From Hyphomicrobiales bacterium 4NK60-0047b (GTDB lineage: Bacteria > Pseudomonadota > Alphaproteobacteria > Rhizobiales > HXMU1428-3): a stretch of 64,000 nucleotides of DNA. Shown piece by piece: positions 1-64,000 of this stretch; within the stretch, counting starts at the first letter, position 1; every line of letters begins with the position of its first letter. The position numbers were made by a program, and so were the translations under genes. The stretch covers positions 496,001-560,000 of the forward strand of contig BAABWY010000001.1 of assembly GCA_040367435.1 (NCBI GenBank), read 5' to 3'. Under the pieces are notes generated by a model. That model saw only the letters and a list, made by a program, of their open reading frames with translations. It was not told the DNA's origin and ran no database searches.

Positions 1-54
1 ACCAATGGCAGAAAAATTTAAATTAGCGGCTAACTGTTCGGCAGCTGAAACCAT
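1..54 (-). CDS. secY: SecY translocase subunit, N-terminal fragment cut by window edge
   Basis: The reverse strand opens with an ATG at 54 and reads 18 codons to the window edge, giving MVSAAEQLAANLNFSAIG. This matches the usual start of alphaproteobacterial SecY, the channel subunit of the inner-membrane Sec translocon. Gene order supports it, since secY normally follows rplO at the end of the spc operon. An AGGGA-like ribosome binding site precedes the ATG. Only the cytoplasmic N-terminus is visible, so nothing can be said about the membrane segments. Confidence 0.85.
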   Translation of the reverse strand, partial: MVSAAEQLAANLNFSAIG

Positions 55-107
55 TATTCTAATCCCTATAAGTCAATTTGTCTTGAAACTCTTATAAACC
101 AATATGT

Positions 108-152
108 GTCTTTATTTCGTTTTATAAAGACCTTTATAATCTTTTATAAAGG
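108..152. repeat. Two adjacent stem-loops in the rplO-secY gap
   Basis: Two perfect inverted repeats lie back to back. GTCTTTAT (108-115) faces ATAAAGAC (124-131), and CCTTTATAA (131-139) faces TTATAAAGG (144-152) across a 4-nt loop. The two share the motif ATAAAG. They fill most of the 189-bp gap between rplO and secY, where no gene is visible. They may act as RNA processing or partial termination signals that lower secY expression. No long U-tract follows on the minus strand. Confidence 0.55.
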
Positions 153-243
153 CCCAAAAGTCTAAAAAAGACCTAATTAAGAAATACCCAATTGGCTAAA
201 AAATCAAAGACGAATTAACGAATGATTCTATTCAACTTCTAAC

Positions 244-729
244 TTACTTTTTTTCTTCTACAGCTGGTTTAGCTTCAAGAATTTCTACAGAACCACCTGC
301 TTTTTCAACAGCAGCAATTGCAGATTTTGAAGCACCAGCAGCTTTAATAACAAGCTTTGCTTTAAGCTCACCATCACCAAGAATACGAACACCGTCTAAA
401 ACGCGGCGCACAAGGCCAGCTTCAACTAGCGCTTCAACAGTAATAGTGTCACCGTCTTTAAGCTTTTTCTCATCAATCGCTTTTTGCAAACGACCAATAT
501 TCACTTCATTGAAGCTTTTAGCAAAGATGTTGTTAAACCCGCGTTTTGGTAGACGGCGATGAATAGGTTGTTGACCACCCTCAAAACCTTTAATCGCAAC
601 ACCAGAACGTGATTTTTGTCCCTTTACACCACGCCCACCGGTTTTACCCTTACCAGAACCAATACCACGACCAACGCGCTTGCGTTCCTTAGTGGCTCCT
701 GGATTATCTCTTAATTCATTTAAGCGCAT
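244..729 (-). CDS. rplO: 50S ribosomal protein L15
   Basis: A 161-residue protein with the L15 N-terminus rich in Gly, Lys and Arg ([17 protein letters not shown], then GQKSRSG) and the PKRGFNN segment that threads into 23S rRNA. L15 is a late-assembly protein of the large subunit. The C-terminus ends in a short charged tail (AVEEKK). The ATG at 729 has AGGG upstream. The gene is separated from rpmD by an unusually long, hairpin-filled gap of about 210 bp, while other spc genes are tightly packed. It is probably still cotranscribed. Confidence 0.97.
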
Positions 730-763
730 GAAAGATACCCTTTATGCTTTCTCTTTATTAAAT

Positions 764-878
764 GCGCCTTCAGGTTGCTCACAAGCAACCGGCGCTGATT
801 AATGCGCCTTCAAATGCCCTTTGGAGCATCCGGCGCGTTTTAGTTGCGTCTTCAGGTTGCCTACAAGCAACCGGCGCG
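764..878. repeat. Array of three palindromic repeats in the rpmD-rplO gap
   Basis: Three copies of a nested hairpin follow each other at 764-795, 804-836 and 846-877. The plan is GCGCC-ttca-(inner arm)-loop-(inner arm)-GGCGC. The inner arms are GGTTGC/GCAACC in copies 1 and 3, and ATGC/GCAT in copy 2. The ttca bulge on one side is constant. Left arm GCGTC in copy 3 still pairs through a G-T wobble. The pattern keeps structure while sequence varies. A related array lies at 33578-33683 in the opposite orientation. Confidence 0.8.
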
Positions 879-927
879 TTCAAAATTAATACCGCTGACT
901 TTCACTAAGGAAAGCCAACTGATAAAG

Positions 928-941
928 GCCTGCAAGCAGGC
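928..941 (-). repeat. Short hairpin directly after rpmD stop codon
   Basis: GCCTGC-AA-GCAGGC abuts the rpmD stop codon and on the minus strand is followed by CTTTATC. It could be a weak terminator or a 3'-end protecting hairpin, and it is the first of four hairpins before rplO. The two-base spacer means the outer pairs, not all six, would form in RNA. Confidence 0.45.
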
Positions 942-1133
942 TTAGTCTTCAACAACAGTAACCAAATGAGCCACACTATCGATCATACCACGTACTGAAG
1001 GTGTATCTTCTAAAGTGCGTTTTTGATGCATCTTCGTAAGGCCAAGACCAGTCAAAGTAGCACGCTGTTTTTCATTTTGGCGAATACGGCTGCCTGTTTG
1101 CTCAACCGTAATTGTTTTTCCAGATTTAGCCAT
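942..1133 (-). CDS. rpmD: 50S ribosomal protein L30
   Basis: A 63-residue protein of the normal bacterial L30 length with the conserved [19 protein letters not shown] core and a MIDSVAHLV-type C-terminal helix. L30 binds 23S rRNA near the exit side of the large subunit. It sits between rpsE and rplO as in the standard spc operon, 18 bp after rpsE. Its stop codon is followed at once by a hairpin and then by the palindromic repeat array. Confidence 0.97.
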
Positions 1134-1151
1134 CTCAACAAAATTCCTAAA

Positions 1152-1712
1152 TTAAACGTCAGCTTGCAATTGATTATCACCAGCACCATCACGGCGACGA
1201 GCAACAATATCACTCACCTTTTTACCGCGCCGTGCTGCAACACCGCGAGGGCTGTCTTCAGCTTTCAAAGCATCAAATGTTGCCCGAACCATGTTATATG
1301 GGTTTGAGCTACCTTGAGATTTAGCAACAACGTCTTGCACACCAAGCGTTTCAAAAACCGCACGCATCGGACCACCAGCAATGATACCAGTACCTGGAGG
1401 TGCTGCACGAAGTAAAACCTTACCAGCACCGTGGCGACCTTTAACATCATGATGCAAAGTTCTGCCTTCACGTAGCGGAACTTTAATCAGCTGGCGCTTG
1501 GCTTGTTCTGTTGCTTTACGGATCGCTTCAGGTACTTCACGAGCTTTACCGTGACCAAACCCAACGCGGCCCTTTTGATCTCCAACAACAACAAGTGCTG
1601 CAAAACCAAAACGACGACCGCCTTTTACAACTTTAGCGACGCGATTGATGTGAACGAGTTTGTCAACAAACTCACTGTCTTTTTCTTCCCGGTCTTTTGG
1701 GTTACGTGCCAC
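1152..1712 (-). CDS. rpsE: 30S ribosomal protein S5
   Basis: A 186-residue S5 with the double-stranded-RNA-binding-like N-terminal fold ([19 protein letters not shown] and [13 protein letters not shown]) and the S5 C-terminal domain ([26 protein letters not shown]). S5 is needed for decoding accuracy, and the loop around VVKGGRR is where spectinomycin resistance changes arise in other bacteria. That loop looks wild type here. The C-terminal tail ([14 protein letters not shown]) is longer than in enteric bacteria. Confidence 0.97.
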
Positions 1713-1783
1713 GTGTTAAGTCCTCTCAAAAAACAAAAACCAAAGGCTTCAAATAAAAATTGAACAAAGCCTTGTTTTTAAAA

Positions 1784-2146
1784 TTAAAACTTCAAGCCTT
1801 TTTCACGCGCAGCGTCTGCCAGGGCCTTAACTCGACCATGATAGATGTAGCCACCGCGATCGAAAACAACTTCTTCGATACCAGCTTCTTTGCCGCGCTC
1901 AGCAATAATGCTTCCAATTTCTTCAGCAGCTTCAATATTGCCGCCTTTTTTAATTTTATCACGAAGACCTTTTTCAATGCTTGAAGCAGAAACAAGGGTC
2001 TTGCCTGATGTATCGTCAATAATTTGCGCATAGATATGTTGCGAAGAGCGATGAACTGATAGTCTAGGCCGCCCGTTCGAAACCCGTGCTAGAGTGCGGC
2101 GCACTCTTGCTTTACGACGTTCAAATGTAGATTTTGCAGAGCTCAT
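1784..2146 (-). CDS. rplR: 50S ribosomal protein L18
   Basis: A 120-residue L18, the 5S rRNA-binding protein of the central protuberance, with [31 protein letters not shown] and the C-terminal [24 protein letters not shown] signature shared with alphaproteobacteria. I chose the ATG at 2146, which has an AAGAGAAAG purine-rich site upstream and leaves 10 bp after the rplF stop. A longer frame from 2194 would overlap rplF by 38 bp and give a non-conserved basic extension. Confidence 0.95.
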
Positions 2147-2156
2147 GAGCTTTCTC

Positions 2157-2690
2157 TTACTTCTTCTTACCTTCTTTGCGGAAGATATATTCATCTTTAT
2201 ATTTGATGCCTTTGCCTTTGTAAGGCTCTGGCGGACGATAACTGCGAATTTCCGCCGCTACCTGACCAACAACTTGCTTTTCAATACCAGAAACAACAAT
2301 TTCAGTGTTAGATGGACATTCAATTTTGATGCCCTCTGGTAAATCATAATTGACATCATGGCTAAGACCAAGTTGCAGTGAAAGGCTTTTGCCTTTCATA
2401 GCGGCCCTGTAACCAACGCCATTGATTTCGAGTTCTTTTTTATACCCTTCAGAAACACCAACAAGGATGTTTTGTACTAATGTACGTGACATACCCCACA
2501 TGGAGCGTGCGCGTTTGGTTTCCCCAACAGGTGAAACCTCAACACTACCATCAGTCATCTGGGCGGTAACATCGTCAACCAAAGTAATTGAAAGCTCACC
2601 CTTGGAGCCTTTTGCTTTGACTGTTTGGCCGTCAATCTTGACTTCCACACCAGACGGGACCGCAATAGGTTTCTTCCCGATTCTTGACAT
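2157..2690 (-). CDS. rplF: 50S ribosomal protein L6
   Basis: A 177-residue L6 made of the usual tandem pair of similar domains, with the N-terminal [14 protein letters not shown] and the C-terminal [13 protein letters not shown] signature that contacts the sarcin-ricin region of 23S rRNA. Length and position after rpsH (30-bp gap) are standard. The C-terminus ends in basic residues (REGKKK) typical of L6. Confidence 0.97.
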
Positions 2691-2720
2691 GGGCTTACCC
2701 TTCCTTCTTCAGCAACGCAA

Positions 2721-3119
2721 TTAAAACACGTTGCACAAAATTTCACCGCCAACATTTGCTTCACGAGCATCCGCATCTGACATAACACCTTTAGGCGTTG
2801 AAAGAATAGCGACACCAAGGCCGTTAGCAACCATCGGAACATTTTTAACCGCTGAATAAACACGGCGACCTGGTGTAGATACCCGGCTAATATTACGGAT
2901 AACAGGATCACCATTGTGATATTTCAGTTCAATTTCAATTTCTGACTTTCCGCTGCCATAATCGATTTGCGCGTATCCACGGATAAATCCTTCTTTTTGA
3001 AGAACATCCAGAACGCGTGCACGTAGCTTGGAAGCCGGTGTTGCAACTTTGCTTTTGTTGCGCATTTGAGCATTTCTAATTCGGGTTAGCATATCCCCGA
3101 GTGGATCTGTCATTGTCAT
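2721..3119 (-). CDS. rpsH: 30S ribosomal protein S8
   Basis: A 132-residue S8 starting [18 protein letters not shown] and ending with the [19 protein letters not shown] and GGEILCNVF signature that binds helix 21 of 16S rRNA. In other proteobacteria S8 also represses the spc operon by binding mRNA at rplE. Whether that site exists here cannot be judged without folding. It lies 14 bp after rpsN. Confidence 0.97.
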
Positions 3120-3133
3120 GAACAGGTCTCTCC

Positions 3134-3439
3134 TTACCAGCTTGACTTTACCATTCCAGGAATAAGACCTTGATTGGTCAATTCCCGTAGCGCGATGCGC
3201 GATAGTTTAAGCTTTCTATAAAAGCCGCGTGGGCGGCCAGTTAATTGACAACGGTTGCGCATCCGATTTGGACTTGAATTGCGCGGTAACTCAGCCAACT
3301 TCAATTGCGCTTTAAAACGCTCTTCAGCTGGTAAACTTTTATCTCTAGCAATTTCTTTTAAACGAGCACGCTTAGAAGCATTTGCCTTTACAAGGCGTTT
3401 GCGTTTTACATCACGCTCGATCATTGATCTTTTTGCCAT
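3134..3439 (-). CDS. rpsN: 30S ribosomal protein S14, long zinc-free form
   Basis: A 101-residue S14 with [33 protein letters not shown]. This is the long form without the paired CxxC zinc motifs, as in most proteobacteria. It binds the 3' major domain of 16S rRNA in the small-subunit head. It is separated from rplE by 54 bp and from rpsH by 14 bp. Confidence 0.97.
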
Positions 3440-3493
3440 TTATTCCTCCGTTTGTTCCTCAATTTTAAGAACAGTTAGTCTCTACTATTGAGA

Positions 3494-4060
3494 TTATTTG
3501 TCCTCTGGGAACGGGAAATTAAAACCTTTTAAGAGCGCCCGTGCCTCATCATCCGTTGGTGCTGAGGTGCAGACAATCACATCCATGCCCCAAATTTGAT
3601 CAACTTTATCATAGTCAATCTCTGGGAAAATAATATGTTCTTTGATGCCCATCGCATAGTTACCACGACCGTCAAAACTCTTTGGGTTAAGCCCTCTAAA
3701 GTCTTTCACGCGCGGCAAAGCAATTGTAATCAGACGATCAAGAAATTCGTACATACGAGAACTGCGCAAAGTCACTTTGGTACCCAAAGCCATTTCTTCA
3801 CGAACTTTAAAAGCCGCGATAGATTTACGCGCTTTTGTGAAAACGGGCTTTTGACCAGCAATCAGCGTTAAATCATCATAAGCTGATTGAACTTTCTTAC
3901 GATCATTAACCGCTTCACCAATCCCCATATTAAGAACAACTTTCTCAATCTTAGGAATTTGCATTGGGTTCTTATATTCAAATTTCTTCAACATTTCGTC
4001 ACGAATGACTTTGTTGTATTGAGCCTTTAAGCGTGGCTCATAACCTGTAGCCTCAGCCAT
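3494..4060 (-). CDS. rplE: 50S ribosomal protein L5
   Basis: A 188-residue L5, the second 5S rRNA-binding protein of the central protuberance, starting [16 protein letters not shown] and containing [28 protein letters not shown] and the C-terminal [14 protein letters not shown] segment. I chose the ATG at 4060 because AGGAG stands 9 nt before it. The start overlaps the end of rplX by 8 nt, suggesting translational coupling. A longer frame from 4108 adds a non-conserved leader and is unlikely. Confidence 0.96.
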
Positions 4061-4373
4061 CGATAACTTCTCCTGAACGCTTCGCAAAGCGAACTTTGCG
4101 GCCATCATCTAATGTTTTATAACCAACACGAGTTGGGCTACCATCTTTAGGATCTTCTAGAGACAGATTAGAAACATGAATAGACGCTTCTTTTGAAATA
4201 ATGCCACCTTCGTCAGATGCGGTTTGTTTCTGATGGCGCTTAATCATATTAACGCCGTTCACAATAACACGTTCATCTTTTGGAAGAACTTTGAGCACTT
4301 CGCCTTTCTTGCCTTTGTCTTTACCAGCAAGAACAACAACACGATCGCCCTTTTTAATTTTTAATTTAGCCAT
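4053..4373 (-). CDS. rplX: 50S ribosomal protein L24
   Basis: A 106-residue L24 with the KOW motif at the N-terminus ([22 protein letters not shown]) and [12 protein letters not shown]24 is an assembly initiator that binds the 5' end of 23S rRNA. It lies 18 bp after rplN and overlaps rplE by 8 nt. Confidence 0.97.
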
Positions 4374-4391
4374 TTTTAAAGGACCCTTTTC

Positions 4392-4760
4392 CTAAAGCAC
4401 TTCAGGAGCTAACGAAACAATCTTCATTTGGTTCTTAGCGCGAAGTTCACGGGTAACAGGACCAAAAATACGTGTGCCAACAGGCTCACCTGATTGATTG
4501 ATTAATACAGCAGCATTACGATCAAAACGAATAAGGCTACCATCTTGACGGCGAACACCTTTAGCAGTGCGCACAATAACAGCCTTCATCACTTGGCCTT
4601 TTTTTACACGGCCGCGTGGAATGGCTTCCTTCACACTAACAACAATAGTGTCACCGATTGATGCATATTTGCGCTTAGAGCCACCAAGCACTTTGATGCA
4701 CTGAACACGGCGGGCGCCAGAATTATCCGCCACATCCAAATTAGATTGCATCTGTATCAT
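4392..4760 (-). CDS. rplN: 50S ribosomal protein L14
   Basis: A 122-residue L14 with the standard length and signature ([48 protein letters not shown]). L14 forms intersubunit bridges and is the docking site of the silencing factor RsfS. It opens the spc half of the cluster, about 130 bp after rpsQ. I see no clear promoter in that gap, so it is probably read through from the S10 half. Confidence 0.97.
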
Positions 4761-4892
4761 TTTAACTATCCTCTTTCGGTCTCTTTAGAATTGAACTGTA
4801 GAATTCGCAACAACCAATTCTGACCGTTTATTTTGACTTATCTGAGAGCAGCATTTGCCCTATCAATCAAATCTTTTAATTCTTTTCGTGAA

Positions 4893-5126
4893 TTACTCAG
4901 CGTTAATAACAGTCCAACGCTTATTTTTAGAAATTGGAACACATTCTTCAATACGAACCATATCTCCAGTTTTATACTGATTAGTTTCATCATGTGCGTG
5001 ATACTTCTTAGAGCGACGCACAACCTTTTTATAAAGAGGGTGAGTAAACCGGCGTTCAACCTTAACAACAACTGTTTTATCAGTTTTGTCGCTGACCACT
5101 TCACCTTGCAATATTCGTTTTGGCAT
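4893..5126 (-). CDS. rpsQ: 30S ribosomal protein S17
   Basis: A 77-residue S17 with an OB-fold sequence ([63 protein letters not shown]). It binds the 5' domain of 16S rRNA. It ends the S10 half of the cluster and lies 38 bp after rpmC. Length is normal for alphaproteobacteria. Confidence 0.97.
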
Positions 5127-5164
5127 AGTTTAAATTCCTCAAACTCAAGCAAATCTTGGTGCTC

Positions 5165-5362
5165 TTAAGCACTAGCCGCTTGTTTTTCCCGTAATACGGT
5201 TTTAATTCTTGCAATTTCACGGCGCACATGGCGAACACGAGCTGTGTTTTCCATTTGGCCAGTCGCAGCCTGGAAGCGCAGATTGAATTGCTCTTTTTTT
5301 AACTTCACCAGCTCATCATCAAGTTGGTCTGGTGTTTTATCTCTAAGATCACTCGCCTTCAT
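5165..5362 (-). CDS. rpmC: 50S ribosomal protein L29
   Basis: A 65-residue L29, a two-helix protein at the polypeptide exit that helps dock trigger factor and SRP. It reads [31 protein letters not shown] with the conserved [23 protein letters not shown] took the ATG at 5362, which has an AAGGG site about 10 nt upstream. An upstream in-frame start at 5389 adds nine residues not seen in the family. Confidence 0.96.
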
Positions 5363-5409
5363 GGCTAAAAACCCTTCAAATCCTAACATAAATTCTACTT
5401 TTCTAAGCC

Positions 5410-5823
5410 TTAGCTACCTAGACGCTTAACAATGCGCGTCTTAATTGGTAGCTTGGCTGCCGCTAACGATAGAGCTTCACGAGCGGTGACATCATCAACA
5501 CCATCAATCTCAAACATGATACGTCCAGGTGCTACACGAGCGGCCCAATATTCAACTGAACCTTTACCCTTACCCATACGAACCTCAGTAGGCTTCTTAG
5601 AAACAGGCACATCAGGAAAAACTCTAATCCATACCCGGCCAGCACGTTTCATCTGACGGGTCATAGCACGGCGAGCCGCTTCAATTTGACGAGCCGTCAC
5701 ACGCTCAGCTTCCAAAGCCTTCAAACCATAAGAACCAAAATTCAAAGCAGTGCCACCTTTAGCTACGCCTTTAATCTTACCCTTATGAGCCTTGCGGAAT
5801 TTTGTCCGTTTTGGTTGCAACAT
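5410..5823 (-). CDS. rplP: 50S ribosomal protein L16
   Basis: A 137-residue L16 starting [15 protein letters not shown] with [27 protein letters not shown] and [13 protein letters not shown]16 lines the A-site finger and peptidyl-transferase region. Its 12-bp spacing from rpsC and standard length leave little doubt. The conserved arginine region near residue 80, hydroxylated in some bacteria, is present. Confidence 0.97.
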
Positions 5824-5835
5824 AATCTTGTTCCT

Positions 5836-6576
5836 TTAATTCGCTTGGCGCTTCGGGCCAGACTTAGAACCAGGTTTCGGTCCATTATTTCTAGGACGAC
5901 CACCTTCTTGCGCTTCAATAGAGCGACGTTCTTGAGCCATCGGATCATGTTCCATGATCTCACCCTTAAAGATCCAAACCTTAATACCAATAATACCGTA
6001 AGCAGTTACGCCTTTAGCAGTACCGTAATCAATATTGGCACGAAGTGTATGTAGCGGCACACGGCCTTCACGATACCATTCCATCCGCGCAATCTCAGCA
6101 CCGCCAAGACGGCCAGCACAGTTAATACGAATGCCTTCAGCACCAAGACGCATAGCTGATTGAACAGAACGCTTCATAGCGCGGCGAAAAGCAACACGGC
6201 GCTCTAATTGTTGAGCAATGCCTTCAGCAACGAGGTTCGCATCGATTTCAGGCTTTCTAACTTCAACAATGTTCAAATGAACTTCGCTGTCAGTATATTT
6301 TTTCAAGGCGCCTTTAAGCTTCTCAATGTCAGAACCTTTTTTACCAATCAAAATACCAGGACGTGCACTATGGACTGTCACACGGCATTTTTTATGAGGA
6401 CGCTCAATAACAACTTTTGAAATACCAGCTTGACGACGATATTTTAAAATATGTTCCCGAATTTTAAAATCTTCCAGAAGAAGATCACCATATTCAGCTT
6501 TAGTCGCGTACCAGCGGCTATCCCAAGTTCTATTGATACCAAGGCGCATGCCTACTGGATTAATCTTCTGACCCAT
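5836..6576 (-). CDS. rpsC: 30S ribosomal protein S3
   Basis: A 246-residue S3 with the N-terminal domain ([22 protein letters not shown]), a KH domain containing [16 protein letters not shown], and the C-terminal domain ([34 protein letters not shown]). S3 lines the mRNA entry tunnel and takes part in helicase activity. The tail after residue 215 is long and basic ([20 protein letters not shown]), a common alphaproteobacterial feature. The start overlaps the rplV stop by one base. Confidence 0.97.
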
Positions 6577-6956
6577 TATGCGGTCTCCTCAACTTCGCGG
6601 ACCACAACGGTCAGACGTGAAAAAGGTTTTAGAATTTTACCAACACGGCCGCGTGCTCTTGGTTGCCAGCGCTTAAGCACCAGGCCTTTACCAACAAACG
6701 CTTCTGAAACAACAAGACTATCAACATCAAGCCCATGATTGTTTTCAGCATTAGCAATCGCTGATTCAAGAGTTTTCTTCACGTCTTTTGCAATGCGTTT
6801 TCTAGAAAAAGTAAGATCAGCCAAAGCTTTTTCTACTTTTTTACCGCGAATAGACGTCGCAACCAAATTCAGCTTTTGAGGACTGATACGAATATTACGT
6901 GTAACAGCCTGGGCCTCATTATCGGCTAGACGGCGTTCTTGTTTTGCCTTACCCAT
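6576..6956 (-). CDS. rplV: 50S ribosomal protein L22
   Basis: A 126-residue L22 with [26 protein letters not shown] and a C-terminal beta-hairpin region ([24 protein letters not shown]) that reaches into the exit tunnel. No deletion or duplication of the macrolide-related loop is visible. It lies 5 bp after rpsS. Confidence 0.97.
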
Positions 6957-6961
6957 TTGAG

Positions 6962-7240
6962 TTACTTCCTCTTAGCTTTCTTATCCGCAGTGTGGCCATA
7001 GTAAGTACGTGTTGGTGAAAATTCACCAAACTTGTGACCAACCATGTCTTCTGAAACCAAAACTGGGATGTGTTTTTTGCCGTTATAAACACCAAAAGTT
7101 AATCCCACAAACTGTGGTAAAATTGTTGAACGACGTGACCAAATCTTAATCACATCTTTACGAGTAGAACCCTGCGCTGCTTCCGCCTTCTTGAGGAGGT
7201 AACGATCGACAAATGGGCCTTTCCAAGATGAACGTGCCAT
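6962..7240 (-). CDS. rpsS: 30S ribosomal protein S19
   Basis: A 92-residue S19 ([64 protein letters not shown]). S19 sits in the head of the small subunit and works with S13. The ATG at 7240 is chosen over an in-frame TTG three bases upstream because GGAGAG is then suitably placed. It lies 9 bp after rplB. Confidence 0.97.
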
Positions 7241-7249
7241 CAAGCTCTC

Positions 7250-8086
7250 CTATCTTTTCTTCTTCATGTGGCGGCTACGAACAATAAATTTATCCGTAGA
7301 AGCATTAGAACGAGTACGTTTACCCTTAGTTGGCTTACCCCAAGGTGACACTGGATGACGACCACCAGATGTACGACCTTCACCACCACCATGCGGGTGA
7401 TCTACCGGGTTCATAGCAACACCGCGTACAGATGGGCGCTTACCAACCCAGCGTTTACGACCCGCTTTACCAAGCTTAGTGTTTGAATTATCTGGGTTTG
7501 AAACAGCACCAACAGTTGCAATACAATCCGCATGAATCATACGAGTTTCACCAGATGATAATTTCATAATAGCGTAACCACTGTCGCGGCCAGCCAATTG
7601 AGCATAAGTACCAGCTGAACGAGCGATCTGACCGCCCTTACCAATTTTCATCTCTACATTATGAACAATGGTACCAATTGGCATATTGCGAAGAGGCATT
7701 GCATTACCAGGTTTCACATCAACCTTCTCGCCTGCAATCACTTTGTCGCCAGCTGCAAGTCTTTGCGGCGCCAAAATGTAAGCAACTTCACCATCTTCAT
7801 ATTTGATCAATGCAATGTAAGCAGTCCGGTTAGGATCATACTCAATACGCTGAACTTCAGCTTGCATGTCTTTCTTAAGACGTTTGAAATCGACCATGCG
7901 ATAGCTACGTTTATGTCCACCACCACGACGACGCGCTGTGATGCGGCCCGCATTGTTACGGCCACCATTTTTTGTCAAACCCTCAGTGAGAGTTTTAACT
8001 GGCTTGCCTTTCCAAAGGTCGGAACGGTCTACTAAAACTAGACTACGCTGCCCTGGAGTGATTGGCTTATACGTTTTAAGTGCCAT
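7250..8086 (-). CDS. rplB: 50S ribosomal protein L2
   Basis: A 278-residue L2 with the central RNA-binding OB and SH3-like domains and the near-invariant C-terminal [16 protein letters not shown] signature, whose histidine lies near the peptidyl transferase centre. Starts [17 protein letters not shown] and ends RSRHMKKKR. It is a primary 23S rRNA-binding protein required for subunit association. Confidence 0.98.
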
Positions 8087-8128
8087 CTCGTGTCCTCTTA
8101 AAGCCCTTTTAACTTAAAGTTTTAAAAC

Positions 8129-8422
8129 TTAAAGTCCTGTTGCCACATCAATTGTGTGACCTTCTTCTAATGTTACGACAGCTAATTTTCTGTCGTTTTG
8201 CTTACCTTTAATACCTTTAAACCGTTTGACTTTGCCTTTACGGTTCAATGTATTTACAGCCTTAACTTTCACGTTAAACAAACCTTCAATGGCCTCTTTA
8301 ATCGCAGGTTTAGTAGCTGTATCAGCAACCTTGAAAACAACCTGATTGTGCTCACTAGCACCAGTTGATTTTTCAGTGATTACTGGAGCGACGATTACGT
8401 CATATAATTCTGCTTGTCTCAT
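8129..8422 (-). CDS. rplW: 50S ribosomal protein L23
   Basis: A 97-residue L23 ([57 protein letters not shown]). L23 is the main docking site for trigger factor and SRP at the tunnel exit. The start overlaps the rplD stop by 4 nt (ATGA type), pointing to coupled translation. Confidence 0.97.
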
Positions 8423-9039
8423 TTAAAACGAGCCTCCAAAGCTTCGACGGCAGCTTTAGTCAAAACAAGCTTATCGCGGCGAAGAATGTCATAAACATTG
8501 ATGCCTTGAACTGGAAGTACATCAACTTCAGGAATGTTACTTGCAGCACGGCCAAAACTTTCATTCACTTCAGCACCATCAACAACCAAAGCTTTATTAA
8601 GTCCAAGCTTTGCAAACTGAGCAATCAAGGTTTTTGTTTTGCCATCAGCAGAGTTTGTGTCTTCAATAACAATAAGCTCATCTGCTTTTGCTTTTGCTGA
8701 AAGAGCATGACGAAGACCAAGTGCTCTAAATTTCTTTGTTAAATCGTGCGCGTGACTACGTGGTGTTGGACCAAAAGATTTCGCACCACCGCGAAAGATA
8801 TTAACTTTTTTATTGCCATGACGTGCGCCGCCAGAACCTTTTTGTTTAACAAATTTCTTTGTTGTACCACGAACATCAGAACGACCTAATGTAGCGTGTG
8901 TTCCAGCTTGGCGTTTTGCCAATTGATAACGTACACAGCGATGCAAAATGTCTGAACGTGGATCAAGACCGAAAATCTTGTCATCTAAATCAACAGAGCC
9001 AACAGACTTGTCATCAAGAGTTTTAATATCAAGTTTCAT
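8419..9039 (-). CDS. rplD: 50S ribosomal protein L4
   Basis: A 206-residue L4 with a globular domain and the extended tunnel loop ([38 protein letters not shown]). L4 constricts the exit tunnel with L22 and, in enteric bacteria, represses the S10 operon. No evidence for such a site can be read here, because rpsJ is fed from the str leader. It lies 3 bp after rplC. Confidence 0.97.
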
Positions 9040-9042
9040 GAC

Positions 9043-9783
9043 TTACGCTTCCTTCTCTTCTGAAGCCAAAGCCTCGTCAGATTTCGCTTCTTGAGCTGAT
9101 CCACCAACTGGTGCTTTAAAGCTACCAGGTGTTGGAACACCTTCAGGAAGAGCTTTCTTCACTGCATCATTAACAAGAACCCATCCGCCTTTTGAGCCAG
9201 GAACTGCGCCTTTGACCATCAAAAGCCCACGCTCAGAATCAACTTTAACGATTTTAAGGTTTTGAGTAGTCACTTGAGTAGAACCCATGTGACCAGCCAT
9301 TTTCTTACCCTTAAAAACTTTACCAGGATCCTGACATTGACCAGTTGAACCGTGCGATCTGTGAGAAATCGAAACACCGTGAGTAGCTCTAAGACCACCA
9401 AAGTTGTGACGCTTCATCGCACCAGCAAAACCTTTACCAATAGAAGTACCGGTAATGTCTACATACTGATCAGCTAAAAAGTGATCCGCTGTAAGTTCAC
9501 TACCAACTTCAATAAGGTTTTCAGGGCTCACCCGAAATTCAACCAAACGATGTTTTGGCTCAACCTTAGCAACTGCAAAATGTCCGCGTTGAGCGCTAGT
9601 AGTGTTTTTCACTTTTGCTCTGCCGCTACCAATTTGTAGTGCACAATATCCGTTTTTGTCTTCTGTTCGCTGGGCGACAACTTGACAACTATCAAGTTTC
9701 AAAACAGTCACAGGAATATGATCGCCTGCTTCTGTAAATACCCTGGTCATTCCGACCTTTTGCGCTATGACACCTGACCGCAT
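9043..9783 (-). CDS. rplC: 50S ribosomal protein L3
   Basis: A 246-residue L3 starting [16 protein letters not shown] with the long loop toward the peptidyl transferase centre ([49 protein letters not shown]). The alphaproteobacterial C-terminal tail is acidic and alanine-rich. The conserved glutamine in TGQCQDPG, methylated by PrmB in other bacteria, is present. A 129-bp gap with hairpins separates it from rpsJ. Confidence 0.97.
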
Positions 9784-9827
9784 TGGTCCCGTCCTTAAGT
9801 TCTAAATCTACATTTTATTGCGTATTC

Positions 9828-9901
9828 AAATTCAACAATCATTGAATTTCAGGAACACGCTTTCTTGTGCGAATTCTTTATAAAAGATCTTTCGATCTTT
9901 T
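9828..9901 (-). repeat. Two stem-loops in the rpsJ-rplC gap, one with a GAAA tetraloop
   Basis: AAATTCAA (9828-9835) pairs with TTGAATTT (9842-9849). AAAAGATC (9882-9889) pairs with GATCTTTT (9894-9901), and on the minus-strand RNA the latter closes a GAAA loop, a GNRA tetraloop that stabilises RNA hairpins. They may be processing, attenuation or stability elements between rpsJ and rplC. Confidence 0.55.
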
Positions 9902-9912
9902 TAGAACACGCG

Positions 9913-10221
9913 CTAAAGCTTAATTTCAACATCCACGCCAGCGGCGAGATCTAGCTTCATCAATGCATCCACTGTTTGCGGCGTTGGATCAACAATGTCG
10001 ATCAAACGCTTATGTGTACGCATTTCAAATTGCTCACGTGATTTCTTATTAACGTGCGGCGAGCGATTGACCGTGTATTTCTCAATCCGCGTCGGTAAGG
10101 GTATCGGACCACGAACATCAGCGCCTGTACGCTTTGCAGTATTCACGATCTCCTTGGTCGACACATCGAGGATACGATGATCGAAAGCCTTGAGACGTAT
10201 TCTAATATTTTGGCTTTGCAT
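9913..10221 (-). CDS. rpsJ: 30S ribosomal protein S10
   Basis: A 102-residue S10 ([65 protein letters not shown]). S10 works in the small-subunit head and, with NusB, in transcription antitermination. The ATG at 10221 is preceded by AAGGTG. An upstream in-frame start would add 13 arginine-rich residues unknown in the family. It follows tuf by 73 bp. Confidence 0.97.
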
Positions 10222-10294
10222 CGAAGCACACCTTAAAGAATGAAAGCGGCGCCTCCGCAACGAAGTACGAAGACGCCGAAATTACAATTAAACG

Positions 10295-11485
10295 TTATTC
10301 AATGATTGAAGCGACAACGCCTGAACCAACTGTCCGGCCACCTTCACGGATAGCGAAACGTAGTTTCTCTTCCATGGCGATTGGCACGATAAGCTCAACG
10401 TTAATCTCAACATTATCACCAGGCATCACCATTTCAGTACCTTCAGGTAATGTCACAACACCGGTTACGTCAGTTGTACGGAAGTAGAACTGTGGACGAT
10501 AGTTTGTGAAGAATGGTGTGTGGCGGCCACCTTCATCTTTTGTCAAGATGTAAGCTTCTGCCTTAAATTTTGTGTGTGGGTTAATTGAACCAGGAGCACA
10601 AAGTACCTGACCGCGTTCAACTTCCTCACGTTTTGTACCACGAAGAAGAACACCAACGTTATCGCCAGCTTCACCTTGGTCAAGAAGTTTACGAAACATC
10701 TCAACACCTGTACATGTCGTCACTTGAGTATCTTTAATACCCATAATTTCAATTTCGTCACCTACGTGAACAATACCACGTTCAACACGGCCCGTTACCA
10801 CAGTACCGCGACCAGAAATTGAGAACACGTCTTCAATTGGCATTAGGAACGGTTGATCTTTTGGACGATCAGGTGTTGGGATATGCTCATCAACAGCGGC
10901 CATAAGTTCAAGAATAGCTTCTTTACCAATTTTATCATCTGATTTTTCAATCGCAGCAAGAGCAGAACCCTTAACGATTGGAATATCGTCACCGTCGAAG
11001 CCATATTCTGTAAGAAGTTCACGAATTTCCATTTCAACAAGCTCAAGAAGCTCTTCATCGTCAACTTGGTCAACTTTGTTCATGAAAACAACAAGTGCTG
11101 GCACACCAACCTGGCGAGCAAGAAGAATGTGTTCGCGTGTCTGAGGCATAGGTCCGTCAGCAGCGTTCACAACCAGGATACCACCATCCATTTGAGCAGC
11201 ACCAGTGATCATGTTCTTCACATAGTCAGCGTGACCTGGACAGTCAACGTGAGCATAGTGACGGTTTTCAGTTTCATACTCAACGTGAGCAGTTGAAATT
11301 GTAATACCACGTTCACGCTCTTCAGGAGCATTATCAATATCTGCATAGCTTTTCGCTTCGCCACCCATAGCTTCAGCAAGTACCATAGTAATCGCAGCTG
11401 TAAGTGTTGTTTTACCATGGTCAACGTGACCAATAGTTCCGATATTCACGTGAGGTTTATTACGCTCAAATTTTTCCTTGGCCAT
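10295..11485 (-). CDS. tuf: Elongation factor Tu
   Basis: A 396-residue EF-Tu that delivers aminoacyl-tRNA to the ribosome. The GTPase motifs are intact: GHVDHGKT (19-26), the DCPGHADY switch II segment, and NKVD. Domains 2 and 3 follow with [23 protein letters not shown]. It sits in the str operon between fusA and rpsJ. Many relatives keep a second tuf copy near secE, but none is present at that site in this window. Confidence 0.98.
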
Positions 11486-11592
11486 CTTGGCTCTCCATCT
11501 TTCAGTCTACTGTGTTTTCAAAATGTGTTTTTAAAACACGTTTTAACCAAACTTCAAAAATTCAAAAAACTAATTTCATTAGTCACAAACGT

Positions 11593-13668
11593 TTAAGCAA
11601 ATTTAGCTTGAACTTCTTCAGCCACCGCTTGCGGCACTTGTGAATAATGATCAAATTGCATCGTGAACTGTGCACGACCCTGGCTTTGCGAACGAAGGGT
11701 ATTCACATAACCAAACATATTGGCTAGCGGTACCATTGCATTCACCACGAGTGCATTGCCACGTTGTTCTTGGCCTTGCACTTGTCCGCGACGACTATTC
11801 AAGTCACCCATAATGCCACCCACATACTCCTCAGGAGACACAACTTCAACCTTCATGATTGGCTCAAGAAGCTTAGGACCAGCTTGTTTAGAACCTTCAC
11901 GGAACCCAGCACGACCAGCGATTTCAAATGCCATCACAGAACTATCCACATCGTGGTATGCACCATCAGTCAGCGTTACTTTCACATCAAGCAGCGGGAA
12001 ACCAGCTAAAATACCGCCATCCATCACTGATTTAATGCCTTTTTCAACACCAGGGATATATTCTTTTGGCACATTACCGCCAACAACTTTACTAATAAAT
12101 TCAAAACCTGAATTTGGCTCTCCTGGTTCAATAGTCATTTTAATACGAGCAAATTGACCAGAACCACCTGATTGTTTCTTATGTGTGTAATCAACATCAG
12201 CTGATTGAGTAATAGTTTCGCGATAAGCAACCTGAGGTTGACCAATATTCGCTTCAACACCAAACTCACGTTTCATGCGATCAACAAGAATATCAAGGTG
12301 AAGTTCACCCATACCCTTCAAGATAGTTTGACCAGATTCTTCATCAGAAGAAACACGGAATGAAGGATCTTCTTGAGCCAAACGGTTAAGCGCAATACCA
12401 AGTTTTTCTTGGTCACCCTTAGACTTAGGCTCAACAGCAATCTCAATAACTGGATCAGGGAATTCCATACGCTCCAGAATAACTGGGTGAGTTGGAATAC
12501 AAAGAGTGTCACCAGTAGTCACATCTTTAAGTCCTGCAATCGCAACAATATCACCAGCATAAGCTTCTTTGATATCTTCGCGATCGTTTGAGTGCATCAA
12601 CAACATACGGCCAATACGCTCTTTTTTATCTTTAACTGAGTTAATCAGCGTCATGCCTGATTCAACTTTACCAGAATAGATCCGCGCAAATGTTAGCGAG
12701 CCAACAAATGGGTCATTCATGATTTTAAAAGCTAGCATTGAAAGCGGCTCATCATCAGAAGCAACACGTACTGTTTCTTCTTCTGTCTTCACGTCAATAC
12801 CCTTAATTGAAGGAATATCAACTGGAGACGGCAAATAAGCAACAACAGCATCAAGTAGAGGCTGAACACCCTTATTCTTAAAAGCTGTACCACAAAGGAT
12901 AGGGTGAAAATCAATATTGATGGTACCCTTACGGATCAGCTCAACAATCTTTTCTTCACTAGGCTCATTACCTTCAAGGTAAGCTTCCATAGCTTCTTCA
13001 TCTAACTCAACAAGAGTTTCGATCATAGCTTCGCGGTATTCAGCAGCCTTATCAGCCAAATCAGCTGGGATTTCATCAATGCGGAATTTCGCACCAAGTG
13101 ATTCTTCTTCCCAGATAATTGAATTCATTTTAACTAGATCAATTACACCTTCAAATTCGCTCTCAGAACCGATTGGCAGTTGAATTGGAAGAGTTTTCGC
13201 ACCAAGGCGCTCTTTTACCATTTCAACTGAATTATAAAAATCAGCACCAAGCTTATCCATCTTATTAACAAAGATCATGCGAGGCACATTGTAACGCTCA
13301 GCTTGACGCCAAACAGTCTCAGTTTGCGGCTCAACACCAGCATTCGCATCAAGAAGAGCTACAGCACCGTCAAGCACACGCAATGAGCGCTCAACTTCAA
13401 TCGTGAAATCCACGTGACCAGGCGTATCAATAATATTCAGACGCTTATCATTCCAGAAACAAGTCGTCGCAGCTGAAGTAATTGTAATACCGCGCTCCTG
13501 CTCTTGCTCCATCCAGTCCATTGTTGCTGCACCATCATGAACTTCACCAATTTTATGGCTTTTTCCTGTGTAGTACAAAACACGCTCTGTCGTCGTCGTC
13601 TTACCAGCATCGATGTGAGCCATGATACCGAAATTGCGATAGTCTTTAATGTCGTATTCGCGGGCCAT
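11593..13668 (-). CDS. fusA: Elongation factor G
   Basis: A 691-residue EF-G, the translocase GTPase. It shows AHIDAGKT (17-24), the DTPGHVDF and NKMDK nucleotide motifs, then domain II, the domain III region ([18 protein letters not shown]), the domain IV loop ([27 protein letters not shown]) and a domain V ending in EEVQAKFA. Length is standard for bacterial EF-G. It lies 74 bp after rpsG and 107 bp before tuf. Confidence 0.98.
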
Positions 13669-13742
13669 TTGACCGGTTCCTCAAAATTGAAACAAAAAAT
13701 TTCAAAAAAATAAATTCTAATTCTCTAGCAACGCCAGAGCAC

Positions 13743-14213
13743 TTACCAACGATAGTGTGAAAATGCACGGTTAGCTTCAGCCATCCGGTGCGTGTCTTCA
13801 CGCTTCTTAACAGCAGAACCACGATTGTTTGCCGCATCCATCAATTCACCAGACAGACGCTCAACCATTGTATTCTCATTACGGCCACGTGCAGCTGCAA
13901 TCAACCAGCGAATAGCAAGCGCTTTTTTGCGTTCTGTGCGAACTTCAACAGGCACCTGATACGTCGCACCACCAACACGGCGAGAGCGAACTTCAATAGC
14001 AGGACTAACATTCTCTAAAGCCTGATGAAACAATTCAACAGGGTCAGTCTTAGCTTTATCCTCAACACGATCCAAAGCGCCATATACAATGCGCTCAGCG
14101 GCTGACTTCTTGCCATCCTTCATAATGCTGTTCATAAATTTCGTTAAGACAACATCACCGAACTTCGGATCAGGAATGATATCTCTTTTTTCTGCTCTGT
14201 GGCGGCGTGACAT
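13743..14213 (-). CDS. rpsG: 30S ribosomal protein S7
   Basis: A 156-residue S7 ([88 protein letters not shown]). It starts assembly of the small-subunit head. In enteric bacteria S7 represses its own operon by binding between rpsL and rpsG. The gap here is only 83 bp and shows no obvious copy of that structure. Confidence 0.98.
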
Positions 14214-14296
14214 GCTGCTCTCCCAACCAATAACCTAAACAGGTCAATAAACTTAAATAAATATTCGTAAAAACTTAAAACAAGCAACCAGATGGC

Positions 14297-14668
14297 TTAC
14301 TTCGGACGCTTTGCACCATACTTCGAACGACGTTGCTTTCTGTCTGCAACACCTTGAGTATCAAGCACACCGCGTAAGATGTGATAACGAACACCTGGTA
14401 AATCTTTCACACGACCACCACGAATAAGAACAACTGAGTGCTCTTGCAGGTTGTGTCCAACACCAGGAATATAGCTTGTCACCTCAAAGCCATTTGACAA
14501 ACGCACACGAGCTACTTTTCGCATCGCTGAGTTAGGCTTTTTAGGAGTAGTTGTATAAACACGAGTACATACGCCGCGCTTTTGAGGACAAGCCTCCATC
14601 GCTGGCACTTTATTTCTTTTAACCTGCGGTTTCCGCGGTTTTCTAACAAGCTGTTGTATTGTAGGCAT
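14297..14668 (-). CDS. rpsL: 30S ribosomal protein S12
   Basis: A 123-residue S12 with the decoding-centre segments [21 protein letters not shown] and [18 protein letters not shown]. The two lysines whose substitution gives streptomycin resistance in other bacteria (about 43 and 88) are both wild type. It is the first gene of the str-S10-spc cluster. A structured leader runs up to about 20 nt before its start codon, so initiation may be under RNA control. Confidence 0.98.
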
Positions 14669-14688
14669 TTGCTACATCCAAAGTTTAG

Positions 14689-14735
14689 CGCCTTACCAAA
14701 CTCGCTCATCCAATAGAGCGGGCCCATATAAGGCG
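14689..14735 (-). promoter_or_regulatory. rpsL-proximal leader stem-loop
   Basis: Outer arms CGCCTTA (14689-14695) and TAAGGCG (14729-14735) enclose inner arms CGCTC (14703-14707) and GAGCG (14716-14720). In RNA this is a two-tier stem ending about 20 nt before the rpsL start codon, so it could hide or present the ribosome binding site. No poly-U follows, which argues against a simple terminator. Confidence 0.6.
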
Positions 14736-14739
14736 ATTT

Positions 14740-14868
14740 ATGATCCTTAAACACCAAAATCGAGTTGAGCCCCAATTGGCAATATTCACGCATATGCGAG
14801 AATACCAATAGGCTCAACATCAAAACATCAGAGGATCATTAACGGTCAAAATGACCTATAAGGATCAT
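14740..14868 (-). promoter_or_regulatory. Large leader hairpin and alternative long-range pairing upstream of rpsL
   Basis: GTTGAGCC (14764-14771) pairs with GGCTCAAC (14811-14818). Inside, ATTGG and TATTC pair with GAATA and CCAAT around the palindrome CGCATATGCG, making a stem-loop of 55 nt. Outside it, ATGATCCTT (14740-14748) can pair perfectly with AAGGATCAT (14860-14868), or with AGGATCAT (14832-14839), but not both at once. GGTCA/TGACC (14844-14856) lies between the two partners. The arrangement resembles a leader with two competing folds. Ligand or protein control is inference. Confidence 0.6.
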
Positions 14869-15005
14869 GGGTCTCTCATGTAGTTCTTGGTTTCAAACAT
14901 CAGTGTTTAAGCGTTTAAGTCTCCGACTATTAATTAAATAGCTGCGAATTTAAGAGCATCCGCTGGCGACATTTATTCACTTACGACCTGTTGTGAGTTG
15001 GCCGA

Positions 15006-15034
15006 AACATATATAGCCTTTGGCCTCACGTCAA
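15006..15034 (-). promoter_or_regulatory. Likely promoter of the str-S10-spc operon
   Basis: On the minus strand TTGACG (15029-15034) and TATGTT (15006-15011) are separated by 17 bp, a good sigma-70 layout. Start of transcription near 15000 would give a leader of about 330 nt before rpsL. It fits the absence of other genes between 14669 and 15156. Confidence 0.55.
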
Positions 15035-15156
15035 CACCTAACGACATGGAAATGTCATTTTTTTTAATTTCACTGTTTCCACAACTCAAATCACCGGTCT
15101 TCACACGTTCAATAACTCACCAATTTTAAGATTAATTAATCAGGATTTATGAAAAA

Positions 15157-16449
15157 ATGGCACACATAACCATAATAACCAGTGGCACAAGAGGAGACGT
15201 AGAACCCTTCATAAACTTCGCCATTTCCCTGAAAAACTTAGGCTTTACAGTACGCTTAGCAGCCCCTATCGACTTTAAAGAGTGGATATTATCTCATAAC
15301 TTAGAATATGCCAAAATCGGCTTAGAACCTATTAAAACCTTACTAGAAGCCACTCAACAACAAGATATGCTCAATTTCAATCTTTTTAAAATGAGAAAAA
15401 TACTCACCTTTTTCAAAAAGCACATAAGAGACGTGTTAATCACAACTCTCCCTCATGTCGCCGATGCCACAGACCTGATTATTTCTCACGTCTCCTTACC
15501 AGCCAGCTCAGATTTAGCTGAGGCCAAAGACGTACCATTAATTTTTGTTTCAACCGTCCCATTGGCCCCAACAAAACTCCACCCAAACATTATGATGCCT
15601 CAAAAATTCGGGCTCTTATCTGGGCGATTCTATAACAAATTAACCCATCTTCCTGTGCGATTCTCTCGTGTCTTTTATTCAGCTATTTATAAAGAACTGA
15701 GAAAAAAATTAAATCTCCCTTCAAACTCCATGTTCACACACTCTTTCAAAAAGGCTGGAACCCCTGTTCCACTTCTACATATCTATAGTTCTAGCCTTCA
15801 TCCAAGACCAGATGATTGGCCAGAAAATGCTCAAATCATCGGATTTTCTTTTAATGACTATGAAAGTCAAGACTGGGAGCCACCCCTCGAACTGATCGAG
15901 TTTTTAGAAAAAGGCCCCCCTCCAATATATATCGGCTTCGGGAGCATGATCCCAAGAGACGAAAAAGAACTCACGAACATCATTTGTAAAGCCGTTGAAA
16001 AGGCCAATGTCCGAGCACTAATTTCAAAAGGATGGGCAAACCTTACACCTAATTCCAAGTCTGAAAACATTTTACCAATTGGCCCGATGCCACATCATAG
16101 CTTGTTTCCACACTGCAAAGCAGTTGTTCATCACGGCGGTGCCGGTACAACAGCTGCAGGCCTTAGAGCAGCTTGCCCAACATTAATCTGTCCATTTGGC
16201 TTTGATCAACCTTTCTGGGGGCGTGTGATATATGACCGGGGATTAGGACCAGAACCCATCAACTTGAAAGACCTCACTGTTGAAAATCTGGCAACAGGCC
16301 TAAATCTCCTTAACACATCAACAGAATATAAAAACAATGCTAACCGCATCGCTCTAAAACTCAATCAAGAAGATGCCTTTACAAACTTGATGCCCTACAT
16401 TGAAAGGGCACTTAATCAAACCCAAAAACAAAAAATCCAGGTTGAATAA
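15157..16449 (+). CDS. UGT-like (GT1 family) glycosyltransferase
   Basis: A 430-residue enzyme of the MGT/UGT type. The N-terminus MAHITIITSGTRGDVEPFINFAISLKNLGF is typical of sterol- or lipid-glucosyltransferase-like GT1 proteins. The C-terminal sugar-nucleotide site reads VVHHGGAGTTAAGLRAACPTL followed by PFGFDQPFWG. It should transfer a sugar from a nucleotide donor to a lipid or small-molecule acceptor in the cytoplasm; the acceptor cannot be predicted. No membrane segments are evident. It lies divergently from rpsL, with a palindrome GATTAATTAATC (15130-15141) just upstream of its start. Its 3' end shares a hairpin with the facing YceI gene. Confidence 0.85.
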   Translation: MAHITIITSGTRGDVEPFINFAISLKNLGFTVRLAAPIDFKEWILSHNLEYAKIGLEPIKTLLEATQQQDMLNFNLFKMRKILTFFKKHIRDVLITTLPHVADATDLIISHVSLPASSDLAEAKDVPLIFVSTVPLAPTKLHPNIMMPQKFGLLSGRFYNKLTHLPVRFSRVFYSAIYKELRKKLNLPSNSMFTHSFKKAGTPVPLLHIYSSSLHPRPDDWPENAQIIGFSFNDYESQDWEPPLELIEFLEKGPPPIYIGFGSMIPRDEKELTNIICKAVEKANVRALISKGWANLTPNSKSENILPIGPMPHHSLFPHCKAVVHHGGAGTTAAGLRAACPTLICPFGFDQPFWGRVIYDRGLGPEPINLKDLTVENLATGLNLLNTSTEYKNNANRIALKLNQEDAFTNLMPYIERALNQTQKQKIQVE

Positions 16450-16463
16450 ATCAACCTGGATTT
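16433..16463 (-). terminator. Terminator for the YceI gene (shared with the glycosyltransferase)
   Basis: A perfect 13-bp stem, AAATCCAGGTTGA / TCAACCTGGATTT, with loop ATAAA. On the minus strand it is followed by a T-rich run (TTTTTTGTTTTTG), as expected for a rho-independent terminator of the YceI gene. The left arm lies inside the last codons of the glycosyltransferase gene. Confidence 0.85.
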
Positions 16464-16490
16464 AAAAGACTTAAGAACTGTGAAACCAGT

Positions 16491-17087
16491 TTATTTACGC
16501 AACATCTCAGTTTCGATGATAATCTCAACTTCATCACTTGTTGCAGGAACATAGAGCCCCATTCCAAAGTCACTACGCTTAATCACAGTCTTGCCGGAAA
16601 ACGCAACAACATAAGTACCCTTCATCTTAGGGTTAAACTTAGCCAAAGGGTGTTCTTTATCTGCAACCAGTTTCAAATCAAGATTAACAGGCTTTGTTTT
16701 CCCCTTGATTGTTAAGTTGCCAGACACTCTAAAATTATTGCCTGTTACTTTCTTTACTTTCGTACTAACAAAAGTTGCCTTCGGATATTTAGCACTATTG
16801 AAAAAATCTTTATCTTGTAGATGTTTATTAAAAACATCTACTCCTGTATCCAAGCTCTTCACATCAATAACAACATTTATCGAACTCTTCTCAGGAACCT
16901 TACGGTCAATCTTTAAAGTACCATCAACTTTGTTAAACCCAGCATAAGCGCGAGATAGCCCTAAATGACGATATGAAAAAATAACTTCAGTATGTTTCGT
17001 ATCAAATTTATAAGTTTGACTTTCTGCCAAAACAGGTTGTGCAGAAAAGCCTAAAAGCAGGGTTGCAAGTGCGAGGAATTTTTTCAT
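16491..17087 (-). CDS. YceI-like periplasmic lipid-binding protein
   Basis: A 198-residue protein with an N-terminal signal peptide (about 1-21, ending PVLAES) followed by a complete YceI domain: YKFDTKHTEVIFSYRHLGLSRAYAGF, SINVVIDVKSLDTGVDVFNKHLQDKDFFNSAKYPKA and RSDFGMGLY near the end. YceI proteins are beta-barrel carriers of isoprenoid or fatty ligands in the periplasm. GGAG stands 6 nt before the ATG. It follows the cytochrome b561-YceI fusion by 84 bp in the same direction, so the two likely form an operon and may handle the same isoprenoid or quinone-like ligand. Confidence 0.9.
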   Translation of the reverse strand: MKKFLALATLLLGFSAQPVLAESQTYKFDTKHTEVIFSYRHLGLSRAYAGFNKVDGTLKIDRKVPEKSSINVVIDVKSLDTGVDVFNKHLQDKDFFNSAKYPKATFVSTKVKKVTGNNFRVSGNLTIKGKTKPVNLDLKLVADKEHPLAKFNPKMKGTYVVAFSGKTVIKRSDFGMGLYVPATSDEVEIIIETEMLRK

Positions 17088-17171
17088 TTTTTTCTCCGTA
17101 TAACATCAAAAATATAGAATTACATAAAGTGCTAAGAGCATTTAACTGATGCAATTAATTTGAGTAAAGCT

Positions 17172-18419
17172 CTAGCGTTTCTTTAAGGCACGAATATGGA
17201 CCTTGAGCTGAACTTCATCAGACAAATCATCAGTCGAAGCCCATTCCCCCTGACCAATTTTGTAAGCCAATCGGCTAATACTGGTCTCTCCATTGGCCTG
17301 AATAACCGCAGGAATAGACTTGTCACGATCCTCAAGCTGAATGGTTAGTTTCAAAACTGTCGGATGGGTTATATCCTTTATTTGCAAATCTCCACTGACT
17401 TCATAAACATCAGAACCAAGGGACTTAAACTGTTTCGATCGAAACAGTGCCTTAGGAAATTCACTCGCATCAAACCAAGCTGAACTTGCCAAGGTTTGCT
17501 CTACTAGTAAATTACTCAAAGAGATTGAAGTGACATCAATCTCAATTTCAACAACTGATTTATCTAACGCTTCAGGATTAAAAAACAACTGTTTTAATTT
17601 GTATTCTTTAAAAGCACCTGTGGTCTTGGCACCTTTTTGTTTCGCTGTAAATTCTAAAAGACTAACCTTCTGATCAACAACCCAACCGCCTTCAGAACCA
17701 GTCTCTTCAGAGACACCCCCCTTAGTAATCCCCTCAGTACCTTTGATCTCTGAGGAAATCTTCGTCTTTTCTGAAGCTGAAAAATCTGAATAAGTAACAT
17801 AAAATCCCAGCCCACCTAAGAGCGTGCAAGCAATCAAAGTTTTATGCAAAAGGTGTGGTTTCATCTTTTGTAAAACAGGATCTTTAAAAAACACATGATG
17901 AAGCACAACAGCTGCTACATGCCCTCCAACCAAAAGCGCAAGAAACAAAGCCAACAGCTCATGAACTTCGGCCAATTGTTTAGAAAGCGCTTCATCTTTC
18001 CCAAGTAAATCAGGGACTGGTAAAATTTCTAAAATTACAATTTGAAAACCCGCTGTGGAGCTTCGAAGCCAACCAACCAAAGGCAATAAAATGAGAACAG
18101 CATAGAGCAAAAAATGCCCGAGCTGAGCACCAAAATGAATAATTACTGGGACCTGAGGAGAAGAATGCTTCGGCACTTTTGTCATAAAACGCCAACAAAG
18201 TCGCAAAACAACCAAAGCTAAAATGAACAAACCAAGCCACTTATGCCACGCATAAAAGTTGAGCTTATCTTTAGAAAGCTCCAGCCCCTCCATCGTCCAA
18301 CCTAAAGCAAACGCTATAAAAATTAGAGCGGCAATAAACCAATGAAACTGCCGTGCCATCCAATTATAAGAAGAAGCACTACCAGATACTTCACACTTAG
18401 CATTTAAGTTAGACGTCAC
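17172..18419 (-). CDS. Cytochrome b561 fused to a YceI domain
   Basis: A 415-residue membrane protein. Residues 20-195 form a CybB-type cytochrome b561 with four hydrophobic helices and candidate haem-ligand histidines (His26, His59 in AWHKW, His153, His167 and His174-175). After a helix near 195-213 and a Ser/Gly/Glu-rich linker, residues 240-415 form a YceI domain (VDQKVSLLEFTAKQKG, DASEFPKALFRSKQFK, ISRLAYKIGQGEW). The probable role is electron exchange between the quinone pool and a periplasmic isoprenoid ligand. The YceI half probably faces the periplasm. It precedes a stand-alone YceI gene in the same operon. Confidence 0.88.
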   Translation of the reverse strand: MTSNLNAKCEVSGSASSYNWMARQFHWFIAALIFIAFALGWTMEGLELSKDKLNFYAWHKWLGLFILALVVLRLCWRFMTKVPKHSSPQVPVIIHFGAQLGHFLLYAVLILLPLVGWLRSSTAGFQIVILEILPVPDLLGKDEALSKQLAEVHELLALFLALLVGGHVAAVVLHHVFFKDPVLQKMKPHLLHKTLIACTLLGGLGFYVTYSDFSASEKTKISSEIKGTEGITKGGVSEETGSEGGWVVDQKVSLLEFTAKQKGAKTTGAFKEYKLKQLFFNPEALDKSVVEIEIDVTSISLSNLLVEQTLASSAWFDASEFPKALFRSKQFKSLGSDVYEVSGDLQIKDITHPTVLKLTIQLEDRDKSIPAVIQANGETSISRLAYKIGQGEWASTDDLSDEVQLKVHIRALKKR

Positions 18420-18525
18420 AATAAGTCTCCATTAAAAAACTTCAAAACGATTATCTTATAACTAAAAATCACAATTCATAGTTTCATACGTATAGCAGCG
18501 ACCTTATCCGTCTAACATGACAAAA

Positions 18526-18553
18526 AAAAGCCGCCTCAAAAGAAGCGGCTTTT
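18526..18553 (-). terminator. rpoBC operon terminator
   Basis: AAAAGCCGC (18526-18534) pairs with GCGGCTTTT (18545-18553), preceded by further A and followed by T on either strand. It lies 23 bp beyond the rpoC stop codon and ends the rplJL-rpoBC operon. A second short T-run follows at 18560. Confidence 0.88.
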
Positions 18554-18575
18554 AACATGTTTTTTTAAGAGTACC

Positions 18576-21500
18576 CTATTCTGCAGCTGTAGGATCACTA
18601 GCAGGTGCATCCGGAACAATCACATCTTCAGCTGGCTCATCATCAATGATCGGGCTGTCAACATCCATACCAGAATTACGCTCTTTCAAAATAAGTTCAT
18701 CACGCATAGTTGAAACTTTGCGTAGCTTGCTGAGCATAGCTCCCGTACCAGCCGGAATAAGTCGTCCAACAATAACGTTTTCTTTCAAGCCTTCCAGCGT
18801 ATCAGATTTACCAGCAACCGCAGCTTCAGTTAGAACGCGCGTTGTTTCCTGGAATGACGCCGCTGAGATAAAGCTCTTCGTCTGCAAACTAGCTTTGGTA
18901 ATACCAAGCAATACAGGACTACCTTTAGCTGGTTGACGACCATCAGCTTCAGCAGCCGCATTATTATCATGGAAATCAAAGCGATCAATGTGCTCACCCT
19001 TAAGCATTGATGTTTCACCAGGGTGTTCAACTTCAATTTTCTGCAACATCTGACGAACAATAACTTCAATATGCTTATCGTTAATCGGCACACCTTGCAG
19101 ACGATACACATCTTGAATTTCATTCACGAGGTAAGTCGCTAGTTCTTCAACACCCTTAATTGCCAGGATATCATGCGGAGCTGGGTGACCATCGAGGAGA
19201 TATTCACCTTTTTCAATCCGGTCGCCTTCTTGAACAGAAAGATGCTTACCTTTTTGAATAAGATATTCAACTTGATCTTCATCTTCATTGTCAGGAACAA
19301 TAGCAATCCGGCGCTTATTTTTATAATCACGACCAAATTCAACAGTACCTGTAATCTCAGCAATAATCGCATGATCTTTAGGACGGCGTGCTTCAAACAA
19401 TTCAGCAACACGCGGTAGACCACCCGTGATATCTTTCGTTTTCGCACTTTCCAAAGGAATACGAGCAAGAACGTCACCAGCTTTCACCTTCGCACCCGGA
19501 TCAACAGAAAGCACAGCCTCAACAGAAAGGATCGATCGAGCCTCACCGCCACGCTTGGTTTCTTTAATTTCACCTTTTGCATCAGTAACAATAATCGCAG
19601 GCTTCAAGTTCTCACCGCGCGGGCTAGAACGCCAATCGATAATCACACGGTTCGCAATACCAGTTGCTTCATCAAATTGTTCGTCAACAGAAATGCCATC
19701 TGTCAAATCTTCAAATGTCGCGGTACCATCAACCTCACAAAGGATAGGACGGGTATAAGGATCCCATTCAGCAATACGCATACCGCGTTTCACCTTATCT
19801 CCTTCATCAACTTTCAAATGCGCACCTTGCAAGATTTTATGTGTCGCAAGTTCTTTTCCATCCGGATCAAGAATAACAAGAACCAAATTCCGAGCCATAG
19901 CAACAAGGCGGCCCTGACTATCTTTCGCAATATTTTTGTTCTTAAAGCTTACAGTGCCGTCATAGCTTGCTTCAACAAAGGAGCTGTCAACAACCTGCGC
20001 TGTACCACCAATGTGGAACGTCCGCATCGTAAGCTGAGTACCAGGCTCACCAATTGATTGCGCCGCAATAACACCAACTGCTTCACCAAGGTTCACAGGT
20101 GTACCGCGAGCCAAATCACGTCCATAACATGTAGCACAACAACCATTTCGGGTTTCACATGTCAAAACAGATCTAATCTGAATTTCCTGAACAGATGAAT
20201 TATCTAACGCGACTGCATCAGCCTCATCAATTAGCTTACCAGCTTCAAGAATGACTTTACCGCTTTCAGGATCAACAACTTGATCTGCTACAGTCCGGCC
20301 TAACGCACGCGTGCCTAACGATACAATAATCTCACCAGAATCCACCGCAGCAGAAACCGCAATTGATTTATCAGTTCCACAATCTAGCTCATTAATGATG
20401 CTATCTTGCGCCACATCAACGAGACGACGTGTTAGATAACCAGAGTTCGCCGTTTTAAGAGCCGTATCAGCAAGACCTTTCCGCGCACCGTGAGTGGAGT
20501 TAAAATACTCAAGAACGGTCAAACCTTCTTTAAAGTTTGATGTAATCGGTGTTTCAATAATGTCACCAGAAGGTTTCGCCATCAATCCGCGCATACCAGC
20601 AAGCTGTTTCATCTGTTGGGGTGAACCACGCGCGCCAGAATGCGCCATCATGTAAACAGAGTTGGTTGGAATAGTCCGACCAGTTTCATCATCAATATGC
20701 ACCGCAGAAATACGGTCCATCATTTCAGCCGCAACTTTGTCAGTACACTTCGCCCAAGCATCAACAACCTTGTTGTATTTCTCGCCGCGCGTAATCAAAC
20801 CATCATTATATTGTTGCTCATACTCACGAGCTAGGTCAGATGTATCATCAACGATCTTCGCTTTGGTATCAGGAATAACCATGTCATCCTTACCAAACGA
20901 AATACCAGCAAGACACGCATGCTTAAATCCGGTTTGCATAATACGGTCACAGAAAATAACGGATTCTTTCTGGCCACAATTCCGGTAAACCGCGTCAATC
21001 ATGCCAGAAATTTCTTTCTTGGTGAGCATGCGGTTAATAATCTCAAAAGAAACACCAGGTTTCTTCGGCAACAATTCACCAAGGATCATACGGCCAGGCG
21101 TTGTGTCATAAACAGTGCTAACTTCTTCGCCAGCATCATCAATTGACTTATAACGACCTTTAATTTTCGTATGCAGTGTCACAACACCATTATCAAGCGC
21201 ATGACGAATTTCAGCAACAGAGCCGAACATCATACCTTCACCAGGCTCTTTATCATAAATAAGCGAGAGATAATAAAGACCAAGCACAATATCCTGAGAC
21301 GGCACGATAATCGGCGCACCGTTCGCAGGGTGAAGAACGTTGTTTGTTGACATCATCAACACACGCGCTTCAAGCTGCGCTTCAAGTGAAAGCGGCACGT
21401 GCACCGCCATTTGGTCACCGTCAAAGTCAGCGTTAAACGCCGCACAAACAAGTGGGTGCAGCTGAATAGCTTTACCTTCAACAAGCACCGGTTCAAACGC

Positions 21501-22811
21501 TTGAATACCAAGACGGTGCAACGTAGGCGCACGGTTTAGCATCACTGGATGTTCGCGAATAACTTCATCCAGAATATCCCAAACTTCCGGCTTTTGCTTT
21601 TCAACAAGCTTCTTGGCTTGTTTCACAGTTGAAGCATAACCCTTCGCATCAAGACGAGAATAAATAAACGGCTTGAACAGCTCCAACGCCATCTTCTTAG
21701 GAAGACCACACTGGTGCAGTTTCATTTCCGGACCAACTACGATCACAGAACGTCCTGAATAGTCAACACGTTTACCAAGCAAGTTCTGACGGAAGCGTCC
21801 TTGCTTACCTTTAAGCATATCAGAAAGTGATTTTAGAGGACGCTTATTGGCGCCAGTAATCACACGGCCACGACGACCATTGTCGAATAGCGCATCAACA
21901 GATTCTTGTAGCATCCGCTTTTCGTTGCGAATGATAATATCAGGCGCACGTAATTCAATCAGACGCTTAAGACGGTTATTCCGGTTGATCACACGGCGAT
22001 AAAGATCGTTCAAATCAGATGTCGCAAACCGGCCACCATCTAGTGGCACAAGCGGGCGAAGTTCTGGCGGGATCACAGGCACAACAGTGAGGATCATCCA
22101 CTCAGGACGGTTACCAGATGTGATAAACGCTTCAACAACTTTCAAACGTTTAGCAAGTTTTTTAGGCTTCAGCTCGGTAGTCGCTTCAGCAATTTCCTGA
22201 CGCAATTGATCGCGAATAGTTGGTAGGTCAAGACCCATCAAAATTTCACGAATAGCTTCCGCACCAATACCAGCTGTAAAGGCATCATCACCATATTCTT
22301 CTTGAGCATCCATATACTCTTCTTCAGAAAGCAATTGGCCTTCCTGGAACGGAGTAATACCGGCCTCAATAACGATATAGCTTTCAAAATAAAGAACCCG
22401 CTCAAGATCCTTCAATGTCATATCAAGAAGCTGACCAATACGCGATGGCAATGATTTCAAGAACCAAATATGAGCAACGGGTGCAGCCAGTTCAATGTGG
22501 CCCATGCGCTCACGGCGCACTTTCGTCAAGGTAACCTCAACGCCGCACTTCTCACAGATAACGCCCTTATACTTCATCCGCTTATATTTGCCGCAAAGAC
22601 ATTCATAGTCTTTTACAGGACCAAAAATCCGCGCGCAAAATAAACCATCACGCTCAGGTTTGAACGTTCTATAATTAATAGTCTCTGGTTTTTTAATCTC
22701 ACCAAAAGACCAAGAATGAATTTCTTCAGGGCTCGCAATCGAAATCCGAATTTGATCGAATGTAGATTGAGGCGTCTGAGGATTAAAGAGATTGACGGCG
22801 TCGTGGTTCAT
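18576..22811 (-). CDS. rpoC: DNA-directed RNA polymerase subunit beta'
   Basis: About 1411 residues. The catalytic NADFDGD magnesium-binding motif is intact ([17 protein letters not shown]), as are the N-terminal zinc-binding cysteines ([23 protein letters not shown]), the second zinc cluster ([15 protein letters not shown]), and the bridge-helix and trigger-loop region ([26 protein letters not shown]). I chose the ATG at 22811 ([11 protein letters not shown]), which matches family starts and has GGAG 7 nt upstream. A longer frame begins with ATT and is unlikely. The C-terminus has an acidic Ala/Asp-rich tail. Confidence 0.98.
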
Positions 22812-22908
22812 CCCGGTTCTCCATTTAGAAAGAGCTTCCTCTTTCAGTCTTGCGTCATTGAGTTGTTTCAATAACGCATTAATTAAATATCTAATTCAAA
22901 AGCAGTTT

Positions 22909-22936
22909 GTTAAGAGGAGCGATATTGCTCCTCTTA
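22909..22936 (-). repeat. Hairpin in the rpoB-rpoC gap
   Basis: A perfect 11-bp stem, TTAAGAGGAGC / GCTCCTCTTAA, with a 6-nt loop, lies in the 143-bp gap between rpoB and rpoC. No T-run follows on the minus strand, so it is more likely an RNA processing or stability element than a terminator. The AGGAG in the stem resembles a ribosome binding site but lies about 100 bp from rpoC. Confidence 0.6.
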
Positions 22937-22954
22937 ATCATTTACTCAGCTGCA

Positions 22955-25900
22955 TCACTCTGCAGCATCAGCATCAGCACCTGCTTCAGGTTTCGTTAAT
23001 TGTTCTTTTTGCTCTGAAAGGCGATCAAAAGTCACATCAACAGCTGGCTCAACATCTTTGAACTGTTCAAGCTCAACATTAAGACCAAGTGCCCGCATCT
23101 CTTTAATCAACACGTTAAAGCTTTCAGGAATGCCAGCTTCAAAAGCGTCATCACCGCGAACAATCGCTTCATAAACTTTTGTCCGGCCAGCAACGTCATC
23201 CGACTTAACAGTCAGCATTTCCTGCAATGTGTAAGCAGCACCATAAGCTTCAAGTGCCCACACTTCCATCTCACCAAAACGCTGACCACCAAATTGAGCT
23301 TTACCGCCCAATGGTTGCTGCGTAACAAGACTGTATGGACCAATTGAACGAGCGTGAATTTTGTCGTCCACCAAGTGGTGAAGTTTCAAGAGATACTTGT
23401 AACCAACGGTCACTTTCCGGTCGAAAGGTTCACCAGTACGGCCATCATGCAACGTCACCTGACCAGAAGCATCTAGTCCAGCACGTTCCAAGAGCTCAAC
23501 AATATCCGGTTCATGCGCACCATCAAAAACAGGCGTCGCAATCGGCACACCGTTTCGTAGGTTGAAACCAAGCTCAAAAAGATCATCTTCAGAGTAATCA
23601 TCAACGATGTCACCATCGCCATAAACCTTCTCGACGGCCTCTTTAACCGGCGTGATATCTTTTTCAATACGATAAGCTTCCATCGCATCATCAATCACTC
23701 GGCCAAGACCACGGCACGCCCACCCCATATGGGTTTCTAAGATCTGTCCAACATTCATACGTGATGGCACACCAAGCGGGTTCAGTACGATATCAACCGG
23801 CGTTCCATCTTCAAGATACGGCATATCTTCTTGTGGAACGATCTGTGAAATCACACCCTTGTTACCATGACGACCAGCCATCTTATCACCAGGTTGAAGC
23901 TTCCGCTTCACAGCAACGAAGACTTTAACCATCTTCATCACTCCAGGTGGCAACTCGTCACCGCGCTGTAGTTTATCAACCTTGTCAACAAAACGTTGCT
24001 CAAGTAGCTTCTTAGCTTCTTCATATTGCTTTTGAATGGCTTCAACTTCAGCCATGGCTTTTTCGTTCTTAAGCGCGATTTCCCACCACTGCGAACGAGG
24101 AATACCATCAAGAGCTTCTTCAGAAACTTTAGAACCTTTACGAAGATCCTGCACACCTTGGATAACTTCTTTGCCCATAAGAGCATCTCTCAAACGGCCA
24201 TAAACGTTCCGGTCAAGAATTTGCATCTCGTCATCGCGGTCTTTCGCCAAGCGTTCAATCTCTTCACGCTCAATCGCCATTGCCCGCTCGTCTTTTTCAA
24301 TACCATGACGGTTGAAAACACGAACTTCAACAACAGTACCAACAACACCAGGAGACAATTTCAAAGAGGTGTCACGAACATCAGAAGCTTTTTCACCAAA
24401 GATCGCCCGAAGAAGTTTTTCTTCAGGTGTCATTGGGCTCTCACCTTTAGGTGTAATCTTACCAACAAGAATATCACCAGGTTTCACCTCAGCACCAATA
24501 TAAACAATACCAGCTTCGTCGAGGTTTTTCAGAGCTTCTTCTGAGATATTTGGAATATCACGCGTAATCTCTTCTGGGCCAAGCTTGGTGTCACGTGCCA
24601 TCACTTCAAATTCTTCAATATGAATTGAAGTGAACACGTCATCACGCTTAATGCGCTCAGAAATAAGGATTGAATCCTCAAAGTTGTAACCGTTCCACGG
24701 CATAAACGCCACTAGAACGTTTTTACCCAAAGCCAAATCACCAAGATCAGTTGATGGACCATCAGCAATGATGTCACCAGCCTTAACAGTATCGTTTACC
24801 TTCACCAATGGGCGTTGGTTGATACATGTATTTTGGTTTGAGCGTTGGAATTTACGCATATTGTAAATATCAACACCAGGCTTCGATGGATCTTGCTCTT
24901 CGGTTGCACGAATAACAATCCGCGTACCGTCAATTTGGTCAACAATACCTGTCCGGCGAGCGGCAATCGCCGCGCCACTATCACGCGCAACAACTTCTTC
25001 CATACCGGTTCCAACAAAAGGAGCCTCAGGCTTCAGTAGTGGCACCGCTTGGCGCTGCATGTTTGATCCCATAAGAGCGCGGTTCGCGTCATCATTTTCA
25101 AGGAATGGAATAAGCGCCGCCGCAACAGACACAAGCTGTTTCGGAGACACGTCAACAAAGTCCACTTTTTCGTTTGGAACCATCAACGCATCGCCGCCAT
25201 GACGACAGTTAATCATATCTTCTGCAAACTTACCTTCATCAGTTAAAGGCACAGACGCTTGCGCAACATAGTGGCGAGTTTCTTCCATCGCTGAAAGATA
25301 AATAACTTCGCCGCTAACCTTGCCATCAATCACTTTTCTATAAGGGCTTTCAATAAAGCCATACTTATTCACCCGCGCATAAGTTGCCAGAGAGTTGATC
25401 AGACCAATGTTTGGTCCCTCTGGTGTTTCAATCGGGCAAATCCGACCATAGTGAGTTGGGTGCACGTCACGAACTTCAAAGCCTGCACGCTCACGTGTCA
25501 AACCACCTGGTCCAAGCGCAGACAAGCGGCGCTTGTGAGTGATTTCAGAAAGCGGATTTGTTTGGTCCATAAATTGTGACAATTGACTTGAGCCAAAAAA
25601 TTCACGAACAGCCGCTGCCGCTGGTTTCGCATTGATCAAATCTTGCGGCATAACAGTGTCAATATCAACAGAGCTCATGCGCTCTTTAATTGCCCGCTCC
25701 ATACGAAGCAAACCAACACGATATTGATTTTCCATCAATTCACCAACAGAGCGAACCCGGCGGTTACCAAGGTGATCAATATCATCGATTTCACCTTTAC
25801 CATCACGAAGATCAACCAGCGTCTTCATCACACCAATGATGTCTTCTTTGCGCAATGTGCGAACAGTATCTTCACATTCAAGCTGAAGACGAATGTTCAT

Positions 25901-27136
25901 TTTCACACGGCCAACCGCAGAAAGATCATAACGCTCAGAATCAAAGAACAAACCATTGAATACAGCTTCTGCCGCTTCCACAGTAGGTGGCTCACCTGGG
26001 CGCATCACACGATAAATATCAATAAGCGCTTCTTCGCGGTTATTCGCCTTATCAACCATCAAAGTGTTGCGCATAAATGCACCAGTATTCACATGATCAA
26101 TATCAAGAATAGGTAATTCTTTCAGGCCAAATTCTTTTAGCTTCTCAAGAAGCTCAGCATCGAGCTCTGCACCAGCTTCAGCAATAATTTCACCGGTTTC
26201 CATATTCACAACTTCTTCAGCTAAGTAGTGTGTGAATAGCTCTTCGTCAGTATATAATAGACGCTTCAAACCTTCTTCAGAAAGCTTCTTAGCTTGACGA
26301 GCCGTTACTTTTTTACCAGCTTCAATTGCGACTTCACCAGTTTTCGCATTGATCAAATCAGCTTGTGGTTTTACACCTTTAAAGCGCTCAGGAACAAACT
26401 CCGTGCTCCAGCCTTCTTTCTCCATTTTATAGAAAATTTTATCATAAAACAGCTCAAGAATTTCTTCATCATCATGACCAAGCGCATAGAGAAGCGCAGT
26501 CGCTGGTAGTTTCCGGCGACGGTCAATACGAACATGCACAATATCTTTGGCATCAAATTCAAAATCAAGCCATGAACCACGATAAGGAATGATTCTTGCG
26601 GCAAACAACAACTTACCTGAAGAGTGAGTCTTACCACGGTCATGATCAAAGAACACACCAGGCGATCTATGCATCTGAGAAACAATAACCCGCTCAGTAC
26701 CGTTCACAACGAACGTTGCGTTATCGGTCATGAAAGGAATGTCGCCCATGTAGACGTCTTGTTCTTTGATGTCTTTAACTGATTTCGCACCAGTTTCTTC
26801 GTTGACATCAAAAACAATCAAACGCAACGTCACTTTAAGCGGCGCAGCGTATGTCATGTCACGTTGTTGACACTCTTCAACGTCATATTTAGGTTTTTCA
26901 AATTCAAACGCAACGAACTCTAAAGTCGCGCGCTCAGAAAAGTCAGTAATTGGAAACACTGATGTGAAAACAGATTGCAGCCCCTCATCAGCGCGGCCTC
27001 CCTCTGGCACATCCACCATTAGAAATTCATCATATGATCTTTTTTGAACTTCGATGAGATTGGGCATTTCCGCAACTTCTGCGATAGACCCAAATTTCTT
27101 TCTTATGCGCTTGCGACCGGTGAACGTCTTAGCCAT
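22955..27136 (-). CDS. rpoB: DNA-directed RNA polymerase subunit beta
   Basis: A 1393-residue beta subunit starting [16 protein letters not shown]. The rifampicin-binding region ([16 protein letters not shown], then [14 protein letters not shown]) is wild type, with no visible resistance change. Conserved blocks [48 protein letters not shown] and the C-terminal [25 protein letters not shown] are present. It forms the catalytic core with RpoC. A 289-bp gap with four tandem 16-bp repeats and the rplL terminator lies upstream, so an internal promoter is possible. Confidence 0.98.
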
Positions 27137-27287
27137 ATCAGCTCCTCTGGTGCTTAGATACTGAAAAAGCCTCTGCCCTTTTAAAGGAGATGCTCATTTC
27201 AATTTGTCATTTATGTAAAGCGTCGAAATTTTTATATTTCGTTATAATTTTGAACCGCTTATCAAATCTGTCTTAAAAAAACCTATT

Positions 27288-27351
27288 GAATAAATGGTCT
27301 TTAAAATAAAGAGTCTTTCGAACAAATAGTCTTTTGAATAAATGCTCTTTA
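27288..27351. repeat. Four tandem copies of a 16-bp repeat upstream of rpoB
   Basis: Units are 27288-27303 GAATAAATGGTCTTTA, 27304-27319 AAATAAAGAGTCTTTC, 27320-27335 GAACAAATAGTCTTTT and 27336-27351 GAATAAATGCTCTTTA. The period is exactly 16 with a core of AAATNGTCTTT. They lie between the rplL terminator and rpoB, about 150 bp upstream of the rpoB start. They may be a repeated protein-binding site or a slippage product. The 16-bp spacing is not a whole number of helical turns over two units. Confidence 0.8.
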
Positions 27352-27390
27352 CGTCTGTTCGCTGATAAATACAATCAACCAATAGTTAAA

Positions 27391-27419
27391 AAATGAGGGA
27401 GCAAGACGCTCCCTCATTT
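27391..27419 (-). terminator. Terminator or attenuator between rplL and rpoB
   Basis: AAATGAGGGAGC (27391-27402) pairs with GCTCCCTCATTT (27408-27419) around a 5-nt loop. On the minus strand it is followed by TTTTTTAAC. It lies 7 bp after rplL and should end part of the transcripts. In other bacteria a leaky terminator here sets the high ratio of L7/L12 to RNA polymerase. Confidence 0.85.
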
Positions 27420-27425
27420 AATAAA

Positions 27426-27797
27426 TTACTTAAGTTCAACTGTTGCACCAGCTGCTTCAAGCTTAGCTTTAAGCTCATCAGCTTCAGCTTTGCTGCAAGC
27501 TTCTTTAACAGCTTTAGGAGCACCTTCAACAAGCTCTTTAGCTTCTTTCAAGCCAAGACCTGTGATTGCACGTACTTCTTTAATGACGTTAATTTTCTTG
27601 TCGCCAGCAGAAGCTAGAACAACATCAAATTCAGTCTTTTCTTCAGCAGCGCCGCCAGCGTCGCCGCCCGCAGCTGCAACAGCTACAGGAGCAGCAGCAG
27701 AAACGCCCCACTCTTCTTCAAGACGTTTTGCAAGATCAGCAGCTTCCATTACTGTAAGACCTGAAAGCTCAGTTACTAGTTTATCTAAATCAGCCAT
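27426..27797 (-). CDS. rplL: 50S ribosomal protein L7/L12
   Basis: A 123-residue L7/L12 with an N-terminal dimerisation domain ([30 protein letters not shown]), an Ala/Gly hinge, and the factor-binding C-terminal domain ([39 protein letters not shown]). It recruits translational GTPases. It follows rplJ by 53 bp. Confidence 0.98.
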
Positions 27798-27850
27798 TTT
27801 ATTTTCCTATAAGTATCGATTTGTTTAATTTGCTTGGAACTCGTAAAGCT

Positions 27851-28360
27851 CTATTCGCTTGCAGCTTTTGCTGCCATCACCCGCGCCAGTTGTCCACCTG
27901 GTGCGTTTAGAACTCGTGCAACATTGCCGGCTGGTGCTTGGAACAAGCCAACAAGTTTGCCTCTTAGTTCATCAAGTGATGGTAATGCTGCCAGAGAATT
28001 CACGCCTGCTTGATCCAGAATAGTTGCACCCATAGCCCCGCCCAGAAGAACGAGCTTGTCGTTTTCCTTAGCGAACTTGGCTGCAATTTTTGGCGCACTA
28101 ACTGGGTCTTCAGAGGTCATAATACAAGTAGGACCACTGAATAAATCAGCTAAATCTTCTGCGTCTGTATCTTTAAGCGCGAGCTTAACGAGCCGGTTCT
28201 TCGCCACTTGCATAGACCCACCAACTTCACGAAGCTGACTGCGAAGCGCAGTCATATCGGAAACAGTGAGACCTGCATAGTGGGCCACAACGATCACACC
28301 AGTATCACCCAGTTTTTCGTTAAGTGCGGCTACGAGCTCTTCTTTTTGTGCTCTTTCCAC
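27851..28360 (-). CDS. rplJ: 50S ribosomal protein L10
   Basis: A 169-residue L10, the base of the stalk that carries L7/L12. It reads VERAQKEELVAALNEKLG (first residue read as Met from GTG), then GVIVVAHYAGLTVSDMTALRSQLRE and KNRLVKLALKDTDAEDL. The GTG at 28360 has GGAGTGAG upstream and gives the family length. A longer frame from a TTG at 28381 is less likely. A leader of about 450 bp precedes it. Confidence 0.95.
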   Translation of the reverse strand: MERAQKEELVAALNEKLGDTGVIVVAHYAGLTVSDMTALRSQLREVGGSMQVAKNRLVKLALKDTDAEDLADLFSGPTCIMTSEDPVSAPKIAAKFAKENDKLVLLGGAMGATILDQAGVNSLAALPSLDELRGKLVGLFQAPAGNVARVLNAPGGQLARVMAAKAASE

Positions 28361-28830
28361 CAGCTCACTCCATATTTGCAAAGGCCATCTCTCTTTTAGA
28401 GTGATGAACTTCTTTGCGGCTTACCATTTGCCGCTGCTTCACCTCAAGCATGTGCGCTCGAAACTAAACAACGACGCTCACTTGCCTGCCCAGCATCCAC
28501 TTGCCATTAAAACAAACAGACACCAATAGAAGTCCAAACCGATTAGAAATGGCAATAAACACCAACTTCTTAAAATCTGTTCAACTCCCGTCTATGCAGG
28601 CCATATGCTTAAATCTTTAAATCAGATCATCTGAAAAGCTTCCAAACAACACCAATTTTAAGACACCTGCAGTCTTGGACAGGACAAAACTCAAAAAGAA
28701 AGTTTCCTTCTTGAGCCTTCTCCCTATGAAAAATTCAACCTTCAGCTCAACGCTTTAAGACAAACTCTTCATAGTTCACTCTTTTAAGGAGCAACACGCC
28801 CCTTAAAAGAAATAAAATTCAGCCTCTCCT
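28361..28830 (-). promoter_or_regulatory. rplJ leader region between rplA and rplJ
   Basis: A 470-bp gap without a gene. In many bacteria L10 and L7/L12 repress their own operon by binding a leader RNA here, and that role is the natural guess. A 12-bp stem (CTTTTAAGGAGC 28781-28792 with GCCCCTTAAAAG 28798-28809, one pair becoming G-U on the minus strand) lies 22 bp after rplA and lacks a U-tract. A second imperfect stem is CTCAA..AGAA with TTCTTGAG near 28688-28713. I did not find a convincing promoter or match to the L10 site by eye. Confidence 0.5.
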
Positions 28831-29523
28831 TTAAGAAGAAGCTGAAGTAATCTCAACTTTCACGCCAGGCCCCATGGTCGATGACAGAGCAATTTGCTTT
28901 AAGAAAGTACCTTTAGCACCAGTTGGCTTAGCTTTTGTCACAGAGCTAACAAAAGCACGTACATTTTCAGCAATATCAGCTTCGCTAAAACTTGCTTTAC
29001 CTATACCAGCATGAATAACACCAGCTTTTTCAACGCGAAATTCAACAGCACCGCCCTTAGCGCTCTTCACAGCCTCACCAACATTTGGCGTCACTGTTCC
29101 AACTTTAGGGTTAGGCATCATGCCACGCGGACCAAGCACTTTACCAAGACGACCAACAAGTGGCATCATGTCCGGCGTCGCAATACAACGATCAAAATCG
29201 ATATTGCCTTTTAAAACTTCTTCAAGAAGGTCCTCAGCGCCAACAACATCCGCACCTGCAGCTTTCGCCTCATCAGCTTTCGCATCGCGCGCAAACACAC
29301 CAACACGAACTGTCCGGCCAGAACCTTTAGGTAGCTCACATACGCCGCGAACCATTTGGTCAGCATGGCGAGGGTCAACACCCAAATTCATAGCAATTTC
29401 AACAGTTTCATCAAATTTAGCCGTTGCAGTTTCTTTTAAAAGCTTCACAGCTTCTTCAAGGCTATAGTGCTTTGTGCGATCAATTTTCGCATAGCTTTCT
29501 TTATATTTTTTACCGTGCGCCAT
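28831..29523 (-). CDS. rplA: 50S ribosomal protein L1
   Basis: A 230-residue L1 starting [21 protein letters not shown] with the two-domain core ([51 protein letters not shown]) and [14 protein letters not shown] near the end. L1 forms the mobile stalk by the E site, and in other bacteria represses rplKA translation. It lies 4 bp after rplK, which suggests coupling. Confidence 0.98.
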
Positions 29524-29527
29524 AATA

Positions 29528-29956
29528 TTAACCCTTCACTTCCAAGCCCATAGAACGAGCAGAACCCGCAATAATCTTAGCAGCCTGATCAATATCATTC
29601 GCATTCAGGTCAACCATTTTCTTTTCTGCAATCTCGCGAACTTGCGCCATAGTTACAGAACCGGCTACAGCACGTCCTGGCTCACCACCACCTTTTTTAA
29701 GCTTCGCAGCTTTCTTCAAGAAGAAAGACGCCGGCGGCGTTTTCATCTCAAATGTAAAAGACTTATCGTTGAAAACAGTAATACTCACTGGAATAGGAGA
29801 CCCAGGCTCTGCATCACCAGATGCCGCATTAAACGCCTTACAAAATTCCATAATATTAATACCACGTTGACCCAAAGCTGGACCGATAGGTGGTGAAGGA
29901 TTAGCCTGACCAGCAGGCACTTGCAGCTTTAAATAGCCTTCAATCTTTTTTGCCAT
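29528..29956 (-). CDS. rplK: 50S ribosomal protein L11
   Basis: A 142-residue L11 ([43 protein letters not shown]) with the C-terminal rRNA-binding domain ([41 protein letters not shown]). It forms the GTPase-associated centre. The proline-rich N-terminal segment that binds thiostrepton in other bacteria is present. The ATG at 29956 has AAGGGA upstream; a longer in-frame start at 29983 adds nine basic residues and is rejected. Confidence 0.97.
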
Positions 29957-30100
29957 TTTACTTCCCTTAAAAGACCTTCTCAAAAGGCCAATCTAAAATT
30001 AAAAATATCCCAAAACTAACCAAGGACATAATTTAAGGTGACGTGGTACAAATTTAACCAGCCGGCAAAGCCAGCAAACTCTTCCACATCGTTTCAACAA

Positions 30101-30640
30101 TCAAGCGTCGACTTTTTTCTTAACTTGATTGAATTCCAACTCAACCGGGGTCGCCCGACCAAAAATCTCAACAGCAGCCTTCATACGTTGGCGCTCATCA
30201 TCAACTTCTTCAATTTGCCCATGAAAGCCTTCAAACGGCCCATCAAGAACAGTAACTTCCTCACCAACCTCATAAATGATTGTTGAACGAGGACGATCAA
30301 CCCCCTCTTTAACCTGATGAAGAATAGCTTGCGCTTCTTTCTCAGAAATAGGAATCGGCTTACTCTCAGACCCTAAAAAGCCTGTCACCTTCGGCGTGTC
30401 CTTGATAAGATGATACGCCTCATCGGTCATATCCATCTTCACCAGCACATAGCCTGGAAAAAACTTACGCTCAGACGCAACCTTACGACCACGACGCACT
30501 TCAATAACCTCTTCGGTCGGAACCAGAATCTCATCAAACTGATCCTCAAGACCTTCACTCACAGAACGCTCGCGAATAGCCTCAGCTACCTTCTTCTCAA
30601 AATTAGAATATGCGTGAACAATATACCATCTCTTCGCCAT
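30101..30640 (-). CDS. nusG: Transcription termination/antitermination factor NusG
   Basis: A 179-residue NusG with the NGN domain ([55 protein letters not shown]) and the C-terminal KOW domain ([48 protein letters not shown]). It links RNA polymerase to Rho or ribosome. The ATG at 30640 matches family starts; a start four codons upstream is possible. It lies 56 bp after secE and 144 bp before rplK. Confidence 0.97.
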
Positions 30641-30696
30641 AAACGTCACCAAACCCTGAATATCAAACCAAAATTACGCCAAAGTTACATCAAAAA

Positions 30697-30891
30697 CTAT
30701 GACTGGCCTGAGCCGATTAATAACTGCACCAGCACATTCAAAACCTGATCCGCTGCAAAGAAAAAGATTGCCGCCATGACAACCAGTATTAAAACCATGA
30801 TTGTCGTAACCACAGTTTCCTTTTGTGTCGGCCAAGTGACTTTAGACACCTCAGCACGAACTTCTTGAATAAACTCAAATGGGTTTGCCAT
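30697..30891 (-). CDS. secE: SecE translocase subunit
   Basis: A 64-residue short SecE with one cytoplasmic amphipathic helix (MANPFEFIQEVRAEVSKVTWPTQKETVVTT) and one transmembrane helix (IMVLILVVMAAIFFFAADQVLNVLVQLLI). The single-membrane form is usual outside gamma-proteobacteria. SecE clamps SecY in the inner membrane. The ATG at 30891 gives the normal start; an upstream in-frame start adds nine residues. It follows tRNA-Trp by 156 bp. Confidence 0.96.
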   Translation of the reverse strand: MANPFEFIQEVRAEVSKVTWPTQKETVVTTIMVLILVVMAAIFFFAADQVLNVLVQLLIGSGQS

Positions 30892-31047
30892 TAATCCAAA
30901 TTCCTCATGATGCCGCAATCGCGGGACATCACATTCTTATATCTCTGTAACAAACAGCCTGCCGCCTAATTCCACCCAGCTCCCCAGAAACAGTCAACAC
31001 CACACCCAAAAGAAAAACTTTCAAACCAAAAGCAAAACCTTCAAAAA

Positions 31048-31124
31048 TGGCAGGAGTGGAGGGACTCGAACCCACAACCCCCGGTTTTGGAGACCGGTGC
31101 TCTAGCCAATTGAGCTACACTCCT
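31048..31124 (-). tRNA. tRNA-Trp (CCA anticodon)
   Basis: The reverse strand folds as a tRNA with acceptor AGGAGTG/CACTCCT, a D-arm TAGCTCAATTGG, an anticodon loop CTCCAAA giving CCA, and GGTTCGAGTCC in the T-arm. The CCA end is encoded (31048-31050). Position just upstream of secE-nusG is conserved in proteobacteria. Confidence 0.97.
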
Positions 31125-31461
31125 AAACCCTTGCTACACAAAAATAAAAACCGCATAGCATAAATTACGCCCAACCCCTTCAACTCATACAAGTTAAAAA
31201 ACAAAACCGAGCATAAAAAAGAGACCCCACCAACCGCGTTCTCACGATTAATGCAGCCTATATTCCTGGAAATGAAGATTAGTACGACATATTATTGACA
31301 AGTTCAATAAAAAAAGACGACTTTTTTAATCTTTTTTCAACGGACGTGCAATAGAGCAAAATCACCCGTTAATTCAATCACCTTAAAACTTACCCCAAAA
31401 ATTCAATTTTTTCAATTGAAACACACCAAAACCGGTCAACATCAAAGGGGAGAAACAAAAA
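31125..31461. other. Gap between tRNA-Gly and tRNA-Trp without a gene
   Basis: A 337-bp AT-rich gap. I see a probable minus-strand promoter at 31279-31307 and no open reading frame worth reporting. In many proteobacteria a second tuf gene stands near here, between tRNA genes and secE. No trace of tuf sequence is visible. Confidence 0.6.
31279..31307 (-). promoter_or_regulatory. Candidate promoter for tRNA-Trp, secE, nusG, rplKA
   Basis: Minus-strand TTGAAC (31302-31307) and TACTAA (31279-31284) stand 17 bp apart. It lies 155 bp upstream of tRNA-Trp. The boxes are only moderate matches to the sigma-70 consensus. Confidence 0.4.
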
Positions 31462-31535
31462 TGGAGCGGGTGAAGGGAATCGAACCCTCATCTTTAGCTT
31501 GGAAGGCTATTGCTCTACCATTGAGCTACACCCGC
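31462..31535 (-). tRNA. tRNA-Gly (TCC anticodon)
   Basis: The reverse strand gives acceptor GCGGGTG/CACCCGC, D-arm TAGCTCAATGGTAGAGC, anticodon loop CTTCCAA with TCC, and T-arm GGGTTCGATTCCC, with CCA encoded (31462-31464). It follows tRNA-Tyr by 101 bp, in the conserved Tyr-Gly order. Confidence 0.97.
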
Positions 31536-31623
31536 TTGAATTAAGAGATTACATCAAAACAAACAAAATTGTCTTCTAGAAAATCCCTATGGTAGGTAAA
31601 ACATAACACCAAACAACTAAGAA

Positions 31624-31637
31624 AGGCGCTAGCGCCT
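31624..31637 (-). terminator. Hairpin at the 3' end of tRNA-Tyr
   Basis: AGGCGCTAGCGCCT is a perfect palindrome that abuts the encoded CCA of tRNA-Tyr and is followed on the minus strand by TTCTT. It should form AGGCG-CTAG-CGCCT. It could end tRNA-Tyr transcripts or mark the 3' processing site ahead of tRNA-Gly. Confidence 0.55.
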
Positions 31638-31722
31638 GGTGGAGGGGGATGGATTCGAACCAACGTACTCCGAAGAGATCAGATTTACAGTCTGACGCCT
31701 TTAACCACTCGGCCACCCCTCC
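31637..31722 (-). tRNA. tRNA-Tyr (GTA anticodon)
   Basis: A class II tRNA on the reverse strand with acceptor GGAGGGG/CCCCTCC, an anticodon loop CTGTAAA giving GTA, a long variable arm (TCTCTTCGGAGTAC region), and T-arm GGTTCGAATCC. CCA is encoded (31637-31639). It heads the Tyr-Gly-Trp tRNA set. Confidence 0.97.
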
Positions 31723-31764
31723 GCTCAACACTGACTAAATATAGTCAACAAGCGATAGCGTCTG

Positions 31765-31793
31765 TATATGGAAATTATCGGAGCACCTGTCAA
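31765..31793 (-). promoter_or_regulatory. Candidate promoter of tRNA-Tyr
   Basis: Minus-strand TTGACA (31788-31793) is a perfect -35 box, and CATATA (31765-31770) stands 17 bp downstream. Transcription would begin near 31758, about 35 nt before the tRNA. Confidence 0.5.
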
Positions 31794-31981
31794 CCTGAAA
31801 TTTGCCAGATTTGTAATTTTCCGATAGCAAATATCAAATGATCACAGTATTTTTAATTTTAACAGGGATTTTGCGCCTCCTTTTACCACATTTATGATCA
31901 GCACCTGGCCAAACGGCACCATAAACCAAGGTTTATGAAAAAACCACGAGCCCAAAATTAATAGAAAGTTAGCCCCTCACA

Positions 31982-32809
31982 ATGAGCCAAAACAAAAAAC
32001 GGCCTACAAATAATAAATCTCGAAAGCACGGCCAGAAAAACAAACACGGCAAAAGCACCAATGAGAGGTTTAATATCAGCATTACCGAAGCACCTATTTG
32101 GGGCATACATGCTGTTTCGGCGGCTTTAAACAACCCAAGGCGCAAAATTAAAAAATTACACCTCACCCAAAATGCAGCCCAGCGCATAAGTGAAAGCCTA
32201 AACGCACCCTTGCCCCCTTATGAAGAAGCGTCACCAAAAGACATTACAAAAATCCTGGGCCCAGACCCAGTGCATCAAGGTGCTTTACTAATCGCCTCTC
32301 CTCTTGACGAGACTCAATTAAACGACCTTAAGGGTAACGATTGCATTGCTATACTAGACCAGGTAACAGACCCTCATAACGTAGGTGCAATTCTACGCTC
32401 TGCGGCCGCCTTTAATGTCTCTAGCCTCATCATGACAGCTAGAAACAGCCCTCCCCTTTCAGGAACTCTCGCCAAAACAGCTTCTGGCGGACTTGAAAGC
32501 GTGAACATCATATTAGTCAGCAATCTATCCCAAGCCCTAGATAAAATCGGCGACCTCGGTTACATGCGCATCGGCTTCGACGGGCAAGGTGAAACAACCA
32601 TGGAACAAGAAAAAAGAAGCGAAGGTGAAGCAATCGCACTAATATTGGGCGCTGAAGAAAAAGGCATGCGCCGCTTAACAAAAGAACACTGCGATAAAAT
32701 TTGCAAAATCAATGCTAGTGGGGCCTTCGCCAGCCTCAATGTTTCAAACGCAGCCGCAATCGCATTTCATCACTTTCAAGCACGTGCCTCTAAACAGCCC
32801 AACGAATAA
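31982..32809 (+). CDS. rlmB: TrmH/SPOUT 23S rRNA 2'-O-ribose methyltransferase, RlmB-like
   Basis: A 275-residue SpoU-type enzyme. An N-terminal Lys/Arg/Asn-rich stretch (about 1-30) precedes the substrate-binding domain (APIWGIHAVSAALNNPRRKIKKL). The catalytic knotted domain has the three SPOUT motifs: NVGAILRSAAAFNV, LILGAEEKGMRRL and NASGAFASLNVSNAAAIAF. It most likely methylates G2251 of 23S rRNA in the peptidyl transferase centre; TrmH-family relatives of other specificity are possible. It lies divergent from the tRNA-Tyr promoter. No strong ribosome binding site is seen. Confidence 0.85.
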   Translation: MSQNKKRPTNNKSRKHGQKNKHGKSTNERFNISITEAPIWGIHAVSAALNNPRRKIKKLHLTQNAAQRISESLNAPLPPYEEASPKDITKILGPDPVHQGALLIASPLDETQLNDLKGNDCIAILDQVTDPHNVGAILRSAAAFNVSSLIMTARNSPPLSGTLAKTASGGLESVNIILVSNLSQALDKIGDLGYMRIGFDGQGETTMEQEKRSEGEAIALILGAEEKGMRRLTKEHCDKICKINASGAFASLNVSNAAAIAFHHFQARASKQPNE

Positions 32810-32834
32810 ACTCCAGCAATAATACCGCACAAAA

Positions 32835-32870
32835 AAATAGATCTCGATAAGATTTTATCGAGATCTATTT
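32835..32870 (-). terminator. Terminator between rlmB and the basic secreted protein
   Basis: A perfect 16-bp stem AAATAGATCTCGATAA / TTATCGAGATCTATTT with a 4-nt loop. On the minus strand it is followed by TTTT before GTGC, giving a clean terminator for the gene at 32904. It may also end rlmB transcripts. Confidence 0.85.
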
Positions 32871-32903
32871 AAACATCAAAATTTTAAGCTTTATAAGCCC
32901 AAC

Positions 32904-33314
32904 TTACCAACGTCTAAGATGACGTCTAAAATGACGACGAAGATGTCTGTTACGATAAAAACGCTTCAAACGATAATGACGACGTTTGTAATGGGGACGA
33001 TAATAGCCATAATGACGATAGCGGTAAGGTTTATAGCGATAATGACGATGGCTATAATGACGATGGCGATAGCCATAGTGCCGCCCAAAACGCAAACGGA
33101 ACCGACGATGACCACGTCTATAGCTCCGGCGATAACGGTACCCAACCTTAGCAACCGGTGCTTTATCAGCAATAGTTGCTCTATGATCCACTGTCTTTGG
33201 TGCAGAAGCTAAACCGCCAGCACTAGCCGAACCGATCAAGCCAAATATGCTTAATGCTAATACTGAAACAAAAGCAATAAGCTTCATACGTACGCGAGTT
33301 AAAAATACAATCAT
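32904..33314 (-). CDS. Small secreted Arg/His/Tyr-rich protein
   Basis: A 136-residue protein with a signal peptide (about 1-32, ending GLIGSASA) and, after residue 55, a low-complexity region of about 80 residues made almost only of Arg, His, Tyr, Lys and Phe (for example RHYGYRHRHYSHRHYRYKPYR). Such a chain is strongly basic and could bind metals, polyanions or lipopolysaccharide. No family is recognised. Start: the ATG at 33314 has AAGGAG 8 nt upstream; earlier GTG/ATG codons lie too close to that site. A similar gene lies at 33821. Confidence 0.75.
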   Translation of the reverse strand: MIVFLTRVRMKLIAFVSVLALSIFGLIGSASAGGLASAPKTVDHRATIADKAPVAKVGYRYRRSYRRGHRRFRLRFGRHYGYRHRHYSHRHYRYKPYRYRHYGYYRPHYKRRHYRLKRFYRNRHLRRHFRRHLRRW

Positions 33315-33577
33315 ATGCATCACTCCTTCATAGCCTTAATTAGCTATATAGTCTGATTAACTAAACCATCATGCCACAAATGGTTAATAAATGTTAATCA
33401 ATTCCTAGTGACTATAAAATTGAAAGTCAAGAACAGACCATAGAGTTTGTTTATAATGCCCTTCAAATCACAACCAAAAAACCTTCGAATAGCTTAAAAA
33501 CATTAGGTTTATGCGTTTAAATCGGCAAAACCATAAGTAGAGAGATAGTTTTCAACAAGCACAGTGCGATTGCCTGT

Positions 33578-33683
33578 GGGCCGGTTTCTAGTGGGAAAAC
33601 TGAAGCCCCCTAAAAAAGTCAATCTGAAACGTAAAAAACTGCGCGGCTACCGCGCCGGTTGCTGGTGGGCAACCTGAAGGCGC
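33578..33683. repeat. Second array of the palindromic repeat
   Basis: A full copy at 33652-33683 reads GCGCC-GGTTGC-loop-GCAACC-TGAA-GGCGC and is almost the exact reverse complement of the copy at 764-795. A diverged copy at 33578-33608 keeps the plan with GGGC..GCCC outer and GGTTTC..GAAAAC inner arms. Degenerate pieces (GTCAATCTGAAAC near 33618, GTGGCAACTTGAAGC near 33692) suggest more decayed copies. The constant TGAA bulge marks the family. Confidence 0.75.
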
Positions 33684-33708
33684 ACTAAAGAGTGGCAACT
33701 TGAAGCAA

Positions 33709-33744
33709 AAAAAAGCTGCACGAAATTAATCGAGCAGCTTTTTT
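33709..33744 (-). terminator. Terminator of the 33821 gene
   Basis: AAAAAAGCTGC (33709-33719) pairs with GCAGCTTTTTT (33734-33744). The loop contains CGA and TCG that can extend the stem. T-runs flank it on both strands, so it can act either way. Confidence 0.8.
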
Positions 33745-33820
33745 AATAGGGAAATAAGAAAGATATTATCTGCCGATCCATTAGGAATGGAGGGGGGGAG
33801 ATCAGCAGATAATTTAAATT

Positions 33821-34168
33821 CTACCAGTGGTTATGGTGACGACGACTACGGCGCCAGTTGCGCCGGTGATGCTTGCGCTTACGGTAACAACGATATGGAT
33901 CACCATATCTATCGTAACAAGTCCGATAGCGGCCATAACGATGGCGTGAACGATGCTTGTAATAATGCCCATGAGCATGCGCCCGGCGGCCTTCACTAGC
34001 TATAATGGCAAGAGCTGCAGCTCCAAGAATGGCCCCAGCAACAATTCGACCGCCTTTACCAGCTTGAGCTTGTTTAACTTGTACTGTTGTAACCCCAACA
34101 GTAGTTACTGTGAAAGCCAACATCAAAGTTGCAGCTAAGGTAGCTACCTTATTCGTTAAATGCGTCAT
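33821..34168 (-). CDS. Small secreted Arg/His/Tyr-rich protein, second copy type
   Basis: A 115-residue protein with a signal peptide (about 1-36, ending VKQAQA), a Gly/Ala hydrophobic stretch (IVAGAILGAAALAIIASEG), then a basic tail rich in His, Arg and Tyr with two cysteines (YRTCYDRYGDPYRCYRKRKHHRRNWRRSRRHHNHW). The hydrophobic stretch followed by a basic tail is similar in plan to the Lys-rich protein at 42016. GGGAGG stands 5 nt before the ATG. Function unknown; envelope or metal-binding roles are guesses. Confidence 0.75.
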   Translation of the reverse strand: MTHLTNKVATLAATLMLAFTVTTVGVTTVQVKQAQAGKGGRIVAGAILGAAALAIIASEGRRAHAHGHYYKHRSRHRYGRYRTCYDRYGDPYRCYRKRKHHRRNWRRSRRHHNHW

Positions 34169-34344
34169 AGAAACCTCCCGAGTTTCTGATAAGTCTTTGC
34201 TAAGACCAATATGTGTTAAAAATTCATGCGATCCATAAATGTTCGATTGGGGGAATTACCAAACAGTCTTGATCCTGTAAAAACACATTACATTTTCAAA
34301 CCTGAATGCAACCTGAACGCAATATTTTGACAAGAAAATATAAA

Positions 34345-34378
34345 AAAAACCCGCAAACCGTGAGTTTTGCGGGTTTTT
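34345..34378 (-). terminator. Terminator after the 34406 gene
   Basis: AAAAACCCGCAAA (34345-34357) pairs with TTTGCGGGTTTTT (34366-34378), flanked by A and T runs. It lies downstream of the minus-strand gene ending at 34406. Confidence 0.87.
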
Positions 34379-34405
34379 ATAAAAATAGACCAAATATCTT
34401 ATGAT

Positions 34406-34753
34406 TTAACGATATTTGCCCTTTTCACCACGTTTTGCTCTCCGGCATGGGGTAGATTCAATACTACATTTCCAACCTTCAGCGCCTTTTTTACAATTTA
34501 CCTTTTTATTTTTCGATAAACGCCAATGGCCCCATTCAGACCCATATTCAAAAACTGTGAAACTCGCCCAGCTTTCAATAGCATCTTTAAAAGCTTGCCG
34601 CTTGGACCTAAACACATTACTTGAGCCATAATGTAAATGATCTCCTTGGCAATAAAGCGCCATACGCCCTTTTCGACCAGCTTCAGCATCAGAAATCGTT
34701 AGAAAAGTTACTGCGATGAATAAGACAGGAAAAAGAATTGCGAAAATACGCAT
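34406..34753 (-). CDS. Small secreted protein, unknown
   Basis: A 115-residue protein with a signal peptide (MRIFAILFPVLFIAVTFLTISDAEA) and a mature region with four cysteines (LYCQGD, KVNCKKG, WKCSIES, TPCRRAKRG) and aromatic segments (ESWASFTVFEYGSEWGHWRLSK). Probably periplasmic with two disulfides. The ATG at 34753 has GGAG 6 nt upstream. I do not recognise the family. It may belong with the neighbouring basic secreted proteins, but each has its own terminator. Confidence 0.72.
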   Translation of the reverse strand: MRIFAILFPVLFIAVTFLTISDAEAGRKGRMALYCQGDHLHYGSSNVFRSKRQAFKDAIESWASFTVFEYGSEWGHWRLSKNKKVNCKKGAEGWKCSIESTPCRRAKRGEKGKYR

Positions 34754-34989
34754 CGTAAACTCCAAATGTTAGCCCGTTAGTTATTTAACAATATTCCAGA
34801 ATTTGTATCATTTAAATACTATTGAATTGTTAAAAGCATTTAATATGCCAAACCTTTAATCTAAATCAAAAAGCCTGTTTAAAAATTAATGTTAAAATTT
34901 TTCATTTTAGGGGTAGATTGTATTATTTTTTTGGGTTAGAAGGCTTTCTTCAACAGTGATTAATGCAAAACATTAAATACTGTCTCCTC

Positions 34990-35010
34990 ATGAAATATAT
35001 CATATTTCAT
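34990..35010. promoter_or_regulatory. Inverted repeat just upstream of tRNA-Thr
   Basis: ATGAAATAT, ATC, ATATTTCAT: a perfect 9-bp dyad with a 3-bp spacer ending 6 bp before the mature tRNA-Thr 5' end. It could be an operator, or a hairpin in the tRNA 5' leader that RNase P removes. Confidence 0.55.
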
Positions 35011-35016
35011 TTATGG

Positions 35017-35092
35017 GCCGGCTTAGCTCAGTTGGTAGAGCGGCTGATTTGTAATCAGTAGGTCGGGAGTTCGAATCTCTCAGCCGGCACCA
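35017..35092 (+). tRNA. tRNA-Thr (TGT anticodon)
   Basis: Acceptor GCCGGCT/AGCCGGC, D-arm TAGCTCAGTTGGTAGAGC, anticodon stem-loop CTGATTTGTAATCAG with TGT, T-arm GGGAGTTCGAATCTCTC, and an encoded CCA (35090-35092). It stands alone, and its 3' end faces the AT-rich caspase/hydrolase region, so it is a possible integration site. Confidence 0.97.
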
Positions 35093-35297
35093 TTTTTCAT
35101 AATGTATTTCAGTTGCTTAAATAAGAAGTAAAGTTATTAACTACCACAAAAAGTAACTGAACAGCTCTACCTCAGAAGAAGGTATAACTTTGAGCCTAAA
35201 AGCAAACCCAACACTAATTATACAAAATACCAACCACTGACTTTAGATTAGTTAAATTCATAATAAACTAGGCTAAACACTCATTGAATTGGCTTAC

Positions 35298-36815
35298 CTA
35301 TTCTTTCAATTCCCAATAGCTGTGGCCATTTTTCTTTTTCGGCGTCATATTAACTCGATTTTTCGCACGTTTTCCAGTGGTGAATATAGCCGCCAGATCG
35401 TCTAAAATTGATTTGGCACCAGCTATATAAGAATGACCAAGTAAACTACTATCAATACTAGAAACATCTACTGTCTCAATGCCAGGCACGACAACCAATC
35501 CATTGCCAGCATCTCCTGCACGTGGTCTGTTGCCATGGAATAATTCGGAACCTAACAAGGCATTATCGTTTGATGAAGCATATAGAGTAATGTTTTTAAA
35601 ATTTTGAGTTATCTCAGGTACAATATTGCCTATGAATACACTTGCATCAATATCCGGTGCTGCCAAAATAATTTCCTTAATTTTAGTTTTTGCCTCTGGA
35701 GTTTCTTTTGCCACACCAGAGATAACTTTTGCCAAAGCACGGTTACCCATACTATGGGCGATGATGTAAACATGATCCGCTTTAGATGTTTTTAAGAAAT
35801 CATTGAGAAATTGTTTTAGGTGAGGTTCTGTCCATTGTATATCGACTTCGTCAGAAGTATAGCCCCATGTTGCTCCTTTTGATGGCCAACTATAAAACAC
35901 CGGAGTGCCTTTAAACTTTAGATCAAATGACATTTGGGCAGTCCGTCGAGCGGCATCTTCAAAAGTAACGTTATAACCATGGATGAAAATGAAGGCTTCT
36001 TTGACGTCCGATGACGAAATTTCTTCCCGCAGCATTTTAAAATAATTGTCTTTGTTATGTTTTTTTATTTCCAACAGCACAACATGATTGGCAGGATCTT
36101 CATTCCATTCAAATTTAAAAATGCTTGGTTCCTCAATAACACCAGGTTTGTGACGGTCGCCACCTGGAATGGAAACTTTGGCAACACCAAATTCGAGATA
36201 TGATCCATTAACTAATTGTGACTGTTCATTGCCATAGCGTTTCTTTGGGATTGAAATACTTGTATTCTTACGGTCAGTTGCATAGAACACTGAGACAATA
36301 CCGTATCCATCATTTTTAGAGTTTAATAAATCTCTTTCTTTTATGGTGGGAAGCTCTTTTCCTACCATCACATCATTTTTCGTTCTGTGTTTAATTGCTC
36401 CGGCACGTTTTTTAAAAAATGTAGAGAGTTTATTCCTCCCCTTTTTTTCATAAACAATTGCAAGTAGATCTAAAGCAAAGGCAACATCAGGATGATCTGG
36501 ATCAATTTGCTCTGCAATAGAAAGAGCTAATTTAAAAGCTATTTCTGCATTTTTAAAATCTTTAAGGCTAAAATATATTAGACCAACATTATTTATGGCT
36601 TTGGCATACTTGGCATGGCCTACACCATACTCTGTCTTAGTACCATCAGCATATTGCTTGGCTAAAGGGAGTGCTTCTGCAAATTTATTTTCCTCAAAAA
36701 GCTTAGAGTATTTATCTTTTAGTAATTGTAATTTATTCTCTTGCGCCCCCACAAAATTACAAGTGATAATTAACAAAAAAATAGTAGTTATAATCACACT
36801 AAACAAGTTACGCAT
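35298..36815 (-). CDS. Secreted TPR protein with DUF900-type alpha/beta hydrolase domain
   Basis: A 505-residue protein. A signal peptide (about 1-24, ending VGAQE) is followed by two or three TPR units (about 30-140: NNVGLIYFSLKDFKNAEIAFKLALS). The hydrolase domain runs from 175 to the C-terminus, starting VFYATDRK, with the nucleophile elbow HSMGN (Ser near 355), an acid in APDID (Asp near 388) and His in LLGHSY (near 461). FIHGYNVTFEDAARR is typical of DUF900 esterase-like proteins. The substrate is unknown. GGGGG stands just upstream of the ATG at 36815. It follows a caspase-like gene by 191 bp on the same strand. Confidence 0.82.
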   Translation of the reverse strand: MRNLFSVIITTIFLLIITCNFVGAQENKLQLLKDKYSKLFEENKFAEALPLAKQYADGTKTEYGVGHAKYAKAINNVGLIYFSLKDFKNAEIAFKLALSIAEQIDPDHPDVAFALDLLAIVYEKKGRNKLSTFFKKRAGAIKHRTKNDVMVGKELPTIKERDLLNSKNDGYGIVSVFYATDRKNTSISIPKKRYGNEQSQLVNGSYLEFGVAKVSIPGGDRHKPGVIEEPSIFKFEWNEDPANHVVLLEIKKHNKDNYFKMLREEISSSDVKEAFIFIHGYNVTFEDAARRTAQMSFDLKFKGTPVFYSWPSKGATWGYTSDEVDIQWTEPHLKQFLNDFLKTSKADHVYIIAHSMGNRALAKVISGVAKETPEAKTKIKEIILAAPDIDASVFIGNIVPEITQNFKNITLYASSNDNALLGSELFHGNRPRAGDAGNGLVVVPGIETVDVSSIDSSLLGHSYIAGAKSILDDLAAIFTTGKRAKNRVNMTPKKKNGHSYWELKE

Positions 36816-37006
36816 AATCATCCCCCATTAAAAAACTAACTTTAGCACTTTAATAATTATCCAATTGAAATTGATGACAAGTTTTGCTGAATTAATATTG
36901 CATTTACAGTAAATTTATCAAATCCTTAGTGATCTTTTTAATTCTTAAAATCCGATGGATTACAGAAATGTTTTGGATCTAAAGAACGGTCATATTTATT
37001 AAAAAA

Positions 37007-39220
37007 CTATCTAAATTTTACGCGATTATTTTCTACTACTTGAATATTGTCTTCCTTTAGTTCACTAACAGCTTTCTTATAAAGAGCCGGCCCCTCAACA
37101 CCTCTTCTCCAAATATCACCAGCCCTTGAGAACTCAAGAAAAGAAAGATTCTTTCCCTCTAATGTAAAAACGATATCTCTGTATGCCCTTTTATTGTACG
37201 GTAACGAAACTCTCTCTTTGGTTGTAGTATCCACAAAAACCATAGATTCGAAATCTTTTGAAATATAAGCAATATTTTTCCCATCAGGTGAGATACTAAA
37301 TCCATTTGTGAAAGCTATAGAGTCGTTAATTGTGTCAAGTTCACCTGTTTGCAATTCAAATAACCGAATACTTTTTTTAGTAGCAATACCTACATATTTA
37401 TTATCGTCACTAAACGTTAGTGAATGACCAATTATTTCACTGTTGAGGTCTATACCCTTAGACCACAGTTTCTTTTTAGTTTCTAAGTCATATGCCTCAA
37501 TAAACAATTTCCAGCTGTGCCTGTTTTTCAAATCATTCTCATTAAAATATAGAGTTTTATAAGTAGCAAATATAACATTTTTTTCGTCATTACTTATTGA
37601 GGCTGTAATGTGGGATTGAATATTAATGCTTTTTGCAATATCGATGTGAAAAGACTCGACTTTATTCGTCCATATTGGTTTGCCACTTTTAACATCATAA
37701 ATGCTTACTGGACCAATTACGCTTGAGACAACGGCATATTTCCCCGATGAAGACAACTCTAATTTCGGTACACCTGCAGCCTTATTTGAGGAGCCAGGTA
37801 CTTTGTTTAGTTCCTTAATTTTTTTACCATCATTCGCATCCCATATAACCGGCCGAGCAGTACTCATATCCATAGCAATTACAAATCGCCCATCTCTTGA
37901 AAAACCGGGCTTTCCGTGAGAACCAGAAATTGTTCCGGATTTTTCCAGTGGCAACAATTCAGTTATTAAAGATCCATCTAAAATATTCCATAACTTCAAA
38001 GTTTCGTTTGATTTACTTGCCCCAAATTCGCTATATACTGGCACTGTTGCAACTCTTGAGCCGTCGTGACTGTAAGCAATATAAAAATTATCCAATATTG
38101 GTAATTGTAAGCTCCTAGATCTTACTGCCTTAAATAGTGATACATACGCTTTGTTATAATTTTTTATATCTTCTCTATCAAAATTTTTAGGCAACCCTTC
38201 TAAGGCTTTAGCTACAGCTTCTTTTCTTTTTCCTATTGCTAATAGGTCATTTGCCTCTTTAGCTTTAAGCTCGGAAGCTTTAATAGTTGAAATTGGATCA
38301 ACGCTTCCATTTAAGAAGATTTGATTGGTCAGAGATGACCTTGACCAAGGGGTTTGAGACCAGTTAGTTTTTTCACCTACTTCTTTTGAGACGGCTGCTA
38401 TAACTTTTTGGATTGGCCAACCTGTATGAAATACATTCTTTAAGAAAGCTTCAGTGAAGGGACTAAAATCACCCGCCCCATCAGATGCAGTAGCATTAGG
38501 TGATGTTGAAAAAACTATAAATAGTTCTTCCGAATTCAAAGCTGAATCAAGGTTTTTACTATTAGTTTTTGATTGTGAGCGCTCTGCTGAAATGCCTTTC
38601 ATAGATCGTAAAACAAATTTTTCAGGCGCTAATCCAACTCGGCCTGTTATAGGCAATGGGTTATTTCGACATGCATCTAAAAAAACTAATAAAGATTTAC
38701 TTGTTTTTCCAAAAATTTCAGTAAGTTTATCGAGAGAAACAAGCCCTTTTAAAGATTTATCAACTTTAATAATATCTGTAGCTACAATATAATTATTGTA
38801 TTCAAATTGAACACCATGCCCAGAATAATAGAGTAAAGATAACTCGGAATTTTTCTGGGTCGCCCTATCTGCACAATCAGAAATAACTTGAGCAGACCCA
38901 TCTATAACTACATAAACTTCAAAACCTAAGGTTTGTAAAAAATTTGAGATAGCTGCAGCATCATTTTTAGGATTAGGTAAAAACCAATCCTTCAATAGAT
39001 AATTACTATTACCAATAACCAGGGCTATTCGTCGCTGAACTTTTCCATTTTGAACCAAATTTTTTTTAACAAAATCACTATTGGGTTGAAGAACTGAACA
39101 TTTGCCGCTCTCAATGCCATTAAACCACTGTTGTTTTATAGCAATTTCTTTTGAATAAACTGAAGACGGTGTGAAAAAAATCAAAATTGTAAAGGTAAAT
39201 ATCCTAAAGCATAAATTCAT
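37007..39220 (-). CDS. Secreted caspase-like (C14) protease with beta-propeller repeats
   Basis: A 737-residue protein. A signal peptide covers about 1-23. The caspase-like domain (about 62-300) has both catalytic residues: His135 in YYSGHG and Cys184 in DACRNNP, and it starts RRIALVIGNSNY. Residues 365-715 hold about seven WD40-like or quinoprotein-type repeats (for example SHDGSRVATV, FSRDGRFVIAMD, ISPDGKNIAYI) likely forming one propeller. Prokaryotic caspase homologues often cut after Arg or Lys, but the target is unknown. GGAG stands 6 nt before the ATG. The export signal argues for periplasmic action. It probably shares a transcript with the hydrolase at 35298. Confidence 0.85.
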   Translation of the reverse strand: MNLCFRIFTFTILIFFTPSSVYSKEIAIKQQWFNGIESGKCSVLQPNSDFVKKNLVQNGKVQRRIALVIGNSNYLLKDWFLPNPKNDAAAISNFLQTLGFEVYVVIDGSAQVISDCADRATQKNSELSLLYYSGHGVQFEYNNYIVATDIIKVDKSLKGLVSLDKLTEIFGKTSKSLLVFLDACRNNPLPITGRVGLAPEKFVLRSMKGISAERSQSKTNSKNLDSALNSEELFIVFSTSPNATASDGAGDFSPFTEAFLKNVFHTGWPIQKVIAAVSKEVGEKTNWSQTPWSRSSLTNQIFLNGSVDPISTIKASELKAKEANDLLAIGKRKEAVAKALEGLPKNFDREDIKNYNKAYVSLFKAVRSRSLQLPILDNFYIAYSHDGSRVATVPVYSEFGASKSNETLKLWNILDGSLITELLPLEKSGTISGSHGKPGFSRDGRFVIAMDMSTARPVIWDANDGKKIKELNKVPGSSNKAAGVPKLELSSSGKYAVVSSVIGPVSIYDVKSGKPIWTNKVESFHIDIAKSINIQSHITASISNDEKNVIFATYKTLYFNENDLKNRHSWKLFIEAYDLETKKKLWSKGIDLNSEIIGHSLTFSDDNKYVGIATKKSIRLFELQTGELDTINDSIAFTNGFSISPDGKNIAYISKDFESMVFVDTTTKERVSLPYNKRAYRDIVFTLEGKNLSFLEFSRAGDIWRRGVEGPALYKKAVSELKEDNIQVVENNRVKFR

Positions 39221-39716
39221 TTACTTCTCCATTTTATTCGCAGCAATCACTACTTAATAATTTCATCTTACGTTATTTTTAAATTACAATATAAGTATAT
39301 ATAAAGTACGTATGGAATTTATAATAAATTTTGCTCAGTAAATATCAATGTAGTTTTTGTTAAAATCCTCTAGCTTTTCATGATCTATTTATTCATACTA
39401 GAATATGAAGGCCTCTTTTTCAGAACCAATAAAAATTAGCGACTGAATAACTGCCACTATATTATGTGACTATGGTTAAACTTATTTTATGTATGTTTTG
39501 GTAATTTCAGTAATTTCCAATTTAACTCTCCCTTTGGCAGGACTTATTTGTCCAACAAACTAATTTTACTTACATTAACCCATCAAATCTAGACAAGCTC
39601 TTCAACAAATTTGCCCCTTTGCCCCAACACATCTCTCATTGAACAAAAAAACAAACTCTATAAATTAGTTGCCAAATAGTACTGCGCAATTATATGCCGC
39701 AAACAATAGAGGTCAT
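39221..39716. other. AT-rich gap with no visible gene
   Basis: About 500 bp between the caspase gene and the next small gene, both reading outward. It probably holds both promoters. I see no tRNA, repeat or open frame of note. Confidence 0.5.
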
Positions 39717-39983
39717 ATGATTATAAACAAGCGCATCCTATCAATCATTCTATCTTGCTTATTTTTCTCACCCCCTCCATCCATCTTTTTTGCGACTGAC
39801 CATAGAGCTCATGAGCACTCAACTGCGTTAGATATAGCTGTTCAGGTTGAAGTAAGCGTTGGTCACTTTGAAATAGAAGATAGCGATGATGATGAAATCT
39901 ATACCCATCAATTTTCAGCGGCTTTTAAAATAAATTTTGATGGAGCTCACAACTCGACAATCAAAACCAACGATCGTAAATAA
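39717..39983 (+). CDS. Small predicted secreted protein, unknown
   Basis: An 88-residue frame with a signal peptide (MIINKRILSIILSCLFFSPPPSIFFATD) and an acidic middle (EIEDSDDDEIYTH). AGAGG lies 4 nt before the ATG at 39717, somewhat close. The frame is terminated by a good hairpin 60 bp downstream, which favours a real gene. I do not recognise a family, and codon evidence is thin. Confidence 0.5.
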   Translation: MIINKRILSIILSCLFFSPPPSIFFATDHRAHEHSTALDIAVQVEVSVGHFEIEDSDDDEIYTHQFSAAFKINFDGAHNSTIKTNDRK

Positions 39984-40041
39984 ATGCCTCTTCGAAAATG
40001 TAGCAGCAATCTGCCAAAAAACTAAAATGTCCTACCTAACA

Positions 40042-40083
40042 ACATAAAAGCCTCAATCATAAAATTGATTGAGGCTTTTATGT
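40042..40083 (+). terminator. Terminator downstream of the small secreted gene
   Basis: ACATAAAAGCCTCAATCA pairs with TGATTGAGGCTTTTATGT around a 6-nt loop, an 18-bp stem followed by TTTGC. It sits between the 39717 gene and the GST-like gene. Confidence 0.85.
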
Positions 40084-40187
40084 TTTGCACTGCAAGCAGT
40101 TACCATGCTAATTATAGAGCTCTTTCGAAAGACATAACTCTTCACCAAAGAAGTTATGATAGAGACACATAATTAAAAGGCAGTTCC

Positions 40188-40802
40188 ATGTTAAACCTCT
40201 ATTATGCCAAGGGAACAGCAGCCCTAGCGCCGCATATTCTCCTTGAAGAAATTGGCAAAGATTACGAAGCAACATTTGTTGATTTTACAAAAGCAGAACA
40301 AACCAGTCCTGAGTTTCTTAAGCTCAACCCAAAGGGACGTGTCCCAGCTCTCATCACACCAAAAGGAATACTCACAGAAACACCAACCATTTTAGCATAC
40401 CTCGCAAATACAAATACTAATCTATCTTTAGCGCCAACTGATCCGTTTGAGTTCGCCACAGCTCAATCATTCAATGATTATGTAAACTCAACAGTTCATG
40501 TCATGCACGCTCATGGTAAACGCGGATTTCGCTGGGCAGATGACATAGCCGCTCAAGAAAGCATGAAAGCCAAGCTCACAGAAAACATGTCAGAATGCGC
40601 CAGGATTATAGAAACACATTATCTAACTGGCCCCTTTGTGCTGGGAGACAATTTCTCAATTTGCGATCCATATCTTTACTTGGTCACTAGATGGCTTATT
40701 GATGATGGCCTCACTCTTGATGCTTATCCGAAAATCATCCAGCACCGAGACCTAATGAACCAAAGAGCCTCCGTAACAACAGTGATAAAATTGCATAATT
40801 GA
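40188..40802 (+). CDS. Glutathione S-transferase-like protein without the usual cysteine
   Basis: A 204-residue protein with an N-terminal thioredoxin-like domain (MLNLYYAKGTAALAPHILLEEIG, NPKGRVPALI, TETPTILAYLA) and an all-helical C-terminal domain with GPFVLGDNFSICDPYLY. The layout matches beta-class GST. The catalytic Cys usually found in a G-x-C-S-L segment is replaced by Ala (GTAALAPH), so conjugation chemistry may rely on another residue or be lost. It follows a terminator and is followed by a long inverted repeat, so it looks monocistronic. Confidence 0.85.
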   Translation: MLNLYYAKGTAALAPHILLEEIGKDYEATFVDFTKAEQTSPEFLKLNPKGRVPALITPKGILTETPTILAYLANTNTNLSLAPTDPFEFATAQSFNDYVNSTVHVMHAHGKRGFRWADDIAAQESMKAKLTENMSECARIIETHYLTGPFVLGDNFSICDPYLYLVTRWLIDDGLTLDAYPKIIQHRDLMNQRASVTTVIKLHN

Positions 40803-40810
40803 ATAACCAC

Positions 40811-40861
40811 AAGAACCTGGCCCACTAGCATCATTTCAATTTAGAATTGGGCCAGGTTCTT
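40811..40861 (+). terminator. Long-armed hairpin after the GST-like gene
   Basis: AAGAACCTGGCCCA (40811-40824) pairs with TGGGCCAGGTTCTT (40848-40861), a 14-bp stem with a 23-nt loop, 8 bp after the stop codon. No strong T-run follows, so termination strength is uncertain. Confidence 0.65.
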
Positions 40862-41043
40862 CATACTTATGCGAGCTTCTAACCAATGCCATTGTAAGCA
40901 CTAACGCAATCATCCCAAAGCCAAAATCTGTAAAAGGACACATAAAGAGGAACAACTAGACCTCCCTCCTAAGTTCAATTACTTTATAATCATGGAAATT
41001 TTCTAATCTCAAGAAATGAGACAATAAAACCAAGGGAACAAGC

Positions 41044-41391
41044 ATGGAAAAGATCATCAAAGAAATTGTAACTTTTCTCACCGAAGGTATTGCAATCACC
41101 CTCAAATTTCTTCAAATGGTCTGGACTTGGTCCTTCGGTCAAATCATAGAAATTTTTCAATCTAATTGGCAAGCACTTCCTGTTTGGAAAATCGTTATCC
41201 TTGTGCTCACGATCGGTATCGTTTCTTATTATCTATACACAGCTGCCAGACAAATCTGGAGCGCCACAGAAGATGTCTTCAAAGCCTTCGTAACCTTACT
41301 CAGCGCCTTTGTCAGTGTCCTGCCATACATCGTCATTTCTGGCCTTGCAGCCTTTGGCGGCGGCTATGTCATCCAAAACATAAATTTTTAA
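41044..41391 (+). CDS. Small membrane protein, unknown
   Basis: A 115-residue protein with an amphipathic N-terminus (MEKIIKEIVTFLTEGIAITLKFLQMVWTW) and two clear transmembrane segments (about 46-68 VWKIVILVLTIGIVSYYLY, and about 82-108 AFVTLLSAFVSVLPYIVISGLAAFGGGY). AAGGGA stands 7 nt before the ATG. No family is recognised. It is isolated between two hairpin-bounded genes. Confidence 0.7.
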   Translation: MEKIIKEIVTFLTEGIAITLKFLQMVWTWSFGQIIEIFQSNWQALPVWKIVILVLTIGIVSYYLYTAARQIWSATEDVFKAFVTLLSAFVSVLPYIVISGLAAFGGGYVIQNINF

Positions 41392-41445
41392 CTAACTGTA
41401 CCGCCAAAAACAATTAAAAGCCCCTCCAAATTTTAACATATAAAA

Positions 41446-41823
41446 TTATGCAGCCTCAACACTTTCTAAAAAGCTGTTTATCTCATTTAATAATTCATCT
41501 GTATTTTCAGAGGCACCTTTAGCAGCGTCCAAAACTTCACCAGCAGAATTTTTTGTAACTGCAACAGTTTCTGCTAAATCATTCATATTCCCAGTTACAG
41601 TCCCTGTACCCTCAGCCGCTTTAAGCACACTTTGTGAAATTTCATTCGTTGCCATACCCTGCTCGCCAACAGAATTCTCAATAGCAGCAGTAAAGCTATT
41701 AACTTCACCCATAGTTTTGGTAATAGATTCTATAGAATGAACAGCTTCAGCAGTGGTTTCTTGAATAGCAGTAATATGAGTGCGTATCTCATCGGTTGCT
41801 TTAGAGGTCTGGGTCGACAGTTC
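41446..41823 (-). pseudogene. 3' remnant of a methyl-accepting chemotaxis protein
   Basis: Reading on the minus strand from 41823, the frame gives ELSTQTSKATDEIRTHITAI and continues through QETTAEAVHSIESI, VGEQGMATNEIS and a C-terminal coiled coil to a stop at 41446. This is the last part of a chemoreceptor signalling domain after the hairpin tip. Upstream of 41823 the similarity stops abruptly and the frame runs into GLQF and unrelated sequence. No membrane or sensor part exists. It is a truncated gene, probably cut by a mobile element whose end remains next to it. Confidence 0.82.
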
Positions 41824-41829
41824 ATTAAA

Positions 41830-41935
41830 TTGGAGACCGCCAACACCTGAGGGAAAAATTCCAATGGACCAAATGCAAGCTTTAAATTAACTTTCAAAAT
41901 GGACCACTCAATGGGGGCCGATCAAATAGTCGCAT
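41830..41935. mobile_element. Possible insertion-sequence end remnant
   Basis: Immediately beyond the broken chemoreceptor lies non-coding sequence with a repeated motif, CAATGGACCAAATG (near 41862) and AAATGGACCACTCA (near 41898), 35 bp apart, next to GGAGACCGCCAACA. Internally repeated terminal motifs of this kind are found at the ends of IS21-family elements. No transposase frame remains. The identification is by resemblance only. Confidence 0.35.
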
Positions 41936-41952
41936 AAGAAGCTTAAAACAAA

Positions 41953-41981
41953 AAAAATCACCTGCAGAGCAGGTGATTTTT
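41953..41981 (-). terminator. Terminator of the Lys/Tyr-rich protein gene
   Basis: AAAAATCACCTGC (41953-41965) pairs with GCAGGTGATTTTT (41969-41981) around a 3-nt loop, with a run of T following on the minus strand. Confidence 0.88.
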
Positions 41982-42015
41982 AAATAGCTTCCAACTAAAA
42001 ATTCTAAATTAAATA

Positions 42016-42582
42016 TTATAAATATGGACACAATCTGCGCGGACCACCACCATTTGGCTGGTAAGTGCCATCGTCTGTAAAGGAAGTAAAGTCAGCCTCA
42101 CAACGCGCCCAAGGATCACCACCTTGTTTCTTCTTTTTGCTATTCGCATTTTGCGGTTTATATGCGCCGGTACCTGGCCCATCGTCATATTTAGGATCTA
42201 AACGGTAAGAAGAACAGCCCTCTTCTTTTTCATGCGCATGCCAGAATTTACCCTTGAAAACTTTATGATAGTGGTTCTTACCACCTGTATGGCAATGAAC
42301 CTTATGTACTTTTTTAGCTTTATATTTTTTCTTATACTTCTTTTTATAAGCCTTCTTCTTATAGACTTTCTTTTTCTTATAAACTTTTTTCTTGTGTTTC
42401 TTTTTTTTATTCGCCTTAGAAACTTCATTTAAAATAATCGCACCAGCCGCAACACCAATAGCAATACCGAGTATTTTTTTACCCTTATTTTTTGCCTGAG
42501 CTGACTGCATGCCAGCAGAAAGTGGTAGAAGAGCAAAAGTTAACAGTGCAACCATCACCCCTTTAAGTAACTTATCTCTCAT
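42016..42582 (-). CDS. Secreted Lys/Tyr-rich repeat protein
   Basis: A 188-residue protein. A signal peptide (about 1-30, ending MQSAQA) and a Gly/Ala/Ile stretch (KILGIAIGVAAGAIILNEV) precede a strongly basic repeat region with KKKxYKKK-type units (KVYKKKKVYKKKAYKKK). A C-terminal part follows with histidines and cysteines (VHCHTGGKNHYHKVFKGKFWHAHEKEEGCSSYRLD, CEADFTS, RRLCPYL). AAGGA stands 7 nt before the ATG at 42582. The plan (signal peptide, hydrophobic stretch, basic tail) is like the protein at 33821, but with Lys instead of Arg/His. Function unknown. Confidence 0.75.
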   Translation of the reverse strand: MRDKLLKGVMVALLTFALLPLSAGMQSAQAKNKGKKILGIAIGVAAGAIILNEVSKANKKKKHKKKVYKKKKVYKKKAYKKKYKKKYKAKKVHKVHCHTGGKNHYHKVFKGKFWHAHEKEEGCSSYRLDPKYDDGPGTGAYKPQNANSKKKKQGGDPWARCEADFTSFTDDGTYQPNGGGPRRLCPYL

Positions 42583-42801
42583 CTCACAATCCTTCAAAAA
42601 CCTAATCAAAACTTTACACTTAGAACTCATACAAATACAAAAAACACATTAATCTGCATCTTTGATCTGTCTCAGAGTAATCCAATAAACCTTAATGTAC
42701 TTTAATCCAGCCTAAACCCAAATAACAAATTAAAGTTTCGTTATATTCATTCCATAGTGAATACAAACTGAATAAAACTACTAAATTTTAGGGATATTAC
42801 A

Positions 42802-43341
42802 GTGGAATTAAGACAATCTCACGGTCACGAAATCAAAGATATAACAAAAATTCATCTAGAGGCTTTTAACGAGACAGAAGGTCCTATTGTCTCAGAATTA
42901 GCTAAAAACATACTCAATGATAAAACCGCCGAACCAAGACTATCCCTTGTCGCAGAAAAACAAAATGAGCTGCTCGGCCATGTCTTATTTACAAAGTTAG
43001 AGATTGAGACAGACAAATATAACTTAAATGCCAGAATTCTAGCCCCCTTAGCCGTGCGTCCCAAAGTGATGAAAACGGGCATTGGCAGCAAACTAGTTAC
43101 AAAAGGCTGTGAGCAATTAAAAAATGACGGTGTAGAACTAATTTTCGTTTACGGTGACCCCAAATATTATTCACGCTTTGGTTTCAAACCAGCCAAACCA
43201 CTAGGGCTCTTGCCCAGTCACCCTATTCCAAAAGAATATGAAGAAGCCTGGATGGTGATGAATCTGGCAAACAAGACGTTTCAAAAAATGAATTGCAAAG
43301 TCAAATGCTGCCAAGCACTTGATGATCCTAAATTTTGGTAG
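42802..43341 (+). CDS. GNAT N-acetyltransferase, YhbS-like
   Basis: A 179-residue acetyltransferase. The acetyl-CoA site is in LAPLAVRPKVMKTGIGSKLVTKGCEQLK (R/Q-x-x-G-x-G/A type, about residues 80-110), followed by VYGDPKYYSRFGFKPAKPLGL, a segment typical of YhbS-type enzymes. The start is GTG at 42802 with AGGGA 7 nt upstream. Substrate unknown; small molecules or aminoacyl groups are possible. Confidence 0.85.
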   Translation: MELRQSHGHEIKDITKIHLEAFNETEGPIVSELAKNILNDKTAEPRLSLVAEKQNELLGHVLFTKLEIETDKYNLNARILAPLAVRPKVMKTGIGSKLVTKGCEQLKNDGVELIFVYGDPKYYSRFGFKPAKPLGLLPSHPIPKEYEEAWMVMNLANKTFQKMNCKVKCCQALDDPKFW

Positions 43342-43545
43342 ACATAAAACCAAACAATTTCTCTAACTACAAAGCCCTTGCCTACAAAGTCAAAGTCTCT
43401 GCCATATTACCTCCCATATATCGTACCTTTGTTGTCACCTAATTGTTGCTCTTCACAGCTATATATTGAATCAAAATAAAACCACACAAAATCTGTAACA
43501 GATAAAATTACAGATCGCTGATATCATTGGAGATTAAAAAAAGTC

Positions 43546-45480
43546 ATGGAAAATACACCCGTGGAAAATTTAGAAGAACTTTCATTTGATGACTTTGACG
43601 AAACCATCTCTCCCCCACCAGCTGAGACAGAGTTTGAAAATATTATCGAAAAAGCCCTCACAAGAAGAGACCTCATGGGAGGCGTTATCTCCTTCGGTTT
43701 AGGTAATTTCCTTCTTGGCTCAACAGCCCTTTCAGCCAAAACACCTGACGCAATGAAGGAAAACGATCTCTTTGGGTTTACTCAAATTCCAACCAACACA
43801 AAAGATACGATCACAGTTCCAGAAGGGTTTGAATGGAAAACCATTATTAAATGGGGCGACCCTCTCTGGTCAGACACGCCTGAGTTCGATCATAAGACAC
43901 TCGGAAATTCAAAAACCCAATCCCGCTCATTTGGAGACAATAATGACGGCATGTCTTTCTTCGCTCATGAAAACCACATGCTCCTTGCTGCAAACAATGA
44001 ATACACAAACAAAAAATGGTTCTACCGCAACAGAGAAAGCGGCAAACCAGAAACTGACGATGACATCGCAAGAAACATGGCCGCCCATGGCATCTCTATT
44101 TTCGAAATCAAACAAGTTGATGATCAGTGGCAAATTATAAAAGACAGTCCCTTTAATCGCCGTATCACAGCAACAACAGAAATCGAAATCACAGGCCCAG
44201 CTGCCGGGCACGATCTCTTAAAAACATCTACTGACCAAGCTGGTCTCACTGCACTTGGCACCTGGAACAATTGCGGTAACGGTAAAACCCCTTGGGGCAC
44301 ATATCTAAGCTGCGAAGAAAATTTCAATGGCTATTTCACATCATCTGATAAAGAGTTTGAACTAAGCCCTCCATTAAAGAGATACGGCATTTCTAAAAAG
44401 GGCCGTGGTTATAATTGGGAACGTATCGATCAACGTTTCGACATATCAAAAGAACCAAACGAGCCAAACCGCCATGGCTACATTGTTGAAGTTGATCCGA
44501 AAGATCCTTCAAAGCCTATCAAAAAAAGAACAGCTCTTGGTCGTTTCAAACATGAAAACGCTGAAGTTGTCATCGCAAAAAATGGCAAGGTCGTTGTCTA
44601 TATGGGCGATGATGAGCGCGGCGAATTCCTTTATAAGTTCGTCTCTGATGGTACTTATGAAGAAGGCAAATCAACATCTCAGCTCTTAAGCAAAGGCACA
44701 CTATATGTTGCCAAATTCTATGATGACTTAAAAGGCTCTTGGTTACCACTCAACCCGGAAACAACAGGCATGGCATTAGCTGAAATTTGCATTCATACTC
44801 GCTTGGCAGCCTCAAAAGTGGGGGCAACAACCATGGACCGCCCTGAATGGGTTGCGGCAAGCCCAACAAAGGTTGAATGCTTCTGCGCTCTTACAAATAA
44901 TAAAAACAGAGGGATGAAGCCAAACAAAGGCGGGGATGAAACTCCAGTTGAGGGACCAAACCCACGTGAAAAAAATGTTTACGGTCAAATTCTAAAATGG
45001 ATCCCTGAAAAAGAAGACCATACATCAACCAACTTCACATGGTCTCTCTTTGCACTAGCCGGTAACCCAACTGTTCATGACAGAAATGCAGAAGACAAAC
45101 AGGAAAAGCTAAAAGCTGGCTCTCCAAATATCAATGCAGGGAATATGTTCAACTCACCTGATGGCCTCGCCTTTGATAGCAAAGGCATGCTTTGGATCCA
45201 AACGGATGGAAAATATTCCAACAAAGGTGAGTTCGAGGGTATGGGTAATAATCAAATGCTCGTCGGCAATACCCAAACCGGAGAAATTCGCAGGTTTTTA
45301 GTCGGGCCTAAAGAATGTGAAGTCACAGGCATTTGTTGGTCAGAGGATAAAGCCACTCTATTTGTTGGAATCCAGCACCCAGGTGAAAAAGGGGGAAGTC
45401 ACTTCCCTGATGGAGAAAATTTAGTCCCACGCTCTGCGATCATCTCAGTCCGCAAAAAGAATGGGAAAGCATTTGGTTAA
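43546..45480 (+). CDS. PhoX-like phosphatase / DUF839 protein
   Basis: A 644-residue protein of the DUF839 (PhoX) family. A twin-arginine-type signal seems to lie near residues 40-65 (LTRRDLMGGVISFGLGNFLLGSTALSA), so it should be exported folded by Tat. Family segments include TPWGTYLSCEENFNGYF, KRTALGRFKHENAEVV, KVVVYMGDDERGEFLYKFVS and FNSPDGLAFDSKGMLWIQTDG. PhoX-like enzymes are calcium- and iron-dependent phosphatases, but many DUF839 members are untested. The acidic N-terminal 40 residues before the Tat motif are unusual. No PHO-box-like repeat was identified. Confidence 0.85.
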   Translation: MENTPVENLEELSFDDFDETISPPPAETEFENIIEKALTRRDLMGGVISFGLGNFLLGSTALSAKTPDAMKENDLFGFTQIPTNTKDTITVPEGFEWKTIIKWGDPLWSDTPEFDHKTLGNSKTQSRSFGDNNDGMSFFAHENHMLLAANNEYTNKKWFYRNRESGKPETDDDIARNMAAHGISIFEIKQVDDQWQIIKDSPFNRRITATTEIEITGPAAGHDLLKTSTDQAGLTALGTWNNCGNGKTPWGTYLSCEENFNGYFTSSDKEFELSPPLKRYGISKKGRGYNWERIDQRFDISKEPNEPNRHGYIVEVDPKDPSKPIKKRTALGRFKHENAEVVIAKNGKVVVYMGDDERGEFLYKFVSDGTYEEGKSTSQLLSKGTLYVAKFYDDLKGSWLPLNPETTGMALAEICIHTRLAASKVGATTMDRPEWVAASPTKVECFCALTNNKNRGMKPNKGGDETPVEGPNPREKNVYGQILKWIPEKEDHTSTNFTWSLFALAGNPTVHDRNAEDKQEKLKAGSPNINAGNMFNSPDGLAFDSKGMLWIQTDGKYSNKGEFEGMGNNQMLVGNTQTGEIRRFLVGPKECEVTGICWSEDKATLFVGIQHPGEKGGSHFPDGENLVPRSAIISVRKKNGKAFG

Positions 45481-45842
45481 CTCAAAAAAATCATATTCAT
45501 AACTCAGTTTCCAACATCATTAAAAAATAAATTTTGAAGGCCAGTAAATAAAAAGCATTTACTCGCCTTCAAAAAACAGCGAAAACTTAAACTTTAGTCG
45601 AATCGCTCCCCTCTTTCTCCAAGTAATAAAACTTTTGAAGACAATAATCAGTCCGTAAAACTGTTAAAACCTCTTAAAATCTCCTAAAAATGAGGAAATT
45701 CTAATATTTCTGAAGCAAAAATAAGAAAAACAGCAATATTAAAGTACAAATTGCCACATCTATTAATTCCTTATTTACCACAATCATTTTAATCTCCGTA
45801 CTGAAGATTACTGCACGGATTGATGTTTAAGGGAATGAGAAC
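45481..45842. other. Gap with a long hairpin, upstream of the chemoreceptor
   Basis: A 362-bp AT-rich gap. TTTTGAAGGC-C-AGTAAAT (45532-45549) pairs with ATTTACT-C-GCCTTCAAAA (45557-45574). It is a terminator-like hairpin with the T-run on the minus strand, and may still end PhoX transcription. The rest probably contains the chemoreceptor promoter. No gene seen. Confidence 0.55.
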
Positions 45843-48170
45843 ATGGGCTTTATATCAAAACTGTCAATTGCACGTAGAATTCTAATTCTAAGCGTGATTC
45901 CAATCTTAGGATTAGCATTAGTGAGCGCTGAAGAACTCCACAAAATGTGGAATGCTAAAATTTCAGCTTATAATATCGTACAAGCAGTTGAACTAGCTCC
46001 GGCAAGCGCCAAATTAGTTCACCAATTGCAAACAGAGCGAAGTTATACAGCCGGATATATCAGTTCAAAAAAACAAAATTTCGGTAATTATATCGCCGGT
46101 TCAAGAAATAAGACAGATCTCGCAATTGAGACATTCCTTAAAAAGCTTCCCTATTCAGAAAAAAAACTAACCTATTATCACTTTAAAAAGCCTCTTAAAA
46201 AGATTAAAGCCTCACTTGCTAAGCTTCAATCTAAGAGAGAAGGCATGGATAGCTTAAAACTCTCAGTAACGGAAATGGACAAATTCTACACCCCGTTAAT
46301 TGATAATCTGATCACCCTCACTGAAAGTTATGAAGAAGCTACAAATGATGCTGACATCATCCGCGAGCTCATCATTTACACATCTTTCCTTCGTGCTAAA
46401 GAGTTTGCTGCCTTAGAAAAATCAATGGGAACTTCAGGCTTTGTTGAAGGTAAGTTCCAAAAAGATATTTACAAGAACTTTGTTGGTGAAATTGCAAACC
46501 AAAGAGCAAATTTCGAAGCATTTAAGCACCACGCTAGCGTCGATAAAATTAATGATTTAGACAAAATCCTAAATAGCGCAGCGAGCCAACAGGTAAAAGA
46601 GTTTCGTAAAAAAGCACTAGATAATCCCTTTGGCGGATACATCACGGATATCTCTATACAGAATTGGTTTAAAATCACTTCTGACCGCATAAACCAACTA
46701 AAAGTGTTAGAAGATAAAATCACAAAAGAGTTGATGGACATCGCAATTGATCATTCCAACCATTCAACAACCATGTTTTGGACCTATGCAATCACTTTAA
46801 TCGGGCTAATTTCTATCTCAATAGTTTTTGCTTATGTGATCTCTCAAACCATCAGTAAGCAGTTTAATAAACTAACTGAAGCCATGAAAGAGCTAGCACG
46901 TGCAAATACAAGCATCCGCATCCCTATGGAAAGCAGAACTGATAATCTAGGTGAAATGGCAAAGGCCCTTGCCGTTTTTAAAACCAATGCAATAGAGCGG
47001 GCCCGGTTAGAAAGAGAAGCCATTCTTGAAAATGAAAGAGAAGATCAAAAACAAGCCTACATCAGCACAATTCTAGATAATTTCGAAAAACTGGAAAATG
47101 GCATAAGAGCCTCTCTTGAAGAACAAACAAACTCAATGCAAAATTCAGCTGACACATTACACAGTGCCGCTCAATCAGCAGCAAGCAGCTCTGACGCAAT
47201 GAAATCATCTTCAAATATTGCTTCCGAAAATGTAGAAACAGTCGCAGGAGCCACCTCAGAACTCTCGGCTTCGATGCAAGAAATTGCCATGCAAGTTCAA
47301 AAAGCAGATGACATCGTAAAGAAAACATCTGAAACAACAGAAACAACAAATGAAGACGTAAGATCACTTTCTGAAGCGGCTGATAAAATTGGTGACGTTG
47401 TTGGTCTTATCAGAGAAATTGCAGAACAAACCAACTTACTAGCCCTAAACGCAACCATTGAAGCCGCCAGAGCCGGCGATGCTGGTAAAGGCTTCGCGGT
47501 CGTTGCAGCTGAAGTCAAACAACTTTCAGAACAAACAGCACAAGCAACGGATGAAATCGCATCGCACATTTCAGCAGTTCAAACCTCATCACACGGTACT
47601 GTAAGTGCCATCAGTAATATTCTGAACCAGGTTCAGGAAATAAATGATGTAACGGTTACAATCGCATCAGCGGTCGAAGAGCAACAAGCAGCAACCTCAT
47701 CAATTGCCAATTCAATCCAAGCCGCCTCAGAGCAAACAAATGAAGTGGCCAATAATGTTGAGCGGGTAAATCAATCTGTTGAGGATACAACTAGCCAAGC
47801 CAACCAAGTCCAGGAAGTCGCAACCACCCTCGGAAAAGTCACACAAGATCTATCAACAGCAGTTGATAACTTCCTCAATGATGTAAGCAAGGATGTGAAA
47901 GACCGTAGAAACAGCTTACGGGAAAAAATCAACAAAGTGTCAATGGTTGATATGAAAGGGGCAAGATTTAGCTTCGTCATTGAAAATGCGAGTGAAACAG
48001 GGGCTTACATTACAGGCGCTCACGCCATGAGCATAGGCAATGAATTCGCATTCATTCTCTCTGATGGTCGTTCAATTATTGCTAAAGTTGTCCGTAAAGA
48101 CGACAATGGATATGGCGTTAAGTTCAAAGAGCCAGTTGAAAATATAAAATGGTTAGAAGAAGCAGCTTAA
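45843..48170 (+). CDS. Chemoreceptor with NIT-like sensor, HAMP, signalling and PilZ domains
   Basis: A 775-residue methyl-accepting protein. A first membrane helix (about 10-28) leads to a periplasmic sensor of about 270 residues with [16 protein letters not shown], as in nitrate/nitrite-sensing NIT domains. A second helix (about 308-335) leads to HAMP and then the signalling domain with the hairpin tip [37 protein letters not shown]. The last 90 residues form a PilZ domain with the c-di-GMP-binding motifs RRNSLR (RxxxR) and [10 protein letters not shown] (NxSxxG). It probably links a small-molecule signal and c-di-GMP to the chemotaxis kinase. Confidence 0.9.
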
Positions 48171-48221
48171 TCACTCTAAACTTAAATGAGATCCCTAAGT
48201 TTTAGTTTGAGACAAGACACC

Positions 48222-48255
48222 AATCCCCTTCTCATTTATTTGAGGAGGGGATATT
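48222..48255 (+). terminator. Terminator of the chemoreceptor gene
   Basis: AATCCCCTTCTCA (48222-48234) pairs with TGAGGAGGGGATATT (48241-48255) with one G-U pair, followed by TTATTTG. It lies 50 bp after the stop codon. Confidence 0.8.
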
Positions 48256-48381
48256 TTATTTGCAAATCAATCCCTATTAAAAAATTCATAAAATTTGATA
48301 GGCGTCATAAGATCATTTAAGTATAGTGCAAACTAGCAATTACAAACTTCTTCCTGCAACAGCCTAAGCCCGAGCACCCTA

Positions 48382-49554
48382 ATGAGCACAGATTCAAATA
48401 ATAAAAACCATGACGCAAAAACCAAATTAGTTCATTTAGGCAGAGACACCGAGAGCTCAAAGGGCTTTGTAAACCCACCGCTGTTTAAAGGTTCAACCGT
48501 TCTCTTCCCAACTGTTAAATCGCTTAAAGAAGGAGGCTATGGCTATTGGTATGGCCGAAAGGGAAGCCCAACTTACGAAACCCTGGAAAGCTCCTTAAAC
48601 GAGCTAGAACATGCCGATGATACAATCCTAACGCCCTCAGGCCTGTCAGCCATAACAACCGCACTTTTGGCTCTTTTAAAAACAGGCGATCATCTTCTGG
48701 TAACAGATAGTGTTTATCAACCCACCCGAAATTTTTGCAACACCACGCTAAAAGCTTTGGGCATCAACACAACCTACTATGACCCACGCATCGGTTCAGA
48801 GATAGAAACACTCATTCAGGACAATACCAAAATCATTTTCCTTGAAAGTCCAGGGTCCCAATCATTCGAAATCCAAGACATCCCTGCTATCTGTGAGAAA
48901 GCCAAAAAAGCCAATATCAAAACAATAATAGACAACACCTGGGCAACACCGCTTTATCTCCAGCCACTAACAATGGACGTAGATGTTTCAATTCATTCCG
49001 GCACGAAATATTTCATCGGTCACGCCGATGCCATGATCGGCACTGTCAGCTCAAAAGGGGAGGCGGCAGAAAAAGTTCGTCAAATGGCTTACTCACTTGG
49101 CCTCTGCGCCGGGCCAGATGATGTGCAACTTGCCCTACGAGGGTTGCGCTCACTTGGAGTTAGGTTAGAACATCACCAAAAGGCCGCCATTGAGCTCGCC
49201 AGTTGGTTAGAAGCACAACCTGAATTTGAATGTGTCTTACACCCTGCCCTTCCCTCTCACCCAGATCATGATCTTTTCAAAAGAGATTTTAAAGGCAGCA
49301 CAGGGCTTTTCACTGCCATCCTAAAACCAGCTGATCCCGCAAAAGTTGAAACCATGCTCAATGAACTAGAACTCTTTGCCATGGGATGGTCATGGGGTGG
49401 GTTCGAAAGCCTCGCGCTTCCATTCGATCCAAGCTCATACAGGACAGCCACGTCTTGGAATTATGAAGGCCAAGCCCTGCGCTTCCATGTCGGCAATGAA
49501 AGCATGGACGACCTAAAAGCAGATTTAACAGCCGGCCTTAAACGGCTGAAATAA
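48382..49554 (+). CDS. metC: Cystathionine beta-lyase
   Basis: A 390-residue PLP enzyme of the Cys/Met metabolism class. The PLP lysine lies in SIHSGTKYFIGHADAMIG, and the family core includes YGRKGSPTYETLESSLNELEHADDTILTPSGLSA and VDNTWATPLYLQP-like IIDNTWATPLYLQP. It should split cystathionine into homocysteine, pyruvate and ammonia in the methionine pathway; related gamma-lyases are a weaker alternative. It is convergent with the lipoprotein gene at 49567, which ends 12 bp away. Confidence 0.9.
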   Translation: MSTDSNNKNHDAKTKLVHLGRDTESSKGFVNPPLFKGSTVLFPTVKSLKEGGYGYWYGRKGSPTYETLESSLNELEHADDTILTPSGLSAITTALLALLKTGDHLLVTDSVYQPTRNFCNTTLKALGINTTYYDPRIGSEIETLIQDNTKIIFLESPGSQSFEIQDIPAICEKAKKANIKTIIDNTWATPLYLQPLTMDVDVSIHSGTKYFIGHADAMIGTVSSKGEAAEKVRQMAYSLGLCAGPDDVQLALRGLRSLGVRLEHHQKAAIELASWLEAQPEFECVLHPALPSHPDHDLFKRDFKGSTGLFTAILKPADPAKVETMLNELELFAMGWSWGGFESLALPFDPSSYRTATSWNYEGQALRFHVGNESMDDLKADLTAGLKRLK

Positions 49555-49566
49555 ACCAAACATATC

Positions 49567-50307
49567 TTATTTCGGCATAAGTGCTGTGATATCAGCTGAC
49601 TTCGTGCAAACAGTAATGCGTGGCTCAAATGTTTGAGACAGTTTTAAACTACCATCATTGTCACGTATCGTCACATTGGCAGAAGCTTTAGCAATTTCGC
49701 TTAAATCACCCTTAGCACCTAACTCAGCCAAATCTTGTTTCTTGATAACATAAGAAACAGCACTAGCTTTCACAGCTTGACGAACAAGAAAATAACGATT
49801 GCCTGGCTTAACCCCAACATTGGTCTTAATCCACTTAACAACATTACCCTCAACTTCATCATCAATATCATCAGCGCGAATATCTTTAACGGTAACATTC
49901 ACAGATAAAGTCTTTTTCTTTTTAGCCGATCCAGAAAGGCTTAAATTAGGCACAGCCTTTTTAAGCAATGCTGCAGAGGCCTGAGCATTCGTCTTTTGCG
50001 TATCCGAAATTTCATAGTCCGAAATTTTAATATCTCTGCGCAAATGATCTTTTACAATCGTATGACCACTTAAGTCTTTAACACTGTAATAAACACCATT
50101 TTGATCACGTCGATAAACAGCGCCAACCGGATATAAATCATTTGAATTTATCGGGCAATCATAACCCTTTGGCAGCTGACTAATCGAGCCTGTTACCAAT
50201 TGGTCTGCAAGATTATTGGAAGAGCATGAAGCAAGGCCTGTTAAAAACAAGCCCCCTATTAGCACAGCAATAAGGCGCACTCCGCGCAAAGACATATTAA
50301 TTTTCAT
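49567..50307 (-). CDS. Lipoprotein, unknown
   Basis: A 246-residue protein with a lipoprotein signal and lipobox LASC (Cys28), so it should be anchored in a membrane facing the periplasm. The mature part contains YDCPINSNDLYPVGAVYRRDQNGVYYSV and two cysteines in all besides the lipobox (CPIN, VCTKS). GGAGG stands 8 nt before the ATG. I do not recognise a family. Its own terminator or a shared end with metC is not clear in the 12-bp gap. Confidence 0.75.
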   Translation of the reverse strand: MKINMSLRGVRLIAVLIGGLFLTGLASCSSNNLADQLVTGSISQLPKGYDCPINSNDLYPVGAVYRRDQNGVYYSVKDLSGHTIVKDHLRRDIKISDYEISDTQKTNAQASAALLKKAVPNLSLSGSAKKKKTLSVNVTVKDIRADDIDDEVEGNVVKWIKTNVGVKPGNRYFLVRQAVKASAVSYVIKKQDLAELGAKGDLSEIAKASANVTIRDNDGSLKLSQTFEPRITVCTKSADITALMPK

Positions 50308-50432
50308 CTCACCAACCTCCCAAAGTTGGCGTAATTGAAAACTTATTATGAGGCGCTGTCAACTAACCGCAAGAAAAGCAAGGATTTATAAGGGGAAAAC
50401 TCAAAAGATGATAAAAAGATAAGGCTAAACGC

Positions 50433-50470
50433 AAAAAAGCCAGCAGTCTCGTCAGAATGCTGGCTTTTTT
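50433..50470 (-). terminator. Terminator of the 38-residue Lys-rich gene
   Basis: AAAAAAGCCAGCA (50433-50445) pairs with TGCTGGCTTTTTT (50458-50470). On the minus strand the T-run follows. It stands 10 bp after the tiny gene's stop codon, which supports that gene. Confidence 0.87.
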
Positions 50471-50479
50471 AAAAATAAA

Positions 50480-50596
50480 TTATGCAGCTTTTTTAAGAGC
50501 TTTTTTAGCTTTTTTCAGCTTTGACTCTTGCTTAACAATTTTCTTCTTAACTGCTTTAATGTCTTTTTTGATAGATTTTACTTTTTTAGATGCCAT
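50480..50596 (-). CDS. Tiny lysine/alanine-rich protein (38 residues)
   Basis: A short frame on the minus strand reads MASKKVKSIKKDIKAVKKKIV and continues to KKAA. Almost half of the residues are Lys, the rest mostly Ala, Val, Ile and Glu, and it should form one basic helix or coiled coil. GGAG stands 9 nt before the ATG and a clean terminator follows 10 bp after the stop, so I think it is real. Similar Lys/Ala-rich tails occur in histone-H1-like nucleoid proteins, so DNA or RNA binding is a reasonable guess. It lies 62 bp after the ribbon-helix-helix-like gene. Confidence 0.7.
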   Translation of the reverse strand: MASKKVKSIKKDIKAVKKKIVKQESKLKKAKKALKKAA

Positions 50597-50658
50597 CGGA
50601 TCTAACTCCATTAATTTAAAGATTTAACACAAATGAATGGAAAAACAGGCTCAAAAAA

Positions 50659-50841
50659 TTATTTCGATTTCTTTTTATGATCCGCAACGAAGCGCTTCAT
50701 AAATTTTCGAATTTCCCTTGCTGCACTGCTTTCCAAATCCTCACACAACTCAACGAATTGGTCCCTGTCAGCACGATTAATCCGAATAACCAACTGGCTA
50801 TCTTTAGGATTTTTTTTCTTTCGCACTTTTTTTTCTGACAT
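50659..50841 (-). CDS. Small ribbon-helix-helix-like DNA-binding protein
   Basis: A 60-residue basic protein. After a Lys-rich start, SQLVIRINRADRDQFVELCEDLESSAAREIRKFMKRFVADHKKK fits a beta-strand, helix, helix pattern as in Arc/CopG-type repressors. It probably works as a dimer. Promoter and a perfect palindrome lie about 40 bp upstream, consistent with self-repression. No toxin gene is apparent; its neighbour is the tiny Lys-rich protein. Confidence 0.7.
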   Translation of the reverse strand: MSEKKVRKKKNPKDSQLVIRINRADRDQFVELCEDLESSAAREIRKFMKRFVADHKKKSK

Positions 50842-50880
50842 AAAAACATCCGATCCATGCTAGCTATGTTTTGGATATTC

Positions 50881-50911
50881 AATGTATATACATTGCATGT
50901 GCTAACGACAA
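50881..50911 (-). promoter_or_regulatory. Palindrome over the -10 box of the small regulator gene
   Basis: AATGTATATACATT (50881-50894) is a perfect 14-bp palindrome. On the minus strand a -35 box TTGTCG (50906-50911) and -10 box TATACA (50883-50888) are 17 bp apart, so the palindrome covers the -10 box. It is about 40 bp from the start codon of the ribbon-helix-helix-like gene and is a good operator candidate for it. Confidence 0.6.
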
Positions 50912-51137
50912 GTTAAAATTTGAAGCCTGTGTATATTTAAAAGCAAAAGATATCGGCCAGCTATCAAAGTTTGAATTATTAGAGCGTTCCACTTTAAAGT
51001 GGATATCGGTTTTAGAAAAAACAAACGTCATAATAAAACACTAAAGCATTCAATTGAAATCACCCAAAAGAGGAATGCACCAGTGAATGATATTTCAATT
51101 GATAAAGAAGTAAAGGCCGTTCAAAAACAAACCGCTT

Positions 51138-52724
51138 TTATAATTTTGGAGGGTCTACGGCCAGCTTACCATTTAAATCTTCAAGATAGAGCTGATAAAG
51201 GACCGGTTCAAAAATCGAATTCACCTTGTTCAGACGAGGCGAAGAAATATCTTTACCAAAAACCTGAGCAGCACGAAAAACATCATCCGTTAAATATCTC
51301 GTATCCGATACAATTGATCCTGGCTGAGAAGAGGCATCCTTTTCCGCCATGTGAAAGCCCCAAATGCCAAAAGCAGGAATAGCAATGTTGTAACTCACCC
51401 GTTCTTCAAAAACCGCGTCTAATGTGTCCCCAACAGACCAATAGGTTTTACGCGCAAAAAACGGAGACGAAGATTGAGACACAAGCACCCCGCCCTCAGC
51501 CATGCGCCGTTTCACCATCGTATAAAACTCAACCGAATAAAGCTTCGAAATGGCCTCATTATGCGGGTCAGGAAAATCAAGAATAACCCGATCATAAAGA
51601 CGGCCCGCCTTCTTAATAAAAACAAAGCCATCAACATTATGAATAGAAACACGCTTATCAGCCAGGCTATCTTGATTTAATCGTTTTAAGGGAGCAAAGG
51701 ATTGCCCAAGCTTCGTCATCGCCGGATCAATATCAACTAGGTCAATATGCTCAATAGAAGGATGCTTTAAAAGCTCACGAACTGCCAACCCGTCACCACC
51801 ACCCATAACAAGAACTGATTTAGCAGGCCCCTTATAGCTCATAACAGGATGAATAAGGGCCTCATGATAACGGTGCTCGTCTGTGCCTGAAAATTGAATG
51901 TGCCCATCAATAAAAAGACGCAGATCCTTTTTTTGCCAATCCCTTGTCACAACCAAATTTTGATAGGGTGTTTGCTCACGCCAAATCACTTCATCAAAAT
52001 AAAGATGGTGCTGCGCAAAGCTGGTCAAGCGTGATGCAAGCAAAACAAAAATAAGCAGCAACAGAAAAATAGAACCAGCAAGCAACAAAAACCGCTTAAA
52101 ATTCCTCAAATAAGCTTTCAGATAAATAATATTCAAAAGCGCAACCAAAACATTGATAAGCCCGATTGCAAAAGACGCACGAATAAGCCCCAAGCTTGGC
52201 AATAACATTAAAGGAAACGCAACAGAGCCAATAAGCGCACCAATATAATCGAGTGACATAACATTCGCGATTGAGCGCCGGGTCCCGCTAACCTGCGAAA
52301 GTACCCTTGTTAAGAGCGGAATTTCCAAACCAACCAAAATCCCAATCGTAAAGATGAAAAAGAACATTACAAATTTATAAAGAAAAGGAGCAAACGGAAA
52401 TGTCATAAAAAGAGAAAGCGAACAAACCCCGCCGATTAATGCCAAAACAATTTCAACATAAATAAAATTCTCAATTAAATTGGAGCGAATAAATTTGCTT
52501 AAATAAGACCCCACCCCCATGGCAAACATAAAAAAGCCAATAGTAAGCGAAAATTGATAAACACTATTGCCCAAAAGATAGCTCGAAACAGTGCCAATAA
52601 TCAGCTCATAAACAATGCCGCACAAAGCCACAATCGATATGGACAGCAAGAGAATAAAAGCTTTTGCCGGCGGCAGATCCCGGTACAAACCCTCATCATC
52701 ATTCTCGACTTCATTGATTTCCAT
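51138..52724 (-). CDS. Membrane-anchored spermidine synthase-like protein
   Basis: A 528-residue protein. Residues 15-235 hold about seven transmembrane helices. Residues 255-500 form a spermidine synthase/methyltransferase domain with VLVMGGGDGLAVRELLK, HIDLVDIDPAM, VHNVDGFVF-like IHNVDGFVF and VILDFPDPHNEAISKLYSVEFYTMVKRRM. The active-site acids of aminopropyl transfer look present (DFPDPH in place of the usual D-[ST]-x-DP). It may make spermidine or a related polyamine, or modify another amine. It lies 107 bp downstream of a lipoprotein gene. Confidence 0.82.
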   Translation of the reverse strand: MEINEVENDDEGLYRDLPPAKAFILLLSISIVALCGIVYELIIGTVSSYLLGNSVYQFSLTIGFFMFAMGVGSYLSKFIRSNLIENFIYVEIVLALIGGVCSLSLFMTFPFAPFLYKFVMFFFIFTIGILVGLEIPLLTRVLSQVSGTRRSIANVMSLDYIGALIGSVAFPLMLLPSLGLIRASFAIGLINVLVALLNIIYLKAYLRNFKRFLLLAGSIFLLLLIFVLLASRLTSFAQHHLYFDEVIWREQTPYQNLVVTRDWQKKDLRLFIDGHIQFSGTDEHRYHEALIHPVMSYKGPAKSVLVMGGGDGLAVRELLKHPSIEHIDLVDIDPAMTKLGQSFAPLKRLNQDSLADKRVSIHNVDGFVFIKKAGRLYDRVILDFPDPHNEAISKLYSVEFYTMVKRRMAEGGVLVSQSSSPFFARKTYWSVGDTLDAVFEERVSYNIAIPAFGIWGFHMAEKDASSQPGSIVSDTRYLTDDVFRAAQVFGKDISSPRLNKVNSIFEPVLYQLYLEDLNGKLAVDPPKL

Positions 52725-52767
52725 TTTTATCTCTTTTACTTTTTAACCAATTACAGGCGCATAAAAA

Positions 52768-52800
52768 TATAGCCCCCTTTTTCAATAAAAGGGAGCTATA
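52768..52800 (-). terminator. Terminator between the lipoprotein and spermidine synthase-like genes
   Basis: TATAGC-C-CCCTTTT (52768-52781) pairs with AAAAGGG-A-GCTATA (52787-52800), where the odd pair becomes G-U on the minus strand. TATTTTTATG follows in the minus-strand sense. It lies after the lipoprotein gene stop and probably separates the two transcripts, at least in part. Confidence 0.75.
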
Positions 52801-52831
52801 AAACTATCATTCATTAAATAAGAAATTGATC

Positions 52832-53410
52832 TTACTTACCGCGAAAAACACCACCAGAACGTGCTTTAGAGCGTGAGCTGGAGTATTTAGAAGCAGGTGT
52901 TACTTTCCTATTATTAAAAGAATTCGGATTAACACCAGCAGCGCGTTGGCGGTTCAATAAACTACCAATCAATAACCCAGCTAAAAGGCCTGTGCCAGAA
53001 AAACTACTTGATGTTGTCGTTCCAGATGTATCTGTTGCTAAAATACGGTTGTTAACTTGATCAATCTCAACTTTGAAAAGCTTCTTTTCACCCTCATCAA
53101 CTTTGCCATTAGCGTTTGTATCACTATAGCCTGAGTAAGAGGCATCTTTTTCCAAATTCATCGCAATTTTAGATTTATAAAAAGCTGGCTTAAGGTTCAT
53201 GACATGCTGCATGAACGATGTAAGCAACGTCATGTGTTGTGGTTCAATTTTTTCGATATTGTCAGCTTTAAGTTTCTTTTCTAATGCCGACATCGCAGCC
53301 ACAGTCCGCTTTAAAACTTGGCTCAAATCAGGCCCCGGTGTACTGGACCCACAAGCTGCTAAATTAACAACCAAAGATAAAACGGCAACTAGCGTAACCA
53401 AAGAACGCAT
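52832..53410 (-). CDS. Lipoprotein with a calcium-loop-like motif
   Basis: A 192-residue protein with a lipoprotein signal, lipobox LAAC (Cys20). The middle has DTNANGKVDEGEK (about residue 97), which fits an EF-hand/dockerin-type calcium loop (Asp, Asn, Asn, Lys, Asp, Glu). The C-terminal part is Ser/Gly/Arg-rich (SSRSKARSGGVFRGK), with a hydrophobic GLLAGLLIGSLL stretch. GGGGGA stands 6 nt before the ATG at 53410. No family recognised. It precedes the spermidine synthase-like gene. Confidence 0.75.
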   Translation of the reverse strand: MRSLVTLVAVLSLVVNLAACGSSTPGPDLSQVLKRTVAAMSALEKKLKADNIEKIEPQHMTLLTSFMQHVMNLKPAFYKSKIAMNLEKDASYSGYSDTNANGKVDEGEKKLFKVEIDQVNNRILATDTSGTTTSSSFSGTGLLAGLLIGSLLNRQRAAGVNPNSFNNRKVTPASKYSSSRSKARSGGVFRGK

Positions 53411-53614
53411 ATTATTTCCCCCGAATGGTAAAATCATCTTGCCTATCTAATAGGCAAATTTACATAAGCTTATACTAAAGCCTAGGCTAATAAAAAAGCT
53501 AATAATCACTGAATTCCGACAAAATTTTGTTAAAATCAATAATTTAATATTACAGGAATACTATATTACTCACTAACGGTAATGAGATAAGTTTTTACTC
53601 CCTAATTCAAAAAA

Positions 53615-54457
53615 TTATAGAAAACAAACCCAATAAACTTGATCGATCGATTTCTCATAGTAATCCTTTAATTTACCAACCTTTTGAAAACCGCTCTCTT
53701 TCAAACTTTGCTCAACACTTTTTTCAAACACAGAAGGCGGTGCAGCAACAAGAAACCTCGCACCTTGTTGCTTTGCCGCCATTTTTAGTGTTTCAAGCGG
53801 GACTTTATCACTTTGGCTCTCACCTTCAATCTCTTCAACCCAATTCATTCCAAAGCCACCTTTACTTTCAGGCAAAGGATCTAACCCAGTAAAATAAATG
53901 CTCCCCCCCTCACCAGCATCGGTTGCAGCCTCAGGTGTATTTTCAAAATCTAAAACCGGAACATCAAGCCCATAAATATACCGAGCTTCATTTCTATCAT
54001 GATAATCATTGATTCTAAGCTCCAAGTGAGCTCCCATGGCCTGATAAAAAGCCTTCGCCTTGGCGTATAAATCAACCCCGTCTTCCATATAATCACTGGT
54101 TGAAATAAACAATCGCCTCACGCCACCATCTTCAAGCATGCCCCTCAATTGGTCAAACATCATCCGGCCAAAGCCCTGCCCCTGATACTCTTCACGCACA
54201 TAAGTCCAGGAAAGCCAGCAAATCCCTTCCACATGATCATCAGCATCAGCACCGGTTACCCCAATGATCTTGCCGCCCTTTGTGAGAACAAACATCCCCT
54301 CATGACTTTCTTGGAGGTTTTGATAAGCTTCTTCGGCATCATCCTCATCATGTTGCTCGATAATCTCAAGCACCTGCATCATATCCGTCACTTTAAATGG
54401 ACGCAGTTTCGGCTGCCCCCCAATACCAAACAAAGAAACCATAAAATTCAATCCCAT
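53615..54457 (-). CDS. GNAT acetyltransferase with a second C-terminal domain
   Basis: A 280-residue protein. Residues 15-150 form a GNAT domain with WLSWTYVREEYQGQGFGRMMFDQLRGMLEDGG (the acetyl-CoA-binding Gln-Gly-x-Gly-Phe segment) and YAKAKAFYQAMGA. Residues 155-280 look like a diverged second GNAT-type domain (FLVAAPPSVFEKSVEQSLKESGFQKVGKLKDYYEKSIDQVYW). Substrate unknown. An alternative start five codons later (54442) has a GGGAT site upstream and may be the real one. It stands alone. Confidence 0.78.
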   Translation of the reverse strand: MGLNFMVSLFGIGGQPKLRPFKVTDMMQVLEIIEQHDEDDAEEAYQNLQESHEGMFVLTKGGKIIGVTGADADDHVEGICWLSWTYVREEYQGQGFGRMMFDQLRGMLEDGGVRRLFISTSDYMEDGVDLYAKAKAFYQAMGAHLELRINDYHDRNEARYIYGLDVPVLDFENTPEAATDAGEGGSIYFTGLDPLPESKGGFGMNWVEEIEGESQSDKVPLETLKMAAKQQGARFLVAAPPSVFEKSVEQSLKESGFQKVGKLKDYYEKSIDQVYWVCFL

Positions 54458-54630
54458 AATGAAGTTAAGTCGAGAGTGTAAAAATCTGAAACAAGGTCAA
54501 TCATAAGTAACAAACAACCCTCTCAAGTTTATAATTGATTTAACGTCTTTGTGAACAGACATTTTAAATAACTAGAACCTCTGATAATGTAATGAGACAA
54601 AAAACAATTATCACAAATGAAAGTTCAAAC

Positions 54631-55257
54631 ATGACAAAACCCAAATTACTCTATGTCGGAGACCCAATGTGCTCATGGTGCTGGGGTTTTGCAAATGTCA
54701 TATCCGAACTTTTAGAAAATTATGAAGATAAATTAGAGTTTGAAATTCTTCTTGGCGGCTTAAGACCAACAAACGAAGTCAAAGTTGATGAAAAAATGAA
54801 AGACTTTCTTCTCCACCATTGGACAGAGGTCAACAAACGAACAGGCCAAAAGTTCGATCATACCATCCTTGATCAACTCGGCTGGATTTACAACACTGAA
54901 CCAGCCTGCCGCGCTGTTGCCACCTTAAGAGAATTAGAGGGCAGCTCAAAAGCCCTGCATTTTTTCAATCATTTACAAAAAGCCTACTACGCAGAAGGCA
55001 ACATCATCACCACAGATGATGTCATCAAAACTCAAGCAACAAACTTCGGCATTGAAACCGAGGCCTTCATGAAAAAGTTCTCCTCAGATACTGCTAAGCA
55101 AAAAATCTTTCATGAATTCGGAACCGTGCAGCAAATCGGCATTCAAGGCTTCCCAACTCTATTATTTATAAAAGGTGATAGCGCCTCTCTCGTTGCAACC
55201 GGCTATTCAGACTATGACAAAGTCTCTAACCGGATCGACACTTTCATGAATGCTTGA
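54631..55257 (+). CDS. DsbA-family thiol oxidoreductase (FrnE-like)
   Basis: A 208-residue protein of the DsbA/2-hydroxychromene-isomerase type. The redox motif CSWC lies near the N-terminus (GDPMCSWCWGFAN), then the inserted helical domain, and QQIGIQGFPTLLF carries the cis-proline. No signal peptide, so it should act in the cytoplasm. I chose the ATG at 54631, with GAAAG 7 nt upstream; an upstream in-frame ATG at 54592 adds 13 residues. Convergent with the bkd operon. Confidence 0.85.
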   Translation: MTKPKLLYVGDPMCSWCWGFANVISELLENYEDKLEFEILLGGLRPTNEVKVDEKMKDFLLHHWTEVNKRTGQKFDHTILDQLGWIYNTEPACRAVATLRELEGSSKALHFFNHLQKAYYAEGNIITTDDVIKTQATNFGIETEAFMKKFSSDTAKQKIFHEFGTVQQIGIQGFPTLLFIKGDSASLVATGYSDYDKVSNRIDTFMNA

Positions 55258-55266
55258 AGAACACTT

Positions 55267-56634
55267 CTAATCAACAAGAGAGTAAGGAGCCTCTAAAGAC
55301 GCTTTAATTTTCTGAACGAAGTGCGCAGCATCAAACCCATCAATAATCCGATGATCAAACCCAGAAGATAAGTTCATTATCTTGCGAGGTTTAAATGCCT
55401 CTCCATCCCAAAAGGGCCGCGTTGCAATTTTATTCACTCCAACTATGGCAACTTCCGGGTAATTAATAATCGGCGTTGAAACAATCCCTCCAAGGGAGCC
55501 AAGAGAAGAAAGGGTAATTGTCCCTCCTCCTAAATCCTCTGTACCAATCTTGCCGGCACGCGCCAGAGACGAAAGCCGAGTTATCTCCTCAGCACAATTC
55601 CAAAGAGAGCGCCCTACCACATCTTTTACAACAGGTACCATAAGCCCATTATCAGTCTGTGCTGCCATACCAATTGAAATAGTTGAGTTATGACGAACAA
55701 CATTTTTTTTATCATCATAATGCCCATTAAATTGAGGATATTCTTGCAAGGCTTCAACCATGGCCTTCATTAAAAACGGAAGCAAAGTAAGCTTTGGACG
55801 AATAGAAGCATATTTCTCATTGAGGGCTGCACGAAACTCTTCCAAAGGCGTCACATCAACTTCCTCCACCAAGGTAATATGAGGAATTCTCGATTTCGAA
55901 AGCGCCATCTGTTCAGCAATCTTTCGGCGCATACCAATCACTTTTACCTCAGTGACCTCTCCCTCTAATGATCGTTGTGTAATTTTAGGTTTAGCCTTTA
56001 AGTCTTTATTACCAAATAAATAATCATCCAGGTCTTCGTGCCGAATGCGCCCCAAAGGACCGAACCCAGGCACACCTCCTAAATCAACATCAAGTCGTTT
56101 CGCACGGGCTCGAACAGCAGGAGACGCCAAAACTTTATCACCACGAAATGAAGTAACATTCGGCTCTTTTAAGGTATCAGCATCTTTATCTAAAAACTGT
56201 TGAACACTCTTCTCTTCAACAACAGAAGGCAAAACAGCAATCTCTTTTTCAACAATCCTCTCTTCAGCCAATAATGTTTCATGACCGCTCATGCCAGTTT
56301 CAACAATGGCATCAGGTCTAAGCTCTACCTGTTGAGTTTCTCCATCATCAGCCCCAGCGCCTCCGCCCTCTGCAAGCTCAGTGCCATTGCCGCCCTCAAT
56401 TTCAATCTCAACGAGAGAAGACCCTATCGCCAGAACTTCACCAACCTCACCACCAAGAGACATCACCTTGCCTGAAACACTCGACGGAACTTCAATCGCC
56501 GCCTTGTCAGTCATAACAATAGCAAGCACATCATCTTCATTGACCCTATCTCCGACAGAAACGGACCATTCAACAAGCTCAGCTTCCGCAATTCCTTCAC
56601 CAACATCAGGTAATATGATCGTATGTAAACTCAT
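55267..56634 (-). CDS. bkdB: Branched-chain 2-oxo acid dehydrogenase E2 (dihydrolipoyl transacylase)
   Basis: A 455-residue E2. An N-terminal lipoyl domain has PDVGEGIAEAEL and the lipoyl lysine Lys44 in MTDKAAIEVP. A peripheral-subunit-binding domain follows (KVLASPAVRARAKRLDVDLGGVPGFGPLGRIRHEDLDDYL). The C-terminal catalytic domain ends with GFDHRIIDGFDAAHF, where His428 and Asp432 are the active-site pair. The ATG at 56634, with GGAGGG 8 nt upstream, lies 4 bp beyond the E1 beta stop. It is the core of the complex that oxidises branched-chain 2-oxo acids from Val, Leu and Ile. Confidence 0.92.
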   Translation of the reverse strand: MSLHTIILPDVGEGIAEAELVEWSVSVGDRVNEDDVLAIVMTDKAAIEVPSSVSGKVMSLGGEVGEVLAIGSSLVEIEIEGGNGTELAEGGGAGADDGETQQVELRPDAIVETGMSGHETLLAEERIVEKEIAVLPSVVEEKSVQQFLDKDADTLKEPNVTSFRGDKVLASPAVRARAKRLDVDLGGVPGFGPLGRIRHEDLDDYLFGNKDLKAKPKITQRSLEGEVTEVKVIGMRRKIAEQMALSKSRIPHITLVEEVDVTPLEEFRAALNEKYASIRPKLTLLPFLMKAMVEALQEYPQFNGHYDDKKNVVRHNSTISIGMAAQTDNGLMVPVVKDVVGRSLWNCAEEITRLSSLARAGKIGTEDLGGGTITLSSLGSLGGIVSTPIINYPEVAIVGVNKIATRPFWDGEAFKPRKIMNLSSGFDHRIIDGFDAAHFVQKIKASLEAPYSLVD

Positions 56635-56638
56635 GTCT

Positions 56639-57652
56639 TCAGCCCTCCAAAGTCTCAATGATTTTTTGTCCCAACCTCTGAGGGCTTGGGAAATAATCCC
56701 ACTCTTGTGCGTGCGGGTAAGGCGTATCCCACCCCGTAACACGAGCAACAGGCGCTTCTAAATGATAAAACAAATCTTCTTGCACAAGCGCGGCAAGTTC
56801 TGCCCCAAAGCCAGACGTTTTCGTGGCCTCATGCACAATGACGCAGCGCCCTGTTTTTTTAATGGAAGTTTCAATCGTCTCTAAATCAAGCGGGACCAGC
56901 GTTCGCAAATCAATAATTTCCGCGTCGACACCGGTTTCTTCTACTGCCGCCTCAGCCACATAAACCATCGTCCCATAACTAAGTATAGTAACCGCCTCAC
57001 CCGAACGCCTAATCGCAGCCTTGCCCAGCGGCGTGATATAATAGTCTTCCTCAACCGCTCCAAGTTCATGTTTCCCCCAAGAAACAATCGGCTTTTCATG
57101 ATGCCCATCAAACGGCCCATTATAAAGTCGCTTGGGTTCTAAAAAGACAACCGGGTCAGGATCCTCAATAGCAGCTAAGAGCAATCCCTTCGCATCAACA
57201 GGGTTAGACGGCATCACCGTCTTCAAACCAGCAACATGAGTTAATAAAGCTTCAGGACTTTGACTATGCGTTTGCCCCCCAAAAATACCACCACCACAAG
57301 GCATCCTGATCACCATAGGGCAAGTAAAATCACCATTGGACCGATGACGTATGCGCGCCGCTTCACTAACAATCTGGTCATAAGCCGGGTACATATAATC
57401 AGCAAATTGAATTTCAATCACAGGCTTCAAACCATAAGCCGCCATACCAATAGCACTACCCACAATGCCATTCTCACTAATCGGCGCATCAAAACAGCGG
57501 TTTTTTCCGTATTTTTCCTGCAAGCCTGCGGTACACCGAAACACCCCACCAAAAAAACCAACATCCTCGCCGTATACAACAACCCGGTCATCTTTTTCCA
57601 TGGCCAAATCATGTGCATTTTGAATAGCAGATATCATTGTCATTTGTACCAT
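56639..57652 (-). CDS. bkdA2: Branched-chain 2-oxo acid dehydrogenase E1 beta
   Basis: A 337-residue E1 beta (MVQMTMISAIQNAHDLAMEKDDRVVVYGEDVGFFGGVFRCTAGLQ) with IFGGQTHSQSPEALLTHVAGLKTVMPS and EPKRLYNGPFDG. The latter segments are those of branched-chain rather than pyruvate dehydrogenase E1 beta. It binds thiamine diphosphate together with E1 alpha. The ATG at 57652 follows the E1 alpha stop by 2 bp, so the two subunits are coupled. A TTG two codons earlier is not needed. Confidence 0.92.
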   Translation of the reverse strand: MVQMTMISAIQNAHDLAMEKDDRVVVYGEDVGFFGGVFRCTAGLQEKYGKNRCFDAPISENGIVGSAIGMAAYGLKPVIEIQFADYMYPAYDQIVSEAARIRHRSNGDFTCPMVIRMPCGGGIFGGQTHSQSPEALLTHVAGLKTVMPSNPVDAKGLLLAAIEDPDPVVFLEPKRLYNGPFDGHHEKPIVSWGKHELGAVEEDYYITPLGKAAIRRSGEAVTILSYGTMVYVAEAAVEETGVDAEIIDLRTLVPLDLETIETSIKKTGRCVIVHEATKTSGFGAELAALVQEDLFYHLEAPVARVTGWDTPYPHAQEWDYFPSPQRLGQKIIETLEG

Positions 57653-57654
57653 GA

Positions 57655-58908
57655 TCAATACCCCGCTTCTCTGCGCTGACGAACAAGATGCGGCGGCATG
57701 GTCTCATAAACCCCTTCAAACATATCTCGCCCAGACGGCGGATGACCAGAAGTCAGGGTACCAATAGCCTCAGCCTGTTTTTGAATGGTTTTCACTTCAT
57801 CCATCACTTCAGCTTCAGCCTGTACGTGTCGTTCTTCTGTCCAGGCATCCAATGTAATCAGATGTTGCTTCAAACGCTCAATCGGATCACCAAGTGGCCA
57901 CGCTGCCCCTTCAGCACTTCCTCTATAAGCCGAAGGATCATCAGAACTGGAATGCCCTCCCGCACGATACGTCACATACTCAATAATCGTTGGTCCAAAA
58001 CCACTGCGTGCACGAAGCGCAGCCCATTTTGCAACTGCATAAACTGCCAAGTAGTCATTGCCATCAACCCGAACAGAAGGAATACCAAACCCGTGGCCTC
58101 GCGAAGCAAAAGTCCCGGCTCCCCCTCGCGCAATCCCTTGAAACGTCGAAATCGCCCATTGATTATTGACAATATTCATCACGATCGGCGCTTTGTAGGT
58201 CGACGCAAAAACCATCGCGGAATGAATATCACCCTCAGCAGTTGCACCATCACCAACCCAGGCCGCAGCAATTTTGCTATCATGACGAATGGCAGACGCC
58301 ATCGCCCAGCCAACCGCCTGGATATATTGTGTTCCTAAATTCCCTGAAATTGAAAAAAATCCATAGTCCTTAGCTGAAAATAAAACCGGCATCTGGCGCC
58401 CATGCAGTGGGTCTGCCTCATTTGAATAGATCTGGTTCATCATCTTTTCCATTGGATAGCCACCAGCAATCAACAACCCAGCTTGGCGGTACGTTGGAAA
58501 ATTCATATCCCCTTTTTGTAATGCCACCTGAAATGCGCAAGAAACAGCCTCTTCACCGCGGTGCTGCATATAAAAACTTGTCTTACCTTGTCTCTGCGCT
58601 GTCATCATTCGCGTATCATAGGCACGAAGCAGCATCATATGACGAAGCCCCTGCTTCAAATCATCAGGTGACAGATCATCAGCCCACGGGCCAACAGCCT
58701 CCCCCTCTTTGTTTAAAACGCGAATAATCGAAAACGCCAAATCAAGCATATCATCGGCAGAAGCATCGAGTTCTGGTTTGGGAACAGCACCAGCACGAGG
58801 AATTTCAAATTCGGAAAAATCAGGCGTATCTCCAGGCCGGCACCCCGGCTCTGGCACATGAAGTTTGAGTGGGGCAATTTCAGGATAAGAAGATGCCTGT
58901 TCAGCCAT
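57655..58908 (-). CDS. bkdA1: Branched-chain 2-oxo acid dehydrogenase E1 alpha
   Basis: A 417-residue E1 alpha. The thiamine diphosphate motif starts at GDG 219-221 (GDGATAEGDIHSAMVFAST) and ends at NN 248-249 (NIVNNQWAIST), with the phosphorylation-loop region YRAGGHSSSDDPSAYR. The N-terminal 80 residues match the extended form of bacterial BCKDH E1 alpha. The ATG at 58908 has GGAGG 6 nt upstream. It is first of three genes in order E1 alpha, E1 beta, E2. No E3 (lipoamide dehydrogenase) gene follows, so E3 must come from elsewhere. Confidence 0.92.
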   Translation of the reverse strand: MAEQASSYPEIAPLKLHVPEPGCRPGDTPDFSEFEIPRAGAVPKPELDASADDMLDLAFSIIRVLNKEGEAVGPWADDLSPDDLKQGLRHMMLLRAYDTRMMTAQRQGKTSFYMQHRGEEAVSCAFQVALQKGDMNFPTYRQAGLLIAGGYPMEKMMNQIYSNEADPLHGRQMPVLFSAKDYGFFSISGNLGTQYIQAVGWAMASAIRHDSKIAAAWVGDGATAEGDIHSAMVFASTYKAPIVMNIVNNQWAISTFQGIARGGAGTFASRGHGFGIPSVRVDGNDYLAVYAVAKWAALRARSGFGPTIIEYVTYRAGGHSSSDDPSAYRGSAEGAAWPLGDPIERLKQHLITLDAWTEERHVQAEAEVMDEVKTIQKQAEAIGTLTSGHPPSGRDMFEGVYETMPPHLVRQRREAGY

Positions 58909-59063
58909 AATTTTCCTCCGCTTAATTAATTTTGTCCAGGCGCACAAATTGAAGCTAAATTAGATCAAAAGGCCAATACGCCATTAATAGAAATTTTAAA
59001 CCAAAAAGAGAAAAATAAGCATCTTTTTTACCCGGCATATTTAACATAATATGAACAAATATT

Positions 59064-59085
59064 TTGCATAATCACAAAAATGCAA
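59064..59085. promoter_or_regulatory. Dyad in the bkd-lrp divergent control region
   Basis: TTGCAT (59064-59069) and ATGCAA (59080-59085) form an inverted repeat with a 10-bp AT-rich spacer in the 219-bp region between the bkd operon and the Lrp-type gene. Lrp-family proteins bind AT-rich dyads of this size. It is a candidate operator only. Confidence 0.4.
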
Positions 59086-59127
59086 TTAATTATTCTGCTA
59101 GTTATCAATAAATATCAGAGAAAAACA

Positions 59128-59595
59128 ATGCCCAAACCATTAGATCAAATTGACAAGAAACTTCTAAAAGCCCTCGTAAATGACGCAAGATTAACCAGCA
59201 ATCAGCTCGCTGAAATAGCAGGACTATCGGCTAGTCCCTGTTGGCAACGGGTCAAAAGGTTGGAAAAAGACGGAATTATCAAGGGCTACACCACCGTTTT
59301 AGATAATCGCAAACTTGGCGCTGCAGAAATTATCCTACTGGAAATCACCCTGGACAAACAAATTGAAGGCGCAATTGAAGACTTCGCAGAACAAATTAAA
59401 AAAATGCCAGAAGTTCTCGAGGCATTTCTAACATCGGGTAAATATGATTATTTTTTAAAAATTGCCGTAAACGGAACAGAAGAATATCAAAAATTTCTCA
59501 TGGAAAAACTCTACAAGATAGATAGCATCAGAGAAACGCGCTCTATGTTTGCCCTAAGCTGTGTGAAAGACACTCAATCATACATCCCCAATTAG
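59128..59595 (+). CDS. bkdR: Lrp/AsnC-type regulator, likely of the bkd operon
   Basis: A 155-residue Lrp/AsnC-family protein. An N-terminal winged helix-turn-helix (LDQIDKKLLKALVNDARLTSNQLAEIAGLSASPCWQRVKRLEKDGIIKGYT) is followed by the RAM ligand-binding domain (EAFLTSGKYDYFLKIAV). Divergent location from the bkd genes matches BkdR, the branched-chain amino acid-responsive activator of the bkd operon in pseudomonads. I infer the same role. The ATG at 59128 has an AGAGA site; an upstream in-frame start at 59080 adds 16 non-conserved residues. Confidence 0.82.
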   Translation: MPKPLDQIDKKLLKALVNDARLTSNQLAEIAGLSASPCWQRVKRLEKDGIIKGYTTVLDNRKLGAAEIILLEITLDKQIEGAIEDFAEQIKKMPEVLEAFLTSGKYDYFLKIAVNGTEEYQKFLMEKLYKIDSIRETRSMFALSCVKDTQSYIPN

Positions 59596-59642
59596 TTCAG
59601 AAAAATCAATAAACACCATTAGAAAAATACAACTGGAAAAAA

Positions 59643-59661
59643 ACAAGTCACTTGTTATAGT
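59643..59661 (+). promoter_or_regulatory. Palindrome with a -10-like box upstream of ovoA
   Basis: ACAAGT-C-ACTTGT (59643-59655) is a perfect inverted repeat followed directly by TATAGT (59656-59661), a -10-like hexamer, about 125 bp upstream of the ovoA start. No convincing -35 is seen, so this is a weak operator or promoter candidate. Confidence 0.35.
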
Positions 59662-59786
59662 AAAGCCGCAAAAAACGGGGAAAAATCTATATAACATAAT
59701 TGTGATCCAACCAGAGTGGTCATACCGTTTTATAAACTTATATTAAATTTAATTTTCTAAAAACAAAATCAGCGGAGATGTCTCAC

Positions 59787-61961
59787 ATGCTTAGAGAAGC
59801 GTCCACCTCACCCAGTAATGAGCCAAACAACAAACCAATTAATCTCAAAACTGTAACTTTGGACAACGGGGACGTCGAAGCCAAACGACAAGAAATCCTA
59901 GATTATTTCCACACGAGTTTCAGTCTTTATGAAAGCATCTTTGAATGCCTCAATGGTGACGAAGCCTTTTACGCAAAAGCAAATACCCTTCGCCACCCAC
60001 TGATATTCTATTATGGCCACACATCTGTTTTCTTCATCAACAAGCTCAATGTCGCTGGTTTCATATCCGAGCGCGCTGACCCAAAAATTGAATCCATGCT
60101 CGCCGTCGGCGTGGATGAAATGTCCTGGGATGATTTAAACGAAGCTAATTATAATTGGCCAACCCCTAAGGAAGTAAAAAACCACCGCGACAAAACAAGA
60201 GAAATCGTTGATCGCTTTATCAAAACTGTAGACTTCACGCTCCCCATTACCTGGGACAGCCCAATGTGGATCATCATGATGGGGATTGAGCATGAGCGCA
60301 TTCATCTCGAGACCACCTCAGTGCTCATTCGTGAACTCCCCTTGAGCCTGGTCAAAACCCATGATTATTGGGGCAACATCTGCAAAGAAACGGACCAAGC
60401 ACCCTCAAATGAACTCATACCCGTTGAAGGCGGCAAAATTACCTTAGGCAAAGGGCAGTGCAATGCTCTTTATGGCTGGGATAATGAATATGGTATAGAG
60501 CAGCACAATCTAAACTCTTTCAATGCCTCCAAATATCTCGTCTCCAATCAAGAATTCATGCACTTCGTTGAAGCAGGTGGTTATCAAAACAAAGCCTATT
60601 GGGATGAAGAAGGCTGGGGCTGGGTTGAGTATAAAAAAGCTGAGCACCCAGTTTATTGGCTCAAAGAAAATGACACCTATCAATATCGCACAATGTTAGA
60701 AGTCATCCCAATGCCTTGGGATTGGCCAGCAGACATTAATTACCTTGAAGCAAAAGCGTTTTGCAACTGGAAGTCAGAGCAAACTGGCAAATGCATCCGC
60801 ATGCCCACAGAAGCTGAATGGTACAAACTACGCGAACTCGAGCAATCAGATCTCACCACATGGGAAGAAGCCCCCGGTAACATCAACCTTGAAGGATTTA
60901 TGTCTTCGTGCCCTGTTAACAAGCACGAACATCAAAGCGGATTTTTCGACATTATCGGCAATGCCTGGCAATGGAGTGAAACACCGATTGATGGGTTTGA
61001 TGGTTTCAAAGTTCATCCCGCATATGATGATTTCTCAACCCCAACCTTCGATGGCAAGCATAATCTCCTCAAAGGAGGCTGCTGGGCCTCAACCGGCAAT
61101 TATGCCATTAAAGACAGCCGCTATGCCTTCCGCCGGCACTTTTTCCAGCACGCTGGTCTTAGATATATCGAAGGCGAAGAACTATGCCAGCAAACCATGA
61201 ACATCTATGAAACAGATAGTATGGTCTCGCAATATATCGAGTTCCATTATGGCGACACATATTTTGATGTGCCTAACTTTCCAGTTGCCTGCATCGAGGA
61301 AGTAAAATCCGTACTCGAGCAAAACTCAAATTATAAAACAGAGCGCGCTCTCGACCTTGGCTGTGCAACAGGCCGTTCTTCTTTTGAGCTTGCAAAACTC
61401 TATGATCATGTCGACGCTGTTGACTTCTCTGTCCGTCTCATTGAACCACCAACCAACCTGCAAAACAACGGCGCCCAGCGCTATGTCATCCAGGATCAAG
61501 GTGACCTTGTCTCCTATAAAGAAGTTAAGCTTGAAAACTTCGATGAGTATGAAGCGGTGAAAAACAAAATCTACTTCATGCAAGGTGATGCCTGTAACTT
61601 GGTTGAAAAATTCAATGATTACGACCTTGTCTTTGCCGGTAACTTAATCGATAGATTGTATGACCCAGCCAAATTTTTAAATCTGATAAAATCACGCATT
61701 CGCCCTGGCGGCTTGCTTGTCCTCACATCTCCTTACACATGGTTAGAGGAGTTCACACCTAAAGAAAATTGGATTGGTGGGTACAAAGCTGACACGGGAG
61801 AAAACTACACAACGCTTGAAGGTCTAACAGATCAACTATCTCCTGAGTTCAAGCTCATCAAAGAACCAAAGGACATCCCTTTCACCATTCGTGAAACGGC
61901 AAGAAAGCACCAACATACCTTGTCAGAAATGACCGTCTGGGAAAAATCATCAGAAAACTAA
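59787..61961 (+). CDS. ovoA: Ovothiol synthase OvoA: 5-histidylcysteine sulfoxide synthase with methyltransferase
   Basis: A 724-residue three-part enzyme. Residues 30-185 form a DinB-like domain whose iron ligands appear to be His78 (GHTSVFF), His169 and His173 (EHERIHLETTS). Residues 200-475 form the formylglycine-generating-enzyme-like domain (RMPTEAEWYKLRE, GNAWQWSETP, KGGCWASTGNYA, YAFRRHFFQHAGLRYI). The last 240 residues form a SAM-dependent methyltransferase (ALDLGCATGRSSFELAKLYD). OvoA joins Cys and His with oxygen and then methylates the imidazole, making ovothiol A, an antioxidant thiol. The ATG at 59787 has GGAG 9 nt upstream; the frame also contains an ATG three codons earlier. 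Confidence 0.9.
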   Translation: MLREASTSPSNEPNNKPINLKTVTLDNGDVEAKRQEILDYFHTSFSLYESIFECLNGDEAFYAKANTLRHPLIFYYGHTSVFFINKLNVAGFISERADPKIESMLAVGVDEMSWDDLNEANYNWPTPKEVKNHRDKTREIVDRFIKTVDFTLPITWDSPMWIIMMGIEHERIHLETTSVLIRELPLSLVKTHDYWGNICKETDQAPSNELIPVEGGKITLGKGQCNALYGWDNEYGIEQHNLNSFNASKYLVSNQEFMHFVEAGGYQNKAYWDEEGWGWVEYKKAEHPVYWLKENDTYQYRTMLEVIPMPWDWPADINYLEAKAFCNWKSEQTGKCIRMPTEAEWYKLRELEQSDLTTWEEAPGNINLEGFMSSCPVNKHEHQSGFFDIIGNAWQWSETPIDGFDGFKVHPAYDDFSTPTFDGKHNLLKGGCWASTGNYAIKDSRYAFRRHFFQHAGLRYIEGEELCQQTMNIYETDSMVSQYIEFHYGDTYFDVPNFPVACIEEVKSVLEQNSNYKTERALDLGCATGRSSFELAKLYDHVDAVDFSVRLIEPPTNLQNNGAQRYVIQDQGDLVSYKEVKLENFDEYEAVKNKIYFMQGDACNLVEKFNDYDLVFAGNLIDRLYDPAKFLNLIKSRIRPGGLLVLTSPYTWLEEFTPKENWIGGYKADTGENYTTLEGLTDQLSPEFKLIKEPKDIPFTIRETARKHQHTLSEMTVWEKSSEN

Positions 61962-61971
61962 AAAAAATCTC

Positions 61972-62000
61972 TGGGTTTGCAAGAGAATTTTGCAAACCCA
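61972..62000 (+). terminator. Hairpin after ovoA
   Basis: TGGGTTTGCAA (61972-61982) pairs with TTGCAAACCCA (61990-62000), a perfect 11-bp stem 10 bp past the stop codon. The T-run stands on the minus-strand side, so termination of the plus-strand transcript is likely but not certain. Confidence 0.55.
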
Positions 62001-62159
62001 ACCTACCCTTAAAATCATTTCCTTATCAAAATAAAGGTTAACCCAAAGGCCAGTATCTTTCCCCCCTACATTTGAGGCAAACTCATAGAAAATCACCAAT
62101 AATACTAAAAATTAAGCGCTTCATAAATCACAACAACACACAAGCCTTAGGAAATCAAA

Positions 62160-63167
62160 ATGACTGAAAACACCGCCCAAATTGTTAGGTTTCATGAGAC
62201 AGGCTCTAGCTCTGTCTTAAAAATAGAATCTCTCCCCATAACAGAACCAGGCCCAGATGAAGTACGTATAAAAGTCGAAGCTTTTGGTTTAAACCGTGCA
62301 GAAATTATGTTTCGAAGTGGCGCATATCTAGTAGCCCCCACATTTCCATCCCGCATAGGCTATGAAGCGTCAGGTACAATTGAGAGCATCGGCTCAAACA
62401 TTACAGACTTGCAAATTGGAGATCGTGTCAGCACCATCCCAGCCCTCTCAATGAGTGAGTATGGTGTCTACGGTGAAAGTGTAACCCTAGATGCAAGCGC
62501 TGTATCCAAATATCCCGCAAAACTGTCACCTGTTGAAGGTACTGCGATTTGGATGCAATACATCACAGCCTATGGCGCACTCATTGACATCGGTAAACTA
62601 TCCGCAGACCAAACGGTGATGATCACAGCTTCGAGTAGTTCCGTCGGCATCGCAGCCATACAAATTGCCAAATCAGTCGGTGCAAATGTAATAGCCACAA
62701 CAAGAGGCGCTAGCAAAGTGCAAAGCTTAACTGATGCCGGCGCTGATCATGTCATTCAAACCGAGAATGAAACTTTGTCTGAAAAAGCTCTTTCACTAAC
62801 CAATGACCAAGGTGTTGACCTCGTGTTTGATCCTATCGGTGGCCCTATGTTAGAAGACCTTGCACTCGCAACAAAATCACAAGGCCTCATCATTGAATAT
62901 GGCGCCTTAGATGAACGGCCAACCCCCTACCCTCTTTTCACATCTTTAGGGAAAGGTCTAAAAATCCAAGGATACACACTTTTTGAAATCACCCAAGACC
63001 CAGACCGCGACAGACTAAACGCAGCAAAAAAATTCATATTTGAAGGACTTGAATCTGGAAAATTAAAACCAGTGATAGACCGCACATTCCCTTTAGAACA
63101 AATCAAACAAGCTCATGACCATCTTGAATCAAATGAGCAAATAGGAAAAATCGTCGTTACAGTCTAA
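62160..63167 (+). CDS. Zinc-independent MDR / quinone oxidoreductase-like enzyme
   Basis: A 335-residue medium-chain dehydrogenase. The N-terminal GroES-like part has GFGLNRAEIMFRSGAYLVAPTFPSRIGYEASGTIESIG, and the Rossmann part has MITASSSSVGIAAIQIAKSVGANVIATTRGASKVQSL and GADHVIQTENE with VDLVFDPIGG. The zinc-ligand cysteines of alcohol dehydrogenases are absent, pointing to the NADPH-quinone oxidoreductase side. Substrate unknown. It follows ovoA by about 200 bp and looks separately transcribed. Confidence 0.85.
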   Translation: MTENTAQIVRFHETGSSSVLKIESLPITEPGPDEVRIKVEAFGLNRAEIMFRSGAYLVAPTFPSRIGYEASGTIESIGSNITDLQIGDRVSTIPALSMSEYGVYGESVTLDASAVSKYPAKLSPVEGTAIWMQYITAYGALIDIGKLSADQTVMITASSSSVGIAAIQIAKSVGANVIATTRGASKVQSLTDAGADHVIQTENETLSEKALSLTNDQGVDLVFDPIGGPMLEDLALATKSQGLIIEYGALDERPTPYPLFTSLGKGLKIQGYTLFEITQDPDRDRLNAAKKFIFEGLESGKLKPVIDRTFPLEQIKQAHDHLESNEQIGKIVVTV

Positions 63168-63210
63168 GCTGATAAAAAACAACAACAAAACGGATATTGA
63201 AAAAACAAAA

Positions 63211-63232
63211 AAAAGGGCCAAAGGCCCTTTTT
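63211..63232 (+). terminator. Bidirectional terminator
   Basis: AAAAGGGCC (63211-63219) and GGCCCTTTT (63223-63231) with a 3-nt loop, preceded by A-runs and followed by TATTTATT. It can end the MDR gene on the plus strand and the chemoreceptor on the minus strand. Confidence 0.87.
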
Positions 63233-63279
63233 ATTTATTCGCATTTAAAATTTATAAATTTACAGAATGATAAAAGCAG

Positions 63280-64000
63280 TCAACCATTCTGCACTCGAAT
63301 AGAGCTGATAAAACCATCAACATGGTTCTGCAAATTCGTAATTTCTGTATCTAATTGAGAAACAGCACCAATCATTCCCGTAGCTGATTGACCATTTTTT
63401 AGAGCAATTGAATTTAGGTCCGACGTATTTTTATGCACTTCCTTAGTAAGATCAGCTGCTTCCACAATATTGCTACTAATTTCACCCGAAGCATAACCTT
63501 GCTCTTCAACAGCAGCCGCAATTGAACCTGATATCGTATTTAGTTTTCCAATGGTCTCATCCACCTGATCAATCGCTACAACAGCCTCAGAAATTGAGGA
63601 TTGAATATGATCAACTTGACCGGAAATATCTTCTGTAGCACGACCTGTCTGCGTAGCAAGTTCCTTAACCTCAGAGGCAACAACAGCAAAACCTTTACCC
63701 GCATCACCAGCTCTTGCGGCCTCAATAGTTGCATTCAAAGCAAGTAAGTTTGTTTGCTCAGCAATATCTTGAATAAGTTTAACAATATTGCCAATAGCCT
63801 GAGATGCCGTTGAAAGTCCCTCAATAACCTCATTTGCTTTTTTCACTTCAGAAACAGCAACGGTTGACACTTCATTCGACTGAACCATTTGCCCAGAAAT
63901 CTCTGAAATCGAAGCTGACATTTCTTGTGAAGCACGCGCGACAGTTTCAACATTTTGACTGGTAGTATCCATGGCCACAGCAATCGCACCAGCACAATCA
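63280..64000 (-). CDS. Chemoreceptor, C-terminal part cut by the window edge
   Basis: On the minus strand the frame is open from the right edge of the window, through DCAGAIAV, to a stop at 63280, so the gene is incomplete here. About 240 residues are visible. They contain the signalling hairpin tip ([39 protein letters not shown]) and a long coiled coil. No C-terminal PilZ domain or pentapeptide tether is seen, and the chain ends ISSIRVQNG. The sensor part lies outside the window. Confidence 0.92.

Follow-up and report, generated by a model that had tools for sequence, protein, structure and literature searches.

The mRNA of the rpsL-led operon of Hyphomicrobiales bacterium 4NK60-0047b starts with a folded element that, judging from the comparison of related leaders, is very probably a real and uncatalogued switch for ribosome production. 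By the window we mean the whole 64,000-nucleotide stretch of DNA that was analysed. On the comparative evidence it is practically certain that the leader contains a genuine conserved structure, and the alignments indicate that its best-conserved part is a two-stem element, here called Domain I, which an earlier note on this DNA had overlooked. That note had proposed that the rpsL-led superoperon begins with a control element, and its proposal is supported here by covariation, by a nearly exclusive location and by a fixed distance from a conserved promoter.

A structured leader with a conserved promoter

The sequence features named in the earlier note were all found exactly where it had placed them, on the minus strand (Table 1). 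Leader RNA spanning 15000-14669 (332 nt) has a folding energy of -104.6 kcal/mol, compared with -79.8 +/- 6 kcal/mol for shuffled sequences (z -4.1), and none of 100 dinucleotide shuffles folds as well. Conserved structure and covariation are clearly present upstream of rpsL in relatives.

Table 1. Features of the rpsL leader and its surroundings in the window (positions are those of the window).
Feature	Position	Strand	Remarks
rpsL (ribosomal protein S12)	14297..14668	-	First gene of the downstream operon; then rpsG, fusA, tuf, rpsJ
Probable promoter	15006..15034	-	-35 TTGACG 15034-15029, 17-nt spacer, -10 TATGTT 15011-15006
Domain I	14897..14995	-	Covariance model R1 match 14829-14999, 53 bits, E 9e-16; covariation order-wide and class-wide
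Domain I stem P1	14994-14988 with 14903-14897	-	Contains a single A.A mismatch in this organism
Domain I internal loop	14987-14984 / 14907-14904	-	5' GUCG / 3' AACA
Domain I stem P2	14983-14978 with 14913-14908	-	
Domain I variable apical insert	14977-14914	-	
Domain II	14829..14868	-	Hairpin closed by GAUC 14866-14863 / GAUC 14837-14834, then CCUCUG 14834-14829
Hairpin III	14764..14818	-	The 55-nt hairpin of the earlier note; outer helix formed in 7/7 genus members
U-rich tail UCGAUUUUGGUGU	14751..14763	-	UUUU starts 4 nt past the hairpin III stem
AAGGATCAT, claimed long-range partner of Domain II	14740..14748	-	Drawable in the genus, unsupported across the order
rpsL-proximal hairpin	14689..14735	-	Three closest genomes, by eye

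Taken alone, the promoter-like site is at chance level, since a scan of the region gave 4 such sites with 3.3 expected. Among relatives TTGAC(G/C/T) with a 17-nt spacer is kept, and the form TTGACG-17-TAtgTT recurs in nearly all of them at a constant distance to Domain I. This conservation at a fixed spacing from the RNA element makes the promoter very probably real, as the earlier note had supposed. Transcription would be expected to start near 15000-14997, and the leader is in all likelihood transcribed.

The gene rpoC (18576-22871, minus strand) is separated from rpsL by three genes within 15157-18419 of the window: a divergent glycosyltransferase-like gene (15157-16449, plus strand), a YceI-like gene (16491-17087) and a cytochrome b561/YceI-like fusion (17172-18419). 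By contrast, rpoC and rpsL seem to be direct neighbours in several relatives with small genomes.

Domain I has two covarying stems and an invariant internal loop

Domain I consists of a freely covarying stem, an internal loop of the form 5' G-Y-N-G / 3' R-A-C-R and a second covarying stem. In an alignment of 31 leaders of the window's order (A1), with a structure of 24 pairs covering P1, P2 and the Domain II stem, 84.7% of cells are paired, compared with 33-42% when the partners are slid, and 18 pairs show changes on both sides. A class-wide alignment of 38 columns and 44 leaders gave 90.2% paired cells against 31-45% for slid partners, with rows that had been pre-selected for pairing. The fair test is therefore the shuffle control of a motif grammar, which demands P1 and P2 of at least 4 bp each around 5' G..G and 3'.AC.; this grammar was satisfied by 69 of 139 unselected leaders, compared with 0.25 expected from dinucleotide shuffles. 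Across these 69 leaders, which come from many families and supplied the 44 rows of the class-wide alignment, the loop reads 5' G13-Y14-N15-G16 and 3' R/U121-A122-C123-R124, with G13, G16, A122 and C123 invariant and positions 14 and 124 always forming C-G, U-A or U-G.

The promoter was recognised in 117 of 126 leaders, and in these G13 follows the -10 box by 13-25 nt with two exceptions, mostly by 18-20 nt (median 19; quartiles 18 and 20.5), while the distance from G13 to the start codon is variable, at about 170 to 280 nt. Given this constant spacing from the -10 box, Domain I begins a few nucleotides from the expected transcript start.

Within the window's genus, the segment 14914-14862 (minus strand), CGCTTAAACACTGATGTTTGAAACCAAGAACTACATGAGAGACC(C)ATGATCC, is nearly unchanged in every member, the linker between Domains I and II included; elsewhere in the order, unlike within the genus, this linker varies freely. 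Two coding readings were tried and rejected. A short upstream open reading frame in the conserved genus segment (ATG TTT GAA ACC ..., MFETKNYMRDP) has its frame shifted by insertions and deletions among members, as seen by eye, and the reading of CATGATC as a start codon is ruled out by the variants CACGAYC and CAAGATC.

The element is nearly confined to rpsL leaders of Alphaproteobacteria

By BLAST, the leader DNA is recognisable in 7 genus members (70-89% identity for the six besides the window's own) and is not recognisable in other genera. In one genus member (G007) the leader is divided between two contig ends, which accounts for its two BLAST matches. Beyond the genus, inspection by eye and by motif of other families in the order identified a common series of TTGACG-17-TATGTT, CAGGYNGTRR ... 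YTARACRCTG, CAYGAYC ... GRTCCTCTG and a strong hairpin. A covariance model built from A1, R1, matches genus members and also families outside its training set (for example L030, at 64 bits; for the window, see Table 1). When relatives were searched with this model, exactly one R1 match was found in 48 of 61 whole genomes, and the single matches in these 48 genomes are in register with the upstream coordinates of rpsL.

A degenerate DNA pattern was also run over GTDB (257 Gb), where it matched at least 120 stretches. Among the 120 matches listed, 103 fall in the 400 nt before rpsL, 4 are at the cut end of a stored alphaproteobacterial stretch, and the other 13, from unrelated taxa (other phyla, Serratia, Lautropia), have no rpsL nearby. 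Roseibium and Methylopila are among the genera with a match at rpsL. With the pattern and the model matches both sitting before rpsL, the element is practically exclusive to this place.

We took rpsL leaders from 80 further alphaproteobacterial families, of which R1 detects 24 at E 0.01 or better. Many more than these display by eye a similar skeleton with a different P1, such as GGGAGTTG/CAACTCCC, GGGAACCG/CGGTTTCC and CGGAAATG/CATTTTCC. A class-wide model, R2, recovers 36 of the 80 at the same threshold, 29 of those being in its training set, and R1 and R2 together find Domain I in 40 of the 80 families. Applied to 20 rpsL leaders from outside Alphaproteobacteria, R2 gave no match. Such a class-restricted distribution is typical of ribosomal leaders. 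A whole-genome count with covariance models over 387 genomes gave at least 23 matches with the best 8 candidates per genome scored; since that number of candidates makes it an underestimate, the count was discarded and the rpsL leaders were compared instead. One genome bin (G054) holds two different rpsL genes with different leaders (L018, L045), probably through assembly contamination.

In some genomes the element precedes rpsJ

Searching 299 genomes of the phylum with R2 gave 8 matches, 2 of which are not at rpsL. One of these, in G359, is on a different contig from that of rpsL, some 250 nt before the start codon of rpsJ, which rplC follows. The other, in the alphaproteobacterium G608 (L277 1501-1540, 29.7 bits), has no evident ribosomal gene near and is probably a chance match. 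We then examined the rpsJ loci of 30 genomes whose rpsL leader lacks, or was expected to lack, Domain I. R2 detected the element at the rpsJ loci of G101 and G359, and those of G112 and G292 have a Domain I with a different P2. In the family of G112 (f104), the grammar was matched by 22 of 28 rpsJ leaders and by none of their shuffles, and the P2 stems are compensated (TGCACTTCG/TGAAGTGCA, TAAGCC/GGCTTA, TAGCTCC/GGGGCTA). A TTGACG promoter precedes Domain I in these leaders, and a strong U-tailed hairpin follows it. In one family and one further genome the element precedes rpsJ and not rpsL; in the window it is at rpsL, and rpsJ comes later in the same series of genes.

In these comparisons the promoter, Domain I and the hairpin together behave as one module at the head of whichever transcript carries the S10 genes, be its first gene rpsL or rpsJ. 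The finding of the element at rpsJ turns suspicion away from S12 and S7, and we infer that the ligand may be encoded in the S10 region or farther downstream, with L4 as the leading candidate. One rpsJ leader (L317, G212) carries GGGAUGGCAG-CGCU..AGCG-AACGCUCCC after a TTGACG promoter, a divergent look-alike of Domain I that was not scored by the model.

Many ribosomal leaders mimic rRNA. Run without filters on the organism's own 16S and 23S loci, R1 scored 5.9 bits at most, and a two-strand motif scan of the same rRNAs found at most 2 weak sites per molecule, on the wrong strand too, which is the level of chance. Mimicry of rRNA, with a supposed resemblance between the internal loop and AGUAGCGGCGAGCGAAC of 23S among the cases considered, was therefore rejected, both kinds of scan having stayed at chance level.

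Domain II, hairpin III and downstream pairing

Domain II has the consensus CAYGAYC..GRUCCUCUG, which is common in the window's order, and within it CCUCUG is nearly invariant. Its helix is paired in 85% of the cells of A1, 7 of 8 pairs having changed on both sides, and in permutations over 96 dereplicated leaders of the order the hairpin prefers its own partner (z -9.4).

Hairpin III is kept in all seven genus members in which the leader was found (56 of 56 pairs of the outer helix), and this helix includes one fully covarying pair, an A-U to G-C swap. In the order, hairpins of -12 kcal/mol or stronger followed by a T-tract were found in 39 of 52 leaders, compared with 8-14 in shuffles, and in other alphaproteobacterial families in 55 of 80, compared with 14-24. 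In the window's genus none of six leaders has a terminator-like hairpin at -12 kcal/mol, and in the window hairpin III with its tail would be at best a weak terminator or pause site. As the spacing between hairpin and TTTT ranges between 0 and 8 nt across the order and the rpsJ family, a uniform intrinsic terminator is not shown; a role of hairpin III as a pause or an assisted terminator is possible on these comparisons. A conserved U-rich box TTTTGCG after hairpin III was considered and dropped, being marked in the rpsJ family only and weak in the order. The hairpin next to rpsL, also claimed in the earlier note, is present in the window, and by eye it was seen in the three closest genomes only.

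The earlier note had further proposed a switch between two pairing states, with Domain II pairing either locally or with AAGGATCAT after hairpin III. The complementarity is exact: ATGATCCTT (14868-14860), of which ATGATCCT (14839-14832) is a second copy, pairs with AAGGATCAT, although the orientation was loosely worded, AAGGATCAT being the minus strand read from 14748 to 14740. Most members of the window's genus allow a pairing of 5-9 bp to be drawn, and beyond the genus the switch finds no support. Its 3' partner is merely sequence shared by the closest genomes. When Domains I and II were set against downstream partners in permutations of the 96 dereplicated leaders, no clear preference for their own partner emerged (z +2.2 to -2.4), and with twelve permutation tests made, the z of about -2 reached in several of them is marginal at most and unconvincing, in contrast to the -9.4 of the local Domain II hairpin. 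Nor did these tests give a clear signal in the order for a conserved antiterminator or ribosome-binding-site (RBS) pairing beyond the hairpins themselves. We thus consider a two-state switch very improbable.

Leaders of a reduced-genome family pair their 5' end with the RBS region

In family f134, whose genomes are of about 1.0-1.6 Mb, a register search made without shuffle control found the P2 helix and the UAAAC segment in 29 of 29 leaders. P1 is compensated in most of them (GGTAG/CTACC, GTTAG/CTAAC, AGTTAA/TTAACT), and R2 scores are weak. In this family the leader's 5' end shows a preference (z -4.6) for its own partner, a segment directly preceding the start codon of rpsL, with which it pairs; the corresponding values are -0.1 in the window's order and 0.5 in other families, where no such pairing is found. 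Leaders L328-L357 have the 5'-end sequence UUUUUAAGG in one group and UUUUGAUG or GAUGUUUUUG in others, with a complement close to the start codon and compensatory changes. The pairing suggests that in f134 the output is probably translation of rpsL. From the reduced genomes, the apparent gene order and the low G+C, f134 appears to be the Pelagibacter group.

How the leader might act

We give about an even chance to the leader being a ribosomal-protein autoregulatory element that acts by attenuation. Sequence comparison puts Domain I 5'-terminally, beside the conserved promoter; many species have a strong U-tailed hairpin after it, and the first gene, rpsL or rpsJ, comes next. Domain I would provide the putative binding site for a ribosomal protein that the operon encodes. 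A protein encoded from S10 onward is the more likely ligand, since the element does occur at rpsJ, at an S10 operon with a promoter of its own; L4 would lead the candidates by analogy with the E. coli S10 leader. When in excess over rRNA, the protein would bind Domain I and RNA polymerase would then stop or pause at hairpin III, which in turn would lower expression of the whole operon. Against attenuation stand the lack of an rRNA counterpart of Domain I in the organism's own 16S and 23S, the poor quality of hairpin III as a terminator in the window's genus, the inconstant gap to the U-tract and the failure to find a conserved antiterminator pairing across the order. A rival reading takes Domain I as an antitermination element in the style of put RNA, EAR or nut, which, being transcribed first, would bind or modify RNA polymerase to promote read-through of the leader hairpin and processivity along the long operon. 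The put and EAR antiterminator RNAs lie at or near the 5' end of long transcripts, and Domain I shares this placement. In favour of the reading, Domain I is fixed at the extreme 5' end beside the promoter, it heads a long operon whether rpsL or rpsJ comes first, a terminator-like hairpin lies downstream and no counterpart was found in the organism's own rRNA. Against it, Domain I is kept in leaders of reduced genomes (f134, L191) that have no evident terminator, and the f134 leaders pair their 5' end with the RBS region; we rate antitermination as fairly unlikely. A more specific form, in which Domain I would be an RNA dedicated to antitermination and the first such element of general use in ribosomal-protein operons, moving with its promoter between rpsL and rpsJ, we rate as unlikely.

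The 5'-terminal stem, its constant distance from the promoter and its occurrence in high-expression operons only would also suit a 5' stabiliser, which would shield the long and abundant message against RNase E and against processing at its 5' end. Such a function needs a stem but not the invariant loop with its always-paired positions 14 and 124, which makes it distinctly unlikely. Autogenous control by translation only, in which a leader-bound ribosomal protein would block the rpsL RBS without transcription attenuation, draws on the own-partner preference of the f134 pairing; the absence of that pairing from the window's order and other families, and the usual separation of Domain I from the start codon by 170-280 nt, render it quite improbable. 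A conserved internal loop might also belong to a small-molecule riboswitch sitting by chance on ribosomal operons, but an element essentially confined to the regions upstream of rpsL or rpsJ makes this extremely improbable; all leaders with such a distribution that are known to us respond to proteins.

In E. coli the known leaders (S7, L4) are located elsewhere than this element. A small, readily assayed element where the fused str-S10-spc-alpha operon of Alphaproteobacteria begins, common to many families and movable between rpsL and rpsJ, makes it directly testable how these bacteria keep the synthesis of ribosomal proteins in balance.

Comparison with known systems

A ribosomal-protein leader is a known kind of element, and what was found here is a conserved, covarying RNA structure within predicted 5' UTRs of genes for ribosomal proteins; the Domain I family is not in Rfam 15. 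Searched with Rfam 15, the whole window gave tRNAs only and the leader gave no match even at E 5, while 20 related leaders had none at E 1, rpsL_ricks included. In the open-access literature we found a Pelagibacter-restricted motif and species-level attenuator predictions only, and no class-wide description. The statement in the earlier note that no S12 leader of this form is well established in Alphaproteobacteria is thus nearly right.

Attenuators in rpsL leaders, a Rickettsia family (rpsL_ricks) included, were predicted in 2010 (Naville and Gautheret, PMC2965389). These share with the present element the rpsL leader, terminator-like hairpins and a proposed attenuation, but unlike the Domain I leader they were reported to have "no globally conserved feature" of sequence or structure (PMC2965389). 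The E. coli S10 operon leader, which is controlled by L4 and NusA (PMC10931766), has a similar design, with a 5' leader of the S10 operon, attenuation at a U-tailed hairpin and control by an operon product, as proposed here. No relation of sequence or structure to it is shown, and in most alphaproteobacteria sampled the element heads rpsL. Control of the E. coli str operon by S7 concerns the same downstream genes, yet the S7 site lies between rpsL and rpsG (PMC10931766), whereas the element described here is at the 5' end of the leader and may be that of rpsJ.

The closest likeness is to the rpsL motif described in 2009 from Pelagibacter and marine metagenomes only, which was proposed as a ribosomal regulatory RNA with an unknown ligand and drawn as a three-stem junction (Meyer et al. 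2009, PMC2704228). Like the window's element, it lies before rpsL at the head of a fused ribosomal superoperon (PMC2704228), and, judged by the description in that paper, its covarying P2, variable loop and invariant J2-3 may correspond to P2 and the RAC segment of Domain I. The outer bulged P1 of the motif is fitted by the 5'-end/RBS helix of f134, which is absent in the window's order (z -0.1). The two-stem Domain I has been traced to many families and to rpsJ, in contrast to the Pelagibacter-only motif (PMC2704228), and the covariance model from this analysis is ready for deposition in Rfam. On this comparison, the Pelagibacter motif of 2009 may belong to a family that spans the class.

Follow-up and report, generated by a model that had tools for sequence, protein, structure and literature searches.

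Why does a bacterial caspase that appears to be exported sit beside a hydrolase that appears to be exported as well, and do the two proteins act together? The question is raised by a 64,000-nucleotide stretch of the 3.47 Mb genome of Hyphomicrobiales bacterium 4NK60-0047b (G000:C1:496001-560000; hereafter the window), in which a preliminary description placed two neighbouring same-strand genes for secreted proteins with intact catalytic residues and proposed that the hydrolase could be the protease's substrate or partner. Both open reading frames lie where it placed them, on the minus strand: the caspase gene comes first (37007-39220, 737 aa), followed after 185 bp by the hydrolase gene (35298-36821, 507 aa). 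The C14 caspase and DUF900 families are already known. Prokaryotic caspase homologs, or orthocaspases (C14B), are recorded as abundant in Alphaproteobacteria, some with a possible signal peptide, in the part of the survey drawn on here (Asplund-Samuelsson 2012, PMC3501461), while DUF900 alpha/beta hydrolases (PF05990) are described as being of unknown function in the excerpt of PMC11878206 that we used.

The two genes are the sole genes of an AT-rich segment of 4.54 kb (35098-39636, 34.1% G+C), delimited by blastn of window positions 31000-44000 against L095, L096 and L097. The segment starts five bases past the 3' end of a plus-strand tRNA-Thr (TGT) gene found by ARAGORN (35017-35092), which forms its left border. 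The closest congener, G003, matches the window at ~94-95% as far as position 35097 and again from 39637 onwards (at 76% identity, then 84%), with ~142 bp in place of the 4.54 kb; the segment is also missing from G002 and G006, so that the site is empty in three of the seven congeners (G004 and G007 align on the tRNA side only, and G001 and G005 were left out). This break at 35097 places the insertion at the tRNA 3' end, as in tRNA-site integrative elements. No third gene, and hence no integrase, was found on the segment, nor any att-like direct repeat of the tRNA region of at least 11 bases. The AT-richness and the neighbouring tRNA-Thr that the preliminary description had remarked upon are thus borne out, and the segment now looks acquired: flanking 2-kb windows have G+C fractions of mostly 0.36-0.45, and the two genes have 34.5 and 36.5% G+C, as against 36-45% for the nine other C14 genes of the genome. 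Because they constitute the whole content of a tRNA-side segment absent in three congeners, the two genes make up an accessory cassette. The segment is most simply explained by their having been acquired jointly, which is probable, with loss in the relatives as the alternative. In G003 (L095), ~2.6 kb extra lies between the counterparts of window positions 41391 and 42011, and the neighbourhood is therefore variable at a second place.

The caspase belongs to its family far beyond chance (Peptidase_C14, PF00656, E 6.5e-32, 111.5 bits against a cut-off of 21.4). Its C14 domain spans residues 63-300 (38321-39034), and the dyad H135/C184 is present in register with the C14 family profile. Two acidic residues, D87 and D182, fall opposite two acids of MALT1 in an alignment that leaves out the position of the third (Glu500); we take the matching acids to be Asp365 and Asp462, which the part of PMC4357240 used here names as S1 residues. 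This register would suit Arg or Lys at P1, and from it we infer compatibility with cleavage after a basic residue. Residues 1-23 (39152-39220) resemble a signal peptide, as judged, like the hydrolase N-terminus, from hydropathy and an A-X-A-type site (here VYS before KE) rather than by SignalP. The seven-repeat propeller that had been described corresponds to a region at about residues 379-674 (37199-38086) with weak THOC3/WD40-type Pfam hits and ~23-25 strands in a low-confidence AlphaFold model (mean pLDDT 59), whose input alignment contained caspase-domain relatives only. Many of the best PDB matches of this low-confidence model in Foldseek are WD40 propellers, some of them 7-bladed; a propeller-like region is suggested, and seven blades are plausible. 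The protein shares with orthocaspases the C14 domain, the Cys-His dyad, a C-terminal repeat module and probably the acidic S1 residues (PMC3501461, in the part used here), but differs in that the propeller follows the caspase with no NTPase between, and in its DUF900 neighbour.

Such proteins are not singular in this genome, in which ten C14 and two DUF900 genes were counted. By eye, hydrophobic N-termini are seen in eight C14 paralogues (L105-L112) and not in L113, and exported-looking caspases are therefore usual in the host. The locus might alternatively encode an anti-phage or cell-death module that acts in the cytoplasm, of the EACC1 or another NTPase-linked type. A PADLOC caspase model does match the window caspase at 2.7e-9, and the NCBIfam EACC1 caspase model (NF047832) scores 33.3 bits; the latter's cut-off, however, is 140 bits, so that EACC1 membership was rejected, and the export-like N-termini and a segment devoid of any other gene speak against such a module, which we consider very improbable.

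The neighbouring protein is a predicted-exported TPR-DUF900 alpha/beta hydrolase (PF05990, E 1.7e-45, 155.7 bits against a cut-off of 20.5; TPR_12, PF13424, E 5.1e-10), modelled by AlphaFold from a 50-row alignment with a mean pLDDT of 86. A signal-peptide-like N-terminus (residues 1-26, 36744-36821, with an A-X-A-type site, VGA before QE) is followed by TPRs of the kinesin-light-chain type (about residues 41-146, 36384-36701; phmmer to kinesin light chain TPRs, E 2.9e-14), a linker with several Lys/Arg (about residues 147-170, 36312-36383), of low confidence at 152-167 (pLDDT <50), and a confidently modelled catalytic domain (residues 171-507, 35301-36311). S357, D390 and H463 are invariant across the 50 rows, so the claim of intact catalytic residues stands for both proteins, as does that of signal peptides at the level of hydropathy. 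Lipases, esterases and cutinases lead the Foldseek matches at low TM-score, and a PDB sequence search gave matches confined to the TPR part; a lipase-like activity is a guess from the fold. Relatives are widespread, occurring among the best 80 of 282 matches in Cellvibrionaceae (50%), Shewanella (48%), Flavobacteriaceae and Verrucomicrobia. Many are shorter than the window hydrolase, and the N-terminal part therefore varies. The protein has the fold, catalytic residues and export-like N-terminus of DUF900 hydrolases; it differs in the kinesin-light-chain-type TPRs in front and in the adjoining caspase.

Our best reading, held tentatively, is that the segment is an acquired, envelope-targeted cassette in which the caspase acts on the hydrolase by processing or regulating it. 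Both proteins would be exported to the periplasm or beyond, as hydropathy suggests. The caspase would be an orthocaspase-type protease with a preference for Arg/Lys at P1, and its C-terminal propeller may act as a sensor, gating caspase activity upon binding of a ligand or partner. The hydrolase, a putative enzyme of the lipase/esterase fold, could be restrained or docked by its TPRs and flexible basic linker, through which the caspase might activate or regulate it; alternatively, the two proteins may both act on one envelope target. Either way, the cassette would help the cell envelope respond to stress or conflict.

For the putative pairing, the preliminary description had raised the prospect of a conserved operon. 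A search of 397 genomes of the order gave six full-length caspase relatives, in G362, G153 (two), G125 and G199 (two), matching well beyond the caspase domain with 27-31% identity over the alignment and joining the window caspase in the tree with support 99 (L160-L165); in three cases (L161, L162, L163) a second caspase adjoins the relative. No DUF900 hydrolase lies near any of the six in the 14-16 kb fetched, and the hydrolase is absent at E<=1e-50 from all four genomes; a conserved orthologous pair, and with it, by the refuting condition that the preliminary description itself had set, a conserved operon, was therefore rejected. In 385 genomes of the class, no other caspase match reached 1e-36. 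Full-length relatives of the caspase are missing from all seven congeners, in which the best match (E 5e-25) is confined to the caspase domain. A DUF900 hydrolase is encoded in six of these congeners, the top matches being 42-44% identical to that of the window and those placed in the trees grouping with the host genome's other DUF900 gene. Plasmids gave partial matches to either protein, none covering 80%. No caspase relative was found on viral contigs, and the eight hydrolase relatives on IMG/VR contigs (L280-L287) have no caspase in the fetched flanks. The two proteins have different sets of relatives, and within the genomes searched the exact pair is a one-off.

These results count against a functional link and agree with a chance meeting of the two genes in a hot spot beside the tRNA, as unrelated accessory genes with independent roles carried on one AT-rich donor piece. 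A further point against the link is that the nearest kin of the hydrolase mostly lack a caspase neighbour. The 185-bp gap shows no sign of an operon, a promoter and terminator consensus scan is at chance level (19 promoters found against 18.9 expected), and ten C14 genes in one genome make a caspase beside any gene less surprising. We regard chance adjacency as a serious possibility, though doubtful, since the segment carries just two genes, both on one strand, and C14 genes adjoin DUF900-TPR hydrolases above an internal control, as follows.

Neighbourhoods were read for 40 of the 57 other matches in the order at E<=1e-50 (38 regions) and for the 80 named loci of the genome scan (the best 80 of 282). 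Removal of ten near-copies from the resulting 119 loci left 109, of which 84, the window included, had at least 2.5 kb on both sides. Sixteen of the 83 non-redundant hydrolase relatives other than the window have a C14 gene within 2.5 kb (17/84 with the window counted; the scan part being the best 80 of 282). C14 density is about five times higher near the hydrolase than far from it, with 18 genes per 584 kb within 3 kb and 6 per 966 kb at distances of 3-10 kb (binomial p 2.3e-4, with kinship left out of account). On the trees, the caspase-neighbour label needs 7 changes against shuffled means of ~14-16, the mean being ~14 on a careful 77-row tree from which 32 rows that were long branches or near-copies had been removed beforehand (the quick tree having 109 rows). 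The family-level link between C14 and DUF900-TPR genes is real. Its arrangement varies: the neighbouring caspases come from various clades and stand in various orientations, tail-to-tail where they bear PPC domains (L175-L177), head-to-head in L178, L181, L237, L256, L260, L265 and L273, and on one strand, separated by a single gene, in the Flavobacteriaceae L209, L211, L213 and L225; in two of the 16 loci (L191, L258) the near C14 gene lacks the dyad. This recurrence hints that the proteases and the enzymes cooperate. The co-occurrence anticipated at the outset is hence seen for the families and not for the exact pair, and the original interpretation is supported in part: in export, residues, AT-richness and tRNA site, though not in a conserved operon.

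The caspase-adjacent loci have a further component. A CHAT gene is present in 8 of the 17, the window counted, against 0 of the 67 other loci (L178, L209, L237 and L273 by Pfam; L211, L213, L225 and L256 by a profile built for this analysis). These eight loci fall in two clades only, and the independent evidence is therefore smaller than the p-value suggests; most of the family-level signal, too, traces to two clades. The window itself has no CHAT gene by the same profile. It could be related, in reduced or rewired form, to the caspase-CHAT-DUF900 neighbourhood of Alphaproteobacteria and Flavobacteriaceae: the two families are the same, both proteins are predicted to be exported, the arrangement is known from the eight loci, and one exported-looking TPR-CHAT protein is encoded elsewhere in the host genome. 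Yet the window caspase comes from another clade, CHAT is missing, and on the careful tree the hydrolase stands outside the main caspase-neighbour clade, so that we think this origin decidedly unlikely. Forcing the hydrolase into that clade fell short of rejection on the careful tree (AU test p 0.09), and with the quick 109-row tree the constrained topology even came out ahead (p 0.82); its grouping with the caspase-bearing Flavobacteriaceae was rejected (AU test p 9.6e-5).

Craspase, which is CRISPR-guided, reportedly unites TPR parts with a clan CD protease in a single genetic module. The window is alike in having both within one such module, but shows no CRISPR part and carries its TPRs on the hydrolase; the Craspase protease is the TPR-CHAT protein Csx29 (PMC10028731, in the part used here). 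Conflict systems with death-like domains employ caspases and lipid-directed alpha/beta hydrolases as effectors, according to the part of PMC8195603 drawn on, so that both enzyme types likewise occur in one class; as described there, those systems are built on adaptor domains and NTPases, whereas the segment holds no further gene. In the literature covered, which takes in part of that on DUF900, we found no account of caspase-DUF900 neighbourhoods, nor of the recurring exported caspase-CHAT-DUF900 kind. A broader and unlikely idea is that exported caspases and DUF900-TPR hydrolases, often with CHAT, form an envelope device that has been assembled repeatedly and independently. In it, cleavage by clan CD proteases would turn on a lipase, making the device the periplasmic equivalent of membrane attack triggered by caspases, and the window would carry a pared-down form of two genes that entered the tRNA site as one unit. 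Should the preferred link between caspase and hydrolase be functional, bacterial caspases would gain an export-side role with a defined lipase-fold enzymatic partner. The numerous C14 proteins of Alphaproteobacteria that look exported would then have a substrate open to testing. With only two genes, the cassette is of a size that allows direct biochemistry.

Several observations were made beside these. The eight caspase-CHAT-DUF900 loci, from two phyla and with exported-looking caspases, possibly represent an undescribed module. In L209, a trypsin-ankyrin gene lies upstream of this neighbourhood. The host genome's one exported-looking TPR-CHAT protein is encoded at a contig end (L290:185-3670), and a TPR-caspase gene near the end of another host contig (L112:692-3022) might adjoin it. 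In L256, ORFs that by eye resemble transposases (13578-14704) lie between a TPR ORF and a CHAT ORF, as if a TPR-CHAT gene had been split by insertion.
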